Part shown: positions 1 through 64,000 of the stretch, one piece after another
How positions within the stretch are numbered: position 1 is the stretch's first letter
Layout of the letters: each line of letters begins with the position of its first letter
NCBI GenBank assembly: GCA_944390795.1
Contig: CALXRI010000014.1
Coordinates: forward strand, 1 to 64,000
Reading direction: 5' to 3'
Length of the DNA: 64,000 bases
DNA from: an uncultured Victivallales bacterium
Lineage (GTDB): Bacteria > Verrucomicrobiota > Lentisphaeria > Victivallales > UBA1829
The notes under the pieces: model-generated
Seen by the model: the letters and a program-made list of their open reading frames with translations, nothing else
Told to the model about the DNA's origin: nothing
The model's database searches: none
Translations under genes and position numbers: made by a program

Positions 1-67
1 TTGCAACTTGAATCTGAAGTTCTTTTCAACATACCGGCAGAGCCGGTAGTTTTATTGTCCTGAAGGG

Positions 68-103
68 GACAAAAAGACCCCGCATCGTGGAAACGATGCG
101 GGG
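68..103 (-). terminator. Rho-independent terminator of the pseudopilin cassette
   Basis: A perfect 11-bp stem (CCCCGCATCGT at 78-88 against ACGATGCGGGG at 93-103) closes a GGAA loop. Read on the minus strand it is followed by TCTTTTTG. It lies about 90 bases beyond the last gene of the minus-strand cassette. Positions 1-67 and 104-193 hold nothing else I can support. Confidence 0.85.
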
Positions 104-193
104 CAACAACAAAGGAGAGAGTTGTTTATGAAGGCCATATTCGGGATTATGGCTTTCTATCAGGATAAGACAGCGGATTTCCGGAAAAGATCG

Positions 194-874
194 TCACTGA
201 TCCGTATTTTTTTGAGATTTTTTCTCAAGAAGCCTTTTGCGCTGTTCCTCCCGTTCCTTTTTGACGCGTTCGTTGTATTCGCTTCTGCGGCGCCGGATGT
301 TCGCGTTCCGGATTTTCACCAGCTGTTCTGCGGAAAGTCTCGGTTTTCTTTTCTTCAGGAATGCCAGACACGCCGCCTGCTGTTTTTTGAAGGCCTCCAG
401 AGCGGCGGCATATTTCGTCTGATTCTTGTTTCGGTAAGCTTCACTGAATTGCGCGGCAACCGGCTTGAATCCGTTCAGCATGGTTTCAAACGACTTGTAC
501 CAGCGCATCGGAACTCTGGATACTTCCTCCAGATCCGGATTTGCGATCAGAACCTTGTAGGGGAAAAGATATTGTCCCGCATATTGTTCCGTAAACAATG
601 TGGAGGCATCCTTCATGTCTTCCACTTTTTCCGGGAGTTTTTTCTGGAGCAGCTGCTTCAGTATTTTATTGTCCAGAATATTCGAAACATGCTTCGTATC
701 GATGGACGGTTTTCTCGGGTCGAAGCGCAGGCGCGCCATTTCGTCCGTTCTTGTTTTTGCCGCAGCAGCAGAGCGGTCCGTTTTTGTCCGGTCGGAATTC
801 TGGCTTGTCTGAGCGCAGAGGGTGCCGAGCGCGAGAAAGGCGGCGAGAAAGGCGGCAGGATATTTATTCCGCAT
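194..874 (-). CDS. Small secreted protein of unknown function, last gene of the pseudopilin cassette
   Basis: The 226-residue protein begins with a signal peptide (hydrophobic stretch AAFLAAFLALGTLCAQ) and is otherwise hydrophilic. The last 50 residues are an Arg/Lys/Glu-rich helix that looks like a coiled coil. I recognise no family. The start is supported by AGGAG 8-9 bases upstream. The first 11 bases overlap the end of the GspK-like gene, so translation is probably coupled and the product probably serves the same envelope apparatus. A periplasmic accessory factor for the pseudopilins is a guess from position only. Confidence 0.75.
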   Translation of the reverse strand: MRNKYPAAFLAAFLALGTLCAQTSQNSDRTKTDRSAAAAKTRTDEMARLRFDPRKPSIDTKHVSNILDNKILKQLLQKKLPEKVEDMKDASTLFTEQYAGQYLFPYKVLIANPDLEEVSRVPMRWYKSFETMLNGFKPVAAQFSEAYRNKNQTKYAAALEAFKKQQAACLAFLKKRKPRLSAEQLVKIRNANIRRRRSEYNERVKKEREEQRKRLLEKKSQKNTDQ

Positions 875-3800
875 ATTCGTATCTCCTGATTCTCCAGATG
901 CCGTTGTCCTTGTACATGATTACCACGAGTTTCGCCTCTCCTGTAATCTGGTCGGCGCCGTTTGCATATTGCCCCCGCGTTTTTGAGATGGGGAGAATAT
1001 TGTCGCCTCCAAGATTTGTAATGGCATTCGGTATATTATCCAAAGTCGTCCATTGAGGATTGGATTCCGTCTGGCGCGGAGAACGGCGATAGCCGGCGCG
1101 GCGGTAACGTTCCGAATCCTTTCCCCAGAATTTCTGCACTGTGATAGTCCCGGATTCGGGCCCGATGTCCTTGATCGTCTGCGCAAGAATGACGACGTTG
1201 ATCTCATTGGTGGCGTCCGCCTTCGTCAGATTGATGACCTTTCCGATCAGCTGTTCGCGCTCGGCATCGGTGGCGGGGGCGCTGGAGGACGGCTGGAGCA
1301 GCTTGGCGCTGATTTCTCCCAGAAGCGTCTGGACATTGGAATCCTTATGAGTCTGGCCGGCGGCCAGCAGTTCCGCGCGGGTTTTCAGCGGAGTATGGGT
1401 GGATATGGAGGCAATCTTGCAAGGCAGACAGTCGGCTGTGATGGCATCATGCGAGGTCAGCGAATAATTTTCTCCTGCGTTGTAATCGCTGTATGTGGCA
1501 TGCTGACCGACCTTGACATTGGTGAAGAGCGCATGAAGCACGCGGTGAGAGTCGGTATTGAGGTTGACTTTCCCGTAGGAGGCGATTTTTGAAGTGAGCT
1601 TGACCTGATCGAGAATGGCGCCGTCGCCGTCCTTGTATTCCCCGCCTCCGCCGTTCGCCTGTCCGAGCTTGGAATTGGTGGTGTCGGTTTTCGTCAGATT
1701 CAGAGTTTTCCACTTTTCCGCCCTGGATATGGTGCCGAGCTCCCACAGGGACTCCATCGGCGCGTGACGGATGTAGGCTGTGGAAAGACGGTCCGATGCG
1801 GAGGTCGCGGCCGGATTGTCCTTTGTTTCGAGATCCTGTTTGTCGGTATCGGAAGTGTCGGAAGTGTTTTGACATGTCACATTGCTGTTTCTTCCCGCAG
1901 TGCCTGCTCCGCCCTCGTCCGTATAATATCCTGTGTATGCTGCATCCGCATCCAGAACTGTAATTGCCGGACAGGCCCAGTCCGTAGCATAGTGATTGAC
2001 TCGGGGGTCGTCCGTCTGGCAGCTCTGGAAGAAATTTTTCTTCCGGAACCGGAAACTGCTGGTCTCGTATTGCAATTGCAGGGGATATTCGCCTTCTCCC
2101 GTATTGAATTGCAGGGGATATTCGCCTTCTCCCGTATTGAAAACGGCGATATCCCGGGGTTTGTCTCCATATTCAAGAATGATCTTTTTCAATTCGAAAG
2201 TGACGTTCCTGACTTTCAGTTGTCCCTCGAGAGCTCTGACATCCGTTCCCGCGGCGGCTGTCAGGTCGAACGATTCGGATTCCACTGTTTGTGCCGCAAA
2301 CCAGAAAGAATCCTTGGCGGTATAGCCGTTTGTCCATTTCATTGTTGTATCTGCGGTATCGCCGGTAAAAGAGGATTCCAGGGTGATGGCGTCGGTGGTG
2401 GACCATGGTTTCCATGTTCCTGCGGCATTGTATTCCAAAGAGAACTTGCCGAGAGCCTTCAATTTGATATTTTTTTTGGTCGGCAGATAAAACATGTCGA
2501 TCAGTTCCGCACCCGTTCCGATGGTGATGTCGTAACAGCATCTCCATGTCTTTTCCGTCGTGGTTTCCGATTTCGGAGTAACTGTTGCGCCGACGGAGAT
2601 GACCAGTCCGATCTCATTCAGCATGGGATGGCGGCCCACACCCGCGTATTCCGGCGTATTGGCGATCCAGTCGGAAGCGGTATCGCCAGTTAAATTGGTT
2701 ACCGTATCGGAAGATTCCTGACGGCAGTATTGAATGATGTTGGCGGCAATCTGCTGTTTCATCCGGTCGCTTGTCCAGTCTGTCGATGTCGTTGAGGCAT
2801 ATTTCCAGTTGTTCAGCCACGGAATTCCGCCTGTGTCAGGTTCATTTGCATTGGTTTCGGAGGAGGTAACCACCGTTTCGGAATACAGCTTGGCGTCTCT
2901 CAGAAGATCGGAAATGGTAATATTTTCCCATTGGGAGGCTGTGATTGCACCGTCGCTTCCGCGTGTGTAAGGCAGACGTGCACCGAGATTGAAGCGATGA
3001 TGATACTCCTCCTTGTCGATTTTCCCGTTGCCGTTCCGGTCGAGCCAGAACGCTTCCGGATCGGGACTCGAACGGAATTCAAATCTCTCGTTCAGTTTAT
3101 CTTTGTCCGTCTGAGCTGTTACATCAAGCACTTTCGCAAGATCGGCAATGTCGGCGAAACGTCCCAGCTTGTCCAGATATTCCCTGTTACCGGAATCCTC
3201 CGTGGAACGCTCCTTGGCAAGTTCCGTTTTCATCTTACCTTGCCAGCCCTGCAGATCCGTATCGGAAGAGTTGTAATTGACAAAATCAATTTCCGCTTCG
3301 TTTTTCCCTTTGCGAAGCAGTTTTCCGGAGGGCCCGTCCGGTCCGTCCGGGGTTTCATAGTCCGGATCCGGCTTGGGGGGGAATATTTTTTCTCCGAAGT
3401 GAACGGAGGGATCCAGTTTGCCTTTTTCCGCTTTCACGACATAGGCGAACCGTCCGATGATTTCTCCATTGGGGCCCTTGACATACTGCCATGCGGGCAG
3501 TCCCTTGGTGCTGGCCGAGTAGTTGTCCGGGAACGTGTAGAGGTTCACGCCGTCGGAATCGGTATGCAGTTTCCAGAGCCAGTCGTAATCGACAGTGTAC
3601 TGGCTGCCGTGGCCGGTGCCCGTTCCGGGGGAGCTGGGAGACCGCGAATAGATTTTATCAACCGAAATGCCCTTGTCCAGTGCGAAGCGCACACGTTCCA
3701 GGGCGCTTTGCGCCAGCAATTGCGCGGCTGTCCTGTTGGCGGTGTTGTGCGCGACTTTCCGGTTGATCATCGCCGTGGAAGCGAACCCGAGGGCAAGAAC

Positions 3801-3902
3801 CGTCAGAAGTCCCAGAATGCCCAGGGTGAAGATCAGCGCAATGCCGCGCCGGGAATGCGAATGGTTTTTCCCCCGGATGATTTTGCTCAGCCTCATATTC
3901 AT
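864..3902 (-). CDS. Large GspK/Verru_Chthon cassette A-like minor pseudopilin
   Basis: The 1012-residue protein starts with a basic leader (HSRRG) and a hydrophobic helix, GIALIFTLGILGLLTVLALG, as in GspK/PilX minor pseudopilins, followed by the usual amphipathic helix. There is no Glu5, which is typical of GspK. At about 1000 residues it is far longer than GspK (about 330). It matches my memory of the large 'Verru_Chthon cassette protein A' of Verrucomicrobia, and GspI- and GspJ-like genes lie just upstream. A segment near residue 290 (DRNGNGKIDKEEYH) looks like an EF-hand/dockerin calcium loop. Start ATG 3902 has GAGG 7 bases upstream. A perfect 33-bp tandem repeat lies inside (2075-2140). 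Confidence 0.85.
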   Translation of the reverse strand: MNMRLSKIIRGKNHSHSRRGIALIFTLGILGLLTVLALGFASTAMINRKVAHNTANRTAAQLLAQSALERVRFALDKGISVDKIYSRSPSSPGTGTGHGSQYTVDYDWLWKLHTDSDGVNLYTFPDNYSASTKGLPAWQYVKGPNGEIIGRFAYVVKAEKGKLDPSVHFGEKIFPPKPDPDYETPDGPDGPSGKLLRKGKNEAEIDFVNYNSSDTDLQGWQGKMKTELAKERSTEDSGNREYLDKLGRFADIADLAKVLDVTAQTDKDKLNERFEFRSSPDPEAFWLDRNGNGKIDKEEYHHRFNLGARLPYTRGSDGAITASQWENITISDLLRDAKLYSETVVTSSETNANEPDTGGIPWLNNWKYASTTSTDWTSDRMKQQIAANIIQYCRQESSDTVTNLTGDTASDWIANTPEYAGVGRHPMLNEIGLVISVGATVTPKSETTTEKTWRCCYDITIGTGAELIDMFYLPTKKNIKLKALGKFSLEYNAAGTWKPWSTTDAITLESSFTGDTADTTMKWTNGYTAKDSFWFAAQTVESESFDLTAAAGTDVRALEGQLKVRNVTFELKKIILEYGDKPRDIAVFNTGEGEYPLQFNTGEGEYPLQLQYETSSFRFRKKNFFQSCQTDDPRVNHYATDWACPAITVLDADAAYTGYYTDEGGAGTAGRNSNVTCQNTSDTSDTDKQDLETKDNPAATSASDRLSTAYIRHAPMESLWELGTISRAEKWKTLNLTKTDTTNSKLGQANGGGGEYKDGDGAILDQVKLTSKIASYGKVNLNTDSHRVLHALFTNVKVGQHATYSDYNAGENYSLTSHDAITADCLPCKIASISTHTPLKTRAELLAAGQTHKDSNVQTLLGEISAKLLQPSSSAPATDAEREQLIGKVINLTKADATNEINVVILAQTIKDIGPESGTITVQKFWGKDSERYRRAGYRRSPRQTESNPQWTTLDNIPNAITNLGGDNILPISKTRGQYANGADQITGEAKLVVIMYKDNGIWRIRRYEYAE
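2075..2140. repeat. Perfect 33-bp tandem duplication inside the GspK-like gene
   Basis: Positions 2075-2107 and 2108-2140 are identical. The duplication is in frame and repeats 11 residues (FNTGEGEYPLQ twice in the protein). Because the copies are identical it is either very recent or a site of replication slippage. Confidence 0.95.
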
Positions 3903-3911
3903 GAAAACACC

Positions 3912-4871
3912 TCAGTTGTATTGCCCGCGGTCAATTGTGACAACGCGCGTGAAATCCTGTTTGCCGGTATGATAAAGCTGCCAGAGGACTTTTTCCGTTT
4001 CGCTTCCGGTATCGGGGTAGTTCTCTTCCTTGATTGTACTGTATGCCGCAAAGATATTCTGGAGCTTATCCTTGCCGGTGATTGCCTTCATTTTCTCGAA
4101 AGATTCCTGATTCAGCACCGTGAGGGAAATGGAAACCGCATAGGGAATCCGGCCTTTCGTATCCAGGGACGCTGAATCCTCTTCCGGATGAAAGGTCCAG
4201 TCATCGCCGTTTTTGATTATTTCCAGTATCTGCGGCTGCGTGCCGGAAGAGTCGAATTTGTTGTTGTGCAAGGTGAACTTGCATTCCGCAACATTGGAAA
4301 TCAGCTCATTCCAGTCTGCATTGTCCTGGATGGCCTGGTATAACAGCGTGCCTGGTACCGCGTCCGGCGTATTGTTTTCCGTGCACCATGTCGCACTCAT
4401 GGCTTCCGCATCCAGGTCTGTGAGATTTTTTACATAAATCCGGCTGTTGTCGCGATCATAAAAATAGATGACCTCGGTAATTCGGGTAATCCCTTTTTTA
4501 TTGGGGTCGGAAGTCGCTGTGGCTGCTTCCGGGCGGAGCGTGCAGAAGGCGATTATGTCAAACTCTTTGGTTTTGTCCTGCAGCTTTCCTTTGAGAGGAG
4601 ATGACGAGTCCATTATTCCTGCAAGGAAAAAGGTTTTGGGACTGTCGCCGGGCTTCCCGTGCTCGTAATAAAGATTCATCAGGTCTGTTGCAATAAGGTT
4701 CATTGCGATTTTCGCATTTTCATACAGTTCCGTTTTTGCATTGGACGCGGTCCAGATGTTCTGCGCGGAAGAGAAGAACTGCATCAGCGCCAGCATCAGG
4801 ATGGCAAAGACGCCCATGGATACCATCAGTTCCAGAAGGGTGAAACAGCGCTTGATTTTTTTCCGGATCAT
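3912..4871 (-). CDS. GspJ/Verru_Chthon C-like prepilin-type protein
   Basis: The 319-residue protein has a classic type IV prepilin N-terminus: a basic leader, then C|FTLLELMVSMGVFAIL with Glu at +5. The prepilin peptidase would cut before Phe and methylate it. Its size and place beside GspI- and GspK-like genes fit GspJ, the minor pseudopilin that forms a tip trimer with GspI and GspK. I chose ATG 4871 because GAGG lies 6 bases upstream; an in-frame GTG at 4883 has no such site. The next gene starts 9 bases downstream of the stop. Confidence 0.85.
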   Translation of the reverse strand: MIRKKIKRCFTLLELMVSMGVFAILMLALMQFFSSAQNIWTASNAKTELYENAKIAMNLIATDLMNLYYEHGKPGDSPKTFFLAGIMDSSSPLKGKLQDKTKEFDIIAFCTLRPEAATATSDPNKKGITRITEVIYFYDRDNSRIYVKNLTDLDAEAMSATWCTENNTPDAVPGTLLYQAIQDNADWNELISNVAECKFTLHNNKFDSSGTQPQILEIIKNGDDWTFHPEEDSASLDTKGRIPYAVSISLTVLNQESFEKMKAITGKDKLQNIFAAYSTIKEENYPDTGSETEKVLWQLYHTGKQDFTRVVTIDRGQYN

Positions 4872-4879
4872 GTTCCGCC

Positions 4880-5479
4880 TCACGGTGCATTGTCGTTGAA
4901 CAGTTCGATTGTGTAAAGCCTGCGTTCGCGCGCCTCATACGGAGTGCCCGCGGGCCAGCTCAGTTCAAAACAGATGCGGAGCGCCTTGTCTGTGCCGATC
5001 TCCTCGATCGTTTCTCCTTCCGGATTGTAGAAATCCGTAATCTGTTTCCGCCAGACGCACAGATAACCGGTGAATTCCCCCCCTCCGGTTTTCACTCCGA
5101 AAACACCGTTTTCCGTGGTAGTGTACAATCCGCTGAAGCCCTTGATTTCCGTCCATTCTGCAACCGGGTCATAAGTAATTCCTTGCAGATTGGGATTTTC
5201 AAATCCCGAAACCGTATCCTTTAAGATATCTCCATGAAACAGGGGGTAGGAGGTGCTCATGCCGTAGTTGACCCATGAAGTGTTGTCCTGCTTCAGCGAC
5301 GCGGTCAGGTAAGAAACGAACGTATTCACCACATCCGGGGCGTAGTTGTCCGCAATGGCGTTTCTGGTGGAGTCGATTGCGGGGACGAACAGCGCCATGA
5401 TGCTGGCGATTCCGATTCCGACCACGGCGATCGCCAGAGTGAGTTCTATCAGGTTGAATGCGGATCGTTTCGTCTTCAT
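4880..5479 (-). CDS. GspI/PilV (Verru_Chthon B)-like prepilin-type protein, first gene of the cassette
   Basis: The 199-residue protein has a short leader ending in an unusual A|FNLIELTLAIAVVGIGIAS, with Glu5 kept and Ala in place of the usual Gly before the cut. Length and the V/I-rich helix match GspI/PilV and the Verru_Chthon cassette B family. I chose ATG 5479 because GGAG lies 11 bases upstream; a TTG nine bases earlier has no usable site. It is the first gene after a good promoter at 5537-5565. It probably forms the tip complex with the two genes that follow. Confidence 0.8.
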   Translation of the reverse strand: MKTKRSAFNLIELTLAIAVVGIGIASIMALFVPAIDSTRNAIADNYAPDVVNTFVSYLTASLKQDNTSWVNYGMSTSYPLFHGDILKDTVSGFENPNLQGITYDPVAEWTEIKGFSGLYTTTENGVFGVKTGGGEFTGYLCVWRKQITDFYNPEGETIEEIGTDKALRICFELSWPAGTPYEARERRLYTIELFNDNAP

Positions 5480-5536
5480 CGTTCTCAAGACTCCATAATC
5501 AGAATGGTTCTGCGCATGTTTTCCGTATTACCGGGT

Positions 5537-5565
5537 TTTATATCACGTTTTTGCGCCGTTCGCAA
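5537..5565 (-). promoter_or_regulatory. Sigma-70-type promoter of the pseudopilin cassette
   Basis: On the minus strand, TTGCGA (complement of 5560-5565) and TATAAA (complement of 5537-5542) are 17 bases apart, about 50 bases before ATG 5479. Spacing and hexamers fit a housekeeping promoter. Confidence 0.6.
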
Positions 5566-5698
5566 GTCGGAATCGGATTTTTTTTCACTTTTTTCGGCGT
5601 TTTCCCGTCTTCCCCCGCTGTTTTGGACAGGCGGGTTTCTCCGGAAGTTCCCCGCGGGGATGGATTCCTCCCGGACGGTCGCCTCCCGTCCGCGGGAA

Positions 5699-6934
5699 TT
5701 ACAGAAGCGAGGCATCGCGCATCTCCCGCGCGTCAAGCGCCTTGCGGACGTTTTCCACGCCGGGGAAGTTCCGGAACAGGAAACAGCCGTCCGCCGCCCT
5801 GATCCGTTCCTGAAGCGCGTCGTCGCCCCTGACGCAGGCGCGGTCGACGCCGATCAGAAGCGTGCTTTCCGGATCTGACGCAATCTCGTCCAGACGTTCC
5901 GCAATCCGTCCCGCATGCCACGGATGAAAGAGCTCCAGGTCGAATTCCCGGCCCGTCGCGCTGTTGCGGAAGCTGAAATCCGGGAAGATCAGCTGGTTGT
6001 TCTTCATCCTGAGATACGGAACCCGGTCGATGATTTCCCATGTCGTCTCCATTTTCCGGAAGGCGTCGTGAAACATTCTGATCTCCTCGGGAATGTACGC
6101 GCCGAAATTTGCGTAATGGCACTTGAGGGCGCTCGTTTCATCCAGCTTGAGCTTGAGGGAACGTTCCTGCACTTTCACTTCGCTTGCGATCCTCCACCGC
6201 TTCAGGCGGCAGAGCGCGGGAAAGAACGACGCAAGCTGAAGTCCGTACTTCTGGCTGTTCTCCAGAATGGACGCGGGGCCGTCGATTTTCAGGCGGATCC
6301 GCGGAGGAGCGTTTTTCTCCTTTTTCCCGGGGACAAGTTCGGCGCGGCAGAGCAGGCGGAAGAACTTCAGATACTTGAACACCCTCCGCAGTTCCGCCGG
6401 ATCCTCTTCGGCAATCTCCGCCTCCAGTTCGGAACTGGACAGAAGCAGCGACTGGACGAGCGACGTGTTGTAGCGTTCCAGCAGTTCGGAAGGGAAAATC
6501 TTCTTCATGCCGGTCAGACGTTCATTTTCGGGCAGGTCCGCGTAGACGCCCCGGGCGAGAATTTCCTCCCCTTCGATTGCGCGTTCATGAAAAGCCTCGA
6601 TGCTTCCGGGCAGCTCCGCTTCGCGGAAAAGCGCCGCCGTGCGCGTGAAGAGTGCGCGCCGCAATGCCGGATAGTCGCAGTCATCACTGGAGGAATAACT
6701 GCAGCGGTCCTCCAGAATCTTCTGAATGCCCCGGGCGAGTTTCAGATCCCGTTTCGCGTTGACGATCTGCGCGGCCGCGCTTTCGACGTCCGCCCGTTTC
6801 GAGCCGATATTTTCCGTGTAAAGCGCGATCAGCTGCGAAGCGAAGTGCAGAAGCTGCGGATCGCGCGGATCCACGAACGAGGGCCTGGCGATTCCGCCCG
6901 CGGTGCGGCAGCGCAGCAGATCTCTGGTCAGCAT
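5699..6934 (-). CDS. DUF790 / Bax1-like nuclease partner of XPB
   Basis: The 411-residue protein begins MLTRDLLRCR, the usual opening of DUF790 proteins. In archaea this family is Bax1, which binds the XPB helicase and acts as a structure-specific nuclease in a repair-like pair. The C-terminal third (about residues 290-400) has the mixed alpha/beta character of a PD-(D/E)XK-type nuclease: a buried LRMKNNQLIFPDFSF strand with an Asp, then FDLELFHPWHAG with a conserved Glu. ATG 6934 has GGAGGAAATC upstream and is preferred over a longer frame reaching back to 7021. It sits 31 bases downstream of the XPB-like helicase gene, so the two are surely co-transcribed. Confidence 0.85.
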   Translation of the reverse strand: MLTRDLLRCRTAGGIARPSFVDPRDPQLLHFASQLIALYTENIGSKRADVESAAAQIVNAKRDLKLARGIQKILEDRCSYSSSDDCDYPALRRALFTRTAALFREAELPGSIEAFHERAIEGEEILARGVYADLPENERLTGMKKIFPSELLERYNTSLVQSLLLSSSELEAEIAEEDPAELRRVFKYLKFFRLLCRAELVPGKKEKNAPPRIRLKIDGPASILENSQKYGLQLASFFPALCRLKRWRIASEVKVQERSLKLKLDETSALKCHYANFGAYIPEEIRMFHDAFRKMETTWEIIDRVPYLRMKNNQLIFPDFSFRNSATGREFDLELFHPWHAGRIAERLDEIASDPESTLLIGVDRACVRGDDALQERIRAADGCFLFRNFPGVENVRKALDAREMRDASLL

Positions 6935-6965
6935 GAGATTTCCTCCGCGGATTGTTCTGTCCGGT

Positions 6966-8390
6966 TCATGATTCCTCCCGGTCGGGAATGTTTCCGAAAA
7001 TCCGCATCCGGCGCTGTTCATAGGCGCGGTGCTGGCGGCGTCGGTCGCTTACGCGCATTTCCGAAGTCCCTTCGCTGACCAGCTCGTAGAGCACCGCCTG
7101 CTTGCCGGACTGCGCGCGAAGGATGCGCCCGAGCCGCTGGACGTGTTCGCGCGTGCTCCCGCTGCCGGAGACCACGATCCCGATGCTGGCCTCGGGGACG
7201 TCGACGCCTTCGTTCAGCACCTTGCTGGTCAGAAGAACGGGATATTCCCCGCTGCGGAAACGTTCCAGAAACTCCTTGCGTTCGGCGGCTTTTGTCTTGT
7301 GCGTGAGCACCGGCATGCAGAGAATCTCCCCCATGCGGTAGGCGGTGTCGTTGTCCGCCGTGAAGATGAGAATCCGCTCCGTGCGGTTCTCGCGCAGGAT
7401 GTTCCAGACCGCATTGAGCTTCGCACGGCTGCACTGGGCGGTCGCCCGCTGCTTGAGGTAGGCCTTCATCGCCTCGCGCCCGCCGGGCAGACGGGCGGAG
7501 AGCATGATGAAGCGGTTCCAGCCGTCGCGTTCGGAAAAGTCGATCCGGTGGGCCCGGATGAAGTTCGTGTAGGTGCGGCGCGCCGCCGCGTATTCGGCCG
7601 CCTCCTCGTCGGACAGTGCAACGCGGATGCGCCGTGTGACATAGGGGGCCAGAACCTTGCCTTCGAGTTCGTCGATGTGCGCCTGAAAGACGACCGGTCC
7701 GATCAGACGCTCCATGACCTCCATTCCGTCATCCTCGCGTTCCGGCGTCGCCGTGAGCCCGAGCCGGTACGGTGCAATGCACATCGAGGCCGCCATCCGG
7801 TTGACCTGTCCCGGCAGATGATGGCATTCGTCAAAAACCAGAAATCCGAAACGCGCCCCGATGAACTCCATCATCAGAACGGCGGAGTCGTAGGTCGCAA
7901 CCGTGAGGTCCAGAATCTCCCTGCTTCCGCCGCCGAGCATGCCGACCTCCGTCTGAAAAAACGTGCTCAGCACTTTCTGCCACTGAATCATGAGGTCGAT
8001 CGTCGGGACCACGACCAGCGTGGAACGGCGGACGGCCGCGATCGCAAGCACGGCGAAATAGGTTTTCCCCGAGCCGGTCGGCATCACGACCATCCCGCGC
8101 CCCCTGGCTCCGCGCCACGCGTCGAGCGCCTTTTTCTGGTGCGGCATCGGCGTGTGCGGACGGTAGATTTTCAGATCGAGATTCCTGTAGGCGCGCGCAT
8201 TGTCATGCACTTCAATTCCGTTCTCGCAGGCGATCCGCACGATCCCGGCGTAATCGGAGGCCGCGGCGCGGTATGTGTTGACGCGCGGATCCGGAATCGC
8301 GGCTTCCCGGATCGCTTCCGGCAGTTCCGTGCCGTCCCCGGGTTTTACGAGCAGCGTGCCCGCGGAAAATTCCAGCTGTATGCCCTCCAT
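6966..8390 (-). CDS. XPB/Rad25-like superfamily 2 DNA helicase
   Basis: The 474-residue protein has SF2 motifs in order: Walker A MPTGSGKT (about residue 100), motif Ia VVVPTIDL, DECH box VFDECHH (about 180), motif III GLTATPERED, motif V LLTSKVLNEGVD and motif VI QRLGRILR. The order and the DECH box fit the XPB/Rad25 branch of 3'-5' DNA translocases used in nucleotide excision repair. About 90 N-terminal residues form the damage-recognition-like region. The downstream DUF790/Bax1 gene makes XPB the best call. The stop lies 31 bases from the partner's start and the start follows closely on the phosphodiesterase gene stop (8395). Confidence 0.88.
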   Translation of the reverse strand: MEGIQLEFSAGTLLVKPGDGTELPEAIREAAIPDPRVNTYRAAASDYAGIVRIACENGIEVHDNARAYRNLDLKIYRPHTPMPHQKKALDAWRGARGRGMVVMPTGSGKTYFAVLAIAAVRRSTLVVVPTIDLMIQWQKVLSTFFQTEVGMLGGGSREILDLTVATYDSAVLMMEFIGARFGFLVFDECHHLPGQVNRMAASMCIAPYRLGLTATPEREDDGMEVMERLIGPVVFQAHIDELEGKVLAPYVTRRIRVALSDEEAAEYAAARRTYTNFIRAHRIDFSERDGWNRFIMLSARLPGGREAMKAYLKQRATAQCSRAKLNAVWNILRENRTERILIFTADNDTAYRMGEILCMPVLTHKTKAAERKEFLERFRSGEYPVLLTSKVLNEGVDVPEASIGIVVSGSGSTREHVQRLGRILRAQSGKQAVLYELVSEGTSEMRVSDRRRQHRAYEQRRMRIFGNIPDREES

Positions 8391-8394
8391 CGTT

Positions 8395-9684
8395 TCAGGC
8401 GCCTTCCAGCATTTGTTTCAGGTGCCGCGCATAGTCCGGGAAGGATGCGCACCGTTCCGGCAGCGCGAAGGTCGAAGCCAGCGCCACGCCGTTTCCGGCG
8501 CGCCCGTGGGAACCGCGCACGCGCCTCGCGTCCATGCTCGTCCGGAACGGATTCCACCATTCGGCGGGGAACAGTTCGCATGGATCGAAGCCGGGCTTGT
8601 TGTGAATGTCCACATGGTCGGCGTAGTCGGGTGCCTCTTCGGGGCGGTCCCACCATTGATAGGAGAAGTGATACCCTTCGGCGGCCTCCAGGATCAGTTC
8701 GCCTGCGCGGGGATGGTTCAGTTCCGGTGTCAGGCTCCGTTCGAGGACGCGCCCGATGCCGTTGGACATGCTGAAAAGCATTTTCAGCGCGTCGAGATCG
8801 CTTTTTTCCCGCACATACACGTGTGCGATCTGATGGTCGGCAAGCGCGAACGCGCGGCTTGTCACATACTGCGGATAGGTCATCTTTCCGACGTGCCGCA
8901 CGTCAAAATACGAGGAATTGCGCAGAATTCTATTCGGATAGACCGGCGTGTCGACTTCCGTGATTTCATAATCGCCGCAGAAGGTGAACTCATATCCGTT
9001 TTCCCGCGCGTTGGCGTAAAGCGCCTCGACCATCTTTTCCAGTTCGGCAAAGGCCTTTGCCGTCTGAAGGCTCTGCGGGCCATGCTTCTGCTGGGCGTAG
9101 TCAAGATGCGGCAGGTAGATCAGGATCAGGGATTCCTTCTCCGCGGCAAGGCGGCGGATCACCTCGATTCCCGCTTCCGTGATCCATGCGGAGGACTTGA
9201 TCGAGGCGAACGGCCCCCAGTAGTGCATCAGGTTGAACGAGAGGCCCGTGACTTCGCAGATCTCATGATACAGACCGGGCGGACGCGAGAGAAACTCCTG
9301 GATCATTCCTCCGTGGTGTTTGTGAACCGGTGCGGGACTCAGGAACACATCCGAATCGGTCCCCGGGCACTGCTGGAAGCAGATCTGCGCGACCTTTCCG
9401 CCGCGTTTCCGGAAACTTTCCCAGATGCGCGCCCCTCCGTAGAGCGTGGACGGCTGTTTCCAGAAGAAGGGTTCCTGCAATGCGCGGTCGAAATAGCCGC
9501 TGGCGATCATGCCGTGTTCCGAGGGCTGCGCCGCCGTCCGGAGCGTTGCCTGCACGGGGCAGGTGAGGGCGGGAAAGAGCGATTCCGCCCGTCTCGGCGA
9601 AAGTTCTTTCCAGAATGCGGCTTTTGCGCGGGATTCAAACAGCGAATATCCCGCGCCGGCCCCCAGAACGGCAACCAGTTTCAT
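8395..9684 (-). CDS. Alkaline phosphatase-superfamily protein (type I phosphodiesterase/nucleotide pyrophosphatase family)
   Basis: The 429-residue protein resembles the PF01663 family. The nucleophile region appears as FPALTCPVQATLRT (Thr about residue 41), then SEHGMIASGYFDR, the metal-ligand segment LPHLDYAQQKHGP and a late HQIAHVYVRE. The usual SDHG metal motif reads CGDYEI, so one ligand is non-canonical and the metal site may differ from textbook members. No signal peptide is visible. The start overlaps the ilvN-type stop by four bases (ATGA), so the genes are coupled although their functions look unrelated. The substrate is unknown. Confidence 0.75.
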   Translation of the reverse strand: MKLVAVLGAGAGYSLFESRAKAAFWKELSPRRAESLFPALTCPVQATLRTAAQPSEHGMIASGYFDRALQEPFFWKQPSTLYGGARIWESFRKRGGKVAQICFQQCPGTDSDVFLSPAPVHKHHGGMIQEFLSRPPGLYHEICEVTGLSFNLMHYWGPFASIKSSAWITEAGIEVIRRLAAEKESLILIYLPHLDYAQQKHGPQSLQTAKAFAELEKMVEALYANARENGYEFTFCGDYEITEVDTPVYPNRILRNSSYFDVRHVGKMTYPQYVTSRAFALADHQIAHVYVREKSDLDALKMLFSMSNGIGRVLERSLTPELNHPRAGELILEAAEGYHFSYQWWDRPEEAPDYADHVDIHNKPGFDPCELFPAEWWNPFRTSMDARRVRGSHGRAGNGVALASTFALPERCASFPDYARHLKQMLEGA

Positions 9685-10199
9685 TTCCGGTGGAATCCGG
9701 CCGTGATGCCGGAAGCGCGCGAAACCGCGGTGCTTCCGGTGCGCGCGACTTCGACGATCTTGTAGTCCGCCATCAGCGCAAGGAAATGTTCAATGGTTTC
9801 CGGCGTGCCGGAAATCGCGATGCAGAGCTCGTCCTTGTTGACATTCGGAATATAGCCGTGGAAGAGTTCCACGAGCTGCACGATCGCCACGCGCGTGAGC
9901 TGGGTGGTCTTGACCTTGATGATCGCAAGCTCCAGCTCCAGATAGTCCTCCGAGTCCAGATCCGTCACGGAGACGACGTCGACCAGCTTGTTGAGCTGTT
10001 TTTCAATCTGCTCCAGCACGTCGTCGTCGCCCTTTGTGACGATCGTCATGCGCGAAAGATTCGGATCGTGCGTGTGATTGACCGTCAGAGACTCGATGTT
10101 GTAACCGCGTCCGCTGAACAGTCCCGCGATCCGGGCAAGCGCGCCGAACTTATTTTCCACCAGCACCGAAATCGTGTGCTGTCTGATCTCCTTTTCCAT
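9681..10199 (-). CDS. ilvN: Acetolactate synthase small (regulatory) subunit
   Basis: The 172-residue protein opens with an ACT domain (HTISVLVENKFGALARIAGL, then GYNIESLTVNHT) and continues into the C-terminal domain typical of IlvN/IlvH. It binds the large subunit of acetohydroxyacid synthase and gives feedback inhibition by branched-chain amino acids. Length is normal. I prefer ATG 10199, with AAAGG 9 bases upstream, to TTG 10205. The large subunit ilvB is not in the window, so the gene is separated from its partner. The neighbours are a dehydrogenase/aldolase upstream and a phosphodiesterase downstream. Confidence 0.92.
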   Translation of the reverse strand: MEKEIRQHTISVLVENKFGALARIAGLFSGRGYNIESLTVNHTHDPNLSRMTIVTKGDDDVLEQIEKQLNKLVDVVSVTDLDSEDYLELELAIIKVKTTQLTRVAIVQLVELFHGYIPNVNKDELCIAISGTPETIEHFLALMADYKIVEVARTGSTAVSRASGITAGFHRK

Positions 10200-10229
10200 A
10201 TCCAATAACCTTTCCGTTTGAGAATCCGC

Positions 10230-12158
10230 TTACTTCAGCATGACCTGCCCGCCGGTGACGGGAATCGCCTGCCCGGTTTCATATTTCTGCTCAACGGCGT
10301 AGAGGATCGCCTTCGCGACGTCGGCGGGATAGCAGCCGCGGTTCATCGGCACTTTCGCCTCATAGAAGCGTTTCACGTCCGCGACGGTTTTGGCGCCCGG
10401 CACCTTGCCGCTGTTGAGATACTGCACGAAGAGCCCGCGCTCGGGATTGCTCCAGAGCGGCCCGTCGAAGAAGTTCCCCGGGCAGACGCTGTTGACCTTG
10501 ATGCGATCCGCGACCAGTTCCATGGCAAAGCTCTGCGTGAGGCCGATTCCGCCGAATTTTCCGCCCGCGTAGGCGCCGTTTTTGTTGCTCCCCTGCAGGC
10601 CGCTCTTGGAATTGACCTGAACGATGTCAAGCCAGTCTCCGCCGTCCGCCGTTTCCGCGGCCATGACCGCCGAGACGTGTTTGACGCAGAGGAAATAGCC
10701 GTTGTAGTTGATGTCCGTGACGAATTCCCAGTCCTTGAGGGAGAACGTCTTGACCGAACCAGCCTTGAGGACGCCCGCATTCGCGACGAAGAGATCGATT
10801 CCGCCGCATGCCTTTGTCACATCGGCGACCATTTTCTCGACAGAGGCTTCGTCGGCGATGTTGACCGCGACGGAAAACGCTTCCACCGCGGGATATTCCG
10901 CTTGAATGGTATCGGCGGCCTTGCGGGCGCCTTCGCTGTTCATGTCCGCAATGACGACCAGAGCGCCTTCGCGGGCAAGTTCTTCCGCAATGCCGTAGCC
11001 GAAGCCCTGCGCCGCGCCGGTTACGACGGCGACTTTCCCCTTGAGGCGTCCGGCCGCCGCGGGAGAGGATTTCGCCGCCTGCGCTCTGCGGTAGGATTCG
11101 ACTTCCCAGTTTTCAATGAAAAGACGGTCGCGGTCGCTGAGGTAGTGAGGACCGCCGAATGCCGCGGTGAGCTGTTTCACCAGTCCCGCATCCGCCGCGA
11201 GAGCCGCAACGGTTCCAGCTCCTTTGAGAGAGTCGCCCGCGCAGAATACCCCTTTCCCGGGAACGGCAACCACGAGCGGCTTGAAGCCGTTGGCCTTGAC
11301 ATAGGCGTCGACATCCTCTTTCTTCGGATCGGCGCTGACCATCGGAAAAGACTTCGCATAGACGATGTGATCCGGCGAAAGCGGTCCGTCCGTGACTTCG
11401 AAATTTCCCCCCCAGGTGACGAATTTGCGCTGAATCGTCTCGCCTTCGCCGTTTCCGAGAATCGTGCGGAGTTTCGGCGCGATGAGTTTCGCTTCCTCGA
11501 AATTTCCCTCGGAGCGTCTGAGTTCCGTTGCGACGCCCGCCTTGTCGTAAGCGGCTTTCAGTGCGGACATGATCGACGTGTAAATCGCATCGATTTCCGC
11601 ATCGGAGTCCGCACCGACGAACACGCCGTGGTTCTGCAGGAAAATCACTTTGGGATCGCACCCGCGCGCCTTCCGGTAGGCGGCCATCTCGTCGGCGACT
11701 TTGCGCGAGAGGGTGTAGCCGGGATCGACATAGGAGATCCAGAGCGCGTCCGGGAAGAGTTCCGCACATACCTTTTCTCCGTTTTCCGCGCAGGTCATCC
11801 CGTTGACGGCGGCCGGATGAAGATGAACGACATATCGATAGGGAATGAGTTCATGCAGGGGCGCTTCAACCGAGGGGCGTCCCGCGGAGTCCGGACAGAC
11901 CGCCGCCATCATTCGCTCTTTTGCAACGGCTTCGCGTTCCGCGACATCAGAAGGCATTTCGCACGTGAAAATTTTCTCAATCAGCGCGCGCTCCATTTTG
12001 ACAAAGTTTTCCGGTCTGATCTTCGCAAGCGCCACGCCGCTCGGCTTGACATAGAGGAATTTTTCATCTTTCACGGAGGTGTTGCCTCCGCCGGCGAGCA
12101 CATATGCCGGATCGGAACCGTACTTGACGGACAGTGCCGTGATGGTTTCCAGGGACAT
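10230..12158 (-). CDS. Bifunctional class II aldolase / short-chain dehydrogenase (RhaD-ADH type)
   Basis: The 642-residue fusion has an N-terminal class II aldolase domain (about 1-360) with GGGNTS phosphate binding, metal ligands HLHPAAVNG and QNHGVFVG, and a C-terminal short-chain dehydrogenase (about 400-642) with GAAQGFGYGIA and the active-site stretch VNSKSGLQGSNKNGAYAGGK, where Tyr-x3-Lys is AYAGGK. This is the layout of rhamnulose-1-phosphate aldolase/lactaldehyde dehydrogenase fusions: one half cleaves the sugar phosphate to DHAP and lactaldehyde and the other oxidises or reduces the aldehyde. No other rhamnose gene is nearby, so the sugar may be a different deoxy- or ketose phosphate. 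ATG 12158 has AAAGGAG 8 bases upstream. Confidence 0.85.
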   Translation of the reverse strand: MSLETITALSVKYGSDPAYVLAGGGNTSVKDEKFLYVKPSGVALAKIRPENFVKMERALIEKIFTCEMPSDVAEREAVAKERMMAAVCPDSAGRPSVEAPLHELIPYRYVVHLHPAAVNGMTCAENGEKVCAELFPDALWISYVDPGYTLSRKVADEMAAYRKARGCDPKVIFLQNHGVFVGADSDAEIDAIYTSIMSALKAAYDKAGVATELRRSEGNFEEAKLIAPKLRTILGNGEGETIQRKFVTWGGNFEVTDGPLSPDHIVYAKSFPMVSADPKKEDVDAYVKANGFKPLVVAVPGKGVFCAGDSLKGAGTVAALAADAGLVKQLTAAFGGPHYLSDRDRLFIENWEVESYRRAQAAKSSPAAAGRLKGKVAVVTGAAQGFGYGIAEELAREGALVVIADMNSEGARKAADTIQAEYPAVEAFSVAVNIADEASVEKMVADVTKACGGIDLFVANAGVLKAGSVKTFSLKDWEFVTDINYNGYFLCVKHVSAVMAAETADGGDWLDIVQVNSKSGLQGSNKNGAYAGGKFGGIGLTQSFAMELVADRIKVNSVCPGNFFDGPLWSNPERGLFVQYLNSGKVPGAKTVADVKRFYEAKVPMNRGCYPADVAKAILYAVEQKYETGQAIPVTGGQVMLK

Positions 12159-12347
12159 GATTCCAGACTCCTTTCCTTGTTTGCATTTCCTGAGGTAAAA
12201 TAGCCTGAAAAAGACTGATTTCAAGCGGGGAAGCCGCCCGTGCAGTAAAAAAGAGCGTCTCCGCGGCGTTTCCTGGCGGGCCGTGTTCTTTTCTCAAGCC
12301 TTTCCCTTCCGGAATTTCCGTGATCCGGCACAGGCATGGAAAAGTTT

Positions 12348-13424
12348 TCACTGGTCGAAGCCGCTCTCCAGAATGCTTTCCATCGTTGCCGCATAACGGA
12401 TGATGCTGGTCCCGTCCGCATGTCGTTCCCAGGACAGCGGGACGCGGGGATACTGCTGGCGCAGCAGCTGCGCTTTGAAAGAGTCCATCCAGATTTTTTC
12501 CGCCTCTTCTTCGGAAACTTCCTCCGCAATGGAATTGGAGTCATCGGGCAGCGGGCGTTCCGCATGCCAGATCGTATTGCGCACATAGGTCACATCTTCA
12601 CCGTTCCGGATGATACGGCACAGGGGACCGGAATCATCAAGAATCACCTTGTCGGAGTTTTCCGGCCAGTAGTTCTCCTCAATGTCGGTTTCCTCCTTGT
12701 CGATGGCGTCATGCCAGAGGTCGGAGGCATCCAGAGAGTCCTCCGCGATGCCGGATTCCAGAATGGCGATTGTGGCCGAGTCGGAGGATATTTCCCCGCG
12801 CATTTCAACAAACGGTTTGAGCAGATCGATTTTCTCCTGGCGGGAAAGCCCTTCGGACTGTTTTTCCGCGCCTTCCGGATTGATGACGAACATTTCCGAA
12901 CCGTTGTTTCTGACAAGAATGTTCTCCAGCGTCAGCGCCGACTGCGCAATGGAATTTTTCGCATACAGCCCGATCAGATCCGACAGATTCGACAGAAACT
13001 CCCGCCGCAGCGCACCGTTGTGGGGGGCGATGCGGAACCAGTATTCCAGCGCATTCACCGTATCGGGAATCTCCACGGAAAGAATCATGGACTCCGTGCC
13101 GGATTTTCCCCAGCCGGGATATTCCGCGCAGGGGATTCCCGCATTTTTCAGAACTTCCGCGGATTCATAGAGATCCCGCGCGTGCGAGGAGAACCAGGCA
13201 ATCAGATGTTCGCGAATGCTGTTCGGCGTCTCGTGCTTGACATAGTAGGATCTCTTCTGAGAGTCCTGCACCTTGAAGAGTCTGGCGCTTTCCGTCGTTC
13301 TGACAGCGTATTTTTCCTCGACTTCAGGGTAGATGTTGAACCAGGGGACCAGACGCGACTCGTCGTCGATGCACCATTCCCATTCCCCGAAAGTGACAGT
13401 GTTGTCTTTCATAAGCGGCTTCAT
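12348..13424 (-). CDS. Kinase-like protein, probably a degenerate Kdo/WaaP-type fold
   Basis: The 358-residue cytoplasmic protein has a weak match to lipopolysaccharide core/Kdo kinases. An N-lobe-like segment with YYVKHETPNSIREH could hold the ATP-binding Lys, and SALTLENILVRNNG aligns with the catalytic loop H-D-L-H-x2-N-I. The catalytic Asp is absent there, and the metal-binding Asp segment reads FVINPEG, so a pseudokinase is likely. The C-terminal 130 residues are strongly acidic. It has no clear Shine-Dalgarno sequence at ATG 13424; ATG 13412 is an alternative. It is upstream of the aldolase fusion and downstream of an ABC ATPase, with gaps of 85-190 bases. Function is not known. Confidence 0.55.
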   Translation of the reverse strand: MKPLMKDNTVTFGEWEWCIDDESRLVPWFNIYPEVEEKYAVRTTESARLFKVQDSQKRSYYVKHETPNSIREHLIAWFSSHARDLYESAEVLKNAGIPCAEYPGWGKSGTESMILSVEIPDTVNALEYWFRIAPHNGALRREFLSNLSDLIGLYAKNSIAQSALTLENILVRNNGSEMFVINPEGAEKQSEGLSRQEKIDLLKPFVEMRGEISSDSATIAILESGIAEDSLDASDLWHDAIDKEETDIEENYWPENSDKVILDDSGPLCRIIRNGEDVTYVRNTIWHAERPLPDDSNSIAEEVSEEEAEKIWMDSFKAQLLRQQYPRVPLSWERHADGTSIIRYAATMESILESGFDQ

Positions 13425-13509
13425 TGCGCAAAGACAGTGAAGCGAGAGATCCTTGCTTTTGCCCTTGCCGCTTCATTGGAAACGCATGAGCGGCAAAGAG
13501 CTTTGGTTG

Positions 13510-14625
13510 TTATACCAGAATGTTGGTTGAGACGGGATCGAACAGATGCGCGTTGGACACCAGCAGCGGCAGCGACAGGGTTTCCCCCACTTTCGTCTGC
13601 ATGTGCGCATCCACCCGTGCGATGCAGGATACTCCGTTGTCGGTTGCGGCATCCAGATAAAGATAGGTTTCAGCTCCCATGGGCTCCATCACTTCGATCT
13701 TCGCCCGGATATGCTGGGCTTTGCCTTCCAGTTCCGCGCGTTCCGAGCCGATATCCTCGGGACGGATGCCGAAAAGGACTTCCTTCTCAAGGAATTTTTC
13801 CGCCGCACCGGTCCATGTTTCGGGAAGCAGGAGAGACATGTTTTCGTTTTTGAAGAGGAGCTTCTCCTCTTCCTTGGCAATCGTTCCGCGGAAGATGTTC
13901 ATCGGCGGAGTGCCGATGAATCCTGCCACAAAGGTGTTTGCCGGATGATCGTAAATGTTCAGCGGCGTATCCACCTGCTGGATCAGTCCGTCCTTCATGA
14001 CGCAGATCCGGTCGCCCATCGTCATCGCTTCGATCTGGTCATGCGTCACGTAAATCATTGTGGTTTCCAGGCGTGTATGAAGCTTGCTGATTTCCGTGCG
14101 CATCTGCACGCGCATTTTCGCGTCAAGATTGGAAAGCGGTTCGTCAAACAGGAAGACTTCAGGTTTCCGGACAATGGCGCGCCCCACCGCGACACGCTGT
14201 CTCTGCCCGCCGGAAAGCGCCTTGGGCTTGCGGTCAAGGTAACTTTCGATTCCGAGAATTTCCGCCGCCGCTCTCACACGTTTGTCAATGTCCGCCTTCG
14301 GGAATTTTCTGAGGCGCAGTCCGAAAGCCATGTTTTCATAAACGGTTTTATGGGGATACAGCGCATAGTTCTGGAACACCATTGCAATATCCCGGTCTTT
14401 CGGCGGGACATTGTTCACAACACGGTCCCCGATGGAGATCGTCCCAGAACTGATTTCCTCAAGCCCCGCGATCATGCGCAGCGTTGTGGACTTCCCACAC
14501 CCGGAAGGTCCCACAAGCACCATGAATTCACGGTCCTTGATTGTAAGGTTCACGTGGTTCACGGCAAGAGTCGTGCCTCCGCCGTCGTAAACCTTGCAGA
14601 CATCTTTCAGTACTACACCAGCCAT
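13510..14625 (-). CDS. ugpC: Sugar ABC transporter ATP-binding protein, UgpC/MalK/MsmX type
   Basis: The 371-residue ATPase has Walker [10 protein letters not shown] (about residue 40), Q-loop [10 protein letters not shown], signature LSGGQRQR, Walker [13 protein letters not shown] and switch His VTHDQIEAM, then a TOBE-type C-terminal domain ending near 371. This is the MalK/UgpC/MsmX group that energises several carbohydrate importers. No permease or binding protein is adjacent, so it may serve several transporters encoded elsewhere, as MsmX does in Bacillus. The start is preceded by a perfect AGGAGG. It is transcribed away from the IclR operon across an AT-rich gap. Confidence 0.92.
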
Positions 14626-14984
14626 TTAGTCCTCCTAAAGATTTTTCACGAGTTTTGTGATACACAACAATAACAGCACATCCTCGTTTTTCAAGTCGGA
14701 TCAATTAAAAAATTAAACTATTATTGATTTTTGCCATATAAACTCTTTTCATTTCGGCGGTTCTGAACAGTGCGTTCCGAACGTCTTTCCAGCCCGTCCG
14801 GGGCTTCCGGATTCCATGCCGGCAGACGGGATCAGGTTCATCCCGCGGAATTGCGTTTTTTTCGTTTTATATTATAAAATACACGATCCGGATTTTATTG
14901 TTTTTTTCAGCCGTTGCGTGATTGCGGAATTGAAATCGGCCGGAATCGGTTTACTCTTTAAGAGAGAACAAGGCGGAGACGGTC
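14626..14984. promoter_or_regulatory. AT-rich divergent promoter region between ugpC and the IclR operon
   Basis: This 359-base gap holds no gene. On the plus strand, TTGCGT (14851-14856) and TATAAA (14873-14878) with a 16-base gap form a candidate promoter for the IclR operon, about 100 bases before its ATG. For ugpC the minus strand offers only a weak TTGAAA/TATTGT pair near 14670-14700. No clear palindromic operator was found. Confidence 0.4.
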
Positions 14985-15755
14985 ATGATTCAGGTTATTG
15001 AACGGGCATTCAGCATTCTGGAACATCTGCGGAACAACCATGTTCTGAGCCTGGGCGTCCTGGCGAAACGCTCCGGCGTCAACAAAAGCACTCTCTGCAA
15101 CATCCTGCGGACAATGTCCGACCTCGGATATATCGAAAACGACGGGCGCGGCAATTACCGGATCAGTGAGAAATTCAAGCAGCTTGCGCAGCCTCTCCCC
15201 GAAGAGGAGCTGCTGCGGAGTCAGTGCATGCATTTCTGCAAGGCGCTGGCGGAGGAAACACGCGAATCCGGCGTGATTGCCACGCTTCGCAACCGGAAGC
15301 TTTCGGTTCTTGCGCAGTCACAGTATCCCCGGAGTCTCATGATCAGCATGACGGTCTATGAGAATCTTTCTTTATACCACAGTGTGTCGGGACGCATCAT
15401 TCTGGCTTTCCTGAAACCCTCTGAACTGGATGAAATCATTGATCTCCACGGTTGTCCCGGAGCGGAATGGGACGGCATTGAAACCCATGCCGCCCTGGAG
15501 GCTGCCTGCCGCCAGCTCCGCGAAACGCAATTGTCAATCATGGTGAATCGCGCGGACGGGATCAAGGCGTTTGCCATGCCGGTGTTCGACGCGAAACACA
15601 GAATCTGCGGCGCGGCCGGCCTGACTGTCCCGCTGTTCCGTCTGGAGGAGAGGAAGGAGCCGGAAATTCTCAAGGTCCTGCGCGAGTGTGTGACGAAACT
15701 GTCTTTCGCGAATATTAATTTAAACCTTACAAACAAAACATGGAGGCTTCTCTGA
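14985..15755 (+). CDS. IclR-family transcriptional regulator
   Basis: The 256-residue protein has an N-terminal winged helix-turn-helix (IERAFSILEHLRN..., then LAKRSGVNKSTLCNILRTM) and an IclR effector domain from about residue 75 with PRSLMISMTVYENLSLYHS and late VNRADGIKAFAMPVFD. It most likely controls the aldolase and dehydrogenase genes that follow, whose aldolase starts two bases after its stop. The effector would be an aldonate- or keto-acid-type sugar acid by analogy with KdgR-like IclR proteins. The ATG has GGCGGAG upstream. Confidence 0.88.
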   Translation: MIQVIERAFSILEHLRNNHVLSLGVLAKRSGVNKSTLCNILRTMSDLGYIENDGRGNYRISEKFKQLAQPLPEEELLRSQCMHFCKALAEETRESGVIATLRNRKLSVLAQSQYPRSLMISMTVYENLSLYHSVSGRIILAFLKPSELDEIIDLHGCPGAEWDGIETHAALEAACRQLRETQLSIMVNRADGIKAFAMPVFDAKHRICGAAGLTVPLFRLEERKEPEILKVLRECVTKLSFANINLNLTNKTWRLL

Positions 15756-15756
15756 A

Positions 15757-16512
15757 ATGGACATCAACAACCTGGAAAAATTCAAAGCGAAAATGGCGTC
15801 CGGAAGGATGTGCGTCGGGACGGTCATCACTCTTTCGGATCCCGCGGTCAGCGAACTTGCCGGCGACGCCGGGATGGACTTCACCTGGATCGACGCGGAG
15901 CACGGCCCCCATACCATTGAATCGGTCATGGGGCATATCATGGCCCTGCGCGGAACCGACTGCGCCCCGCTTGTCCGTGTCGCCTGGAACGATCCCGTCA
16001 TTCTGAAGCCTGTCCTTGATCTTGCGCCCGCCGGCGTCATCATTCCGATGGTCTGCACGGCGGAGGAAGCAAGACGCGCGGTCGCGGCATGCAAATATCC
16101 CCCTGCCGGAATCCGCGGATGCGGCGTCCGGCGCGGCATGAAATACGGTGCGACGCCGTTTGCCGACTATCTGAAGACTTCGGAAAGCGAGCCGATGGTC
16201 ATCATCCAGATCGAACATATCGACGCGGTGCGGAATCTCGACGAGATCCTGAAGGTGCCCGGAATTGACAGCATCTGCGTCGGTCCGTGCGATCTTTCCG
16301 CATCCATGGGCCTTCTGCACGACAGCAACTGCGAAGAGGTCAACAAGGTGGTCGACGAAATCTGCGCCAAGACGAAAAAGGCCGGACTTCTTCTCGGAAC
16401 GGCCTCCGGCGGACCGCGCTGGAAGGCGCGCGGAACGAACTGGATCGCGCTCGCCTCCGACTGTGGGAGCATGTTCGCGCAATATCGCAGGATCCTGGAG
16501 GAAAACAAATGA
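15757..16512 (+). CDS. HpcH/HpaI-family 2-keto-3-deoxy acid aldolase
   Basis: The 251-residue TIM-barrel protein shows the family's active-site pieces: WIDAEHGPH (base His), LVRVAWND (Arg for the keto acid), VIIQIEHIDA (metal Glu) and GPCDLSASMG (metal Asp). Members cleave 2-keto-3-deoxy sugar acids to pyruvate and an aldehyde with a divalent metal. GGAGG lies 10 bases upstream of the start. It is in an operon with an IclR regulator before and a 2-hydroxyacid dehydrogenase after, with ATGA overlap, so a sugar-acid catabolic route is likely. The exact substrate cannot be read from the sequence. Confidence 0.87.
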   Translation: MDINNLEKFKAKMASGRMCVGTVITLSDPAVSELAGDAGMDFTWIDAEHGPHTIESVMGHIMALRGTDCAPLVRVAWNDPVILKPVLDLAPAGVIIPMVCTAEEARRAVAACKYPPAGIRGCGVRRGMKYGATPFADYLKTSESEPMVIIQIEHIDAVRNLDEILKVPGIDSICVGPCDLSASMGLLHDSNCEEVNKVVDEICAKTKKAGLLLGTASGGPRWKARGTNWIALASDCGSMFAQYRRILEENK

Positions 16513-17420
16513 AGACTGCCATGATAACGGCGGATGAGAACGGAATTCCCGCTGAAACCCTGTCCGCCATCCGCGAGGCGGGGATTGAAATTTCCTGCCG
16601 GAAATGCATGACGGAAGAGGAACTGGTATCCTTTGCCGCGGATGCGGACGTGCTCTGGATGTTCGGACCGAATCTCGCCCTGACTCCCGGGGCTCTGGAG
16701 CGTCTCCCGAAATGCAAGGCGCTTTTCCGGAGCGGAAGCGGCGTGGACGCCCTTCCGCTTGCGAAGGCCGCGGAACTCGGCATCTCCGTGCACAATACGC
16801 CGGAATCGATTGCCGAATCCGTCGCCGAGCACGCGGTCTCCCTGCTGTTCGCCATGGCGCACACCGTGGTGGAGGGCGACAGAAACGTCCGGCGCGGCAA
16901 ATGGTTCGACGGCTTGAACTTCACGCGCTGGCATCTGACCGGCAGAACGCTCGGTCTGGTCGGATACGGACGGATTGCGCGGCATGTCGAGCGGATGGTC
17001 GCCGGTTTCCGGATGAAGGTGATCCATTTCGATCCCTTCGTGCCGGATTCCACTCCGCTGCGGGAGCTGCTTGCGGCGTCCGATTTTGTCTCCCTGCACT
17101 GTCCGCTCACTCCGGAGACCCGGCATCTGATCGGGGAAGCGGAATTCAAGCTGATGAAACGGAATGCGATTCTGGTCAACACCTCGCGCGGTCCCGTGGT
17201 GGACGAGAAGGCGCTGATCGACGCATTGAAGAACGGGATCATCGGCGGAGCGGCGCTTGACGTCACCGATCCGGAGCCTCCGGAAAAGGACAATCCGCTG
17301 CTGCAGATGGAGAACGTCATTGTCACGCCGCACATTGCGGCGTTTTCCGCGGATTTCCAGAAAAATTTCTGGCGCTGTTCCGTGGAGAAGCTGAAATCGC
17401 TGAGTCAGACGATTCCGTAA
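16509..17420 (+). CDS. D-isomer-specific 2-hydroxyacid dehydrogenase
   Basis: The 303-residue protein has an N-terminal substrate domain and an internal NAD domain (about 95-285) with GLVGYGRIARHVERM. Catalytic residues are visible: Arg in NTSRGPVVDEKAL, Glu in DVTDPEPPEKDNP, and His in VIVTPHIAAFS. It would interconvert a 2-keto acid and a D-2-hydroxy acid with NAD(P)H. ATG 16509 overlaps the aldolase stop by four bases, so the two enzymes are translationally coupled. It may handle the keto acid or semialdehyde released by the aldolase; that link is inferred. Confidence 0.87.
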   Translation: MKTAMITADENGIPAETLSAIREAGIEISCRKCMTEEELVSFAADADVLWMFGPNLALTPGALERLPKCKALFRSGSGVDALPLAKAAELGISVHNTPESIAESVAEHAVSLLFAMAHTVVEGDRNVRRGKWFDGLNFTRWHLTGRTLGLVGYGRIARHVERMVAGFRMKVIHFDPFVPDSTPLRELLAASDFVSLHCPLTPETRHLIGEAEFKLMKRNAILVNTSRGPVVDEKALIDALKNGIIGGAALDVTDPEPPEKDNPLLQMENVIVTPHIAAFSADFQKNFWRCSVEKLKSLSQTIP

Positions 17421-17429
17421 AGGAGTTGC

Positions 17430-17535
17430 CCGGGGAGCCCGGATGACCGCTTCCGGCATGTCGCGCCGGGCTTCCCGATGATTCTTTTCTCCTGGAGGAC
17501 CGGGAGGGAGGTTTCCCGGTCTTTTGTCTTCTTTC
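17430..17535 (+). terminator. Double hairpin terminator after the IclR operon
   Basis: A 12-bp stem with one G-T pair joins 17431-17442 to 17466-17477. A second stem (GACCGGGA at 17498-17505 with TCCCGGTC at 17514-17521) runs into TTTTGTCTTCTTT. The second is a standard Rho-independent terminator. The rest of the 17421-17763 gap (343 bases) contains no gene; I could not place a promoter for the SNF2 gene with confidence. Confidence 0.8.
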
Positions 17536-17763
17536 CGAACACGGATGTCTTGCCGCCGTTCCGCCCCTGTTTCTCTGAAAGCCGACTCCGTCCCGTTCTG
17601 CACTGCAGGAGAGCGGCGGGGAAAGGGGGGCGGAAGGGAGCGGATCTGTTCCGTGGAAATATTTTTTCTGTATTTTTTGGCCAATCCCCCTTTTCCCGCT
17701 TTATTTCTTCCTGAAATGTGCTAGATTGCCGATTCGACGTATGTTTTTTGTTGATTCACAGCG

Positions 17764-20700
17764 ATGAAGGTGTTGACGATGGGCGAAAGTTTTGAAGCGA
17801 GACTGATCAAATATTCTTCCAAGGACGTGTTCCGGAAAGCGAAACATATTCTGCATGCCGGTGAACTGCTCTGCTGTCACGAAACCGCGGCGAAAAGCCT
17901 GCGCGCCGTCTTCCGCGATGCAAAAGGTTCCGTGACCCGCGTCGAAGTCTCCGGTTTTCCTTCCGGTCCGTATACGGAAACCTGTTCGGCCTGTTCGGAT
18001 GTTTCCGCCGGTCTTTGTCCGCATGCGATGGCGGCATGTCTGTATCACGCGAAATACACCATAAAACGCAGGGAGGCGGCAAAGATCAAGGATGCGCCGG
18101 CCCAGTATGCGGGACTCAAATTTTCCGGAATGCCGGAATTGCTCAAGCAGGTGCTTGCCCCGCAGAAGGCCGCGGTCGTCATCACGGCGGAATCCGATTT
18201 TCCGCATGTCCCGAGCAAATGGGAGCGCACGCTCTTTTCCGTCTCGCTGAAAATGAACGGGCGCGACTACATCGGAAATCTGAACAATCTGCGGCAGCTT
18301 CACTTCGGCAAGAATCTGGCCGCCTCTCTCCAGCTTGACGCATTTCCTCTGCAGGACCGCCAGATCATCCGCTTTCTCGCGATCAACGCCCAGCAGGACG
18401 GCACGAAACTTTCGCTGGACGCCGAGCAGACAGCCGAATTCTTCCATTGTCTCGTGGGATTCCAGAACTTCATGCGCCTGAAGGAGAAGGTCGTGATTCA
18501 CCGGGAACTCGCCGAACCGGTCATCATTGTCGAACGTCTCAAAGGCGGAAGCCTGCTGCGTTCGGCGATCATTGTGAAGGACTCGCCGCTTCCTCTGAAG
18601 GATGTCAAGGTGATTACCGGACGCGCCGGATGCTGGGTGGGAATGCTCGGGGAATACTGGTGGATTCCCGCGCAGATGGATGTCGCATGGCTCCGCAACT
18701 TTCTGCGCACCACCGTGCAGCCGTGCGACTCGAAGGCGGCGGCGATGCTGATCAATTACCAGGCGATGCTGCCGTTCAAACTGATCGAAGCCGACGGGGT
18801 GAAGGTCCGCGAGAAGCGCCTCAAACCCTTCTACAACGCCGTCATGAAGAAAGACGGCGCGCTGGAAATGGAGGTCCTGTTCGATTACGACGGGCGGATC
18901 TGCAAGGGAGACCAGGCGCGTCTCGCCTCCCAGAACGGCGTGTTCTGGAGACGCAATACGACGGCGGAGAATTTCTATGTGCAGGAACTTGTGAATTTCG
19001 GATTTGAGATGATCTCCGGCGCGTCCTCTTCGGACGGCGAGACAAGACTGCGCCTGCGCGACCGCGAAGCCATCGGGGCGTTTGCCGAGGAGATGATTCC
19101 GCAGTGGCTGAACGCGGGCCGCGCATTCCTCCTCTCCTCCGATCTGGCGCGGATCTGCGGCGATTCCGGCAGACTCCGGATTTCCACCGAGGTCCTGGCG
19201 GAAACCGATGCGTGGTTTGACCTGTCCGTCAAGCTGACGGCGGCGGACAGTCCGTTTCCCTGGCGCGATCTTGTCTCCGCAGCGGGAAACAACGAGCTGT
19301 TTCTTTCCGGCGGGAAGAATTCCTTCATCAAAATACCGCCCGCTCTGCGGCGTCTTGCCTTCGGCGTTTGCGAAAGCGTTGTTCCGCAGAACCGTTCCGG
19401 CGCGGACGGGAGTGCAGCGGATGTTCTGCGGGTTCCGCGCTTTGCCGCACTCCACTGGGCGAAACTCGGCGCGGCGATTCCCGGAGCTGTTCCTGTGGAG
19501 TTTCTGCGTCTGAAGGTCGATGTCGACGGGATTGCGGATGACGCGGCCTCGGAAAACGCCGCGCTGGATCTTCCGCTTTTCACCGGGACCTTGCGCAAAT
19601 ACCAGGCTGCGGGTGTTCTCTGGATGAAAACCCTCGGGGCGCGCGGCTTCAATCTGATCCTCGCCGATGAAATGGGACTGGGAAAAACCGTTCAGACGCT
19701 TTCGCTTCTGGCATCCGATCCGGAAAAGCATCTGCCCGCCCTGATTCTCTGCCCGACCAGCCTGCTGGAAAACTGGGCGAGGGAGGCGGAGAAATTCGTT
19801 CCGACGCTGAAGACGCTTGTCATCTCGGGACCCGATCGCGGAAAACTCTGGGAGAACGCGCTGTTTCACGACATCTGCATCTGCTCGTACAGCATCGTCA
19901 AGCGGGACGTCGAACATGTGCGCGGGCTCCGTTTCAAATATCTGATTCTGGATGAGGCGCAGCACATCAAGAATCCTTCCACGGGAAATTCGCAGACCTG
20001 CAAATCCATCGAGGCGCAGCACAAGCTGGTGCTGACCGGCACGCCGCTGGAAAATTCGCCGGAGGACCTCTGGTCGATTTTCGATTTCCTGCATCAGGGC
20101 ATGTTCGGAACGCTGAACTCGTTCCGGAAAAAATATATCGGGCAGACCGCTTCGCCCGAGGCGATTCAGGATCTTTCCTCCCGGATCGCCCCGTTCATCC
20201 TGCGGCGCAGGAAAGCCGATGTCTACAAGGAGATTCCGCCGAAAGTCGAGCAGACGCTCTACTGCGAGATGGACGAATCCCAGCAGCGTGTCTATAATGC
20301 GTTTCTCGCCGAAGGGCGGCGCAAATGCGAGATTCTCAAATCGGGTTCGCATGAACTTTCCAAATTTGAAATTCTCTCCTCGCTGCTGCGTCTGCGGCAG
20401 GTCTGCTGCCATCCGGATCTGATCCCGGGGACTCTCCGCCCCGACGCCGGCCAGCCGGTGCGATCGGCCAAGATGGAACTGCTCAAGGAACTGCTGCTTG
20501 AAACCATTGACAGCGGTCACAAGGTTCTGCTGTTCAGCCAGTTCACTTCACTGCTCTCGATTGTGCGGTCCTGGCTGGATTCCGAATCGATCCGCTATGA
20601 GTATCTTGACGGCGCGACCACGGACCGCATGGCGCATGTGGACAATTTCAACAATTCGCCGGACATTCCGCTTTTCCTGCTGAGTCTGAAGGCGGGCGGT

Positions 20701-20973
20701 CTCGGGTTGAATCTGACGTCCGCGGACACGGTCATCATCTACGATCCCTGGTGGAATCCGGCGGCCGAGGCGCAGGCCGCGGACCGGACGCATCGGATCG
20801 GACAGACGAAAAGCGTGAACTGCATCAAGCTTCTGGTCAAGAATTCGATCGAGGAGAAGGTGCTGGAACTTCAGAGGATGAAGGCGGGTTTGTTCAACAA
20901 TCTGGTGGAGGCTCCGTCCGAGGCGATGCGCGGCATGAGCATGGAGGATTTCGAGTTCCTGCTCAAGGATTGA
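17764..20973 (+). CDS. SNF2-family ATPase with N-terminal SWIM zinc finger
   Basis: The 1069-residue protein has a SWIM zinc finger near residues 75-95 (ETCSACSDVSAGLCPHAMA, CxC then CxH), a long middle region, and a C-terminal SNF2 motor (about 600-1060). Motor motifs are DEMGLGKT, LILCPTSLL, DEAQHIKN, VLTGTPLEN, LFSQFTSLL, LKAGGLGLNL and RTHRIGQ. Such bacterial HepA/RapA-like proteins remodel DNA- or RNA-polymerase-bound complexes. The SWIM finger probably binds DNA or protein. Start ATG 17764 lacks a good ribosome site; ATG 17779 with GAAGG 8 bases upstream is equally likely. It stands alone, after a terminator. Confidence 0.92.
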   Translation: MKVLTMGESFEARLIKYSSKDVFRKAKHILHAGELLCCHETAAKSLRAVFRDAKGSVTRVEVSGFPSGPYTETCSACSDVSAGLCPHAMAACLYHAKYTIKRREAAKIKDAPAQYAGLKFSGMPELLKQVLAPQKAAVVITAESDFPHVPSKWERTLFSVSLKMNGRDYIGNLNNLRQLHFGKNLAASLQLDAFPLQDRQIIRFLAINAQQDGTKLSLDAEQTAEFFHCLVGFQNFMRLKEKVVIHRELAEPVIIVERLKGGSLLRSAIIVKDSPLPLKDVKVITGRAGCWVGMLGEYWWIPAQMDVAWLRNFLRTTVQPCDSKAAAMLINYQAMLPFKLIEADGVKVREKRLKPFYNAVMKKDGALEMEVLFDYDGRICKGDQARLASQNGVFWRRNTTAENFYVQELVNFGFEMISGASSSDGETRLRLRDREAIGAFAEEMIPQWLNAGRAFLLSSDLARICGDSGRLRISTEVLAETDAWFDLSVKLTAADSPFPWRDLVSAAGNNELFLSGGKNSFIKIPPALRRLAFGVCESVVPQNRSGADGSAADVLRVPRFAALHWAKLGAAIPGAVPVEFLRLKVDVDGIADDAASENAALDLPLFTGTLRKYQAAGVLWMKTLGARGFNLILADEMGLGKTVQTLSLLASDPEKHLPALILCPTSLLENWAREAEKFVPTLKTLVISGPDRGKLWENALFHDICICSYSIVKRDVEHVRGLRFKYLILDEAQHIKNPSTGNSQTCKSIEAQHKLVLTGTPLENSPEDLWSIFDFLHQGMFGTLNSFRKKYIGQTASPEAIQDLSSRIAPFILRRRKADVYKEIPPKVEQTLYCEMDESQQRVYNAFLAEGRRKCEILKSGSHELSKFEILSSLLRLRQVCCHPDLIPGTLRPDAGQPVRSAKMELLKELLLETIDSGHKVLLFSQFTSLLSIVRSWLDSESIRYEYLDGATTDRMAHVDNFNNSPDIPLFLLSLKAGGLGLNLTSADTVIIYDPWWNPAAEAQAADRTHRIGQTKSVNCIKLLVKNSIEEKVLELQRMKAGLFNNLVEAPSEAMRGMSMEDFEFLLKD

Positions 20974-21094
20974 GAAAGTCGCGGAGGCGCTTTTGCCGCT
21001 GTGCGGGGGTGTGCGGCCTGCCGCCGGGAAAAATGCCGAGGCGTTTTTCCACTGCTTTTCATTGTTGCGGAAATTATTTCTGGGAGAATTCGAC

Positions 21095-21382
21095 ATGGCA
21101 GTTGATGAAGCGAAAATCAGGGAATTCGAGGCGCTCTCCTTTGAGGACGGCATGGCGCGCCTGGAGGAGATCGTCAGGAACATGGAGGGGGGCAAAGTTC
21201 CCCTGGAACAGATGATTGCCAATTTTGAGGAAGGTTCCGCACTTGCAGCGGTCTGTCACAGGAAGCTTGCCTCGCTGAAAAGAAAAATCGACATCCTCCA
21301 GAAAAATCCCGCCGGCGGAACCATGTGGAAAAACATGGATGTTCCGGAAAACGGCGACGGGGAATCCGGAAATCCCGCCTGA
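21095..21382 (+). CDS. xseB: Exodeoxyribonuclease VII small subunit
   Basis: The 95-residue protein contains the family core LSFEDGMARLEEIVRNMEGG, then LEQMIANFEEG. It binds XseA to form exonuclease VII, which degrades single-stranded DNA. ATG 21095 has GGGAG upstream. The large subunit xseA is not in the window. The 17 C-terminal residues extend past the usual end and are Gly/Pro/Asp rich. Confidence 0.92.
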   Translation: MAVDEAKIREFEALSFEDGMARLEEIVRNMEGGKVPLEQMIANFEEGSALAAVCHRKLASLKRKIDILQKNPAGGTMWKNMDVPENGDGESGNPA

Positions 21383-21482
21383 CCGCACTGTCCGCCTGTT
21401 GAATGAAAATTCCTTCCGGCGCTTGCAAAAGCCGGAAGAGGAGTCTATCTTAAGCCGAACCATGGGAACAGAGGAGTGCATC

Positions 21483-22091
21483 ATGCCGGATATGAGCAAT
21501 ATGGAACGCATGAAATCGGGAAAGCTTTATATCTGCACGGACGAGGAAATCGCGCGCGAACAACTGAAGTGCCAGGAGAAGCTTTATGATTTCAATCAGA
21601 CGCGACCCATGCAGCGGGAACTGCGCGCAAAACTGCTGCGGGAACTGCTTGCCGAAGTCGGGGGGAACTGTTATGTCGAGCCGCCGCTTCACGCGAACTG
21701 GGGCTGTCACACCCACTTCGGGAACAACGTTTATGCGAATTTCAACCTGACGCTTGTGGACGATACCGACATTTACGTCGGCGACAGTGTCATGTTCGGC
21801 CCCAATGTCACTTTGACCGCGGCGGGGCATCCCGTCGATCCCGAACTCCGGAAACGCGTCGCGCAGTTCAATCTTCCGATTCATATCGGAAACAATGTCT
21901 GGATCGGCGCCGGCGCCGTGGTGCTTCCCGGCGTCCGGATCGGCGACAATTCCGTCATCGGCGCCGGCAGCGTTGTGACCCGGGATATCCCTTCCGGTGT
22001 GGTGGCTTTCGGCAATCCCTGCCGCGTTTACCGCGCGATTTCCGAACGCGACCGGGAATATTATTATAAAGACCTGCGGGTCGATCTCTGA
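21483..22091 (+). CDS. Maltose/galactoside O-acetyltransferase-like hexapeptide protein
   Basis: The 202-residue protein matches the LacA/Maa group: an N-terminal Mac domain (MKSGKLYICTDEEIAREQLK), then left-handed beta-helix hexapeptide repeats from about residue 70 (VYANFNLTLVDDTDIYVGDS; VWIGAGAVVLPGVRIGDNSV). The catalytic His is in LTAAGHPVDP. It transfers acetyl from acetyl-CoA to a sugar hydroxyl. ATG 21483 follows GAGGAG; an upstream in-frame extension to 21339 is not needed. The downstream Cys-rich gene starts about 25 bases after its stop. Confidence 0.88.
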   Translation: MPDMSNMERMKSGKLYICTDEEIAREQLKCQEKLYDFNQTRPMQRELRAKLLRELLAEVGGNCYVEPPLHANWGCHTHFGNNVYANFNLTLVDDTDIYVGDSVMFGPNVTLTAAGHPVDPELRKRVAQFNLPIHIGNNVWIGAGAVVLPGVRIGDNSVIGAGSVVTRDIPSGVVAFGNPCRVYRAISERDREYYYKDLRVDL

Positions 22092-22114
22092 TGCCGCGGG
22101 AAGGAGAGGAGAGG

Positions 22115-22285
22115 ATGGCGGAAATCAATCCGGACTGTCCCTGCACCTGGCCGGGATGCGAAAATCATGGCAACTGCCGGGCCTGTCAGGCGAATCACAA
22201 TCCATACGGGGAAAAGACGGCCTGTCAGAAACTGGCGGAAAGGCAGGTGGAGCGCGATGCGGTTTCAGGTGTCGGAAAAAGATAG
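22115..22285 (+). CDS. Tiny cysteine-rich conserved-type protein
   Basis: The 56-residue protein has six Cys in two clusters (CPCTWPGC and CRACQANH, plus one near the end) that could bind zinc. It resembles small bacterial proteins of DUF6485 type with a C-P-C...C...C-C pattern; I am unsure of the family. I chose ATG 22115, with AAGGAG 8 bases upstream, over ATG 22091. Its 3' end overlaps the start of the glycosylase gene by 29 bases, so the two are likely co-translated. Confidence 0.6.
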   Translation: MAEINPDCPCTWPGCENHGNCRACQANHNPYGEKTACQKLAERQVERDAVSGVGKR

Positions 22286-22886
22286 GAAGGCGCTCTGCCG
22301 GCAGGCTCCGGAATTCCGTGAAATCGCCGGGAAAACGGAGATTGACGGGTTCGAGTGTCCGGGGGATCCGTTTCACGCCCTTGTGCAGAGTATTCTCTCT
22401 CAGCAGCTTTCCGTGAAGGCCGCCGACACGATTCATCGGCGGGTGGAGCGTCTGCTCGGGACCGTTTCCCCGGAGACGCTGGACGCCGCCGCGCCGGACG
22501 CGCTGCGCGCCTGCGGCGTTTCCGTCCGGAAGATCGGATATCTGCGTGGAATCGCGCATGCCGCTCTTTCCGGGGCTGTTGATTTCTCCGCGCTTCCCCG
22601 GCTTTCCGACGCCGAGGTCGTCCGGGAGCTTGTGAAACTCCGGGGCGTCGGCGTCTGGACGGCGGAAATGCTGCTGATTTTTGCGCTGGGCCGTCCGGAC
22701 GTTCTGAGTTACCGGGATCTCGGCATCCGCCGCGGGATCATGCTCCTGAACCGTCTGGAGCATCTTTCGGAAAAAGAGTTTGAATTTTACCGGAAACGCT
22801 ATTCGCCCTACGGCACGCTTGCCTCTCTTTATCTCTGGCGCATCAAGGACGGGGGGCTTTCCCTGCCGTCCCGTCCGGCTGTCTGA
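22257..22886 (+). CDS. AlkA-type DNA-3-methyladenine glycosylase (HhH-GPD)
   Basis: The 209-residue protein has the helix-hairpin-helix GPD core: LVQSILSQQLSVKAA, then VRELVKLRGVGVWTAEMLLI with hairpin LRGVGVWTA, and the catalytic Asp in DVLSYRDLGIRRG. It removes alkylated bases and starts base excision repair. It is shorter than E. coli AlkA (282) and lacks its N-terminal domain, like many bacterial AlkA homologues. Start ATG 22257 lies inside the Cys-rich gene, with GGTGG before it. No other damage-repair gene is adjacent. Confidence 0.88.
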   Translation: MRFQVSEKDRKALCRQAPEFREIAGKTEIDGFECPGDPFHALVQSILSQQLSVKAADTIHRRVERLLGTVSPETLDAAAPDALRACGVSVRKIGYLRGIAHAALSGAVDFSALPRLSDAEVVRELVKLRGVGVWTAEMLLIFALGRPDVLSYRDLGIRRGIMLLNRLEHLSEKEFEFYRKRYSPYGTLASLYLWRIKDGGLSLPSRPAV

Positions 22887-22899
22887 TTCCGCGGATTCC

Positions 22900-22924
22900 G
22901 GAGAGATCGGTCTCCCTCTTTTTG
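22900..22924 (+). terminator. Terminator after the glycosylase gene
   Basis: A short stem GGAGA (22900-22904) and TCTCC (22911-22915) with loop GATCGG is followed by CTCTTTTT. It lies 14 bases after the stop. The stem is only five bases, so strength is uncertain. Confidence 0.5.
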
Positions 22925-23024
22925 AAGAAGGGGGGCGCATGAAGGCTCCGCCGCGGCATCTGTTGTGACGCGCACGTGTTCCATTTCTGCCGCAGAAGGG
23001 AAGCCCGTCGGCACAGATATGGAA

Positions 23025-23074
23025 TAAAAACAAACGGGGCCTTCCTTCTTTTCCGCAGAAGAAAAACCCCGTTT
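23025..23074 (-). terminator. Terminator of the hydrogenase operon
   Basis: On the minus strand, AAACGGGG (complement of 23067-23074) pairs with CCCCGTTT (complement of 23032-23039). Inner pairing TTCTTCT with AGAAG extends the stem. It ends in TTTGTTTTTATT. It lies 30 bases after the hydA stop. Confidence 0.8.
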
Positions 23075-23101
23075 CCGTTTCCCGGATGCGGGAGGATGCG
23101 T

Positions 23102-24529
23102 TCAGATGCCTTTCTTGTCCGGATTGAATGCCTGGGTCAGCGAGCAGGGGCCGCCGGTGCATCCGCCGCAGCATGCCATGACTTCGAGGAAATTCCCCGG
23201 CAGCTTGCCCTTGCCGTAGAGCTGGAGCATCTTCACCGTCTTCGGCGTCAGTCCGTTGATGAACTTGACATCCGCCTTGAAGCCGCGCTTCGCCAGTTCC
23301 GGATGCGCTTCGAGCTCCTTGAGGATTGCATCCGTCACGCCGCAGCTCCTGGCAAAGTTTCTCGCCGTTGTGGCGGCGGGGCGCGGGATCGGCCATTCCG
23401 CCTGCGCCATGACGTCGATATTCATGGCGGCGAAGACGGTTCCGAGTTCCTCGAAGGTCATCACCCAGTCCACCTTGTCCGGATGGAGCGTCACTTCATA
23501 ACGTTTTGCGATGCACGGGCCGATGAAGACAATCTGCGCGTTCGGGTGCGCTTCACGGGCGATGTCCGCGGCGTAAAGCATCGGGCTCGGGGTGGAGGAA
23601 ACCATCGGAAGGAGCTCCGGCGCGTGCTTCTTTGCCGCCTCGACATAGGCCGTGCAGCACGAGGAAGTCACAAGCCTCTCCCCCGCGATCATTTTCTCCT
23701 GGAATTCCTCGGCCTCGTGCTCCGTGGTTTTTTCCGCGCCGAGCGCAACTTCAAGCACATCTTTGAAGCCGATCTTTGCCACGGCCGAGAAAAGCTGTCC
23801 GACCGTGCCGGGGAACTGGTCCTGGGCGGACGGCGCAATGATTGCCACGACTTCCTTTCCCTTGTGGAGCTCATTGAGAATGTTCAGCAGTTCGGAACGC
23901 TCCATGATCGCCGAGAAGGGGCAGTTGGAGAAGCATTTTCCGCAGAAGATGCATTTGTCGTAATCGATTTCGGCGATGCCTTCGGCATTTTTCTTGACCG
24001 CGCCGACCGGACAGGCGTCTTCGCAGGGAACCGCCGTCTTCGTAATCGCGTGGAACGGGCAGAGCGTCATGCACTTTCCGCAGCTGATGCACTTGGACTG
24101 ATTGATGACGGCATGCTGGTTTTCCACGCGGATCGCGCCGACCGGACAGTTGTAGAAGCACGGACGCGCAAAACATCCGCGGCAGTTGTCCGTGACGAAG
24201 TACTTCCGGTCCGGGCATCCGGAGCAGCCCGCTCCGCATGCCGTGATCGGTTTGTCTGGGCGTTTCTTTTCCGCAAGCGCGTCATCCAGATATTCCCGCA
24301 GGGTTTTGCTTTCATCCGTCTCGGACTCATAGGATGCGCCGAGCAGCGCCATGAGGCGGTATTTGATAATCGCGCGGTCCTTGTAGATGCAGCAGCGGAC
24401 GGAATCCGATCCCTTCGGACGGATCTCATAGGGTATCTTGTCAATATCTTTTTCGATCGTTCCCGCGAGGAAGCTTCTGATCAGGCGGATCATCAGCTCC
24501 CGGCGCATTCTCACGACGCCGTTGTTCAT
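23102..24529 (-). CDS. hydA: Monomeric [FeFe]-hydrogenase, group B-like, with ferredoxin domains
   Basis: The 475-residue protein starts with Cys-rich ferredoxin-type clusters (ACGAGCSGC; NCRGCFARPCFYNC; CISCGKCMTLC; CIFCGKCFSNC, about residues 95-210) and an H-cluster domain (about 225-465). The L1-L3 signatures read TSSCCTAY, FIGPCIAKRYE and EVMACCGGCTGGPC. All H-cluster Cys ligands are present, but the motifs differ from group A (TSCCPxW, MPCxxKxxE), so I assign group B. It would make or oxidise H2 with reduced ferredoxin. No NuoF-like flavoprotein is in the operon. ATG 24529 has AAAGG 8 bases upstream and overlaps the previous gene by four bases. Confidence 0.88.
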   Translation of the reverse strand: MNNGVVRMRRELMIRLIRSFLAGTIEKDIDKIPYEIRPKGSDSVRCCIYKDRAIIKYRLMALLGASYESETDESKTLREYLDDALAEKKRPDKPITACGAGCSGCPDRKYFVTDNCRGCFARPCFYNCPVGAIRVENQHAVINQSKCISCGKCMTLCPFHAITKTAVPCEDACPVGAVKKNAEGIAEIDYDKCIFCGKCFSNCPFSAIMERSELLNILNELHKGKEVVAIIAPSAQDQFPGTVGQLFSAVAKIGFKDVLEVALGAEKTTEHEAEEFQEKMIAGERLVTSSCCTAYVEAAKKHAPELLPMVSSTPSPMLYAADIAREAHPNAQIVFIGPCIAKRYEVTLHPDKVDWVMTFEELGTVFAAMNIDVMAQAEWPIPRPAATTARNFARSCGVTDAILKELEAHPELAKRGFKADVKFINGLTPKTVKMLQLYGKGKLPGNFLEVMACCGGCTGGPCSLTQAFNPDKKGI

Positions 24530-24798
24530 TGAACATGCCTTTCGAGTAAGTCATTGACTTTTTTGGAGATCAGGTCAACGGTCGCATCGCCGACGATTTC
24601 CCCGTTGATCCGCACAAAGGGCGCATGACTGTAATTGTCGTTCGTACAGACCTCCAGGCAGGGCATCGCAACAATTTCCACCTTGCCGATCCACGGAGCC
24701 GGCATGGATTTTTCCAGCGCCAGAAGGCTCTGCGCCCCCAGAAGGTAGCAGGTCGTTCCGCAGCAGATTTCAACTTTGATCATCCCTTGTTCGTTCAT
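24526..24798 (-). CDS. Thioredoxin-like [2Fe-2S] protein (NuoE/HydC-like) upstream of hydA
   Basis: The 90-residue protein has the four-Cys [2Fe-2S] pattern of the thioredoxin-like ferredoxin: VEICCGTTCYLLGA supplies two Cys and VAMPCLEVCTND supplies two more. This is the short C-terminal half of NuoE, without the N-terminal helical domain. It probably passes electrons to or from the adjacent HydA. ATG 24798 follows GGAGAG. It overlaps hydA by four bases and starts 28 bases after the phosphatase stop. A second such protein heads the operon at 28086. Confidence 0.85.
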   Translation of the reverse strand: MNEQGMIKVEICCGTTCYLLGAQSLLALEKSMPAPWIGKVEIVAMPCLEVCTNDNYSHAPFVRINGEIVGDATVDLISKKVNDLLERHVQ

Positions 24799-24826
24799 TG
24801 TTTTCTCTCCGTTTTCCTCTTTCAGG

Positions 24827-26020
24827 TTAAAAATAGCGAATAGTGACATTTTTCCGGTATTTGTTCTCCAGCGACGCCTGAAGACGCCTGATGACGTTCC
24901 GCCGCATCTCCAGGTCGACCGGCAGCGTCGGATCCTGATGCGCTTCGTTGATCTTCGTTCCGACAATGAACTCCACGATATCGCTGTCCATCATCAGGTT
25001 GACGATCTCCTTCGCAGCCGCGGCGGAATTCTGCCAGTCGCCGGACTCCAGATCGGCGGCGACCTGCGTGAGTGTCAGGATTCCCTCGGTCACCAGTCCC
25101 ACGCCGCGCATGTAGCCGGGCGGCGGCAGATTCCCGCTCCGGCTCACCATCTTGATGTCGATGTCCACGCGCGTCCGGAGCTCGCGCGAAACGATGTTCG
25201 CCGTGGTGCCGCCGCAGAGCACGACCTTTCCTTCCGGGAACACGGCCAGATTCGCATACTCCCGGTCGGTCTCCTTGCGGAACGGCGGACCCGTGATGAC
25301 ACGCAGAACGCGCGGATGACGCAGATAAAGCACCATGCAGGTGATATCGTCCATGCACTTGCGCTCCGGATTGATCGACATGGCTTCGGCGGCGATCACG
25401 GAAGCCAGGTCCCGCGCCGAAATTTCCGGATTCTTTTCCACGGTGCGCCTGATGAAATTGAATGCGCCTTCGCGCCTCCAGCCGAACTTCCAGCCGGGAC
25501 AGCCGAGTCCCGCCTGTGTGACGCCGTCGGAAAACGCGATCAGACGGTCGCCGGGCGCCATGGCGACTTCCGTAATCCGCATTTTGCGGTCCGGCCAGCG
25601 TTCGGACACCAGTTCCTTCACATTGTTTTTCGGCAGGTCGATCAGATTCCGCAGATGGATGAAGGGCGGATTGTCCATTTCCACGACGCGGGTCTTTCCG
25701 CCGAGCTGCATGTCGAACACCGTGAACGTCGCATAGCTGATCTTGCGGATTTCGCAGACCGGAAGCGAATCCATGATGATCTCGGCGGATTGCAGAATGT
25801 CCATGTTGGAACGCACAAACTCCAGCGCCATCGTGGAGGTCATGCTCGCCATCAGATTCGCCTTGATCCCGCTCCCGAGTCCGTCTGAAAGAACGGCGAT
25901 CGTGCGTTTTTCATTCGGAATTCTCACACAGCGGAAATCGTCGCCGCAGGCTGCCTGGCCGGTCTTGATCCACTGGCTGGCCTCCAGCTCGACGAAAAGC
26001 TTGTCATTTTCCATCGCCAT
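24827..26020 (-). CDS. SpoIIE-type PP2C serine phosphatase of the hydrogenase operon
   Basis: The 397-residue protein has the PP2C/SpoIIE motifs: AACGDDFRCVRI, VLSDGLGSGIKAN, LIAFSDGVTQAG and MDDITCMVL. These carry the metal-binding Asp residues of a Mn/Mg phosphatase. The catalytic part is about residues 10-235; the C-terminal 150 residues have no family I recognise. It would remove phosphate from Ser/Thr of a partner. ATG 26020 overlaps the 3' end of the HydS-like gene by 17 bases. Similar phosphatases sit beside sensory hydrogenases in Clostridia and Thermotogae, where an H2 signal is thought to be passed on. Confidence 0.87.
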   Translation of the reverse strand: MAMENDKLFVELEASQWIKTGQAACGDDFRCVRIPNEKRTIAVLSDGLGSGIKANLMASMTSTMALEFVRSNMDILQSAEIIMDSLPVCEIRKISYATFTVFDMQLGGKTRVVEMDNPPFIHLRNLIDLPKNNVKELVSERWPDRKMRITEVAMAPGDRLIAFSDGVTQAGLGCPGWKFGWRREGAFNFIRRTVEKNPEISARDLASVIAAEAMSINPERKCMDDITCMVLYLRHPRVLRVITGPPFRKETDREYANLAVFPEGKVVLCGGTTANIVSRELRTRVDIDIKMVSRSGNLPPPGYMRGVGLVTEGILTLTQVAADLESGDWQNSAAAAKEIVNLMMDSDIVEFIVGTKINEAHQDPTLPVDLEMRRNVIRRLQASLENKYRKNVTIRYF

Positions 26021-27728
26021 CTTTCTTGTCCTTGATTTCAGAATAACTTCCGGCGACTTCGCGGAGGATGATTTCCGTTTCCGCCATGTGTTCGCCGAGA
26101 TACTGCGCAATCTTCTGCACTGTCGTCACATTCTTCCGGATGACCTCGCGCGCCTTCTCCGCCACTTTCTCGCGATGAAGCTCGCTCTGCGTCACGTCCT
26201 GGATGACCGCTCCGACCGTGCGTCCCGTCGTGATGGAAAAGACGCTGATATTGAAGATGCGGTCGCCGTAAATCTGGTTGAAGCGTTCCAGATCGCCCGA
26301 TCCGCCCGCGAAGGCGCTTTCAAAGAGATCGGAGAACTCGATCAGGCTGCGGAGATCCGCGCCGGTCAGGTTGCCGCAGGAGTCGTAGGCCGCGAGCGCG
26401 TCCTCTCCGCACATCTTGGCGAAGTGGCGGTTGCACTCGATGATCTGGAGATTGTTGTCCACAATCACCACGGAAGCGGGGATGTATTTGATCAGCGCAT
26501 TGCTGGTCTTCTGCGAGATCGTGCGAAGGTACGAGAGGCACATCGAGGTTTCGGCCTTGCCGTCGATCATCGCGGCGGCGAATTCGCGGCAGCTGTTGTA
26601 GCCGCATCCGCCGCAGTTCAGTTCGTCGGCGGGCGAGTGTTTGCCGACGGTCTCGAGCGCGGCGACGATTTCCGCTTCGGTCGGAGTCTTCCGCACAGGA
26701 ACGTCCCGGTCTGGCTTCTCCTCCATTTCGACCTCTTTGGCGCGGCCGAGGCTTGAGGCGGAAGCGGCGATGTCCATTGTGTTCATCAGCGTTTCGAGAT
26801 CGGAGCCGTCCTCCGGCATCACGGGGCCGTTCACGCATCCCCCGGGGCAGGCGAGGCATTCAATGAAAATCTTCTTTCCTCCGTGCGCATTCAGCGGCGC
26901 GGAACCGGAAAAGAGCCGCCCGATGTTCGCCAGACCGGAGACCGCCACGTAGCGGATGCCGGGATCATTCCCGCGGAGCGTGTCATTCATGCCGCCTTCC
27001 AGGGAATAAGCGCGCCCCTCTTCGGCGGCTTTCGGCGCAAGAGGCGCATCCTCCACGGCGTCGAGGCGAATCTCCTTTTCCTCCAGCAGGCTCCGGAGCG
27101 ATTCGAACGTCACTGCGAGCGCAAGCACGTCCGGTGAACGGTCCGCCTCGTTCTTCTTCGCCGCGCAGGGACCGAAAAAGACCACCTTGATGTGATCTCC
27201 GTAGGTTTGCTTCAGGAGTTTTGCGTGCGCCATCACGGGAGATACCACCGGCACGATGCTGTCCGTGTATTCCGGCGCGTATTTCCGGATGTAGTCGACG
27301 GCGGCGGGACAGGCGCTCGAAATGAAAAGCTTGCGGTCGCTTTCCCGGACGATCCGCCCGGTTTCCGCGCTGACGAGCTCCGCACCCAGCGCGGTTTCGG
27401 AAACCCCGGCGAATCCGAGCTTCCGGAGCGCTCCGGCAAGGCGGTTGATTGAAACATCCTTGAAGTATCCGATGAAACTCGGGGCGACGGACGCGTAGAG
27501 CTCTTCCCCGTTTTCCAGGAGAAAACGGAGGCGGCTCAGGTCGGAACGGATTTTTTTTGCATGCGCGGGGCAGACTTTCACGCAGGTTCCGCAGCAGACG
27601 CAGAGTTCCGGAATGACCGCCGCGCGCGCGTTGACGATCCGGATCGCCTTGCAGTGGCAGTGCCGGACGCATTTGTAACAGTCCTGGCACTCGTTGTCCG
27701 TCGTGAATACGGGAAAATTATGATTCAT
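26004..27728 (-). CDS. HydS-like sensory [FeFe]-hydrogenase with [4Fe-4S] and PAS domains
   Basis: The 574-residue protein has, in order, a 2x[4Fe-4S] ferredoxin (CQDCYKCVRHC, CVCCGTCVKVC), an [FeFe]-hydrogenase domain (about 70-330), a CGGCGYNSC-type FeS domain (about 370-410), a PAS domain (about 415-515) and a C-terminal helical tail. The L1 motif is ISSACPAAV, with Ala where the catalytic enzymes carry the proton-relay Cys. Others read FFGPCAAKKNEA and IECLACPGGC. Ala at that site is known in sensory group C hydrogenases such as TmHydS. This one should therefore sense H2 or redox state rather than turn over fast. ATG 27728 has GGAGAG upstream. Confidence 0.87.
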   Translation of the reverse strand: MNHNFPVFTTDNECQDCYKCVRHCHCKAIRIVNARAAVIPELCVCCGTCVKVCPAHAKKIRSDLSRLRFLLENGEELYASVAPSFIGYFKDVSINRLAGALRKLGFAGVSETALGAELVSAETGRIVRESDRKLFISSACPAAVDYIRKYAPEYTDSIVPVVSPVMAHAKLLKQTYGDHIKVVFFGPCAAKKNEADRSPDVLALAVTFESLRSLLEEKEIRLDAVEDAPLAPKAAEEGRAYSLEGGMNDTLRGNDPGIRYVAVSGLANIGRLFSGSAPLNAHGGKKIFIECLACPGGCVNGPVMPEDGSDLETLMNTMDIAASASSLGRAKEVEMEEKPDRDVPVRKTPTEAEIVAALETVGKHSPADELNCGGCGYNSCREFAAAMIDGKAETSMCLSYLRTISQKTSNALIKYIPASVVIVDNNLQIIECNRHFAKMCGEDALAAYDSCGNLTGADLRSLIEFSDLFESAFAGGSGDLERFNQIYGDRIFNISVFSITTGRTVGAVIQDVTQSELHREKVAEKAREVIRKNVTTVQKIAQYLGEHMAETEIILREVAGSYSEIKDKKDGDGK

Positions 27729-27822
27729 GATTCTCTCCATTTCCTTGCCGCCGGAGTTTCGGAAACGGATTTTTCATCCCCCTCCGGGGCTGCCGTCCCC
27801 GCACGAACGGTGCGGCAGGCTG

Positions 27823-28086
27823 TTATTTGAGTTTTTTCGGCGGAAGCGTCTGGCGGAGCAGATCCAGCATCAGTCCGGTGTCGACCTTCGTATAGACGCG
27901 GTCGTCGATCACGACGATCGGGCCGTCGGCGCAGCGCCCCTGACAGAGCGAGCCGGAGAGATCCACGTCAACTTCGTCCCTGTAGCCGTTCTCCTCCAGA
28001 TATTTTTCCGCAGTCTCGACATTTTTCGTGTTCCCGCGCGAAAAGCACGAGCTTCCGATGCAAATCACAATTTTCGGTTTCGCCAT
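27823..28086 (-). CDS. Thioredoxin-like [2Fe-2S] ferredoxin, first gene of the hydrogenase operon
   Basis: The 87-residue protein has IVICIGSSCFSRGN and DLSGSLCQGRCADGPIV, four Cys of a thioredoxin-like [2Fe-2S] ferredoxin (NuoE-like). It opens the operon that continues with the HydS-like sensor about 95 bases downstream. It may carry electrons to the sensor or the hydrogenase. Upstream is the adhE terminator; only about 100 bases separate it from adhE on the same strand. Confidence 0.85.
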   Translation of the reverse strand: MAKPKIVICIGSSCFSRGNTKNVETAEKYLEENGYRDEVDVDLSGSLCQGRCADGPIVVIDDRVYTKVDTGLMLDLLRQTLPPKKLK

Positions 28087-28109
28087 AAAGTTCCATTTTC
28101 TCCTATCCG

Positions 28110-28157
28110 CAAAAAAGAAAAAAGCATTGCAGCATCCTTTTCATAAGATACTGCAAT
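28110..28157 (-). terminator. Strong adhE terminator before the hydrogenase operon
   Basis: On the minus strand, ATTGCAGTATC (complement of 28147-28157) pairs with GATGCTGCAAT (complement of 28126-28136) with one mismatch and a 10-base loop. It is followed by GCTTTTTTTCTTTTTT. It sits 30 bases after the adhE stop, between adhE and the ferredoxin gene on the same strand. Confidence 0.85.
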
Positions 28158-28186
28158 ACTTTCAAGTTTCAAACTCGGTTCAGAGT

Positions 28187-30826
28187 TTATTTCCCATAAT
28201 ATGCATCAAGATACATCTGCTTGATCTCGGTAATCAGCGGATAGCGGGGGTTCGCCGTGGTGCACTGGTCGTCGAACGCCTTTTCGCTGAGGGTGTCGAT
28301 CACGGCGAGGAAATCCTTTTCCGGCACGCCGGCTTCCTTGATGGACTTCGGAATGCCGACTTTCGCCTTCAGATCCTCGATCGCGGCGATCAGTTTCTCG
28401 ACCTTTTCATCCGCCGTGGTTCCGCCGAGCTTGAGGTAATCGGCGATCTGCGCGTATCTCTCCTTCGCATGCGGATGGTCATACTGCGGGAAGGTGCCCT
28501 GCTTGACCGGTTTTTCCGTCGCGTTGTAGCGGATCACGTAGCTGATGAGCAGCGCGTTCGCCAGTCCGTGCGGGACGTGGAATTCGCCGCCGAGCTTGTG
28601 CGCCATGGAGTGGCAGACGCCGAGGAAGGCGTTGGCGAACGCCATGCCGGCCATCGCGGAGGCGTGGTGCATCTGCTCTCTTGCGCGAAGGTCGCGCGGA
28701 CCGTTGGAGTAGGCGATCGGCAGATACTTGAAGACGAGACGGGCCGCTTCCAGCGCGATGCCGTCGGTGAATTCCGTGGCGAGCACCGAGACGCGGGCTT
28801 CCAGAGCATGAACCAGCGCGTCGATCCCGGAATACGCCGTGAGGCGCGGCGGCATGCCCATGACAAGGCGGGTGTCGATGACCGCCATGCTCGGGGTCAG
28901 CTCATAGTCCGCCAGCGGATACTTGTTGCCGGTGGTCTCGTCGGTGATTACCGCGAACGGCGTCACTTCCGAACCGGTTCCGGAGGTGGTCGGAATGCAG
29001 ACGAGTTCCGCCTTGGCTCCGAGTTTCGGGAACTTGAAGATGCGCTTGCGGATGTCCATGAAACGCATGGCCATGTCCTCGAACTTGATTTCGGGATGCT
29101 CATACATCAGCCACATGATTTTCGCGGCGTCCATCGGGGATCCGCCGCCGATCGCGATGATGAGATCGGGCTTGAAGGTGTTCATGCGGTCCACGCCCTT
29201 TCTGGCGGTTCCGAGGGTCGGATCGGGCAGGACTTCCGCGAAGATGTCGGCCTGGATCCCCAGCGCCTCCAGATACTCCAGGGGTTCCTTGAGAACGCCG
29301 CTGTTGAAGAGGAAGCCGTCGGTCACGATGAACGCGCGCTTCTTGCCCTCGAGTTCCGTGAAGGCTTCCTTCATGCAGCCGTATTTGAAGAAGATTTTCG
29401 GGGGCACTCTGAACCAAAGCATGTTTTCTCTCCGCTGTGCAATAGATTTGATGTTGAGCAGGTGTTTCGGGCCGACGTTTCCGCTGACGGAGTTTTCACC
29501 CCAGGAGCCGCAGCCGAGCGTCAGGGAGGGCTCAAGCTTGAAGTTGAAGATGTCGCCGATCGCGCCCTGGCTGGACGGCATGTTGATCAGGGTGCGGCAG
29601 CTCTTCATCAGATGTCCGAACTTCTGGATGCGTTCGACATTGGTTTTTTTCGTGTAAAGCACGCTGGTGTGGCCGAGACCGCCGAAATTCAGGAGGGCGC
29701 GCGCATTCTCAAGCGCGGATTCGAAGTCCTTCGCCTTGTAGAGCGCCAGAACAGGGGAGAGCTTTTCGCGCGAGAACGGGTAATCCGGCCCCACTCCTTC
29801 TGTTTCCGCGATCAGCACCTTGGTGCGCTCGGGCACCTTGACGCCGGCCATCGCGGCGATTTTGCTGGCAGGCTGTCCGACGATTGCGGCATTGAGTCTG
29901 CCGTTGACAAAGATTGTCGCGCCGACCTTTTTGCTTTCCTCCGGTTTGAGAACGTAGGCGCCGCGCTTGACGAATTCGGCCTTGACCTCCTCATAGACCT
30001 CCTCGACCACCGTGACGGACTGTTCCGAAGCGCAGATCATGCCGTTGTCGAAAGTCTTGCTCTGGAGCACCGAGCTGACCGCCAGTTCAATATTGCAGGT
30101 TTCGTCCATGATGACAGGCGTATTGCCCGGTCCGACGCCCAGCGCCGGAATTCCGCTGGAATAGGCCGCCTTCACCATGCCCGGACCGCCTGTGGCGAGA
30201 ATCACGTTGACGTCGGGATGGCTCATCAGGCGCTGGCTCAGCGCCACGGTCGGTTCCTCGATCCAGCCGATGATGCCTTCTGGAGCGCCCGCCTTGACCG
30301 CCGCGTCCAGCACGAGCTTCGCAGCCGCGATCGTGCACTTCTTGGCACGCGGATGCGGGCTGAATATGATGCCGTTCCGGGTCTTGAGCGCAATCAGGGA
30401 TTTGAAGATCGCCGTCGAGGTCGGATTCGTCGTCGGAATGATTCCGGCGATCAGTCCGAGCGGTTCGGCCACGGTGTCCATGCCGAGCGCCTGATCGTGC
30501 TCCAGAATGCCGCAGGTTTTCATGTCGCGATATTTATGGTAGATGTATTCGGAGGCAAAATGATTTTTGATGACCTTGTCCTCGACCACGCCCATTCCGG
30601 TCTCCTCGACCGCCATCTTCGCCAGTTCAATCCGGGCGTTGTTCGCCGCCAGGGCGCCGGCGCGGAAGATCGCGTCAACCTGTTCCTGCGTGAATTCGGC
30701 AAATTTGCGCTGGGCTTCCTTCACGGTCTCGATGGTCTTGTCGAGCTCCGCAAGCTGCTGTGCTTCGAGTTCTTCCTTTGTCGGGGCCGGTTTTTCCGCT
30801 TTCACTGCTGCCTTGGTTTTTCTCAT
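28187..30826 (-). CDS. adhE: Bifunctional aldehyde/alcohol dehydrogenase AdhE
   Basis: The 879-residue protein has the normal AdhE length and fusion. The N-terminal CoA-acylating aldehyde dehydrogenase (about 40-450) has catalytic Cys in NGMICASEQS and ATGGPGMVKAAYSSG. The C-terminal iron alcohol dehydrogenase (about 480-870) has IAIGGGSPMDAAK, the iron-binding DALVHALEA and later GVCHSMAHKLGG. It reduces acetyl-CoA to ethanol and regenerates two NAD+, the main electron sink in fermentation. ATG 30826 has GGGAG 10 bases upstream. An extra Lys/Pro-rich N-terminal tail of about 20 residues precedes the domain. Two Rex-like sites upstream suggest NADH control. Confidence 0.95.
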   Translation of the reverse strand: MRKTKAAVKAEKPAPTKEELEAQQLAELDKTIETVKEAQRKFAEFTQEQVDAIFRAGALAANNARIELAKMAVEETGMGVVEDKVIKNHFASEYIYHKYRDMKTCGILEHDQALGMDTVAEPLGLIAGIIPTTNPTSTAIFKSLIALKTRNGIIFSPHPRAKKCTIAAAKLVLDAAVKAGAPEGIIGWIEEPTVALSQRLMSHPDVNVILATGGPGMVKAAYSSGIPALGVGPGNTPVIMDETCNIELAVSSVLQSKTFDNGMICASEQSVTVVEEVYEEVKAEFVKRGAYVLKPEESKKVGATIFVNGRLNAAIVGQPASKIAAMAGVKVPERTKVLIAETEGVGPDYPFSREKLSPVLALYKAKDFESALENARALLNFGGLGHTSVLYTKKTNVERIQKFGHLMKSCRTLINMPSSQGAIGDIFNFKLEPSLTLGCGSWGENSVSGNVGPKHLLNIKSIAQRRENMLWFRVPPKIFFKYGCMKEAFTELEGKKRAFIVTDGFLFNSGVLKEPLEYLEALGIQADIFAEVLPDPTLGTARKGVDRMNTFKPDLIIAIGGGSPMDAAKIMWLMYEHPEIKFEDMAMRFMDIRKRIFKFPKLGAKAELVCIPTTSGTGSEVTPFAVITDETTGNKYPLADYELTPSMAVIDTRLVMGMPPRLTAYSGIDALVHALEARVSVLATEFTDGIALEAARLVFKYLPIAYSNGPRDLRAREQMHHASAMAGMAFANAFLGVCHSMAHKLGGEFHVPHGLANALLISYVIRYNATEKPVKQGTFPQYDHPHAKERYAQIADYLKLGGTTADEKVEKLIAAIEDLKAKVGIPKSIKEAGVPEKDFLAVIDTLSEKAFDDQCTTANPRYPLITEIKQMYLDAYYGK

Positions 30827-30948
30827 AAGTAAGCACTCCCTTCCATTTTTGAACCCTGTCTTCTCCGGACCTTCCGGAAAGGAAAGAGCTGTTTTTCCTT
30901 TTTTGTTCCATTTAAAATACAACGATTCAAAAAATTTTCAAGACAGTA

Positions 30949-30966
30949 TTGTGATTTTTTTAACAA
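30949..30966. promoter_or_regulatory. Candidate Rex operator 1 upstream of adhE
   Basis: TTGTGA-TTTTTT-TAACAA matches the Rex pattern TTGTGAA-N4-TTCACAA at 12 of 14 conserved positions. Rex represses fermentation genes when NADH is low. It lies about 120 bases before the adhE start and just downstream of a TTTCAC/TAATAT promoter candidate on the minus strand (30971-30998). Confidence 0.55.
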
Positions 30967-30990
30967 AAAAATATTATTCGTTATTGTTGA

Positions 30991-31008
30991 TTGTGAAATA
31001 TTAAACAG
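30991..31008. promoter_or_regulatory. Candidate Rex operator 2 upstream of adhE
   Basis: TTGTGAA-ATAT-TAAACAG has a perfect left half and four of seven matches in the right half. It starts 42 bases from operator 1, about four helical turns, so two dimers could lie on the same face. It overlaps the putative -35 box. The rest of 30827-31136 (310 bases) is AT-rich, with no gene. Confidence 0.35.
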
Positions 31009-31047
31009 CACATGCGGGGCAGGGCTCTGAAGGCATGAAGTCCCGGA

Positions 31048-31090
31048 GGAAAGAATAGAAAACGCTCCCGGGAAATTTTTCCGGGAGCGC
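31048..31090 (-). terminator. Terminator of the DUF4838 gene
   Basis: CGCTCCCGG (31063-31071) pairs perfectly with CCGGGAGCG (31081-31089). On the minus strand it is followed by TTTTCTATTCTTTCC. It lies about 48 bases after the DUF4838 stop. Confidence 0.8.
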
Positions 31091-31136
31091 TTCCGAAGCA
31101 TGTCCATCCCGCTTCCGGCGGGTGCGGAGGGCTGTT

Positions 31137-33971
31137 TCAGCGTCTGATCTTCCTGTTGTACTCCAGTGCGTTGTTGAAGCGCGCAATCAGTTCCGCCGGA
31201 TTCCGCATGGCTGCATTGACGAGAACCATGCCTTTTCCGCAGGGGCGGGCGAGGATGTAGGGCTGCTCATTTCCCGCGCTGTCTTTCTGGCGCGCGAGAA
31301 CTTCCCATTTTTCAGGCATGGCGGGCAGCAGGACCAGCGGCGGCGTGTATCCGAGCATTTTCCGGAGATTGTCCGGGTAGTCCGCAAAAGAGGCGGGGGC
31401 GATGTACGTTGTTCTGCGGAGCTTGTCGCATCCGCTCGACCAGCCGACCTTGAAGGACGGGTCTTTGAAATACTTCTCATACTCGCAGGGACCGTACTGA
31501 TGGCAGATCAGAGTCGCGCCGTTCCTGACGCGTTCCAGAATCTGTTTTTCAAAGAACGCCGGATCCAGGCGGTTCTCATGTGTGGACCACACGATCAGGC
31601 GGCTTCCCGAGGTGTCCGCGTCCGGGTGTTCCCTGTGTCGGACAATCCGGTAGTTCCAGCCGTTTTTGTACAACGGTTCCAGATAGGCTTCCATCGGTTC
31701 GCTGTCCTTGACGAACCATGTCAGACGCCGGTCCGGAAACGGCTGATTGCTGAAATAGAGCAGTGCGCCGCTTCCGAGATCGTGATATGCTGGCTGGGGA
31801 TAGCCGCTGGACTGCGGTTTTGTGTTGCGATCCAGCACAAGACGCCAGAAGGATCCCGTTTCCGGAACGCTTCCGAGCGAGGCGAAAGGCAGTGTCACCT
31901 CCGCGCTCCAGCTTCTGCCGTCCGGGGTGATGCGGGTATTCAGTTTCCATTCGGGATTCCAGTTCCTGTCCATGCCGCGGGCATCGTAAAAGCCGCCTGC
32001 CGGATTGAAGGCGAAATGACGGTAGCTTTCGCCGTCGCAGGTGTCGAGAAAGATTTCAATGTTCTCTTCCATGAATACATCCTGGTCTCTTCCCGGGAAT
32101 CCGCGCCGGAGCGTCTTTTCCTCCGCCGGACAGTCGAAGAGGAGATGCAGGGCATCCCTGGTGTGATAGATCCGCGCCGTTGTCCTGCGTTTTTCCCCTT
32201 TTGCCGTTTGAAAGGGAAGTGTCAGGGCGTCGTCAAAGCTTTTCCCCATCGGCACCGCGCAGCTGACCGCTTTCCCTGCGGCGAAATCATAAGCCTTCTT
32301 CCAGCTTTCGAAATGCGCGCGGTCAATCGCGATTTCCGTTTCGATCCTTTTGCGCGCGCTGTCCTCCCGCATGGCGGCGAGCGTCTTTTGCGCCGCATGG
32401 AACTTTGCCTGTGCCAGTTTGATCAGGGCGGGGTTCAGGAGGAATCGCGCAGTGCCCGCGGAGTCATTGTGAAAATAGGTCAGATGAACCGGCATCTTTT
32501 CCCATGCGTCCGCCATGGCCCTGAAGTAGTCCAGCATCGGCTGCGCCGCGGGGCCGTAGACGGTCCGGCAGAAATCCGCCAGCAGTTCATCCGGACTGGC
32601 GTCGGGATTCCAGAGCATCTGGGAGTAGATGTAATAATTGATCCGCTGTTTCTGCTGGAAAAGATCCTTGCGCGCCCTGGCGGAGGGATTTTCAATCCAC
32701 GCCTCGGTCATGATGTGGCGGATATTGTGCTTTGCAAAATATTTCGCCTCGTCGGCAAGCACGTTCCAGAACGGGACAAAGGCGGCGCTTTTTCCCGTGT
32801 AAATGTCGAATTCATAACCGTAGATGCCCATGCCGGCGCGCGTCTGCCATTTCCGCAGGGCCTCGAGAGAGCGTGCATTCAGTTTGCAGGCGGGATCGCC
32901 GAAGCGGTGCACATAGCAGCGGTCATACTGACAGTACTCCACATACTCCAGGAATGGGACCTCCTTTTCCGGAGCCGGACGGTACTCCTGGTAGGCGATT
33001 CCTGCGAATTTCAGACCGGGGAGCTTTTTTTTCACCCCGTCTACCAGAATCCGGTAGAGATCGAACCACCGGCCGGATTTGTCCGGATTCGCCGTGCACG
33101 CGGGACACGAGCAGCGCAGCGTGGAATCCGCCGGATAGGCGTTCATGATGTCGAGTCGGTTTTCCTTCGCAATTGCGGCGAGTTTCTCGATCATGAGTCT
33201 CTGGAATTCCGGATTGCTCCAGCATCCTCCTTCTCCGTGGAGAATGCGCTTTCCGCCATACAGCGCGAAAATTTCCGGCTTGCTCTGAAAGAGTTTCGGA
33301 TCCGGGAAGACCCAGTGATTGCGCTGCAGAACGATCGAGCCTGTTTTTTCCTGCAGCGCGGGAGTGCGCGCCGCGGCGTTGTTGAAGTTGCGTACGAGAA
33401 AGAGTTCGTGTTCCTCCAGTCTTCCCAGACCGCACGGATTCAGCTCGCGCAGCGTCAGAACCGGCCTGTGATGGAGCGCGAGATCTCCCGGAATGACGTA
33501 GGTGGTGCGTTCCGGCATGAATTCACCGCTTTCACCGCCCCAGAGCCAGCGGACGCCCAGCTCCTTCTGAAGAAAATGGTAAACCGCAAAAAGCGCGGCG
33601 CGCGGATTGTTGCCGGCGAGATAGAGATTGCCGCTGCGGCGCCGGACGGCGATCACCTCGCCGAGGTCTTTGCGTTCGGACAATTTGAGTTCTCCGGCAA
33701 TTTTTCCGATCGCGGGCGCCTTCATCGAACCGATCACCAGGGCTCCGGATTCCGGCGGGACGTCGCTCCGGAGAATCGGAAGACGCGCTCCGGAGATTTT
33801 CCATACCGCGCGCTGGAGTTCTTCGGCCGCATACGCTTCCGTCTTTCCTCCCCTTGCCGGAATGATGATTTTCCAGATGCTTTTTCCGTTCTCAAAAAGC
33901 GGCGTTTCCTTTGCGCCGGTGTCGACTGCCGCCAGAAGGCCGAGCAGAAGTAGAAAAATCTGTTTTCCCAT
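31137..33971 (-). CDS. Secreted DUF4838 protein with CBM9-like and ThuA-like C-terminal domains
   Basis: The 944-residue protein has a signal peptide (IFLLLLGLLAAVDTGAK). Then comes a glycosidase-associated N-terminal domain (about 25-150: AAEELQRAVWKISGARLPIL), a DUF4838 TIM-barrel-like region (about 190-500, LGVRWLWGG before it), a CBM9-like beta-sandwich (about 590-770: EENIEIFLDTC, WSAEVTLPFASLG) and a C-terminal domain with ARPCGKGMVLVNAAMRNPAE. DUF4838 proteins lie in glycan-use loci and are thought to act on glycans, but the reaction is not established. It is divergent from the GntR gene, and its C-terminal domain recurs as the free protein at 36214. Promoter at 34053-34080. Confidence 0.88.
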   Translation of the reverse strand: MGKQIFLLLLGLLAAVDTGAKETPLFENGKSIWKIIIPARGGKTEAYAAEELQRAVWKISGARLPILRSDVPPESGALVIGSMKAPAIGKIAGELKLSERKDLGEVIAVRRRSGNLYLAGNNPRAALFAVYHFLQKELGVRWLWGGESGEFMPERTTYVIPGDLALHHRPVLTLRELNPCGLGRLEEHELFLVRNFNNAAARTPALQEKTGSIVLQRNHWVFPDPKLFQSKPEIFALYGGKRILHGEGGCWSNPEFQRLMIEKLAAIAKENRLDIMNAYPADSTLRCSCPACTANPDKSGRWFDLYRILVDGVKKKLPGLKFAGIAYQEYRPAPEKEVPFLEYVEYCQYDRCYVHRFGDPACKLNARSLEALRKWQTRAGMGIYGYEFDIYTGKSAAFVPFWNVLADEAKYFAKHNIRHIMTEAWIENPSARARKDLFQQKQRINYYIYSQMLWNPDASPDELLADFCRTVYGPAAQPMLDYFRAMADAWEKMPVHLTYFHNDSAGTARFLLNPALIKLAQAKFHAAQKTLAAMREDSARKRIETEIAIDRAHFESWKKAYDFAAGKAVSCAVPMGKSFDDALTLPFQTAKGEKRRTTARIYHTRDALHLLFDCPAEEKTLRRGFPGRDQDVFMEENIEIFLDTCDGESYRHFAFNPAGGFYDARGMDRNWNPEWKLNTRITPDGRSWSAEVTLPFASLGSVPETGSFWRLVLDRNTKPQSSGYPQPAYHDLGSGALLYFSNQPFPDRRLTWFVKDSEPMEAYLEPLYKNGWNYRIVRHREHPDADTSGSRLIVWSTHENRLDPAFFEKQILERVRNGATLICHQYGPCEYEKYFKDPSFKVGWSSGCDKLRRTTYIAPASFADYPDNLRKMLGYTPPLVLLPAMPEKWEVLARQKDSAGNEQPYILARPCGKGMVLVNAAMRNPAELIARFNNALEYNRKIRR

Positions 33972-34052
33972 GAGTGAAGGTTCCTCCGTGTGACGGGATT
34001 GGTTCTGAATGTTTAACTGCTTTTACAATAAAAAGCAGATTTGGTTTCTTTA

Positions 34053-34080
34053 ATTATATGCGAAAACGGAAAAAAAACAA
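34053..34080 (-). promoter_or_regulatory. Promoter of the DUF4838 gene
   Basis: On the minus strand, TTGTTT (complement of 34075-34080) and TATAAT (complement of 34053-34058) are 16 bases apart, about 80 bases before the ATG. The divergent GntR promoter has the same hexamers and gap. The remaining part of 33972-34365 has no gene. Confidence 0.6.
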
Positions 34081-34277
34081 TATCCCCATGCAGTTTTTTT
34101 CTTTTTTTTCCGAGATGAGTTTTCCCGGAAGAGAATTTCTGCAGGTCAGGCTGAAAGCTTCCAGGCGAGTATGGGATCATGGAAAAAGGTCTGCTTTGAG
34201 AGGTGGATTGATTTCGTGTCCCTGGAATCCGCATTTGCTTTTGTACGGAAAAAGATGAGAAAATTATCTTTCCCCTC

Positions 34278-34305
34278 TTGTTTTTTTTTGAAAGTCCAAT
34301 ATAAT
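34278..34305 (+). promoter_or_regulatory. Promoter of the GntR/pseudopilin operon
   Basis: TTGTTT (34278-34283) and TATAAT (34300-34305) are 16 bases apart. The start codon is 60 bases downstream. I could not identify a palindromic operator between the two divergent promoters. Confidence 0.6.
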
Positions 34306-34365
34306 TAAAAATGAAATCTGCGTTCTATTTCAGAAGCAGAAAAAAGGAAGAGGCCTTGCCTGCTT

Positions 34366-35394
34366 ATGGCAAAAGTGTTGAAATATGATCAGGTCAAACT
34401 GAAAATTCTGAGTGCGATTGCGGAGGATGCCCTGCAGGTCGGAGACAGGCTTCCCAGCGAACGGGACATGATGCGCCGCTTCTCCATCAGCCAAACCTCC
34501 TTCCGGCATGCCATCGCGGAACTGGAGTGGGAAGGGCTCCTGGAACGGCGTCCCCGAAGCGGAAGCTTTCTGCGGGTGCCGCTCCAGAACTTTCAGCACC
34601 GGGAGCATGTGCTGATGCTGGAACTGCTTCAGAAGGACAAGCCCTTTGATCCCGCCGGCTGCCATCTTTTCCCGTATCAGTGGAAATTCGAGCAGCAGGG
34701 ATTCGGTTTCCGCACAAAAGTGGCATACGTTCCCGGCGCGGACGTCGTGGAGGCCGCTCAGAGCGCGGCGGCACTGCTGGTGACGGAAAACGTCACGGCC
34801 GGATGGATCCGTTTTTTGAAAATGTTCCGGAGCAAGCCCCTCCTGGTGATCGGCGACTATCCGTGCAACCGGGATTTTCCCGCAATTAAAATCGATCACA
34901 GGGAGATGGCCCGGGCAATGGTCCGAGAATTTGTCGCGGCAGGCTGCCGCAGGATCGGATTCATCAACGCGATCCGGAGTTATCTGCCCTCCCGGAAAAT
35001 GCACGAAGGGTATGTGGCGGCGCTCCGGGAGTGCGGACTGGAATACCGCCCGGAATGGGAACTGACGCCGGAACGCGACCGGGAACGCGACATGGTGGCG
35101 GATTTCATGGAACGCCATGGCGCCGGGCTCGATGCCGTGATGGCGGAACGCTACATCTATTATGCGATTCTCGCTTCGAAATGGAACGGCGCCTGTCCCG
35201 GCACTCCCGCGCTCGGCTTCATTGATGTTTCCCCCGAACGGATCCGTGACTACAGTTTCATACGCGGGTCACGGATTGCGACCTATGCGGAAACCATTAC
35301 GGATACGGTTGTCCGGAAACTCACCGAACTGATCCGTTCGGATGGAAAGGCGTCTTCGGACGTGGTTATCCGGCCCGTGATTCAAACGGTATAG
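34366..35394 (+). CDS. GntR-type regulator with LacI-like effector domain
   Basis: The 342-residue protein has a GntR winged helix ([21 protein letters not shown]..., [14 protein letters not shown]; about 1-75) and a periplasmic-binding-fold effector domain (about 90-340: [32 protein letters not shown]). This is the AraR-like GntR/LacI hybrid, which binds a sugar. It should control the divergent DUF4838 gene and the downstream pseudopilin and secreted protein. The pseudopilin starts 10 bases after its stop. Confidence 0.85.
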
Positions 35395-35404
35395 GGAGGG
35401 AAAA

Positions 35405-36097
35405 ATGCGTGTCTGCCGTGGAAAACAATTCACATTGATCGAACTTCTCGTTGTAATATCCATTCTTGCGCTTCTGACTGCGATGCTTCTACCGTCACTT
35501 CATCGTGCGCGGGAGACCGCGCGCAGAATCCAGTGTGTCGGCAATCTCCGGCAGGTCGGCTCCGCACTTCTTTTGTATGCGGGGGATTACCGGGAAAATC
35601 TCCCCTTGAATTCCCATTGGCGCCTGGTTCAGGAGATCTACGGCGATTATCGGTATCACATGACTTCCCAGGCCCGTCTGAACCATTACCTCAACCCGCG
35701 GGAAAGAACCGGCTACAAGACGAAAACAAGAGTCTTTTTCTGTCCGAAAACCGTTCAGGCGGAGGCGGGCACAAGCGCATGGAACGACATCAGCTACGGC
35801 ATCTATTTTCTCTGGATCGGGGGAAGGCTGGCAATTCCGGAGAACGAGATCTCCCCGAAGGGAATGCACCTGAAGGGATTTCCTTTCCCTTCCCGGACGC
35901 TTTCGCTGGGGGACTGCCGCAACGCCGCCAGTTCCAACGAGTTTCAGGGACATATGGAACTGCGCAAAAACGCGTATGCGCTCCGGCATGGAACCTGGAC
36001 GCCGCTGGCTTTCATGGACGGGCATGCGGAATCCCGCAACACGCTTCAGCTGAAGGCGACTTTGGATTCCGACATCCTTTACAAATACAATGACTGA
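35405..36097 (+). CDS. Prepilin-type protein with H-x9-DG-like end, GntR cassette
   Basis: The 230-residue protein has a prepilin leader and helix ([20 protein letters not shown], Glu at +5; residues 8-28), followed by [20 protein letters not shown] and the H-x9-DG motif near the end ([16 protein letters not shown]). In Planctomycetes, Verrucomicrobia and Lentisphaerae this architecture is common but its job is unknown. GGAGG lies upstream of the ATG. It sits between the GntR regulator and a secreted ThuA-like protein, so it is probably controlled with them. Confidence 0.87.
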
Positions 36098-36213
36098 ACC
36101 GGGCATGCGGGGCTCCGGAAACGACAAATCCTGCCGTGTGTTCCGCTTCGGTTTTCCTGTTCTGCACTGGAATACTGTCCGCAATTTGAATATTCAACAG
36201 AAAGGTCCGCATT

Positions 36214-36921
36214 ATGAAAAAAAACGTTTTCACCCTTGTTGTCCTCCTCTTCACCCTGTTCTGCACGGCGGCTGAAAGGACTCCTCCCTTCCGCAGGAAG
36301 GCCCTTTTGATCATGCCACAGGAAAAAATGCACGACTGGTACAAACCCGGGTTTGCCGCGCGGGGATGGAGCTCGGAATGCGTTGCGGCAGAGAAGGCGA
36401 ATCTTGCCGATCCGGGCGGCTGCGATGTCGTTCTGATCTATTCCTACAACGGAAACAGAATCCCGCAGAGTTTTCATACGGAGAAACTGCTTCCCGCAAT
36501 CCGCGGGGGAACCATTGCTGTTTACACGGTCGCCGGCACGCGTTTTGAACCGGACCGCTGGCTCGGCGATCCTTCCCTGAAGACTGGATACACGAAAAAT
36601 GATCCGGTTCGGCGGCAATTCTTTTTCGAAAACCCGGACTTTGAAAAATCTCCGAATCCGCTCTCGAAGAGTTACCGTTACAACCACTCGTTCACCTTTG
36701 TCCCGGAAACGCCCGGAAAATGGATTCCCCTGATCTCCAATCTTGCCGCGGACGGAACGAAAAAACCGGTGCTGATGGCGGCGCCCTGCGGAAAAGGCAT
36801 GATTGCCGCCGCGGCGGCAATTCAGACGGGACAGGCGCCGCATGAAGTCGTGCAGCTGCTTGAAAATCTCGTCGAGTTCAACCGGACGCTGCATGCGGTT
36901 GCGGAGAAATCTGAGAAATAG
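36214..36921 (+). CDS. Secreted ThuA/glutamine-amidotransferase-like domain protein
   Basis: The 235-residue protein has a signal peptide (VFTLVVLLFTLFCTAAER) and a single domain. It resembles the last 160 residues of the DUF4838 protein at 31137: shared patterns are IYSYNGNRI against WSTHENRL, GDPSLKTGY against KDPSFKVGW, and PCGKGM followed by AA, then LxEFNRTL against LEYNRKI. This indicates a shared domain, split off as a free protein. The fold looks like ThuA/GATase; no catalytic triad is obvious. It follows the pseudopilin after 116 bases. Confidence 0.75.
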   Translation: MKKNVFTLVVLLFTLFCTAAERTPPFRRKALLIMPQEKMHDWYKPGFAARGWSSECVAAEKANLADPGGCDVVLIYSYNGNRIPQSFHTEKLLPAIRGGTIAVYTVAGTRFEPDRWLGDPSLKTGYTKNDPVRRQFFFENPDFEKSPNPLSKSYRYNHSFTFVPETPGKWIPLISNLAADGTKKPVLMAAPCGKGMIAAAAAIQTGQAPHEVVQLLENLVEFNRTLHAVAEKSEK

Positions 36922-37008
36922 ATTCATCCGATTCTGATTTTCTTCGATAGTTCTCTCCTGTTCCTGAAGATGCGCGGGCAAATCTCTTCCCCCCTCTTTG
37001 CGGACAGC

Positions 37009-37042
37009 GCTCCGGAGTCGGAAGCCATTCCGACTCCGGAGC
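37009..37042. other. Perfect 14-bp inverted repeat between the two cassettes
   Basis: GCTCCGGAGTCGGA (37009-37022) and its exact complement (37029-37042) surround a six-base loop AGCCAT. No T-run follows on either strand, so it is not a standard terminator. It lies about 90 bases after the ThuA-like gene and 200 bases before the LacI promoter. The rest of the 36922-37305 gap (384 bases) holds the promoter listed next and no gene. Confidence 0.9.
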
Positions 37043-37244
37043 TCCGAGCTGCCGCGCCGCATTTTGTTCAACTCCGTTCCGCTTCTTTTGTCTTTTTCCC
37101 GCCGCATGGCGTGTGCCGTGTGCTTTCCGCCCGACGGAGAGCACGGTCCGTTTCATGAAGGAAAGTCGCATGATCCGCGCGGGAGGCGCAAAGCGGAAAA
37201 GAGGATTTTTACCGGAATTTAACGAAAATTTTATGATTCAAATC

Positions 37245-37273
37245 TTGACAACAACATGTTGTTGAATTATAAT
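37245..37273 (+). promoter_or_regulatory. Consensus promoter with palindromic operator of the LacI operon
   Basis: TTGACA (37245-37250) and TATAAT (37268-37273) with a 17-base gap match the sigma-70 consensus exactly. The 16-base perfect palindrome CAACAACATGTTGTTG (37249-37264) fills the gap. A repressor bound there would block RNA polymerase. The most likely repressor is the LacI protein encoded at 37306, so autoregulation is inferred. Confidence 0.85.
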
Positions 37274-37305
37274 GGAAGATATCACGCAAGGGGAAATTTT
37301 GTCAT

Positions 37306-38340
37306 ATGGAAAAAGGCTGCAACATACGCGATGTGGCCCGGAAGGCGGGGGTTTCTCCCGGCACGGTGTCACGTGTGCTCAACAACCGGATGGGCAGAAT
37401 GCAGGTGTCCGAGGCGACGAGGGCCCTGATCCTCCGCTGCGCGAAGGAGCTTGACTATCAGCCGAACATCAATGCGCGGCGTCTTTTTTCCAGGCAGAGC
37501 CGGGTCATCGGTCTTGTCATTCCCTCCATCCGCGAGATTCACGGGAATATCTTCGCCGACCGGCATATCATGGATCTTCTCTGCGGAATCGAACAGGTTC
37601 TGGCGCTTCAGAAATACAGGCTTCTTCTGCTTTTCAAGGATCAGGAATTCATGGAATCCGGGGAGTATCTTTCCTTATACAGGGAAAAGCAGATTGACGG
37701 TCTTCTGATCTGGGGTTCCCACAGAAGCGAGAGTTTCTGGCGGGAACTGGAGAAAAGAAACTATCCGCATGTGTTCATCACGACCTATCCGGACGGCCTG
37801 GCGGAAAAGTCGCATGTGTATTCCGCGGACTATGCCTCCGCGGCATGCGATGTCATGCGCTATCTGCTGAAGAAAAAGCACCGGCGCATTCTCTGGGCAA
37901 AGCCGGAGCCGGATTCCTCTCTCTGTTTTGATCTGACGGAAGGATTCAAGCGGGCTTTTCAGGAAACGGAATGCTCGATGAGGAAAGTGGTTTCCGAGGT
38001 TGTGTGCGGGTATTCTCCCGAAGACGGATACAGTCTGATGGAGGAGCTGGGAGAAGACAGGACCAGGTATTCGGCAATTCTTTTTTCCAGCTGCAATTCG
38101 GCATTGGGCGCGCTGGACTACTGCACGAGATTCGGGATCCGCGTGCCGGTGGAAACGGCCATTGCGGCTTGCGACAACAACGATACGGGAAATGTCCGTG
38201 CGAAGATCACCTGTTCCTGCTGTGACGACATCCGCCTTGGCATGCTTGCTGCGGAAGCCCTGATTGCCGGAATCGAAGGGAAAGCGCTTCCCGGCAATCG
38301 GAAAGTGAAAACTGTCTTTCTGAGGGGAGACACCGCATGA
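37306..38340 (+). CDS. LacI-family regulator at the head of the large glycan operon
   Basis: The 344-residue protein has a LacI helix-turn-helix (NIRDVARKAGVSPGTVSRVL; about 5-25), a hinge and a sugar-binding domain (about 60-340: VIGLVIPSIREI..., IAACDNNDTGNVRA). Its length is normal. It should sense a sugar from the substrate handled by the downstream operon and bind the palindrome in its own promoter. About 26 bases separate the start site from the ATG. Confidence 0.9.
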   Translation: MEKGCNIRDVARKAGVSPGTVSRVLNNRMGRMQVSEATRALILRCAKELDYQPNINARRLFSRQSRVIGLVIPSIREIHGNIFADRHIMDLLCGIEQVLALQKYRLLLLFKDQEFMESGEYLSLYREKQIDGLLIWGSHRSESFWRELEKRNYPHVFITTYPDGLAEKSHVYSADYASAACDVMRYLLKKKHRRILWAKPEPDSSLCFDLTEGFKRAFQETECSMRKVVSEVVCGYSPEDGYSLMEELGEDRTRYSAILFSSCNSALGALDYCTRFGIRVPVETAIAACDNNDTGNVRAKITCSCCDDIRLGMLAAEALIAGIEGKALPGNRKVKTVFLRGDTA

Positions 38341-38566
38341 ACTGCTGTCACACGAGAGAGAGATTTCATTTGCATGGAATGAATTTTTTACGGTTGTATC
38401 ATTTTCCTGTGCAAGGATGGAGAAGAGCACGTTGCGAACTTCGTTTCCGGAGTTTGAGAGATATGGGACAGTCATCCGGTTTGCAAGGCTGAACTGCAGA
38501 TGCCGTGCAGCCTGGATGATTCGGATTTGACATTTATATTGCAGAAAACGATGAGGAGGCAGGAAA

Positions 38567-39175
38567 ATGAAATGGTGGAAACTGACTGCGGCGGCCTTGT
38601 GCGGCGTGGCGGCATTCTGCGGAACGGCACAGGAATTCAAAACGGACTTTGCCTCCGGCGGCAGTGTTCCGGGTATGACTCTGAACCGGCGTGCGGGCAT
38701 TGAGGGCGGCGTCCTGAAAGTCGGCAACTGGGGGGAGGCGGCCTTTACGCTTCAGACGAAGAATCCGCTGCGGATCTCGTTCCGCGCAAGATGCGTGAAG
38801 CGTCATCCCGGGAAACAGCCCTCGGCATGGATCGTCAGTCTGCAGGGGGCAGACAATGAAAGCGGAATGTTCCGTTTCCGGGAGGACAGCTGCCTGGAGT
38901 CCTACTTCTACAAGAACAGCCAGCGCAGGGGCGGACTCATTAAGAAGATCCGCAATCCGGAAGACGGCGCCTGGTTTCCCGTCTGCATCACCATCTCGGG
39001 AGACGTGCTTTCTGTGAAGCTGAACGGAACGGAGCTGGGAAGCGCGAAACATCCGGGATTTCTCTCTCTCCGGAAACTTTCTTTTTCCTCCTATAATGTG
39101 GAATGGGAGGTCGATGACCTTTCTGTCGCGCCCGTTTCGGCGGAGCCGGAGCGGACGAAGGAGAAAAAAGAATGA
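38567..39175 (+). CDS. Secreted beta-sandwich protein, copy of the next gene's N-terminal domain
   Basis: The 202-residue protein has a signal peptide (AAALCGVAAFCGTAQ) and one domain. It repeats residues about 20-185 of the 1428-residue protein that follows, with 89 identical bases (38667-38755 against 39263-39351) and 49 more (38929-38977 against 39525-39573). The shared motif RRAGIEGGVLKVGNWGEAAF is typical of a beta-jelly-roll carbohydrate-binding or LamG-like module; I cannot name the family. Its last bases overlap the next ATG (ATGA). It could be a free binding subunit. Confidence 0.75.
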   Translation: MKWWKLTAAALCGVAAFCGTAQEFKTDFASGGSVPGMTLNRRAGIEGGVLKVGNWGEAAFTLQTKNPLRISFRARCVKRHPGKQPSAWIVSLQGADNESGMFRFREDSCLESYFYKNSQRRGGLIKKIRNPEDGAWFPVCITISGDVLSVKLNGTELGSAKHPGFLSLRKLSFSSYNVEWEVDDLSVAPVSAEPERTKEKKE

Positions 39176-42100
39176 AAAAACCCTTTTCAGCACTTGTGAT
39201 CGTTTCCCTTGCTTTGTCCGCTGCCGCGGGAGACTTCAAAACAGACTTTTCCCGGGGCGATATTCCGGGTATGACTCTGAACCGGCGTGCGGGCATTGAG
39301 GGCGGCGTCCTGAAAGTCGGCAACTGGGGGGAGGCGGCCTTTACGCTTCAGGCGGAGAATCCGCTTCAAATCTCTTTTCGCGTCAGATGCGTGAAACGCC
39401 ATTCCGGGAAACAGCCTTCGGCTTGGAACGTCAAACTTCAGGGAGCGGACCATGAAAGCGGGCTGTTCCGTTTCCGGGAGGACGACTGCCTGGAGTCCTA
39501 TTTCTACAAGAACAACCAGCGCAAGGGCGGACTCATTAAGAAGATCCGCAATCCGGAAGACGGCGCCTGGTTTCAGGTTTCCATTTCCATCTTCAGGAAC
39601 TCGCTTTCCGTGAAACTGAACGAAACGGAGCTGGGGAATGCGAAACATCCGGGCTTTCTGCCTCTTCTGAACCTGTCCTTCTCCTCCTATAATGTGGAAT
39701 ATGAAATCGACGATCTCTCGGTTTCCGCGCTTCCGCAGGAAAAGCCGGTGACAATTGAAAATCCGACTTTCTCTCTTGACTTCAATGACGGAACAGCGGA
39801 TGCCGTCACCGACAAGGGCATGCGGATTCCGCCCGCGGAGGCTGCCGGGATTCATTTCGTTCCGGGCATCGACGGGAAGGGGATTTCGCTGGATCCCGGC
39901 ACGGGAAGCAGACTCTCCTATCCTCTGGACGGGATTTTCAGCAGCAAAATCGGCGGGCTCATGTTCTGGGTCCGCATGAACAGGAAGCTGGGGGCGCAGA
40001 TCTTTGCTCTTACGGACGGCAGGGAATCCAAAATGACCGTTCAGCAGAATGGAGACCGCCGCACCGTCATCATGGTCCGGCGGAAGGACACCGAACAGCA
40101 GCTCGGCTACATCCGTACCATCCCAGGAGCCATCGGGGACTGGGTCCTGGTCGCACTGACCTGGGACGAGGACTCCAATGCGAAGTATTTCATCAATACG
40201 CTTCCTTATGTCGTGTGCTTCAATCCCGGTCAGAGAATGCCGGATTTCATCAATGCCGATCTCGACCAGGTGAAAAGCCTGAAGTTTCTTTCCAATCCGA
40301 AAGCGTCTTTCACGATCGACCGTCTCCGCTTTTTCCACCGGACTCTGACCAACAGCGATGTCTATGACGAATACCGGCGCTTCATGCCGTTCGACATGGT
40401 GATGGAGCGGACAATCGTTCCAGCCGACACGCCGGTTTCCATTTCCGTGCAGATCGCTCCCGGTGGTTTCTACACGCGTCCGATGCCTGTGGAGCGCGAC
40501 CGCTTTCTGACGGGGAAGGGAACTTTTGAATTCATTCTCAGAGGGGGGCGCGGGAATGTGCTCCTCCAGGAAAAAAAGGAGATCGCCGTCGACAGACCCA
40601 TGGATGTCTCCCTGGGGGAGGTCCGGCTGCCAACGGGGAACTACACGCTGGAGTGCATCGTGAATCACGCATACAGGCGCACCTTCCAGGTGGACAGCTT
40701 CACATCCTCCTACAAGCCGGATCCGGCAAACCGGGAACTGAAAACGGGAAAACTGATCTTCTCGAAAAAATTCAATGATCCCGGGGATCCTTCCATCCTG
40801 AAGCAGGGAAAGCTCCGCCTGGCGGAGAACGGACAGTATCTGGAGGCGGGAAGCAACAAGACCGACCGTTTCAGCATTGAAATTCCTTTTGCGGAGGATC
40901 AGCTCGGGAAACCTGTCGCGCTTGACATCGTCTGGCCGGACGACAAGGCGCGCATGATGGGATGGTACATGTATCCCGGCGCATTCGGCGTCAACCGCGA
41001 CCGGCTGCAGAGCGGAGTTTCCGCCGGAAACGAACTGCCGAATTCCGGACGGATGCAGACGACGCGGCATATTTTCTATCCCGGGACCTCCACTTATCTT
41101 TTCGAGGCGCGGACGATGGCGCCCGGGATGCCTGCGGCCGTTTCGGAAATCAGAATTTACGAAATTGAAGGCGGTCTCCCGGCTCTTTCGATCCGGCGTC
41201 CGGGGAATCTGGCTCCGCGCAACTTCGGCTTCTATGACGAGGACCAGACTTTTCCCAACAATCTGAATGCGGATGTGCTCCAGCGGAAATCCCCCGCATA
41301 CGGGAAATTCCGCAGCCGGTATCCGAATGCGACAGTCTTCATCGCCGATCAGATCATGGAATATTTCGACTATACGGGGATGAACACGCTCCATGCCCCG
41401 CTCTGGCGCTATGATGTGAGCTATTTCCCCCTTGAGGGGCAGACAGCCGCCGGCATGTTTCCCGGCAGGGGGCTTGCCTATGTGTTCGATTTCTTCTCCA
41501 GGCGGAACAAGCGATTCGTCGCCATGATGAACTACGCCAACGTTCCCGACATCAAACAGTTGGAAAAGATAGAATCGGATTATCGCAGGGAGGGGCTGGA
41601 ATCCCTGGACCGTTACGGTGACAGCATCACGCAGTATCTGATGGGCGACCATCGGGCCAATATCTGCCATCCGAAAGTGCTCAAGCTGTTTGCCGGCTAT
41701 TTTGAGGAGCCGGTCAGACGTTATGCGAAGTCGGGTCTGGCGGGAATCGAATACTGGATCAGCAGCTTCGGAACCTGGGGATCCCTCGAGTGGGGATACG
41801 ACGATTACACCGTCAACAAATTCAGCCGCGAAACCGGAATCCGGGTGCCGGAAAAAATCCGGGACCGCTATCCCTTCCTCACCACGGAGAAACGGGCGCA
41901 ATGGCTGAAATGGCGCTCGGAACAGGTGACGAATCTTGTGAAAATGGTCCGCGGCGTTCTGGACCGCTGCAATCCGGAGCTCAAGCTTTATCTGGGCATC
42001 AATCAGGATCCCGACAATTACGTGAAATACGGTCTTGATCTGGAGGCTCTGAAGAAAATCCCGAACATTTCCTTTTCCGTTGTCCGCCATCCGACCGCAT

Positions 42101-43458
42101 ACCGTCACGGATTCCACTGGGGCAAACCGGAAAGCACCCGGAACGAGGAGCTCTACGATTTTCACAACAGGGACATTGCGAATTATTTCGTCAACGGCGC
42201 CGCAGGCGTCGTGATTTCCTACAACAGCTATTTTGAAACATTTGTACATCCGCTTGACCGGAAATACCAGTGTTATTTCGAGAATGCGGACATCAAGCCG
42301 CACGGGCGCTATTATCTCCGGGAGGCGGCGTTTGTCGTCGGGGCGTTCGACGCCCTGGAATATGTGGCAGGCGGACAGCCCCTTGCGACAATCGGACGCG
42401 AGGCGGAGGCTCGTGAATTCGCTCTCGCCTACGGCGCGCTTCCCGCGGAAAAATTCCATCCCGCCGGAGGCATTGACGATCCCGCGGTCGCACGTTACCT
42501 CCACACGGAAAACGGAACGTATTTCTATGTTGTCAACATGTTCCATGACAACGTGAAGGTTTCTCTCGACTTTGATGCGGATCTTCCTTTTGAAGATCTT
42601 TCCACCGGAGAAAAACTCCGCGGCGGAATCATTGCGCTGAAGCCCTTCCAGCTCCGTTCCTTCCTGTTCCCGAAGAGAAAAATCGCTGTGAAAAATCTCC
42701 GGCTTGCCGGTACGGAAAAGGAAAGCGCGACATTCTACCGGCGGCGGATCGACCGTCTCAAGGCCGCCGCGGCTCTTCTGGCGGACGGCGGAATCGATGT
42801 CGCGGCGGAAAGAAAGGATATCGCCCATCTGGAACGGATGCTTGCGGAACGGCGATTTGCGGAACTCTACCGCGTTTCCTTCAGCCGCCGGATGAATCAG
42901 CTTCTGAAAAAGCAGTCCGATCTTGCCAATCTCATCCGCCAGCAGAAACAGATCGACCGGGGATATTATGCCGTGAACTGCGGCTCCTCGGAATTTTACA
43001 ATGCGCCGGACGGCAGACTGTTTTTCCCGGATCAGAAATTCGACGGGAAATACGGATATGTCGGCGCCTGCAGCTCCATCACACGCGACATCACGGGTAT
43101 TTCCGGAACGGATCTTCCTGAACTTTACAGGACGGAAACCTACTTTCTGGAAGGCTACAAGTTCAAGGTGCCGAACGGAACTTATAAGATCATTTTCCAT
43201 CTGAAAGCCGGATTCCGGCCGAATTTCGAACCCGGGACCTATTCCTTCTCCGTTTCCGCGAACGGAAAGGCGGTTCTGGACCGGATTGATCTTTACAAAC
43301 TGGCCGGCGGAGATTTCCATCGCGCTTTGAAGCTGGAAACCGGCGACGTCCGCGTGGAGAACGGCGAACTGACGCTTCTGTGGAAGCACAATCCATCCAG
43401 ACGCGGGCAGAATGCTTCCGTCTGCCTGGCCAACGCCATTGAAATTCTGAAACAGTGA
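39172..43458 (+). CDS. Giant secreted multidomain protein, putative glycoside hydrolase
   Basis: The 1428-residue protein has a signal peptide (VIVSLALSAAAGD). Then come the duplicated beta-sandwich domain (about 20-185), a LamG-like domain (about 195-370: GIDGKGISLDPGTG, WVLVALTWDEDSNAKYFINT), beta-sandwich linkers (about 390-660), a large domain (about 690-1150) resembling a TIM-barrel glycosidase with several conserved Trp and acidic residues, and a C-terminal malectin-like domain (about 1260-1428: YYAVNCGSSEFYNAPDGRL, GTYKIIFHLKAGFRP). I could not assign a GH family, and the catalytic pair is not evident. It is part of the LacI operon; CBM9 and GH127 genes follow. Overlap of four bases with the preceding gene. 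Confidence 0.8.
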   Translation: MKKPFSALVIVSLALSAAAGDFKTDFSRGDIPGMTLNRRAGIEGGVLKVGNWGEAAFTLQAENPLQISFRVRCVKRHSGKQPSAWNVKLQGADHESGLFRFREDDCLESYFYKNNQRKGGLIKKIRNPEDGAWFQVSISIFRNSLSVKLNETELGNAKHPGFLPLLNLSFSSYNVEYEIDDLSVSALPQEKPVTIENPTFSLDFNDGTADAVTDKGMRIPPAEAAGIHFVPGIDGKGISLDPGTGSRLSYPLDGIFSSKIGGLMFWVRMNRKLGAQIFALTDGRESKMTVQQNGDRRTVIMVRRKDTEQQLGYIRTIPGAIGDWVLVALTWDEDSNAKYFINTLPYVVCFNPGQRMPDFINADLDQVKSLKFLSNPKASFTIDRLRFFHRTLTNSDVYDEYRRFMPFDMVMERTIVPADTPVSISVQIAPGGFYTRPMPVERDRFLTGKGTFEFILRGGRGNVLLQEKKEIAVDRPMDVSLGEVRLPTGNYTLECIVNHAYRRTFQVDSFTSSYKPDPANRELKTGKLIFSKKFNDPGDPSILKQGKLRLAENGQYLEAGSNKTDRFSIEIPFAEDQLGKPVALDIVWPDDKARMMGWYMYPGAFGVNRDRLQSGVSAGNELPNSGRMQTTRHIFYPGTSTYLFEARTMAPGMPAAVSEIRIYEIEGGLPALSIRRPGNLAPRNFGFYDEDQTFPNNLNADVLQRKSPAYGKFRSRYPNATVFIADQIMEYFDYTGMNTLHAPLWRYDVSYFPLEGQTAAGMFPGRGLAYVFDFFSRRNKRFVAMMNYANVPDIKQLEKIESDYRREGLESLDRYGDSITQYLMGDHRANICHPKVLKLFAGYFEEPVRRYAKSGLAGIEYWISSFGTWGSLEWGYDDYTVNKFSRETGIRVPEKIRDRYPFLTTEKRAQWLKWRSEQVTNLVKMVRGVLDRCNPELKLYLGINQDPDNYVKYGLDLEALKKIPNISFSVVRHPTAYRHGFHWGKPESTRNEELYDFHNRDIANYFVNGAAGVVISYNSYFETFVHPLDRKYQCYFENADIKPHGRYYLREAAFVVGAFDALEYVAGGQPLATIGREAEAREFALAYGALPAEKFHPAGGIDDPAVARYLHTENGTYFYVVNMFHDNVKVSLDFDADLPFEDLSTGEKLRGGIIALKPFQLRSFLFPKRKIAVKNLRLAGTEKESATFYRRRIDRLKAAAALLADGGIDVAAERKDIAHLERMLAERRFAELYRVSFSRRMNQLLKKQSDLANLIRQQKQIDRGYYAVNCGSSEFYNAPDGRLFFPDQKFDGKYGYVGACSSITRDITGISGTDLPELYRTETYFLEGYKFKVPNGTYKIIFHLKAGFRPNFEPGTYSFSVSANGKAVLDRIDLYKLAGGDFHRALKLETGDVRVENGELTLLWKHNPSRRGQNASVCLANAIEILKQ

Positions 43459-43468
43459 GGACGCAGTC

Positions 43469-44245
43469 ATGAAGAAAGGAATCGGAATTGCGGCCGGATG
43501 CGTGTCGCTCCTGCTTTTTTCCGCGTGTTCCCATCTCTCCCCCTCCGCAATGAGGGCGGAATACACGGATGCGGAACCTCCCGCGGATCTCTCCGGAGCC
43601 GCATGGCGCAATGCGCCGGAATACCGTTTCACGCCGTACAGCGCGGGACCGTGGTATCAGGAGATTGAACGCGTTTCCGGCATGCGGGGACGTGTTCTGG
43701 AGGGCGGCGCAGTCCGTCTGCTCTGGAATGAAAAATATCTTTACGTCGGCGTCCGGATGGAGGACAGCGACATCGTGGACGAGGCGGTCCGCGATCAGAC
43801 GCACATCTTCACGCAGGCGGATGCCGTCGAGCTGTTTCTCAAGCACGAGGCATATCCCTGCTACTGGGAAATCTACGGCAGCGCCGGAGGAAGGAAAACC
43901 TGTTATTTCTTTCCCGGACGCGGCCGTCTCGGCCTGCCAGGCAGCAGCAGATACCGTCACGGTGTAACCGTAAGGACTTCCCTTTGCGGAACGCTCAACA
44001 GTGAGAAGGACCGCGATCGCGGGTGGACGCTTCTGATCAAGGTGCCCGCCGCGGATCTCACTCGTCATGGCGCGGAATGGAAAGCGGGCGAAAAATGGAC
44101 CATTCATCTGGTCCGGCACAACTATTCGGTTTATCTGCCGAGCAGGGAAGTCAGCGTTTTTCCGGAATTTCATGCGGGCAATCCGCACTTCCATGAAGGA
44201 TATGCGCCGCTTGTTCTTGCAAAACGGGGAGAGAAGTTGAAATGA
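43469..44245 (+). CDS. CBM9-like lipoprotein
   Basis: The 258-residue protein has a lipobox (LLLFSAC|S, Cys about residue 20) and a CBM9-type beta-sandwich (about 30-240: AAWRNAPEYRF, LWNEKYLYVGVRMEDSDI, ADAVELFLKHEAY, GWTLLIKVPAADL). It would be anchored in the outer membrane and hold a sugar polymer or its end. It follows the giant protein by 10 bases and overlaps GH127 by four bases. Confidence 0.82.
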   Translation: MKKGIGIAAGCVSLLLFSACSHLSPSAMRAEYTDAEPPADLSGAAWRNAPEYRFTPYSAGPWYQEIERVSGMRGRVLEGGAVRLLWNEKYLYVGVRMEDSDIVDEAVRDQTHIFTQADAVELFLKHEAYPCYWEIYGSAGGRKTCYFFPGRGRLGLPGSSRYRHGVTVRTSLCGTLNSEKDRDRGWTLLIKVPAADLTRHGAEWKAGEKWTIHLVRHNYSVYLPSREVSVFPEFHAGNPHFHEGYAPLVLAKRGEKLK

Positions 44246-45990
44246 GGTGTTTTTACAATCTGCCGCCCCGCGCTGTCCGTCTTGAGGGACCTATGGGAAA
44301 GGCATTGCGTCTCACGGTTGAAAACCGCCTGAAAAAAGTGGACTATGCGCATCTTGTCGATCCTTTCCGGCGCCGCAGGGAGCGGGACGGACTTTGGCGC
44401 TGTGAATTCTGGGGGAAGATTGTGCGTTCCGCCATTCATGCATGGCGGGCGACCGGGGACCGTGAACTCCTTTCCATGATTCGGACTACGGTGGACGATC
44501 TGCTTTCCACACAGACGCCGGACGGATGCATCAGTTCCTATCCGGAAGAAAAACAGACTTCCGCCTGGGATGTCTGGGGGAGGAAATATGTCCTGCTGGC
44601 GCTGATCCGCTATTATGAGGAGGTTGATCCGGACAGGCGCGTGAAACAGGCGTGCACGGATCTGCTGGATCATCTGATGCGCCAGATCCCTTCCGGGGGG
44701 AAAATGAAGGAATACGGGGAGCATCAGGGACTTGCGTCGTCGTCCATCCTCGGCGCGGTTGTCGGCGTCTATCGCATTGCCGGAGAAGCGCGCCATCTGG
44801 AGTATGCCCGCGGAATCGCAGGCTCCGGATGTTCCCTGAAACACAATATTTTCCGCGCCGCAGCGGCAGGGGTTCCTCCCGCCGAAATCGGAAACGGGAA
44901 AGCCTATGAACTGACGTCATGTTTCCAGGGGCTCGCGGAGCTGTACCGCGCGGATCCGCATCCGGAATATCTTGCCGCGGCAATCCGTTACCGGGAACTG
45001 GTGCGGGATTATGAAATTTTCATTACCGGAGCCGGCGGTCTCAAGGACCTCGGCGGGGAATACTGGCATTACGGGAAATGGGGGCAGACACGGCACGATC
45101 CGGGCGTCATGCTCGGGGAAACCTGCATCACAACCACCTGGATCCGGTACAATGACCTGATTCTCCGTCTGACCGGCGACTGCGGCGCAGCCGGGGAGCT
45201 CGAACGTGTCTTCTACAACGCCGCCCTCGGCGAGATGACGCCGGATGCGGATTCCTGGATGCATGCGAATCCGACTCCGCTGGCGGGAAGCGCGTTCAAA
45301 CGCCCGGCGGATGACCAGATCACGGGGTTCGGGGAAGACTGCTGTCTGGCACAGGGGCCCGAGGCGATTGCCATGGCGCCGCTCTCCGCCGTCATGCGGA
45401 CGGACGACGGAATCGCGGTCAACTGCTATGAGGATCTGGAGGCGGACTTCACCACGCCCGGCGGGCAGTGCGCATCGCTCCGGATTTCAGGCGGCTATCC
45501 GTTTGCCGGAAGGGTAAAGCTTTCCCTTGCGCTTTCCCGTGCGGAAAACTGGACGCTCATGCTCCGGATTCCGGAGTGGTGGAGCGCCGGATCCTTTCTC
45601 CGGGTCAACGGATGCGGCATGACGCCGGAGCCGGGAAGATACCTCGCTTTGAAACGGGAATGGCGGACGGGCGATGAGATTGAAATCGAATTCGATCTTA
45701 CCGTGCGTGCCGTGCGGTCGCCGGACATCACCCGGATCGCATTCTGTTCCGGACCTCTTGTGCTTGCGCAGGATTCCCGCCTTTCCGATGTGGACGCTCC
45801 GGTATCCGGCGCTGCAGGGGGCGCGCGCATGCCGGAGTCGAGCCTGCCGGAGGGGATCAGCGCCGCCTGGGAACTTGCCGACGGCACGAGACTCTGCTGC
45901 TATGCCGAGGCCGGGAACTGTTTTTCGCGGGAAAACCCGTTTACCGTATGGTGCCCGCCGCGGCATCCGGATTTATTCAAAAAAAATTAG
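44242..45990 (+). CDS. GH127 glycoside hydrolase, putative beta-L-arabinofuranosidase
   Basis: The 582-residue protein has the (alpha/alpha)6-barrel features of GH127. The zinc-site segments are visible: GETCITTTWIRYND supplies Glu and Cys and GEDCCLAQGPEA supplies the Cys-Cys pair, one of which is the nucleophile. Early TQTPDGCISSYP and EYGEHQG also match. GH127 enzymes release beta-L-arabinofuranose or related sugars. No signal peptide is present, so it acts in the cytoplasm on imported oligosaccharides. It overlaps the CBM9 lipoprotein (ATGA). The following 166 bases are unassigned. Confidence 0.87.
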   Translation: MRCFYNLPPRAVRLEGPMGKALRLTVENRLKKVDYAHLVDPFRRRRERDGLWRCEFWGKIVRSAIHAWRATGDRELLSMIRTTVDDLLSTQTPDGCISSYPEEKQTSAWDVWGRKYVLLALIRYYEEVDPDRRVKQACTDLLDHLMRQIPSGGKMKEYGEHQGLASSSILGAVVGVYRIAGEARHLEYARGIAGSGCSLKHNIFRAAAAGVPPAEIGNGKAYELTSCFQGLAELYRADPHPEYLAAAIRYRELVRDYEIFITGAGGLKDLGGEYWHYGKWGQTRHDPGVMLGETCITTTWIRYNDLILRLTGDCGAAGELERVFYNAALGEMTPDADSWMHANPTPLAGSAFKRPADDQITGFGEDCCLAQGPEAIAMAPLSAVMRTDDGIAVNCYEDLEADFTTPGGQCASLRISGGYPFAGRVKLSLALSRAENWTLMLRIPEWWSAGSFLRVNGCGMTPEPGRYLALKREWRTGDEIEIEFDLTVRAVRSPDITRIAFCSGPLVLAQDSRLSDVDAPVSGAAGGARMPESSLPEGISAAWELADGTRLCCYAEAGNCFSRENPFTVWCPPRHPDLFKKN

Positions 45991-46156
45991 GTTGATGCCG
46001 CGATGCTCTGCATTGCCGAAAATTGCCTCGTGCAGGACTTTCAGGCCTGCCGCGGTCCAGCTGCGCAAGCTGGCCGCCGGAGGCGAAATCAGCGATATCG
46101 CGCATGTCTGCATCGCGGTAATTGATTCTTTCACTCAAATTGAGGAGCATGGAACG
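45991..46156. other. Unassigned gap with a hairpin in the glycan operon
   Basis: A bulged stem GCGG(T)CCAGCT (46052-46062) and AGCTGGCCGC (46068-46077) with loop GCGCA lies in this gap, where the next gene's frame also stays open upstream of its ATG. It could be an RNA-processing or attenuation element, or a remnant of a gene. No T-run follows. Confidence 0.4.
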
Positions 46157-47128
46157 ATGGAGGATTCAGCTGAACACTACACACTGTCCTATCCGGTATG
46201 GAGCGTGACCTGGGACGGGAGGCGGATCTGCGGACGTCCCCTGGAGGAGTCCTGCCGCCAGCTGGACGAGCTGGCCGCATGCGGGATTTACGAAGTGATG
46301 CTTTCCGGATACCACTGCGAAGAGGAGGCGGATTTCGACATGGATGCCGAAACCGTGAAACTCGGCGCCGCCCTTCGGGAACGCGGCATGAAAGGCGCAC
46401 AGCATCACTCTCTTGTCAGCATGTGGACCACTCCGGGAGAATCGCAGGCGGAGGTGATCCGCAGGATGAAGAAATGCGTGGACTATACCGCCAATCTGAA
46501 TGCGGATGTCGTGGTTTTCCATGCCATGAAATTTCTCGGAGGAACGGATATGGGGGAGGATATCAGGCGGCGTCTGGAGGATGCCGTTGCGCGTACCTCG
46601 GAGGCCGCCGTGCGGGAAACGATTCAGGAAAATCTTCATGCGGCGGGGCAATACGCGAGAGAGCGCGGCGTCCTGATCGCTCTGGAGAATCTGGACCGTT
46701 TCACGCCCTGGTGCGATATGGCGAACCTGCCGGAACTTGTCCGCGGCGCGGATTCGGAGGCGGTCGGTTTCTGTCTGGACACCGGTCACGCATGGTGCTG
46801 CGGCCGCGATCCGGCGGAATGGGTTCCGGTCATGGGGGACAAACTGTTCACCACCCATGTGCACGACAATCACGGACTTCCGGCAAAATTCGCCGGGAGC
46901 GGAGGATTGATTGATGTCGTCAATGAGCATCTGGATGAGCATCTTTCCCCCGGACTCGGCACAATTTCCTGGAGGGATTTCATCCGCGCTCTTCGGAAGT
47001 CCGGCTATCGCAGGACGCTGAACTTTGAAACCAACGGATGGCCCGGACTTGAAGGGCGGGACGCCTACCGATTCGCAATTCAGTTCTGGCGGACCTGCGA
47101 ATGTCTTGCGGCGGAACACGCAAACTGA
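46157..47128 (+). CDS. Sugar phosphate isomerase/epimerase, xylose isomerase-like TIM barrel
   Basis: The 323-residue protein is an AP endonuclease family 2-like TIM barrel: GIYEVMLSGYHC, VVVFHAMKFLGG, GVLIALENLDRF (metal Glu), VGFCLDTGHAWCCG (metal Asp and His), FTTHVHDNHG and RTLNFETNGWP (metal Glu). These metal-ligand positions match sugar isomerases and epimerases. No signal peptide. ATG 46157 has GAGGAG 9 bases upstream. Its sugar substrate is unknown; arabinose or a related pentose would fit GH127. Confidence 0.85.
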   Translation: MEDSAEHYTLSYPVWSVTWDGRRICGRPLEESCRQLDELAACGIYEVMLSGYHCEEEADFDMDAETVKLGAALRERGMKGAQHHSLVSMWTTPGESQAEVIRRMKKCVDYTANLNADVVVFHAMKFLGGTDMGEDIRRRLEDAVARTSEAAVRETIQENLHAAGQYARERGVLIALENLDRFTPWCDMANLPELVRGADSEAVGFCLDTGHAWCCGRDPAEWVPVMGDKLFTTHVHDNHGLPAKFAGSGGLIDVVNEHLDEHLSPGLGTISWRDFIRALRKSGYRRTLNFETNGWPGLEGRDAYRFAIQFWRTCECLAAEHAN

Positions 47129-47149
47129 TGCAGAGGAGGCCGAAGTCTC

Positions 47150-48007
47150 ATGGGTAGAACAGAAAAAAACATATGCAGGAGACCGCATGGAAGCAATTTC
47201 ACCCTGGTGGAGCTTCTCGTTGTAATTGCGGTCATCGCGATTCTGGCCGGCATGCTGCTGCCGGCCTTGAGCCGGGCGCGGGATGTGGCAAAACGCATCG
47301 GATGCAGCTCCATTCTGAAAAACTTTGGCGTATGGGACATGGCATATACGCAGGATTACAACGGATACGGCACTCCGTTCCAGACCGACAGCATGAACTG
47401 GAGCAGTTTCTACAATACCAATTACCTGAACAGAAAATCCGGCAATACCGCCTCCACCTGGCAGCAGAACAATTACATTGAGCTGAAGTTGCGCTGTCCC
47501 GCCACAAATCTGACGGTTGAAGGCGTTTTCGCCACTCATCCGGGGGATTACTGGAATTATATTGCGGCCGCGTTTCCCTACGGGAGAAATTCCTGTTACG
47601 GATACTGGTCCGCGACAGGGGGAGAGCGGCTTTGCATCCGGGTGGCCAGGATCAAGTATCCTTCCCGGCGGATCACCTTCGGGGATCGGATGGAGGGGAT
47701 CACTCCGCCGGGATCGGATCCGAGCGGATCCGGCGGACTGATCCGTGCGCTCTCGGTGGACCGTCCCGTCGGAGACCAGCATCACAAATCCACGCCGCTG
47801 GCTTTTCAGGATGGTCGTGTGGAGGCTGTGAATCCGTATCTGGTCAATCCCATCGGAACCCTGCCCGGGAGCGTGGACTCCTCCACCAACAAAACCGTCG
47901 TGCAGTTCACCAAGGGGAGCATCGGCAGCTCCTCGCCGGACATCAAATATCTCTGGGGGAGTAACGGCGCCTCCGTCGGCGGCGATTACCGGTATGACTA
48001 CCCGTGA
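47150..48007 (+). CDS. Prepilin-type protein with H-x9-DG motif, LacI operon
   Basis: The 285-residue protein has a prepilin helix ([20 protein letters not shown], Glu at +5; about 17-36) and the H-x9-DG motif ([17 protein letters not shown]). It is preceded by a rather long leader of 16 residues. GAGGAGG lies upstream. It is the pseudopilin of the LacI operon, between the isomerase and the HAD phosphatase, so it appears to be co-expressed with the glycan enzymes. Confidence 0.87.
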
Positions 48008-48027
48008 CAAGCAATCGGAGAGACCGT

Positions 48028-48699
48028 ATGAAACAGAAAATCTGCGATTTCCAATATTACATTTTTGACATAGACGGAACACTCACGCGTTACCGCGAGA
48101 CCGTGAAGGCGGAAAATTTTCTGCACCGGAATTTCCTGTTTCCCGTTCTGCGCGATATGATGGTGGAGCGCGGCATGGGAAGAAAAGAGGCCGAAGACGG
48201 CATCCTGAAAGTCACGGAACAGGTTGTTTTCTGGGACTATACGGATATTGTCTCCGCATTCGGGCTTCCTGCGAAAGAGGCCTATGACCGGATGTGGGAA
48301 TGGCACAGAAACAATCTGGAAGCGTATGACGACGCGGTGGAAATGGCGAAACGTCTTTTCAAGGAGGGAAAGACTCTCTTCATCGTCAGCAACAACCCGT
48401 ATTCGGGATGCTGCATGAAGCTGCGGGTCTGCGGGCTTGCCGATGAATTCGGGTCTTCCTGGTTCCGGCGGATTCTCGGAACCGACAGGCTGCGGGGATG
48501 CAAATGCGAACCCGGCGTATGGCAGAGGGCTGTCGATCAGATTCCCGTCGATCCTGCAGAGATCTGCGTCATCGGGGACAATCCGCTGGAGGATGGCGAA
48601 CTTCCGCGGAGATGCGGAGTCGGAAAGACGATCCTGCTGCCGCGGGGAAAGTGTCTGCGCGGCATTGATTACGGAAATGAAGAAGAAAGGAATGTTTGA
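48028..48699 (+). CDS. HAD-superfamily phosphatase
   Basis: The 223-residue protein has the HAD motifs IFDIDGTLT (nucleophile Asp), TLFIVSNNP (motif II) and CVIGDNPLEDGE (metal Asp residues). A helical cap lies between about residues 25 and 100. It would dephosphorylate a small phosphorylated sugar. ATG 48028 follows CGGAGA; a GTG at 48004 is less likely. It lies four bases before the ADP-ribosylglycohydrolase-like gene. Confidence 0.85.
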   Translation: MKQKICDFQYYIFDIDGTLTRYRETVKAENFLHRNFLFPVLRDMMVERGMGRKEAEDGILKVTEQVVFWDYTDIVSAFGLPAKEAYDRMWEWHRNNLEAYDDAVEMAKRLFKEGKTLFIVSNNPYSGCCMKLRVCGLADEFGSSWFRRILGTDRLRGCKCEPGVWQRAVDQIPVDPAEICVIGDNPLEDGELPRRCGVGKTILLPRGKCLRGIDYGNEEERNV

Positions 48700-48702
48700 A
48701 AG

Positions 48703-50172
48703 ATGAATTCGGCAGAGGACAGGAGAAAAGTTCTGGGCGCGTGGCTCGGCAAGGCGGTCGGGGGGACGCTGGGGCAGCCATGGGAGGGGTGTCGGGGGCC
48801 GCTTGCCCTCACTTATTATGACCCCGTTCCGACGGGAATGATGCCGAATGACGATCTGGATCTCCAGGTCGTCTGGGCCTGCCGCCTGGCAACGGACTGG
48901 AATGGCGTGGTGTCGCTCGAACATTTCGCGGACGCATGGCTCAGAAACATCGGCTTCCCCTGTGATGAATACGGTGTGGTGATCCGCAATCTCAGACTCG
49001 GCATCCCTCCGCCCTGGTCCGGGCGCTATGACAACTGGTTCACGGACGGTCTCGGGGGCGCGATCCGCGCCGAACTCTGGGCTGTTCTTGCTCCCGGCGA
49101 TCCGGAACTTGCCGCCGCACTTGCGGGCATGGACGCTTCGCTGGATCATGACGGGAACGGAATTTACGCCGAACAGTTCCTTGCCGCTCTGGAGAGCTGC
49201 GCCTTTCAGGAATCCGATGTAAAGCGGCTGATTGAAAAGGGGCTTTCCGTGATTCCCGCCGGTTCTCTTCTGCACAGGGCGGTTTCGGATACGGTTTCAT
49301 GGTGCGGGGACGGCAGGAATTTTACGGAGATCAGAGAGCTTGTCATGCGCCATTACGGCAGTCCCAATTTCACGGATGTCAAGATGAACCTCTCCTTTGT
49401 GACGGCGGCTCTCCTGCTCGGCGGCGGAGATTTTGAGAAATCGGTCTGCACAGCAGTCAATTTCGGGCAGGACGCCGACTGCACCGGCGCCACGGTCGGA
49501 GCCATTCTCGGGATTATGAATCCGGATTCCATCCCGGAGCGCTGGCTGGCTCCGATCGGACGGGAGCTTGTTCTCAATGCGGGGATTGCCGGAGTGGATG
49601 CGCCTCCGACGCTTGATGCGTTTACCGATCTTGTGATGGCTCTCCGGAGCAGAGTGCGGATTGAGAAGAGCGAACTTCCCGCTCCGGACCTCGCGCAGTT
49701 CCGCATCCCGTTCCGCCGTTCGGTGTTCCGTCCCTGGTTTGCAGCGGATTTCCGCAAGTTCGATCCGGCGCCATCGCCGGATCCGGAGCCCTTTCTTGCG
49801 CCGGGCAATCTTTTCCGGGTGGATTTTTCGGATCTTCCGCCGGAATCCATGCTCATGCTTGAGACGGATTTCACGCTTCCCGCGGATGGTTTCGCGCGTC
49901 TTCTGGTGAACACTCCGGCCAATATGCGCGTATGGGTGGACGGCGTCTGGCGTTTCGGACGGGAAGGCGGCGTCATGATTCCCGCCTTCCACAGGGCGCC
50001 GCTGAATCAGATGGCGGATCTCTTTCTGGAAAAGGGGCCGCATACGCTCCGGATCGGGCTGGCTCCCGCGGATGAGGCGATGCGCCAGGCGGAACTTCTG
50101 TTCGGAATCGCGGATGAGAACAATCACTGGATTCCCGGAATTTTCCGCCGGGATCCCGGAAATCCGGTCTGA
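48703..50172 (+). CDS. ADP-ribosylglycohydrolase-like protein with C-terminal beta domain
   Basis: The 489-residue protein has an ADP-ribosylglycohydrolase domain (about 1-320): VLGAWLGKAVGGTLGQPW, PNDDLDLQ and GQDADCTGATVGAI, corresponding to the magnesium sites. The usual T-D-D-T is N-D-D-L, so it diverges from DraG. About 150 residues of a beta-rich domain follow (RVDFSDLPPESM, TLPADGFARLLVN). In a glycan operon it more likely cleaves an N- or O-glycosidic bond of a sugar than ADP-ribosyl protein; this is inference. It is the last gene of the plus-strand operon. Confidence 0.8.
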   Translation: MNSAEDRRKVLGAWLGKAVGGTLGQPWEGCRGPLALTYYDPVPTGMMPNDDLDLQVVWACRLATDWNGVVSLEHFADAWLRNIGFPCDEYGVVIRNLRLGIPPPWSGRYDNWFTDGLGGAIRAELWAVLAPGDPELAAALAGMDASLDHDGNGIYAEQFLAALESCAFQESDVKRLIEKGLSVIPAGSLLHRAVSDTVSWCGDGRNFTEIRELVMRHYGSPNFTDVKMNLSFVTAALLLGGGDFEKSVCTAVNFGQDADCTGATVGAILGIMNPDSIPERWLAPIGRELVLNAGIAGVDAPPTLDAFTDLVMALRSRVRIEKSELPAPDLAQFRIPFRRSVFRPWFAADFRKFDPAPSPDPEPFLAPGNLFRVDFSDLPPESMLMLETDFTLPADGFARLLVNTPANMRVWVDGVWRFGREGGVMIPAFHRAPLNQMADLFLEKGPHTLRIGLAPADEAMRQAELLFGIADENNHWIPGIFRRDPGNPV

Positions 50173-50265
50173 TGCGTGTTCCATGCTCCCGCCCGTTTTT
50201 TGCTTCCCGCCGGAAATACCGGAAAAACCTCCTCGTTGAGCGGACGATGCCTGCGGGAACGGAAA

Positions 50266-50294
50266 TCACGCCGTCCGGATCCGGAGAGGCGTGA
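50266..50294. terminator. Possible convergent terminator hairpin
   Basis: TCACGCC (50266-50272) pairs with GGCGTGA (50288-50294), and the 12-base palindrome TCCGGATCCGGA (50274-50285) extends the stem. It lies between convergent operons, but there is no strong T-run on either strand. The 50173-50302 gap holds no gene. Confidence 0.4.
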
Positions 50295-50302
50295 AGGAGA
50301 AC

Positions 50303-51139
50303 TCACCAGTTGTCGGATGCGTTTTTCTTCCAGGGATTCCAGAATGTGGTATCGGCGTCTCCTGCCCGGCGCTGGTGGCTTGGCATCCTGTTTCGGGTAA
50401 TTGCCGCGACGTGCAGATCCAGAAAGAGGATATTGCAGTTCCCCGGTCCGTTCAGAAGCGGGTTGTCCGTTCCCGCGCCGTCCGCGCCGGTATCCGACTG
50501 AGGATTGTCGTGCGGAAAAGCGGGCCACATCACCTTGGTATAGCTGGTCTGATACTGTCCCAGCGCAACTTCCGCGAAATAACATCCGCGCGACGGCATG
50601 CGGACCTGATGCAGTCTGCCTGCTCCTGAGATGCTCCCATCCGAGCTGAAAGCCAGCTTTGCGAGCAATCCGATGCCGGGGACGTCATTCGTGTTCTGCG
50701 ACTCCCATTTGCGCACGGGACAGGCAAACGGAGACAGGACACTGCCCGAGGACTTTCTGGAGTAACCGCCGATTACGGCATTTTTTGTCATACCGCAGTA
50801 GGGCGCCAGCTGGCCGTCCGTTCCGTTGAACCAGTAGAGTCTCGGAGAATAATAGCTGTTGGTGTAAAGGACCGGCCAGTCGTTGCTGTCGGAGGAGTAA
50901 AGAGCGGCGGCTTTTCCGAGCATGCTCATGTTTCCGACGCACCGGATCCGCTGCGCCATGTCTTTGACGCGCTGCAGGGCCGGCAGCAGCATGGCGGCGA
51001 GGATCGCAATAATCGCAATTACAATCAGAAGCTCGATCAATGTGAAAAGCGGTCTCCTTTCCTGTTTTTCCCGCAGGATCCGCTGCTGCGGGAGGCCGGG
51101 AGCCCATGATGGTTTCCGTGCAGGTCGGCAATTTGTCAT
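50303..51139 (-). CDS. Prepilin-type protein, end of the GntR-SBP operon
   Basis: The 278-residue protein has a prepilin helix (FTLIELLIVIAIIAILAAML, Glu at +5), preceded by an unusually long 31-residue leader. H-x9-DG is degenerate: the end shows NCNILFLDLHVAA with no His partner in place. The ATG overlaps the beta-helix stop by four bases, so it is translated with that protein. It closes the four-gene minus-strand operon. Confidence 0.85.
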   Translation of the reverse strand: MTNCRPARKPSWAPGLPQQRILREKQERRPLFTLIELLIVIAIIAILAAMLLPALQRVKDMAQRIRCVGNMSMLGKAAALYSSDSNDWPVLYTNSYYSPRLYWFNGTDGQLAPYCGMTKNAVIGGYSRKSSGSVLSPFACPVRKWESQNTNDVPGIGLLAKLAFSSDGSISGAGRLHQVRMPSRGCYFAEVALGQYQTSYTKVMWPAFPHDNPQSDTGADGAGTDNPLLNGPGNCNILFLDLHVAAITRNRMPSHQRRAGDADTTFWNPWKKNASDNW

Positions 51140-54108
51140 TTCGGTACTCCATTCTGGAAAAGTTGAGGATTCAGGCCGATGTTCCGTTTGACAAGCTCCG
51201 GATTGGCGGAGATGAAATCTGCAAAGGTGAACGGCGCGTAAGTCCGGTTGCCGCGCATCCGCATCTCCTCCCGGTCCATTCTGTTCTGGAGATCAAGCGC
51301 TTCCGCGGAATATCCGGTGCGGAGACGTTTTGTCGTAAGGGGGTTTTCCGTAAATGACAGCAGCTGTCCGACTGCCGGAATGGCCGGATTTGCAAAGATG
51401 GAAGATCCCGCTTGTTTTGTGTCCTTGAGAACCTGCGCGTAAACCGCCTTGCGCGAGATGTGCTTTCCCCGGAGCCGGTAGTAACTGAATGCAAGACGGT
51501 CGTCTGCGCTCTGGCGCAGGAAAAAACAGTTGCTTGTTTCCCTGAGCGCCTCCAGATGCCAGAGTTCAATCAGCGCGTTGCCGTATTTCATGGGAATGGT
51601 GTCGGCGACGAGGTTGTTATGGAACCGGAACAGTTCCTCCGGCAGATTGTGCACATAAAGGTGTGTGCACTGATTGTTGTACCAGACGCAGTTGCGGATT
51701 TCCAGATCGGGGCAGCGCATAAAGGTTGCTCCGGAGAATCCGCGCATGATGACGCAGTTGTCCAGCAGAAGACGGCGTACGGTGCTGGCATAGACGAAAC
51801 GCGGCGTGTAGCCGGACGAGCGTCCGTCGTAGAAGCAGCGCCGGAGCGTGATGTCATTTCCGCCGTCAATCCTTATCCCGCAATCTCCGTTGACCTCGCG
51901 GAGCGTCAGTCCGTCGATTGTGACACGAGTTTTGTTTTTCAGGTGAATCAGAGTGGAGAAAACGCGTCCGGCGTCCAGAACGACCTGTTCCCCCGGACGG
52001 TTGCGGAGGGTCAGAACTTTGCCGGCGTCGCCGCCGGAGCGGAAGCGGAGCACTTCCCGGTAGACGCCCCCTGCGATCATCACGGTATCGCCTGCGCGGG
52101 CGGCATCCAGAGCATCGGAAATGACGGGATATTCCGTGCCTTTTCCCGCATGCAGGATCCGTGACGGGGTTTTCTGCGAGGTTGTGATGAACTCCAGTGT
52201 TTCGGATTGAAAGGTCCGCCGCACCTTGGCCTTGTCCAGACGTTCCAGTTCGGCGTTGCTGTGGTGTTCCCGGATTGGCGATCGTGACTGAACCCGGAAA
52301 TAATGCCGGGTTCCCGGTTTCAGGCCTGAGAGGGTGACACTTTGAAAATTGCCGCCGGAAAAGGAATTGCCTGCTTTGTTCCGGCACTCCGGCGTGGTGC
52401 CCCAGAAGAGTTCGCTGGTGGCATTGGAATCATCCGTCCACCATTCGATGTCGCATGTCGTGTCAGAGAGAGCGTAAATGGCAGGTGTTCCGATGATTCC
52501 CGCACTCTGTCCGGGCAGCAGACGATACGGACCTTCCGGCATTGCGTCGAAACTTTGCCCCGGACCCACGGGGAAAAGACGCGGCGCCTGGAAGGAGGCT
52601 CCGGTATTGGCGTATTCAAATCCGGAGGCGCGGGAGACGTCCGGCGCGTTTCCGAAGCGGTTATGGGTCAGGGCAAGACCGCTGCCGGTAAACTGCGCGG
52701 GCGCAGAGAATTCACAGGAATGAACGGTTCCGCCGGCCCCGGAGAAAATCACTTTGTCCCGGAAGTCCAGATTTTCCAGTGTCACATTCCTGCCTGTGAT
52801 GCGCGCCCCGCTGACAAGCGCGCGTTTCCCGCTGCCCCGTGTGCGGACCGTCACATTGTCGACGGCAATGTCGATACACGGATAAGTTCCTTCTTCCAGA
52901 AGAATCGTCATTCCCGGCTCGATTTCGGCAGGCATTCCGATCCGCACCGCTGAAACCGGGCGGAAATCATAACGTTCCGGATCCGCAAAATGCTTGGACC
53001 ATTCATTTTTCGGGATGCGGTTCAGAAGCGGCGGATCATTGCGGAGAAACTGGTTGGCGCCGGAGAACACATTGCCGCTGCTTTGCGCGGAGGCGATTAT
53101 TCCCTCGCAGCGGCTGTTCCGGATGATGGAATCGGAAGCATTTCCTTTAATCATGAAACCATACTCTTCACCGAAGGAGTCGCAGTCTTCGATTACGCCG
53201 TTTCTGATATTTCCCCCGTAGATCCGGATTCCGTTTCCATTGAGGCTGTAAAAGGAACGGCAGCGGCGGATTGTGTTGTTTTCACAGTTGCCGTATACAA
53301 TGATGTTTCCGCCGGAAGTTGGCTGTTTGGAACCGTTCGCATAAGCGACGCAGTCTTCGATGAGAGTGTTTTTCGGTGTCGCTCCGAGAGAGATGCCGTT
53401 GCTGTTGAGATACGCCCGGCAGCGGCGGATCACTGCGTTCTTCGCTCCTGTCAGATAAATGCCGTGGCGGGAAGCGCTCCAGGGATTGTTCTTCAGCATT
53501 TCATGAGAGTAAAATCCCGTGACGGAAATGCCGTCCAGCTCAAAATTGACCGCGTTGGAAATCACGAACCCGTTTCCCGGCAGAACGGAAACGGAAAAAT
53601 GTGCGGGGTCCGGTTCACGTCCGTTTGTGGCGGAGAGATAGAGTTTTCCGTTCTCCAGTACAAAGTGCCCGAATTCGAATTCCAGCTCCCGGATGCTTGA
53701 CGAGGGAGTCAGAATTTTGAGCTTGTCACGTTCATTCACTGCGAATGCGGGTTCATTCCAGTCCGCTTCGTAGACAAAACGGTATCCCGGGGTTTTCCGG
53801 AAGCGCGGAGCGGGTTTGTCGCCGTGAATGAGAACCGAACCCGGATACTTTGCCCGGACAACGGTCCGTTTGCCGTCCTCTTTTCCGGAGAATTTCCATT
53901 CCACGGACTCGAAGTAACGTCCAGGCAGAATGGTCAGCGTGTCGCCCCGGCTGATTGCGCGGATTCCCCGGTTTATGGTGCGGAATGCTTCGCTTTCCTG
54001 TCTGCCGGACGCTCTGTCATTCCCTGTGACGGATACGAAATACTCCTCCGCCGCCGTGCAGAACAGTCCGGCGGAGAGCGCCAGAGAAAACAGTTTTTTC
54101 TGTTTCAT
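51136..54108 (-). CDS. Secreted right-handed beta-helix protein with FN3-like domain
   Basis: The 990-residue protein has a signal peptide (LFSLALSAGLFCTAAEE). Two beta-helix regions (about 20-390 and 640-830) show repeating N-x-I/V and C-x-V/I turns, e.g. NAVIRRCRAYLNSNGISLGA. A fibronectin type III-like segment (about 545-635: VTLSGLKPGTRHYFRVQS) separates them. The fold is that of pectate lyases and related uronate-active enzymes; no catalytic residues can be named. ATG 54108 overlaps the M14 gene (ATGA); ATG 54120 is possible. It may bind or cleave an acidic polysaccharide. Confidence 0.83.
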   Translation of the reverse strand: MKQKKLFSLALSAGLFCTAAEEYFVSVTGNDRASGRQESEAFRTINRGIRAISRGDTLTILPGRYFESVEWKFSGKEDGKRTVVRAKYPGSVLIHGDKPAPRFRKTPGYRFVYEADWNEPAFAVNERDKLKILTPSSSIRELEFEFGHFVLENGKLYLSATNGREPDPAHFSVSVLPGNGFVISNAVNFELDGISVTGFYSHEMLKNNPWSASRHGIYLTGAKNAVIRRCRAYLNSNGISLGATPKNTLIEDCVAYANGSKQPTSGGNIIVYGNCENNTIRRCRSFYSLNGNGIRIYGGNIRNGVIEDCDSFGEEYGFMIKGNASDSIIRNSRCEGIIASAQSSGNVFSGANQFLRNDPPLLNRIPKNEWSKHFADPERYDFRPVSAVRIGMPAEIEPGMTILLEEGTYPCIDIAVDNVTVRTRGSGKRALVSGARITGRNVTLENLDFRDKVIFSGAGGTVHSCEFSAPAQFTGSGLALTHNRFGNAPDVSRASGFEYANTGASFQAPRLFPVGPGQSFDAMPEGPYRLLPGQSAGIIGTPAIYALSDTTCDIEWWTDDSNATSELFWGTTPECRNKAGNSFSGGNFQSVTLSGLKPGTRHYFRVQSRSPIREHHSNAELERLDKAKVRRTFQSETLEFITTSQKTPSRILHAGKGTEYPVISDALDAARAGDTVMIAGGVYREVLRFRSGGDAGKVLTLRNRPGEQVVLDAGRVFSTLIHLKNKTRVTIDGLTLREVNGDCGIRIDGGNDITLRRCFYDGRSSGYTPRFVYASTVRRLLLDNCVIMRGFSGATFMRCPDLEIRNCVWYNNQCTHLYVHNLPEELFRFHNNLVADTIPMKYGNALIELWHLEALRETSNCFFLRQSADDRLAFSYYRLRGKHISRKAVYAQVLKDTKQAGSSIFANPAIPAVGQLLSFTENPLTTKRLRTGYSAEALDLQNRMDREEMRMRGNRTYAPFTFADFISANPELVKRNIGLNPQLFQNGVPK

Positions 54109-55175
54109 GCGAGGTGCCATCCTTCTTCCATTTTTGTGAATTTTCTGCCCGGTTCCGCCAGCAGTTCGGCTTCCGAAACATAACACACGGCGAGTCCCGG
54201 GGCTGTAACCGGCTGATAGGCAATGCCTGTCATGATTCCGTCACGCTGCGCCCGGCCCTCCTCGAGAACCTCAAGGGTCTGGATGTCCCGGAGTTCGAAC
54301 AGGCGGTCTCCTTTATGCACTTCATCATACAGATCCTTGAAGTAGCGGATGTGACCTGTGTGCGAGACCTTCATTGTCTGTGTATTCTCCGGGGTGCTGA
54401 AATCGGTTTTCCAGACGGGATTGGCGATTTTCACCTCTCCGCCGGTCATTCTTGCCGCGCACATGGCGTTGCGCAGCGCCTGTTTGCCGAATTCGTATTC
54501 ATGCTCTCCGAGAGCATGCTGCACGGAGAATTCCAGACAGACTGCATAGGAATTGCGCCCGAGACTTCCCTGCCAGGCAAGATTGCCGCGTGCATTTTCA
54601 TCCGGATCCGGATCACACATCGCGATGCGCTGCACTCCGAGCGCCGCGGCGAACAGGAGATTTTTGCGGAAGCAGTTGTAGACGACCGGTTTTCTTGCCT
54701 GGAGACAATGCAGGTCGATGATGAGGTTCGCATTTCCGCAGAATTCACTCCAGAGCCACCGCGTGATTTCCCCGGCGAGTCCCGGCATGTCCGGACGGTT
54801 CCAGAGCCGGTTCATGTTGTAGAGCGTCACGGTGTTGTCCCGTCCCAGATTCCAGGGGCAGTAGTTGTGCCGGAAACGGGAATAGTAGTAATCCTTGATT
54901 CTGCTCAGATCCTCATGTTCCGGATAGAATTCGTAATCGATTTCCAGAGCCGGCGGATTGGCGCACGGAATGATGTGAAGTGTTCCCCTGAAATTCCCGG
55001 GTTCCATTTCCTGTGCGAATTCCGGAAGCAGGCACGGTCCGGAATGTTCCATTCCATGCTGTCCGGCCATCACGGTCATGACCGGTCCCGGCGCGGCTCC
55101 GCGGATTGTCCAGGCCGTGACTGTGATCGCGCGGCCGTTTGCATCGTGAAACGTTCTTCTCTGTGTTTCCATCAT
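54105..55175 (-). CDS. M14-family succinylglutamate desuccinylase/aspartoacylase-like deacylase
   Basis: The 356-residue protein has AstE/ASPA features: zinc ligands in GQHGMEHSG (His and Glu) and IIDLHCLQ (His), a segment CANPPALEID, and a late CLEFSVQHALGEHEYE with a possible catalytic Glu. Such enzymes hydrolyse N-acyl amino acids or similar amides. No signal peptide is seen. ATG 55175 overlaps the GntR-SBP stop by four bases. The substrate could be an amide or acyl substituent on a glycan; this is speculation. Confidence 0.82.
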   Translation of the reverse strand: MMETQRRTFHDANGRAITVTAWTIRGAAPGPVMTVMAGQHGMEHSGPCLLPEFAQEMEPGNFRGTLHIIPCANPPALEIDYEFYPEHEDLSRIKDYYYSRFRHNYCPWNLGRDNTVTLYNMNRLWNRPDMPGLAGEITRWLWSEFCGNANLIIDLHCLQARKPVVYNCFRKNLLFAAALGVQRIAMCDPDPDENARGNLAWQGSLGRNSYAVCLEFSVQHALGEHEYEFGKQALRNAMCAARMTGGEVKIANPVWKTDFSTPENTQTMKVSHTGHIRYFKDLYDEVHKGDRLFELRDIQTLEVLEEGRAQRDGIMTGIAYQPVTAPGLAVCYVSEAELLAEPGRKFTKMEEGWHLA

Positions 55176-56401
55176 GCGCAGTATTCTCCTGCCTGATAAA
55201 GATGTTGATTCCGTTCCGCTTCGAATGCGGCCTGCCTTGCCGCTGCAAGGACTTTTTCCTCCACGGCGGAGAGCGCGAGTTCCTCGCTGAAGGAGAGACG
55301 GATCTCTCTCCGGACGGAAAACGGCACCGTCTGGCATTCCGTGGAGAGATGGCTGATTTCCGTGAAGAAGATGTCGTCGCGGAAACTGTGTCCCGTGAAG
55401 GTGTCGGCGGCGCAAGCCCGGTCAAGCGGAATCCCGTACTGGTTTTCCGTGAAGAGGCGCTGGCAGTCCGGCTCCAAGGTTGAAAGGCAGATCTTCATCA
55501 GAAGGTCGTGATCGTCCGCATGACGGAAAACGGCAAGGGATTCCGAGGCGAGACCCGCCACCCTGCGTCCGCGGATCCACGGCATCGGGGCAATGTCGAA
55601 TTTCTCCGTGCGGGCCAGCCTGCGCATTGCGGCGCCGTGTCTGGTGATGATGGAGAACAATCCGCTTTCGCAGGAGACGGGCAGTTCCCTGAAAAGGGCA
55701 AACGCCTGCCGGCAGGCTGCAATGTCAAAATGATCCGAAACGGATTGCAGAAGTGTGTAGAACCATACATCGCGGGCGTCTTTCAACCCGAGCACGGGAT
55801 CTGCCTGGTTCCGGAATGCGAGCAGATCCTCCCAGCCGAGTTCGTAGGGATCGAAATCCGGTGCGAGGCGCCGCATGAGAAGCGGATCGTAGGCGAACAG
55901 AATCGGAGAGAAGAACGCGGGAAGCGCATAGACGTCCCGTCCTCTGCGGTGAGTCGGAAAAATGCGGGTGAAGAAGCGTCCGCTTTGTTCCAGTTCCGTT
56001 ATTTTGTCCCGGGGGATCGGAACCAGCTCCGCAGCGTAATCCAGCGGGGAGAAGGTGGTCAGGACCACCAGGTCTGCCGCATCATGTTCCGCCACCCGTT
56101 CCATGCGGATTCCCGGAAACCGTTTTTCCGTCCAGACCGCAAGTTTTTCCGCAAAACGTCTGCCGGAAAGGACGCGGACGGTCCGTTCCCTGCGGGGCTT
56201 GAGGAAGGTTCCCTTGAACGGAACCCGGACCGCACTGCCGTCGGCGACCAGCTGTTTCAGCGCTCCTGCCGCGGTCATACGGGCGATTCCGAATTCCCGG
56301 CTCAGCTGCTCGTCAGACGGAAGTTTGTCCGCATAGATCCCGGCGGCAATCCTGTTTTCCAGTATTGCCGCAATTTTTTTTGTCTTGCTGATTTCCGGCA
56401 T
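55172..56401 (-). CDS. GntR winged helix fused to a solute-binding-protein-like domain
   Basis: The 409-residue protein has an N-terminal GntR winged helix (KLPSDEQLSREFGIARMTAA; about 25-65) and a C-terminal part (about 75-390) resembling type 1 extracellular solute-binding proteins: VLSGRRFAEKLAVW, DVYALPAFFSPILFAYDPLL, LGWEDLLAFRNQ, MPWIRGRRVAGLASESLAVF, LSTLEPDCQRLFTENQYGIP. No signal peptide is present, so it is a cytoplasmic sensor with a transporter-type binding fold. It heads the operon. A perfect promoter and an imperfect palindrome lie upstream. Confidence 0.83.
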   Translation of the reverse strand: MPEISKTKKIAAILENRIAAGIYADKLPSDEQLSREFGIARMTAAGALKQLVADGSAVRVPFKGTFLKPRRERTVRVLSGRRFAEKLAVWTEKRFPGIRMERVAEHDAADLVVLTTFSPLDYAAELVPIPRDKITELEQSGRFFTRIFPTHRRGRDVYALPAFFSPILFAYDPLLMRRLAPDFDPYELGWEDLLAFRNQADPVLGLKDARDVWFYTLLQSVSDHFDIAACRQAFALFRELPVSCESGLFSIITRHGAAMRRLARTEKFDIAPMPWIRGRRVAGLASESLAVFRHADDHDLLMKICLSTLEPDCQRLFTENQYGIPLDRACAADTFTGHSFRDDIFFTEISHLSTECQTVPFSVRREIRLSFSEELALSAVEEKVLAAARQAAFEAERNQHLYQAGEYCA

Positions 56402-56433
56402 GGGAGAACTCCATAAAAATTTTCCGTTTTTAT

Positions 56434-56450
56434 TAACCTAGGCTAGATTA
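56434..56450. promoter_or_regulatory. Imperfect palindrome, possible operator of the GntR-SBP operon
   Basis: TAACCTA-GGC-TAGATTA has seven-base arms with one mismatch. It lies just downstream of the -10 box, near the transcription start. A GntR-type dimer could bind here and repress its own operon. Confidence 0.5.
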
Positions 56451-56460
56451 TGCTATTTAA

Positions 56461-56488
56461 ATTATAGGAAAATTTTCTTTTTTGTCAA
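56461..56488 (-). promoter_or_regulatory. Consensus promoter of the GntR-SBP operon
   Basis: On the minus strand, TTGACA (complement of 56483-56488) and TATAAT (complement of 56461-56466) match the consensus and are 16 bases apart. The ATG lies about 60 bases downstream. The 56402-56721 gap (320 bases) has no gene. Confidence 0.8.
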
Positions 56489-56640
56489 GTCCGTTTGTTC
56501 CGATTTTTCCTGATTTGTTGCTGTCGGCTGTGATTCCGGGACCGGTACGGATCGCCGTGATGAGTGGCCGTGAGCTGTTTGGGGAGGGGGTATTTTTTCC
56601 CGGCGGGGCATGAAAATTCCTACTTTCTGAAAGTGCGGGG

Positions 56641-56668
56641 TTGAAAAAAAGGGAAGTTGTGTTAAATT
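56641..56668 (+). promoter_or_regulatory. Candidate promoter of rpmF-plsX-fabH
   Basis: TTGAAA (56641-56646) and TAAATT (56663-56668) are 16 bases apart, about 54 bases before the rpmF ATG. AAGGAG follows at 56709-56714. Confidence 0.5.
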
Positions 56669-56721
56669 TAATAGTTCACATATGAAATCGAATGGAAATT
56701 CTTTTTACAAGGAGATAAAAA

Positions 56722-56898
56722 ATGCCCGTACCCAAAAGAAAAGTTTCGAAGATGAAGAGACGCCAGCGTCAGGCTCACAACCGTTATGAAGGCGTTCAGG
56801 CCACATTCTGCACGAACTGCGGAGAGCCCGCCGCTCCCCACACGGTCTGCAAGCACTGCGGAACCTACAAAGGCAGACAGATCAAAACGGTAGAGTAA
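56722..56898 (+). CDS. rpmF: Ribosomal protein bL32
   Basis: The 58-residue protein begins MPVPKRKVSKMKRRQRQAHN and has a four-Cys zinc site (CTNCGEPAAPHTVCKHC). It belongs to the large ribosomal subunit. AAGGAG stands upstream of the ATG. The gap to plsX is 16 bases, giving the common rpmF-plsX-fabH order. Confidence 0.96.
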   Translation: MPVPKRKVSKMKRRQRQAHNRYEGVQATFCTNCGEPAAPHTVCKHCGTYKGRQIKTVE

Positions 56899-56914
56899 GC
56901 GGAGTTTTTCCCGG

Positions 56915-57991
56915 ATGAAAATCGCGGTTGACGCCATGGGGGGCGATTTCGCTCCCGCTGTAGTCATGGAGGCGATTCAGAGCGCTCTGACGGAAATCCC
57001 GGATGTCGAAATTCTTCTCGTCGGACACAGGGAAAAGCTCTCCTACTACATGGAAAAAATGAACCTCGTTCCTTCTGAAAGACTGGAACTGGTTCATGCT
57101 GAAACCGTTGTGGAAATGGCGGATCCCTCCACCTCGGCGATCCGCGCCAAAAAGAATTCCTCGATCACCGTCTGCGCCTCGCTGGTTGCGGATGGCAGGG
57201 CCGATGCGGTTGCCTCCGCCGGACACACCGGCGCTGCGGTCGCCGCCTGCAAGGTCAAAATGCGCATGGTGGACGGCGTGGACCGCCCATGCATCGCCAC
57301 GATCATGCCAAACGTCACCGGGAAATGGATTCTTACCGACGCGGGAGCCAACACCGACTGCACGCCGCTCAATCTGGCGCAGTTCGCCGTAATGGGCGAA
57401 CTCTATGCAAAACTCGGGCTCGGAATCGAAAAACCCCGGATCGGTCTGCTCTCCGTCGGCGGGGAGGACATCAAGGGGAACGAGCTCACGAAGGAGACTT
57501 TCAAAATCCTTTCGAAAATGCCGATCAATTTCATCGGGAACGTCGAAGGGCACGACACCTTCACCGGAGAGTGCGATGTTGTGATCTGCGACGGTTTTGT
57601 CGGCAACGTGCTGCTGAAATCCTCCGAAAGTCTCGCTCTTGCGATGATCCACTGGCTCAAGGAGGTTCTGATGAAAACTCCCATGCGCAAAATCGGCGCC
57701 ACCCTGGCGCAGTCCGCCTTCCGCGAACTCAAGCAGTACGGCGATTCCGACGAATACGGCGGCGCGCCGCTTCTCGGACTCAACGGCGTCTGCATCATCG
57801 GGCATGGCAGTTCCACGCCGAAGGCGGTCAAAAACGCGATCCGCGTCGCCAACGAATTTGCCCGCCTGAAAATGCCGCAGCTCATTTCCGAACGTATTTA
57901 CGAATGCGGCATCGACAAGGCTTCATACGCGAAAAAGCATGAATCCGGCCCGTCTTCGGACGACAAGACTAAAACCGGGCTCGCCCATTAA
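56915..57991 (+). CDS. plsX: Phosphate acyltransferase PlsX
   Basis: The 358-residue protein has the PlsX N-terminus (MKIAVDAMGGDFAPAVVMEA), SAGHTGAAVAACKVKMR, and the VEGHDTFTGECDVVICDGF block. It makes acyl phosphate from acyl-ACP for phospholipid synthesis. The C-terminal tail beyond about residue 330 is Ser/Lys rich. It is followed after 20 bases by fabH. Confidence 0.96.
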   Translation: MKIAVDAMGGDFAPAVVMEAIQSALTEIPDVEILLVGHREKLSYYMEKMNLVPSERLELVHAETVVEMADPSTSAIRAKKNSSITVCASLVADGRADAVASAGHTGAAVAACKVKMRMVDGVDRPCIATIMPNVTGKWILTDAGANTDCTPLNLAQFAVMGELYAKLGLGIEKPRIGLLSVGGEDIKGNELTKETFKILSKMPINFIGNVEGHDTFTGECDVVICDGFVGNVLLKSSESLALAMIHWLKEVLMKTPMRKIGATLAQSAFRELKQYGDSDEYGGAPLLGLNGVCIIGHGSSTPKAVKNAIRVANEFARLKMPQLISERIYECGIDKASYAKKHESGPSSDDKTKTGLAH

Positions 57992-58011
57992 GAAATAATC
58001 GGAGAATTCCA

Positions 58012-59004
58012 ATGGCAATCAGAATTATAGGAACCGGCTCTTACGCCCCGGAAAAGATCCTGACGAACGCGGATCTTGAAAAAATGGTCGAAACTTCCGA
58101 CGAGTGGATCACCACGCGCACCGGCATCAAGCAGCGTCATATCGCGGACGACGGCGTCACGACTTCCGATCTGGCCGTTCAGGCGGCCCGCAATGCCATG
58201 GAAATGGCGAAAATCACGCCGGATCAGATTGATTTCATTTCCGTTGCAACCGTTACCGGCGACAAGGCGTTTCCGAGCACAGCCTGTTTTGTGCAGAAAA
58301 AAATCGAGGCGAACAATGCGGTCTGCTACGATGTGGTGGCCGCCTGTTCCGGATTGCTGTATTCTCTCGAGATCGCCGTGGCGATGCTTCGTTCCTACAA
58401 GAAATACAAATACGCTCTTGTCATTGGCGCGGAGAAACTTTCCTCCATCGTCGACTGGCAGGATCGCAGCACCTGCGTTCTCTTCGGCGACGGCGCCAGC
58501 GCCGTGATTCTGGAGCGCGACGATTCTCTGCCGGATTCCGAGGACTGCCTCGTTGCCTCCGAGCTTGGAGCCGCCGGCATTTATTCCGAGCTGCTCTATC
58601 TGCCCGCCGGCGGCTCGGCATTGCCCGCATCCCATGAAACGGTTGAGCGGCGTCAGCATTACATCAAAATGACCGGCCAGGAGCTTTTCAAGCTTGCAGT
58701 CAACGGCATGGTCGGCGCCTGCCGCGCGACGATGAAGGAATCCGGCGTCAGATCCGAGGATGTGACATGGGTTGTCCCCCATCAGGCGAACATGCGCATC
58801 ATCGGCGCGGTCGCCCAGCGTCTTACGATTCCGGAGGAACGCGTATTTGTCAATATCGACAAGTACGGGAACACTTCCGCGGCTTCGATCGGCATCTGCC
58901 TGGACGAACTCTGCCGTTCCGGAAAGATCAAGCGCGGCGACTACATTCTTCTGACCGCATTCGGCGGCGGTCTCACCTGGGGCGCCATGCTGATCCGCTG
59001 GTAA
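58012..59004 (+). CDS. fabH: Beta-ketoacyl-ACP synthase III
   Basis: The 330-residue protein has the FabH triad: Cys in VVAACSGLLYS (about residue 112), His in VVPHQANMR (about 256), and Asn in KYGNTSAASIG (about 287). It starts fatty acid synthesis by joining acetyl-CoA to malonyl-ACP. It is in the rpmF-plsX-fabH cluster. acpP is not in the window. Confidence 0.96.
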   Translation: MAIRIIGTGSYAPEKILTNADLEKMVETSDEWITTRTGIKQRHIADDGVTTSDLAVQAARNAMEMAKITPDQIDFISVATVTGDKAFPSTACFVQKKIEANNAVCYDVVAACSGLLYSLEIAVAMLRSYKKYKYALVIGAEKLSSIVDWQDRSTCVLFGDGASAVILERDDSLPDSEDCLVASELGAAGIYSELLYLPAGGSALPASHETVERRQHYIKMTGQELFKLAVNGMVGACRATMKESGVRSEDVTWVVPHQANMRIIGAVAQRLTIPEERVFVNIDKYGNTSAASIGICLDELCRSGKIKRGDYILLTAFGGGLTWGAMLIRW

Positions 59005-59067
59005 TTCCGGATCGCTCCCATCCCTGTTTACAGTCGGATTCATCCGGCGGAAAGGAGATGCTGGCGG

Positions 59068-59589
59068 ATGGTCAGATTTCTGGTTGTATTCATGTTTTTT
59101 CCGGGCCTTCTCCTGTTATGCGCCCAGACGCCGGCTCCCGCGCAGGAACGCATCCTCAATCCTGATGCCTTCGGGCAGACCGGACGGGAGGTGGACGGCT
59201 TTCTTGAGCGCGTCCGGGGAAAAATCTCCTATTCCTGGTTCAAATGCCGGGAGCATTTCAGCCTGATGTTCACCGCCGTCGGCGACAAATCGAAGCAGGG
59301 GGAGCGCGACCTCAAGACCCGTGCCCGCCTGAAGACCGGGGAACTTTCCGAGCAGGCCCTTGATTTCGGCAGGGAGGTCGGGAAAAAGGCGATTGACTTC
59401 GGAAAGGAGACCCGGGAAAAAGGTCGTGATTTTTATCAGGAGAAATCCGAAGCGTTTTCCGATGACATTGAGGAAAAGACGCGCCGGATTCAGGAGGAGC
59501 TGCGCAGTGCCGGAACCGAACTTCAGCACACCGCCTCGGAGAAGACGAACGATGCGGCAGACGCCGCCGTAAAAGAGATTCTGGACTGA
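59068..59589 (+). CDS. Small secreted helical protein of unknown function
   Basis: The 173-residue protein has a signal peptide (LVVFMFFPGLLLLCAQ). The rest is charged and helical, with regular Lys/Glu spacing (residues about 75-170, e.g. GKKAIDFGKETREKGRDFYQ), like an amphipathic YtxH- or apolipoprotein-type helix. No family is recognised. Its stop overlaps the next ATG by one base (TGATG), so it is translationally coupled to the D-aminoacylase gene. Confidence 0.7.
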   Translation: MVRFLVVFMFFPGLLLLCAQTPAPAQERILNPDAFGQTGREVDGFLERVRGKISYSWFKCREHFSLMFTAVGDKSKQGERDLKTRARLKTGELSEQALDFGREVGKKAIDFGKETREKGRDFYQEKSEAFSDDIEEKTRRIQEELRSAGTELQHTASEKTNDAADAAVKEILD

Positions 59590-61226
59590 TGGGCGGATTT
59601 CTCATTTCCGGCGCACTGCTTTATGACGGGACTCCTTCCGCTCCCCGTCCGGCGGATGTCGCAGTGGAAGGAGCGAAAATCACGGCTGTCGCACCGGCAG
59701 GCACACTGGATGGAAACGGCAGGAACAGAATTCATGCGGAGGGACTGAGTCTCGCTCCCGGATTCATTGACGCGCACTCCCATTCCGACGCGGCCATTCT
59801 TGCCGCGCCGGAGGCATGTGGGAAAATTTCACAGGGCGTCACGACGGAAATCATCGGCAACTGCGGACTCTCGGCGTTTCCCGTTCTCACGGATACGGTC
59901 CGGGAACATCTGAACAGCCTTTATGCGGCGTGCGGGGTCCGCGTGACCTGGAATGACCTCAACGGCTACGTCTCCGAACTGAAACGGAGGAATCCCGCCG
60001 TCAACATCGCCTCTCTCTGCGGCCATAATACGCTGCGCGCGAATGTCGGAGCCTATGAGACCAGGACGCTTTCCGGTCCGGAGCTCGAACGAATGGCGGA
60101 GCTTCTTTCCGATGCCCTGCGGCAGGGTGCGGCAGGTTTTTCCACCGGACTGCTTTATGCGCCGGGACGTTTCGCCGACACCCCGGAACTGCTGCGGATG
60201 ATGACCGTTCTGAAACGCTTCGACCGTCCCTATGCCACCCATCTTCGCAGTGAAAGCGACGCGCTGGAGGAGGCGCTTGACGAAGCGATTGTTCTTGCGG
60301 GGCATGGTCCGGGCAGATTGCAGATCAGCCATTTGAAAACCGCGCTCCCGCGCAACTGGAATAAGCTTGAACGCATTCTGGAGCGTATTCGCAAGGCGCA
60401 GTCCGCCGGGCTGCGGGTTACGGCGGACCGCTATCCTTACACGCAGTCGCAGACAAGTCTCAGCATCATTCTGCCCGCGCCGTATGACGCGATGGACGAC
60501 TGCGCCATCCGTGACACTCTGCGGAACAATCCGGAAAAACGTGCCGGAGCCGTGCGTGCGCTGGCGGATTCCGGCCGGGACTGGACGCGTGTCATTCTGA
60601 GCGCCTCGCATTCGCCGCAGTCCGCCGGGCTTCTGGGGAAAACCGTTGCGGACGCCGCCGGACGGTGCGGGCTTTCCCCGGAAGAGTTCTGCGTGCGTCT
60701 GCTGGCGGACGACGCGCCGGGAACGATGGGGGCGTTTTCCGGCATGTCCGAAGGAAATCTTGCGCGCATTCTCGCACAGGAATGGGTCTGCTGCGGAACG
60801 GACGAAGCCGCACGGCCGTTTGACGAGTCCATCGGGCGGAGCCATCCGCGCGGGTTCGGGTCGTTTCCTGAATTCATCGGACGGGTTGCTGCACAGAGTT
60901 CCATGTGCGAGGCGATCCGGCGTGTCACCTCGCTTCCCGCGTCGATCTTCGGTCTTTCCGGACGCGGCGTCATCCGTCCCGGCGCCTATGCCGATCTGGT
61001 GCTGTTCGACGAGTCGGAATTTCATGCGGCGGCCGATTTCGCGCATCCGCACCGCCCCGCGTCCGGGATTCGCCTGGTCTGCGTCAACGGAGTTCCCTCC
61101 TGCGGGGATCTCATGGGACACTGCGTAAAAAGAAGCGGCGCTTTCCTCAGAATCTGCGGTCGCACATTTGATGTTTGCCCGTTCCCGCGCTATATTTCCG
61201 GACTGGAAGGAGGATCGGATTCATGA
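59589..61226 (+). CDS. N-acyl-D-amino acid deacylase (D-aminoacylase)
   Basis: The 545-residue amidohydrolase has metal ligands in FIDAHSHSD, Cys in IIGNCGLSAFP, His in ATHLRSESDALEEAL, His in LQISHLKTA and Asp in CCGTDEAARP. It deacylates N-acyl-D-amino acids, probably from peptidoglycan-derived compounds. It starts within the preceding gene's stop and its own stop overlaps lpxK (ATGA). Its position in an envelope-lipid operon is unusual. Confidence 0.87.
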   Translation: MGGFLISGALLYDGTPSAPRPADVAVEGAKITAVAPAGTLDGNGRNRIHAEGLSLAPGFIDAHSHSDAAILAAPEACGKISQGVTTEIIGNCGLSAFPVLTDTVREHLNSLYAACGVRVTWNDLNGYVSELKRRNPAVNIASLCGHNTLRANVGAYETRTLSGPELERMAELLSDALRQGAAGFSTGLLYAPGRFADTPELLRMMTVLKRFDRPYATHLRSESDALEEALDEAIVLAGHGPGRLQISHLKTALPRNWNKLERILERIRKAQSAGLRVTADRYPYTQSQTSLSIILPAPYDAMDDCAIRDTLRNNPEKRAGAVRALADSGRDWTRVILSASHSPQSAGLLGKTVADAAGRCGLSPEEFCVRLLADDAPGTMGAFSGMSEGNLARILAQEWVCCGTDEAARPFDESIGRSHPRGFGSFPEFIGRVAAQSSMCEAIRRVTSLPASIFGLSGRGVIRPGAYADLVLFDESEFHAAADFAHPHRPASGIRLVCVNGVPSCGDLMGHCVKRSGAFLRICGRTFDVCPFPRYISGLEGGSDS

Positions 61227-62395
61227 CCATCCGCGAAGTCGGAGAAAAGATTGAACAGGCGTTTATCGAAATCATCCGCGAACGGCGGCACGACAGCATC
61301 GGCAACATCGCCAAGGGGTTTCTGTTCATGGGGTCGCGCATCTACCGGCGTCTGGTGCAGTTCCGGATCTGGATGTATGACAACCGCGTGATCCGGAACC
61401 GTGCGATCGGCTGTCTGGTGGTCAGCATCGGCAATCTTTCCTGCGGCGGAACCGGCAAGACGCCGGTGGTGGAAGTGTTCGCAAAGACGCTCAGCCGAAA
61501 GGGCCGGCGCGTGGCGGTCCTGAGCCGGGGATACCGGAGTCGTGACCGCTCGCTCTGGTCGAAGCTCCGGAAGAAGTTTTCCTCGAAGAGGATGGAGGTG
61601 CCGCCGCGCGTGGTTTCCGACGGAAAAGACCTGCTGCTGGATTCGATGACCGCGGGCGATGAACCTTTCATGCTGGCCTCCAATCTCAAGAACGTTGTCG
61701 TTCTGGTGGACAAGGACCGCGTGAAATCGGGGCTTTATGCGATTGAAGAGTTCGGGACGGATACGCTGATTCTGGATGACGGATTCCAGTATCTGCGGCT
61801 CAAGGCGCATATCAATATTCTGCTGGTGGATTCGACCGCGCCGTTTGACAATCATCATGTTCTCCCGCGCGGACTGCTGCGCGAACCCATCAAGAACATC
61901 AAGCGGGCCGACTATATTTTTCTGACGAAATCCGACGGTTCGCCGAAGCTGCGTCATCTCAAGGCGTTTCTCCGGCGTCAGAATCACAGGGCGGAGATTA
62001 TCGAGTGCTGTCACCGTCCGCAGTATCTCGAAGATGTGTTTGACCGCGGACGGCGGCTGCCGCTTTCGGAACTCAGAGGGAAGAAAATCGCCTCCATTTC
62101 CGCAATTGCGAATCCCGCGAGCTTCAACGCGTTTCTCTGCGAGTTCGGGGGGACGATCGTTCTGGAAAAGCATTTTGCCGATCATCACCGCTACCGCCAG
62201 CAGGAGATGATTGATTTTGTCAAAGACGCCAAGGCGGCGGACGCGGAATTCATCATGACGACGGAAAAGGACGCCGTGCGCATGCCGCGGCTTGACCGCC
62301 GGGACATTCCGGTGTTTTTCCTGCGCGTGGAAATCGACATCCTGAGCGGGCGCGAGAGCTTCGATCAGTGCATTTCCAGAATCTGCTTCCTCTGA
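61223..62395 (+). CDS. lpxK: Tetraacyldisaccharide 4'-kinase, lipid A synthesis
   Basis: The 390-residue protein has the LpxK Walker A (LSCGGTGKTPVVE, about residue 75), VLSRGYRSR, LILDDGFQYLRL (Asp residues of Walker B) and PRGLLREP. It phosphorylates the 4' position of the lipid A disaccharide, so the cell makes lipid A. ATG 61223 has AAGGAGG upstream. Residues 1-60 are longer and more polar than in the E. coli enzyme. Confidence 0.93.
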   Translation: MTIREVGEKIEQAFIEIIRERRHDSIGNIAKGFLFMGSRIYRRLVQFRIWMYDNRVIRNRAIGCLVVSIGNLSCGGTGKTPVVEVFAKTLSRKGRRVAVLSRGYRSRDRSLWSKLRKKFSSKRMEVPPRVVSDGKDLLLDSMTAGDEPFMLASNLKNVVVLVDKDRVKSGLYAIEEFGTDTLILDDGFQYLRLKAHINILLVDSTAPFDNHHVLPRGLLREPIKNIKRADYIFLTKSDGSPKLRHLKAFLRRQNHRAEIIECCHRPQYLEDVFDRGRRLPLSELRGKKIASISAIANPASFNAFLCEFGGTIVLEKHFADHHRYRQQEMIDFVKDAKAADAEFIMTTEKDAVRMPRLDRRDIPVFFLRVEIDILSGRESFDQCISRICFL

Positions 62396-62529
62396 GGTGC
62401 TGCGGAATCGGCGCATGGGATCATGCAGCGCGGCATTCCTGGCCCGCAATCTGCGTTTTCATGATGTGCCATTTCCCCGCAGGATCCGTTTTTCCCCGTA
62501 CAGGCGCCGTTGCGTCATTTTCCGCTTGC

Positions 62530-62581
62530 AGAGGAGAAAAAGGAAACCGCAGAATCTTTCGGGCTGGTAAAAGATCCTGCG
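62530..62581 (-). terminator. Terminator of the histidine kinase gene
   Basis: CCGCAG-A-ATCTTT (62546-62558) pairs with AAAGAT-C-CTGCGG (62569-62581), twelve pairs and one mismatch. On the minus strand TTTCCTTTTTCTCC follows. It is 150 bases after the kinase stop. Confidence 0.6.
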
Positions 62582-62627
62582 GCTTGGGATATCATTCCGG
62601 GATGGGTGTGCCGGAATGCAGGTGGCT

Positions 62628-62653
62628 TAGAAAGAGAGTGATCTCTTTCTTTT
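62628..62653 (+). terminator. Possible terminator after lpxK
   Basis: AGAAAGAGA (62628-62636) pairs with TCTCTTTCT (62641-62649) around a GTGA loop, then TTT. The stem is AT-rich and 230 bases after the stop, so strength is uncertain. Confidence 0.45.
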
Positions 62654-62729
62654 GCGATATTACTGTAACGCGGAAATATAACCGGAGTATTGCCGGAATA
62701 TTACAAGTTGGTAATCTTGGCGTTTTTTT

Positions 62730-64000
62730 TCAGCAAAGCGGCAGAAACACGGTAAAAACAGACCCTTTTTCCGTACTTTCGACAGTCACTTTGCCGTGAT
62801 GAGCCTCCACAATGGCATGAACAAGGGAAAGCCCCAGCCCGTTTCCGGGAAGAGTGCGGCTGGAATCCGCACGATAGAAGCGCTTGAAGATATTTTCGAG
62901 ATCCTGCGGGGGAATTCCGCATCCGGTATCGCTGACGCGGATTTCCGCCATTCCCTTTGCCGTTGTCAGGTCGAGTGTGACGAATCCCCCCTCCGGAGTG
63001 AATTTGATTGCGTTGTCCAGCAGATTCGCGACAATCCGCTGAATTTTGATTTTGTCTGCGGAGATCATGACAGTCTCCTCCGGGAGGTTCAGGCTGAAAA
63101 TCTGGCCTTTTTCCTCCGCAAGCAGCTGATACAGTTCATACGCCTGGCGCAGAAGGCTGTTCAGTTCGAGTCTGGATTCCGAGATGGTTTCGAGGTTGGA
63201 TTCCGTCCTTGTGATTTCCAGCATGGTATTGATCATGGTGACCATTTTCGAGCACTCTTCCGCCACGTCGCAGGCCATTTCCCGGTATTGCGCAATTTCC
63301 TGGGGACCGCTGACCGTGACTTCGGCCATGCCGCGCATTCTTGTCAGCGGCGTGCGCAGATCGTGCGCGATGTCATCTGTGATGTGCTGCAGTTCGGTGA
63401 TGAGTTTTTCCGTATTGGCGTTCATGCTGTTGAACGCCCGGACCAGATTGTCGATTTCGATGCCGTCATGCCTGACCGGGACGCGTCTGCTGAAATCGCC
63501 GGACTGAATGATATGCTGCGCAGCGGCGTTGAGGCGCTCCACGCCGCTGATGAACTTGCGCGCGATCAGCCAGCCGCAGAGCACCCCGAGACAGAGAATG
63601 CTGCCGACTGTCGTGAAAAAAATCAGGGAGTAGAGCTCCAGACGGCGCTGGACATAATAGAGACTGCGCCCGATTTCCAGAATGTTGCCGTCGAAAAGCC
63701 GCTCCGTGACAACGCGGAACGGCGGGCTGGTTGGGATTGTGCGGAAACGTTCGGATGGATCTGGATTTGCATTCACAGGATATGCCTGCGGCAGCGGGGA
63801 CTGGGCAATTACCCGTCCGTCCGGTGTCAGAAGACGGAAGAAAAGGTTGCTGCTGCCTTCTTCCGCCACCATGTTCCGGAAGCTTTTGCGCACCAGCGGA
63901 ATATGATCCGCTGTCTGAATCCGGCGCGTGAAGACGGTTCCGCCGGATTCCCGCCGCAGTTCATAAAGTTTTCCATCCGCATAGCCGATGACCGTGTAAT
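62730..64000 (-). CDS. HAMP sensor histidine kinase, N-terminus outside the window
   Basis: The open frame continues to the right edge, so the beginning of the protein, including the first transmembrane helix, is missing. Visible parts are an extracytoplasmic sensor domain, a transmembrane helix (LIFFTTVGSILCLGVLCGWL), a HAMP region, the phospho-acceptor H-box DIAHDLRTPLTRMRG, N-box NLLDNAIKFTPEGG, G1 VSDTGCGIPP, and G2 GNGLGLSLVHAI. It signals to a response regulator that is not in the window and probably lies just beyond the edge. Confidence 0.9.
   Translation of the reverse strand, partial: YTVIGYADGKLYELRRESGGTVFTRRIQTADHIPLVRKSFRNMVAEEGSSNLFFRLLTPDGRVIAQSPLPQAYPVNANPDPSERFRTIPTSPPFRVVTERLFDGNILEIGRSLYYVQRRLELYSLIFFTTVGSILCLGVLCGWLIARKFISGVERLNAAAQHIIQSGDFSRRVPVRHDGIEIDNLVRAFNSMNANTEKLITELQHITDDIAHDLRTPLTRMRGMAEVTVSGPQEIAQYREMACDVAEECSKMVTMINTMLEITRTESNLETISESRLELNSLLRQAYELYQLLAEEKGQIFSLNLPEETVMISADKIKIQRIVANLLDNAIKFTPEGGFVTLDLTTAKGMAEIRVSDTGCGIPPQDLENIFKRFYRADSSRTLPGNGLGLSLVHAIVEAHHGKVTVESTEKGSVFTVFLPLC

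Follow-up and report, generated by a model that had tools for sequence, protein, structure and literature searches.

A probable hydrogen-responsive redox-control operon with a sensory [FeFe]-hydrogenase and a SpoIIE-like phosphatase in an uncultured Victivallales bacterium

Background

The hfsABCD genes of Thermoanaerobacterium saccharolyticum encode, among others, a PAS-bearing sensory hydrogenase of the HydS type (HfsB), a serine phosphatase (HfsC) and a group B hydrogenase (HfsD) (PMC11837493, PMC8924675). Deletion of hfsB in this organism increased both the hydrogenase activity and the adhE transcript (PMC5707799). A cluster in Ruminococcus albus encoding HydS, a phosphatase, a hydrogenase and AdhE was expressed 111-fold lower in co-culture with an H2 consumer, at low H2, and H2 sensing by way of the PAS domain and the phosphatase was already proposed by the authors of that study (PMC6776011). 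With these papers on hfsABCD and on the R. albus cluster, the idea of an H2-sensing operon has already been published for Clostridia. The HydS of Thermotoga maritima (TmHydS) was found to have low activity (PMC10055695).

Here, a five-gene cluster was analyzed in a 64 kb stretch of DNA (the window) that is part of a draft assembly of 3.44 Mb in 66 contigs. The closest named records were from uncultured Victivallales and Lentisphaeria bacteria, and the phosphatase of one of these loci (L052) was 99% identical to that of the window.

Gene organization

The cluster is located on the minus strand, from 28086 to 23102 (Table 1). The five genes, their coordinates and a 17-base overlap between the HydS stop (26004) and the phosphatase ATG (26020), as described in the original prediction, were all borne out by open reading frames and Pfam. 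An alternative in-frame phosphatase ATG is found six bases further on and would reduce the overlap to 11 bases. The stop of the second [2Fe-2S] gene overlaps the start of the hydrogenase gene by 4 bases; the PF01257 match of the encoded [2Fe-2S] protein, 23.4 bits, was just below the cut-off of 24.8. The same gene order was present in dozens of relatives, which places the cluster far beyond chance. Absent from the original prediction were the AdhE gene directly upstream, the group B identity of the catalytic hydrogenase and a second module elsewhere in the genome. Downstream of the cluster, at 17764-20973 on the plus strand, a large SNF2-type helicase-like gene was recognized from its motifs by eye.

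Table 1. Features of the hydrogenase cluster and its upstream region (positions in the window)
Feature	Position	Strand	Properties
Small [2Fe-2S] thioredoxin-like protein	27823..28086	-	87 aa; PF01257 2e-9; Cys 9, 14, 48, 52
HydS, sensory-type [FeFe]-hydrogenase	26004..27728	-	574 aa; PF02906 1.5e-46, PF04060 1.3e-10, PAS_8 2e-4
SpoIIE/PP2C-type Ser/Thr phosphatase	24827..26020	-	397 aa; SpoIIE PF07228 4.4e-13
Second small [2Fe-2S] thioredoxin-like protein	24526..24798	-	90 aa; PF01257 5.9e-5; Cys 13, 17, 47, 51
Group B monomeric [FeFe]-hydrogenase, catalytic	23102..24529	-	475 aa; PF02906 9e-50; TIGR04105 2.3e-151
AdhE, bifunctional acetaldehyde-CoA/alcohol dehydrogenase	28187..30832	-	881 aa from this start; NF010378 1422 bits, cut-off 951
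Intrinsic-terminator-like hairpin, gap between AdhE and hydrogenase cluster	28120..28163	-	19 pairs, then T-run
Terminator-like hairpin 3' of cluster	23032..23074	-	18 pairs, then T-run
Rex-operator-like site TTGTTAAAAAAATCACAA, upstream of adhE	30949..30966	-	1-2 mismatches to Rex consensus
Second Rex-operator-like site CTGTTTAATATTTCACAA, upstream of adhE	30991..31008	-	Rex consensus search; same-genus conservation

Sensory hydrogenase

HydS consists of two [4Fe-4S] sites, an H-domain, an extra [4Fe-4S] domain, a PAS domain (residues 419-511) and a helix (513-569). All H-cluster ligand cysteines (C140, C188, C294 and C298) and the K358-equivalent lysine are kept. The alanine that had been read at the proton-relay cysteine of the sensor (SSACP) was confirmed as A139, and in a residue survey alanine occupied this position in 72 of 72 HydS sequences; 30 of 31 group B enzymes and all 21 group A enzymes had cysteine there. 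The M497-equivalent was leucine in 71 of 72 HydS and methionine in nearly all group A and B enzymes. The extra [4Fe-4S] site is C372-x2-C-x4-C-x16-C397, and the Cx2Cx4Cx16C motif was invariant among relatives. The PAS_8 match scored 21.6 bits, just below the cut-off of 21.8. An AlphaFold model of HydS (mean pLDDT 84) gave a PAS-like fold, with the strands and helices of 419-511 in PAS-like order, and then a single helix at 513-569; this PAS and C-terminal helix part was modelled with moderate confidence, about 67-78. The C-terminal helix is strongly conserved, with many invariant residues.

An H-domain tree was built from 124 sequences, comprising HydS, group A and group B enzymes. All PAS-type HydS, including that of the window, were found on one side of a branch with a support of 100, outside group A (support 99) and group B (support 96). 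The tree search was quick and some branches are long, and the deep order within HydS is therefore not relied on. The predicted division into a sensory and a catalytic enzyme was upheld by this tree: since HydS lies outside group A, the 574-residue protein is not among the enzymes whose company had been named as evidence against a sensor. Motifs and tree position support the assignment of the window HydS as a sensory-type [FeFe]-hydrogenase, separate from the catalytic groups. By its PAS domain, HydS is tentatively placed in group C and not in group D.

Catalytic hydrogenase

The 475-residue hydrogenase matched TIGR04105, the model for monomeric group B enzymes, with 504.6 bits over residues 3-466 (cut-off 450). 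Its score against the group A model TIGR02512 was 132.7 bits, below the cut-off of 405.95. In the H-domain tree it was located inside group B, with the support given above and with group A separate. Both cysteines, relay and ligand, had been predicted to be kept (SSCCTAY), and were found in the motif TSSCCTAY; the relay, the ligands and the M497-equivalent are kept in the group. Profile score and tree position place the catalytic enzyme in the monomeric group B and not in group A. The maturase HydF is present in the genome. Most group B genes over the cut-off in a phylum sample, compared by hand, were situated within about 1 kb of a phosphatase gene.

Purified group B enzymes reoxidise ferredoxin (PMC12578642) and ferredoxin is therefore, by analogy, the likely partner of the window hydrogenase. 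Ferredoxin and not NADH had also been named in the original prediction, on the grounds that NuoF was missing. The partner stands, but the reason needs correction, as the absence of NuoF beside the hydrogenase is expected for a group B enzyme. No NuoF gene was found within the 64 kb window. NuoF was indeed encoded elsewhere in the genome, as had been considered, by three genes, each in a NuoE-NuoF-HydA operon with its own group A enzyme.

Phosphatase

Residues ~1-235 of the phosphatase form a PP2C domain like that of SpoIIE (Foldseek match to the SpoIIE phosphatase domain 5mqh, 6.7e-13), and D27, D46, D165, D224 and D225 were conserved in at least 99% of 99 sequences. The catalytic domain begins near residue 1 and is without an N-terminal regulatory region, for which reason the HydS helix is suggested to fill that role. 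RsbP is a PAS-helix-PP2C protein in which the PAS-linker regulates the phosphatase domain. In 78 of 83 loci the phosphatase gene directly followed that of HydS. Genes fusing HydS to the phosphatase were not found; long open frames in G213, G017 and G313 were rejected as fusions, each being two genes in different reading frames.

The remainder of the phosphatase, residues 238-397 (24827-25306), forms a second alpha/beta domain with the near-invariant motifs GGT, TEG and NEAHQDP (mean pLDDT of the whole model 89). A Pfam search with this domain gave no match above cut-off and a PDB sequence search gave nothing significant, and the matches listed in a structure search with the whole phosphatase were to PP2C only. 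In 41 genomes of the order, fragments apart, the domain was present only in open frames about as long as the phosphatase or longer, and in the genomes searched it was confined to SpoIIE phosphatases linked to hydrogenases. Precisely two copies are present in the window genome, one in each module.

Two module types among relatives

The gene neighborhood was surveyed in 99 loci, 80 from named genomes plus others, with a few records present twice. A type 1 module had the order [AdhE], [2Fe-2S], HydS, phosphatase, [2Fe-2S], group B hydrogenase, the AdhE gene being variable. A type 2 module had the order Rex, [2Fe-2S], HydS, phosphatase, NuoE, NuoF, group A HydA. A group B gene downstream was combined with Rex upstream in one locus (L084), and the two occurred separately in 26 and 19 loci (Fisher p 4e-5, shared ancestry ignored), and group B and NuoF downstream never occurred together (0/30; p 5e-6, shared ancestry likewise ignored). 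The two module types, one with a group B output and one with Rex and a bifurcating hydrogenase output, are largely exclusive; about 19 loci fit neither. Of 80 relatives, 63 had the first [2Fe-2S] gene upstream of that for HydS. The second accompanied the group B gene in 32 of 33 relatives and was missing from all 44 that lacked a group B gene. In one genus (G017, G026, G041, G044, G062 and G077), unlike most of the phylum, the group B gene was on another contig than the HydS-phosphatase module.

The second module of the window genome, at 3168-7008 of contig C23 (L007), consists of Rex, [2Fe-2S], HydS2 and phosphatase 2, and no hydrogenase gene lies directly downstream. In the same genome, the NuoE-NuoF-HydA set that best matched type 2 was detached, on contig C11.

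AdhE, Rex sites and terminators

AdhE was encoded upstream of 12 of the 18 group B-type clusters with enough flank. With up to 3 mismatches allowed, the whole window contained just two matches to the Rex consensus TTGTTAA-N4-TTAACAA, against 0.46 expected by chance. Both were upstream of adhE, with starts 42 bases apart. The 18 bases at 30949..30966 were identical in the window, L052, L053 and L054, with flanks that differ, and the site at 30991..31008 was nearly identical in same-genus loci, with small changes amid diverged flanks. Outside the genus, Rex-like sites upstream of adhE were weaker or absent. A Rex-family gene (PF06971, PF02629) is located on C23; upstream of this second-module rex gene, no Rex-like site was found at up to 4 mismatches. 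Rex, responding to NADH/NAD+, probably acts on adhE in parallel through these putative operators.

The hairpin at 28120..28163 was conserved in three loci of the genus, and some other genera had hairpins with T-runs at the corresponding position. As adhE is set apart from the cluster by this strong terminator, conserved in the genus, the two are probably separate units or are joined by read-through, and co-transcription is not assured. A promoter-like TTGAAA-N16-TATCTT (28120-28172) overlaps the left arm of the hairpin, and the cluster may therefore start inside the adhE terminator.

Discussion

The genes and domains, the intact phosphatase and H-cluster residues, the tree position, the conserved linkage and the Rex-like sites described above are most readily understood as an hfs-type, H2-responsive redox-control operon, in which HydS and the phosphatase probably adjust the group B hydrogenase and the ethanol-making AdhE to the H2 level. 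The group B hydrogenase would release the electrons of reduced ferredoxin in the form of H2. HydS would be a slow hydrogenase which reports H2, the presumed signal, or the redox poise of the H-cluster, and would not be a bulk H2 maker. The state of its H-cluster would be passed through the extra [4Fe-4S] domain and the PAS domain to the long C-terminal helix. By a postulated contact, this helix would control the PP2C phosphatase, as in an RsbP divided over two proteins, and the phosphatase would dephosphorylate some Ser/Thr protein and in this way adjust the group B hydrogenase and the neighboring AdhE, with Rex (NADH/NAD+) acting on adhE in parallel. The apparent sign of the effect conflicts between the two model species: the R. 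albus data point to activation at high H2, whereas the hfsB deletion in T. saccharolyticum raised hydrogenase activity and adhE transcript (PMC5707799).

The tight gene packing, the 4 bases shared by the second [2Fe-2S] gene and the hydrogenase gene and the tracking of the group B gene by this [2Fe-2S] gene in 32 of 33 loci would also fit a multi-subunit metabolic hydrogenase made of HydS, the [2Fe-2S] proteins and HydA, with an incidental phosphatase. This is very unlikely, given the relay alanine in every HydS sampled, the PAS domain and signalling helix in HydS, the many loci in which a HydS-phosphatase pair is found without any group B gene, and the description of group B enzymes as monomeric (TIGR04105 title; PMC12578642). 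A sensor of the general redox state, reading reduced ferredoxin through the N-terminal clusters and not H2 itself, is somewhat less improbable. Little or no variation was seen in the two N-terminal [4Fe-4S] sites and the extra [4Fe-4S] domain, all of which could exchange electrons with ferredoxin, but HydS has kept the four H-cluster ligand cysteines and the K358-equivalent lysine, which would be needless in a plain ferredoxin sensor.

The original prediction that H2 sensing leads to Ser/Thr dephosphorylation is consistent with the intact catalytic aspartates; no putative target was linked in the operon. A search of the genome for STAS or HPr-like targets, as had been proposed, gave one STAS gene beside one RsbW-like gene on contig C10, and two HPr proteins. 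These HPr proteins and the 14 Hanks-type kinase domains of the genome cannot be ranked as phosphatase partners. SpoIIE-family phosphatases typically act on STAS proteins. As a special case of the hfs-type operon, the phosphatase could thus act on the single STAS protein in a partner switch with the adjoining, likewise single, RsbW-like ATPase, leading to a sigma factor or similar output. This is unlikely, since the STAS/RsbW-like pair is unlinked to the hydrogenase cluster and could equally well be partnered by a GAF-SpoIIE phosphatase on C8, and since a profile search of the phylum sample detected no STAS match in 14 of 99 module-bearing genomes (divergent STAS domains may escape) and no RsbW-like match in some. 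The 14 genomes (G017, G026, G044, G062, G077, G138, G154, G159, G183, G184, G213, G333, G359 and G381) were compiled by hand, nine listed without a match and five missing from the match list; six of them are from one genus and 92-95% complete. STAS was accordingly rejected as the general phosphatase target or requirement, to the extent that divergent domains were not missed. DRTGG or RsbW-like genes are neighbors of clostridial clusters. Neither was among the recurrent neighbors in 82 loci clustered here, a set with no clostridial locus and, with shadow frames polluting the clusters, not exhaustive.

Returning to the hfs-type operon, a tentative extension, possible although doubtful, is that Victivallales and relatives have two parallel H2-sensing HydS-phosphatase circuits, group B/AdhE and Rex/bifurcating, both working through the C-terminal domain of the phosphatase on a non-STAS target. 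With two types of HydS-phosphatase module in one genome, group B and bifurcating outputs can be compared within a single organism. The HydS helix and the phosphatase as a conserved pair, the novel phosphatase domain and the genomes in which no STAS protein was detected narrow the search for the route of the H2 signal from sensory [FeFe]-hydrogenases.

Compared by published descriptions, the cluster has HydS, phosphatase and group B hydrogenase in the same order as hfsABCD, which is genetically tied to an adhE output. It differs from hfsABCD in the small [2Fe-2S] gene before the group B gene, AdhE upstream, the Victivallales host and the second module. The eight-gene cluster of R. albus 7 (PMC6776011) likewise encodes a PAS-bearing HydS, a putative Ser/Thr phosphatase, a ferredoxin-only hydrogenase and a bifunctional alcohol/aldehyde dehydrogenase. 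The catalytic enzyme was called group A1 there and is group B here, and expression was measured there, whereas the window is known from sequence. TmHydS (PMC10055695) resembles the window HydS in having an H-domain with PAS and the relay alanine, but its M497-equivalent is serine and not leucine. The group D enzyme TamHydS of Thermoanaerobacter mathranii (PMC6984386, PMC11803613) shares the Cx2Cx4Cx16C [4Fe-4S] motif, the relay alanine and leucine at the M497-equivalent; it is without a PAS domain, and its M353-equivalent is serine, compared to glycine in the window HydS. BfuT of Hydrogenedentota, a PAS-bearing C3 sensor, adjoins the bifurcating BfuABC, like the type 2 module, and the words SpoIIE and Rex are absent from the text of the paper (PMC11406978). 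Judged by the papers searched, what is new here is the host lineage, the division into two module types, the connection with Rex and the C-terminal phosphatase domain.

Follow-up and report, generated by a model that had tools for sequence, protein, structure and literature searches.

The window, that is, the whole stretch of 64,000 nucleotides that was analysed, carries a gene for a very large protein, preceded by a LacI-type regulator and a short jelly-roll gene and followed by genes for a CBM9-like protein and a GH127 glycosidase (Table 1). A longer open reading frame overlaps it on the antisense strand (39187-43632, minus strand; 1481 aa). The plus-strand frame is favoured over this antisense ORF because of its homology: a closely related Victivallales MAG (L001) encodes the same protein, with 90% protein identity over residues 1 to 1428, and the genome itself contains two paralogues that align along the same plus-strand frame. 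The ORF that an earlier note on this DNA had picked out is thus genuine. Its product is apparently secreted, with a signal peptide that was read by eye. Elsewhere in the window, the codon score also marked minus-strand ORFs of about 910-1010 aa at 28187-30922, 31137-33971 and 864-3902, the last of which had no Pfam match at 1e-5; at the first two, the Pfam scan covered the opposite, plus-strand frames. Neither PADLOC nor a plasmid search found anything.

Table 1. Features of the barrel-protein gene and of its surroundings (positions in the window; residues of the 1428-aa protein).
Feature	Position	Strand	Basis
GntR/LacI-type regulator	34366		cluster member
Pseudopilin-like protein	35405-36097		N-terminal sequence motif
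LacI-type sugar-responsive regulator	37306-38340	+	PF00356, E 1.4e-16
Free-standing copy of the N-terminal jelly roll	38567-39175	+	similarity to the giant protein
Barrel-protein gene	39172-43458	+	ATG start, 1428 aa
Signal peptide, residues 1-18	39172-39225	+	sequence by eye, cleavage site guessed
N-terminal ConA-like jelly-roll domain, about residues 19-193	39226-39750	+	AF2, VIA-align
LamG domain, about residues 196-405	39757-40386	+	Pfam Laminin_G_3, AF2, VIA-align
Small beta (Ig-like) domain, about residues 406-511	40387-40704	+	AF2 strands
Beta-sandwich preceding the barrel, about residues 512-670	40705-41181	+	AF2, conservation (48 members)
(beta/alpha)8 barrel, about residues 683-1085	41218-42426	+	AF2, VIA-align, conservation
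C-terminal beta domain of the barrel, about residues 1105-1178	42484-42705	+	AF2; weak sequence match, GH13
Helical bundle, about residues 1182-1262	42715-42957	+	AF2
Malectin domain, residues 1265-1405	42964-43386	+	Pfam PF11721
Lipoprotein-like CBM9-like protein, next gene	43469-44245	+	PF06452, E 1.9e-4, just under cut-off; lipobox by eye
GH127 glycosidase	44242-45990	+	PF07944, E 1.2e-21; PF20736, E 3.1e-15
AP_endonuc_2	46172		cluster member
Pseudopilin-like protein	47150-48007		N-terminal sequence motif
HAD	48004		cluster member
ADP-ribosylglycohydrolase-like	48703		cluster member
Beta-helix	51136	opposite

The N-terminal part was modelled as two jelly rolls (AF2 pLDDT 78.5, pTM 0.61), and both of them (residues 19-190 and 195-405) matched ConA/LamG-like folds in VIA-align with Z of about 17-19, the first being paired with 1oq1_B (Z 18.4, rmsd 2.3 over 164) and the second, the LamG domain, with 5hp6 (Z 17.6, rmsd 2.7 over 190). 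Their profiles are weakly similar to each other (69.5% over 60 columns). The Pfam match of the window protein to Laminin_G_3 (PF13385, residues 264-397; E 8.4e-4) lies below the curated cut-off (19.9 vs 27.6 bits); four of the six full-length family members exceed that cut-off and a fifth is exactly at it. The LamG domain also matched lectin domains from clostridial toxins; these matches were set aside, as they reflect the shared jelly-roll fold and nothing more. At the other end of the protein, the malectin match is well defined (E 8.6e-14; 52.3 bits vs a cut-off of 23), and phmmer, run with the complete protein on the sequences of the PDB, returned malectin-type stretches and one chance match, and nothing else.

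The ORF immediately upstream, whose product is secreted, overlaps the giant gene by 4 bases and resembles its first jelly roll closely, at 74% amino acid identity over 192 residues, with 86% nucleotide identity to the giant gene over 495 bases. Since each copy has its counterpart in L001, the duplication is probably older than the divergence of the two genomes. The LamG, malectin-like and duplicated sandwich domains that had been read from the letters alone were therefore all recovered, the duplicated sandwich corresponding to the two jelly rolls, with the upstream ORF as a further copy of the first.

For the central part, a profile (A1) was built from 36 members over residues 512-1265, and the AF2 model based on it (pLDDT 88, pTM 0.90) displays, in order, a beta-sandwich, a (beta/alpha)8 barrel, a small beta domain and a helical bundle. 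In VIA-align the top match of the barrel was PgaB (GH153; 4p7l, Z 17.0, rmsd 3.4 over 336), together with Cwp19 (GHL10; 5oq2_B, Z 16.6, rmsd 3.7 over 310) and, for the model, a GH42 enzyme (5e9a_A, Z 16.2, rmsd 4.0 over 389), these three being tied within 1 Z unit; GH164, GH35 and GH14 came next in the fold list (Z 12.9-14.0). VIA-align was preferred over Foldseek because the latter, run with the whole multidomain chain, placed GH31 and GH13 chains first with low TM-scores (0.20-0.36 by query length) and large rmsd.

At the sequence level, no Pfam or NCBIfam family was reached at its cut-off in the barrel region. GHL10 (PF02638), which includes E. coli DigH/YddW, was nevertheless matched by 23 of the 36 members at E<=0.01 (best E 6.2e-9), with the window protein scoring 19.1 bits against a curated cut-off of 27.9, and just one other Pfam family match was seen, in 1/36 members. 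The hhalign comparison of the family profile with GHL10 gave 94.2% (E 1.1e-7; 195 columns), covering only model residues 205-433, i.e. strands 2-5, while controls with reversed profiles and with a TIM barrel of the window that is no glycosidase gave 0.1-0.3%, the reversed-profile control for GHL10 itself being at 0.1%. The barrel is thus a real but distant relative of GHL10, outside its curated limits, with a kinship confined to part of the barrel. The profile comparison with GH42 was weak (62.3%, E 7e-5), and PF02449 (GH42) matched neither the window protein nor any of the 36 members. For PgaB we had a fold match and not membership: comparison with a GHL13/PgaB-like sequence gave 2.3%, the target being a single sequence and not a profile. 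The A1 profile also drew weak GH13 matches from the PDB (1sma, E 1.9e-5), which fell for the most part on the C-terminal beta domain of these chains and on a strand/helix piece. An assignment to GH13 was rejected, as no conserved counterpart of the GH13 triad was seen and the fold list favours PgaB, Cwp19 and GH42.

These results partly support the TIM-barrel glycosidase proposed in the earlier note. The barrel, placed there at about residues 690-1150, is found in the model at 683-1085 with its beta domain extending to about 1178, and its closest folds are those of glycosidase-type barrels. The statement that no GH family could be assigned stands in so far as Pfam and NCBIfam hold no significant match; it is qualified by the distant homology to GHL10.

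Residues 512-1265 form a coherent and widespread family that is unnamed in Pfam and NCBIfam, as judged from profile matches. A match was present in 18 of 61 genomes (the own genome and its relatives), and within the phylum the A1 profile was matched in 62/387 genomes at E<=1e-10, many of these matches being short and partial, and in 43/387 at E<=1e-50; with two candidates scored per genome, the number of homologues per genome is a lower bound. The two paralogues of the own genome, C14:71545-73020 (minus strand) and C11:49300-50757 (plus strand), are respectively 40% and 35% identical to the window protein in the barrel, and the latter adjoins GDSL and GH78 genes. A second family copy past the end of the window, L034:10736-15127 (the C14:71545 paralogue), has as neighbours an NPCBM protein and a regulator whose binding domain is of the LacI type. 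Other members carry fusions at their C-terminus, namely a GDSL esterase in L038:4384-8952 (E 6.8e-10) and CBM9 (PF06452-type) in L040 and L047, which suggests that such neighbours are functionally linked to the barrel family. Many ORFs of 1000-1500 aa in the relatives' genomes match GH42 weakly and partially, and further unnamed barrel families in these genomes are suggested. No publication on the barrel family was found in the literature searched, which is weak evidence given that subscription papers fall mostly outside its coverage.

Conservation was examined in 48 non-redundant members, the set to which 80 sequences of more than 550 aa were reduced when near-duplicates were removed. Seven residues proved invariant (48/48): P589, R683, E690, Y747, F884, R915 and P1091, of which R683, E690, Y747, F884 and R915 belong to the barrel and P589 lies in the beta-sandwich, where Y556, E558, D590 and R594 are near-invariant. 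According to the model and the alignment, E690 directly follows strand 1 and Y747 directly follows strand 2. Just past strand 7, the column of E1022 is Glu in 39/48 members; eight of the nine exceptions constitute a single clade (support 1.0) that has a Glu some residues further on (LDEVD, FDEVD, LNENI, YELD), matched by eye since the automatic column leaves these members unaligned, and the ninth (L014) reads NHEG. At the end of strand 4 (854-867), acidic residues occur in at most 8/48 members at any one position. The Glu/Asp pair that had been anticipated at the ends of strands 4 and 7 was therefore found by half and is not supported as a pair, the strand-7 Glu being conserved while strand 4 lacks a conserved acid and an invariant one follows strand 1. 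On these grounds E690 and E1022 are the likely catalytic pair, and they would face each other across the barrel.

Comparison with the nearest families brings out both the likeness and the departure. The barrel shares with GHL10 the fold, the homology over strands 2-5 and, in the profile alignment, a WRR motif that coincides with W914-R915. The published account of Cwp19 (PMC5765458) places D195/D196 at the end of strand 4 and a Gly at strand 7; the Asp pair has no counterpart in the barrel family, which has Glu in place of the Gly and, in addition, extra sandwich, beta and helical domains. Because the strand-7 Glu is conserved and the strand-4 acid missing here, with Cwp19 showing the opposite, the barrel family looks like a mirror image of GHL10 as far as the alignments indicate, having kept strand 7, lost strand 4 and acquired a new Glu at strand 1. 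Similarly, the catalytic Asp of Bordetella PgaB, given as D474 in PMC5933820, has no conserved counterpart at strand 4 of the barrel family. With GH42, the barrel and the following beta domain align, and a Glu near strand 7 (39/48 by column, 8 shifted) may correspond to the GH42 nucleophile, but the strand-4 Glu acid/base of GH42 is unconserved (acidic in at most 8/48, with Glu at 860 in the window protein). GH164, GH35 and GH14 share the TIM-barrel fold; the barrel has no Pfam match to them, and their strand-4 acid is likewise unconserved in the family.

The gene setting was assessed from 41 family loci with 196 neighbouring genes, of which 7 were left out and 189 scanned, and from 173 control genes of the same genome set, of which 114 were scanned (at most six from the middle of each stretch, minus four of the longest). 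Counting the 25 commonest families per scan, and among the matches listed, (i) the LacI-type binding domain occurred in 14/189 neighbours vs 3/114 control genes, (ii) alpha-L-fucosidase in 7/189 vs at most 1/114, and (iii) DUF1559 proteins in 7/189 vs 2/114. The enrichment of LacI-type domains and fucosidases is modest and suggestive. Overall, the setting fits glycan degradation and leaves the substrate unnamed; the GH127 and GH78 neighbours give a hint of arabinose- or rhamnose-bearing glycans.

We propose, with a probability of about 0.6, that the central part forms the catalytic unit in a family of secreted glycoside hydrolases, unclassified in Pfam and NCBIfam, which occurs in Lentisphaeria and other Verrucomicrobiota; the hydrolysis, the acting residues and the substrate are what we infer. 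The beta-sandwich would pack in front of the barrel, and the LamG, ConA-like and malectin modules, with CBM9 in relatives, would anchor the enzyme on its polysaccharide. The LacI-type regulator would probably induce the cluster in response to its sugar, and the adjacent GH127 may act on the same glycan, which might carry arabinose, rhamnose, fucose or the like as side sugars. The best candidates for the catalytic acids are E690, after strand 1, and E1022, past strand 7 where clan-A enzymes have their nucleophile, while Y747, R683 and R915 would shape the pocket. That the acid/base has actually moved, the strand-4 acid having been lost and the invariant strand-1 Glu working with the strand-7 Glu in a new glycosidase family, is a tentative suggestion, on which we would put distinctly less weight.

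Several other readings have to be weighed against this proposal. The barrel might be a distant GHL10/GH42-like branch of clan A with the usual geometry, in which E1022 is the nucleophile and the acid/base near strand 4 is lineage-specific (E860 or D878). GH42 and GH35, both fold neighbours, use strands 4 and 7, the window protein does have Glu at 860, and the loop that follows strand 4 contains D878, which is Asp in 44/48 members (Asn in 3, Glu in 1). Most members however have V, S, F or T at position 860, and D878 begins a helix in the model, where it looks like a helix cap, and is replaced by Asn in those three members; we regard this arrangement as unlikely.

The lack of a conserved acid at strand 4 and the numerous binding modules around the barrel could also be accounted for by a non-catalytic scaffold, a pseudo-enzyme that binds the glycan while its partner GH127 cuts. 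Yet E690, R683, Y747 and R915 are invariant in all 48 members and are accompanied by the strand-7 Glu, which would be unusual for a dead site and makes such a role improbable in our view. Finally, esterases are fused or adjacent to family members, and lyase sites frequently contain invariant Glu, Tyr and Arg as well, so that E690 and Y747 might be the base and acid of another chemistry, either polysaccharide lyase elimination or ester hydrolysis; the fold list is headed by hydrolase-type TIM barrels, and we give this reading very little credence.

We rate the barrel family as widespread, unnamed and glycosidase-like, with an unusual predicted active site. Lentisphaeria and related bacteria encode family proteins of 1000-1800 residues, with at least three in some genomes, whose core has no name in sequence libraries. 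If this core is an active glycosidase, it would add one more family to glycan breakdown. The question of E690 and E1022 bears on whether a clan-A-like barrel can swap its strand-4 acid for a strand-1 acid; if true, the strand-1/strand-7 pair would mean that catalytic residues have migrated inside a single superfamily, and GHL10, which kept strand 4 and lost strand 7, would be the mirror case.
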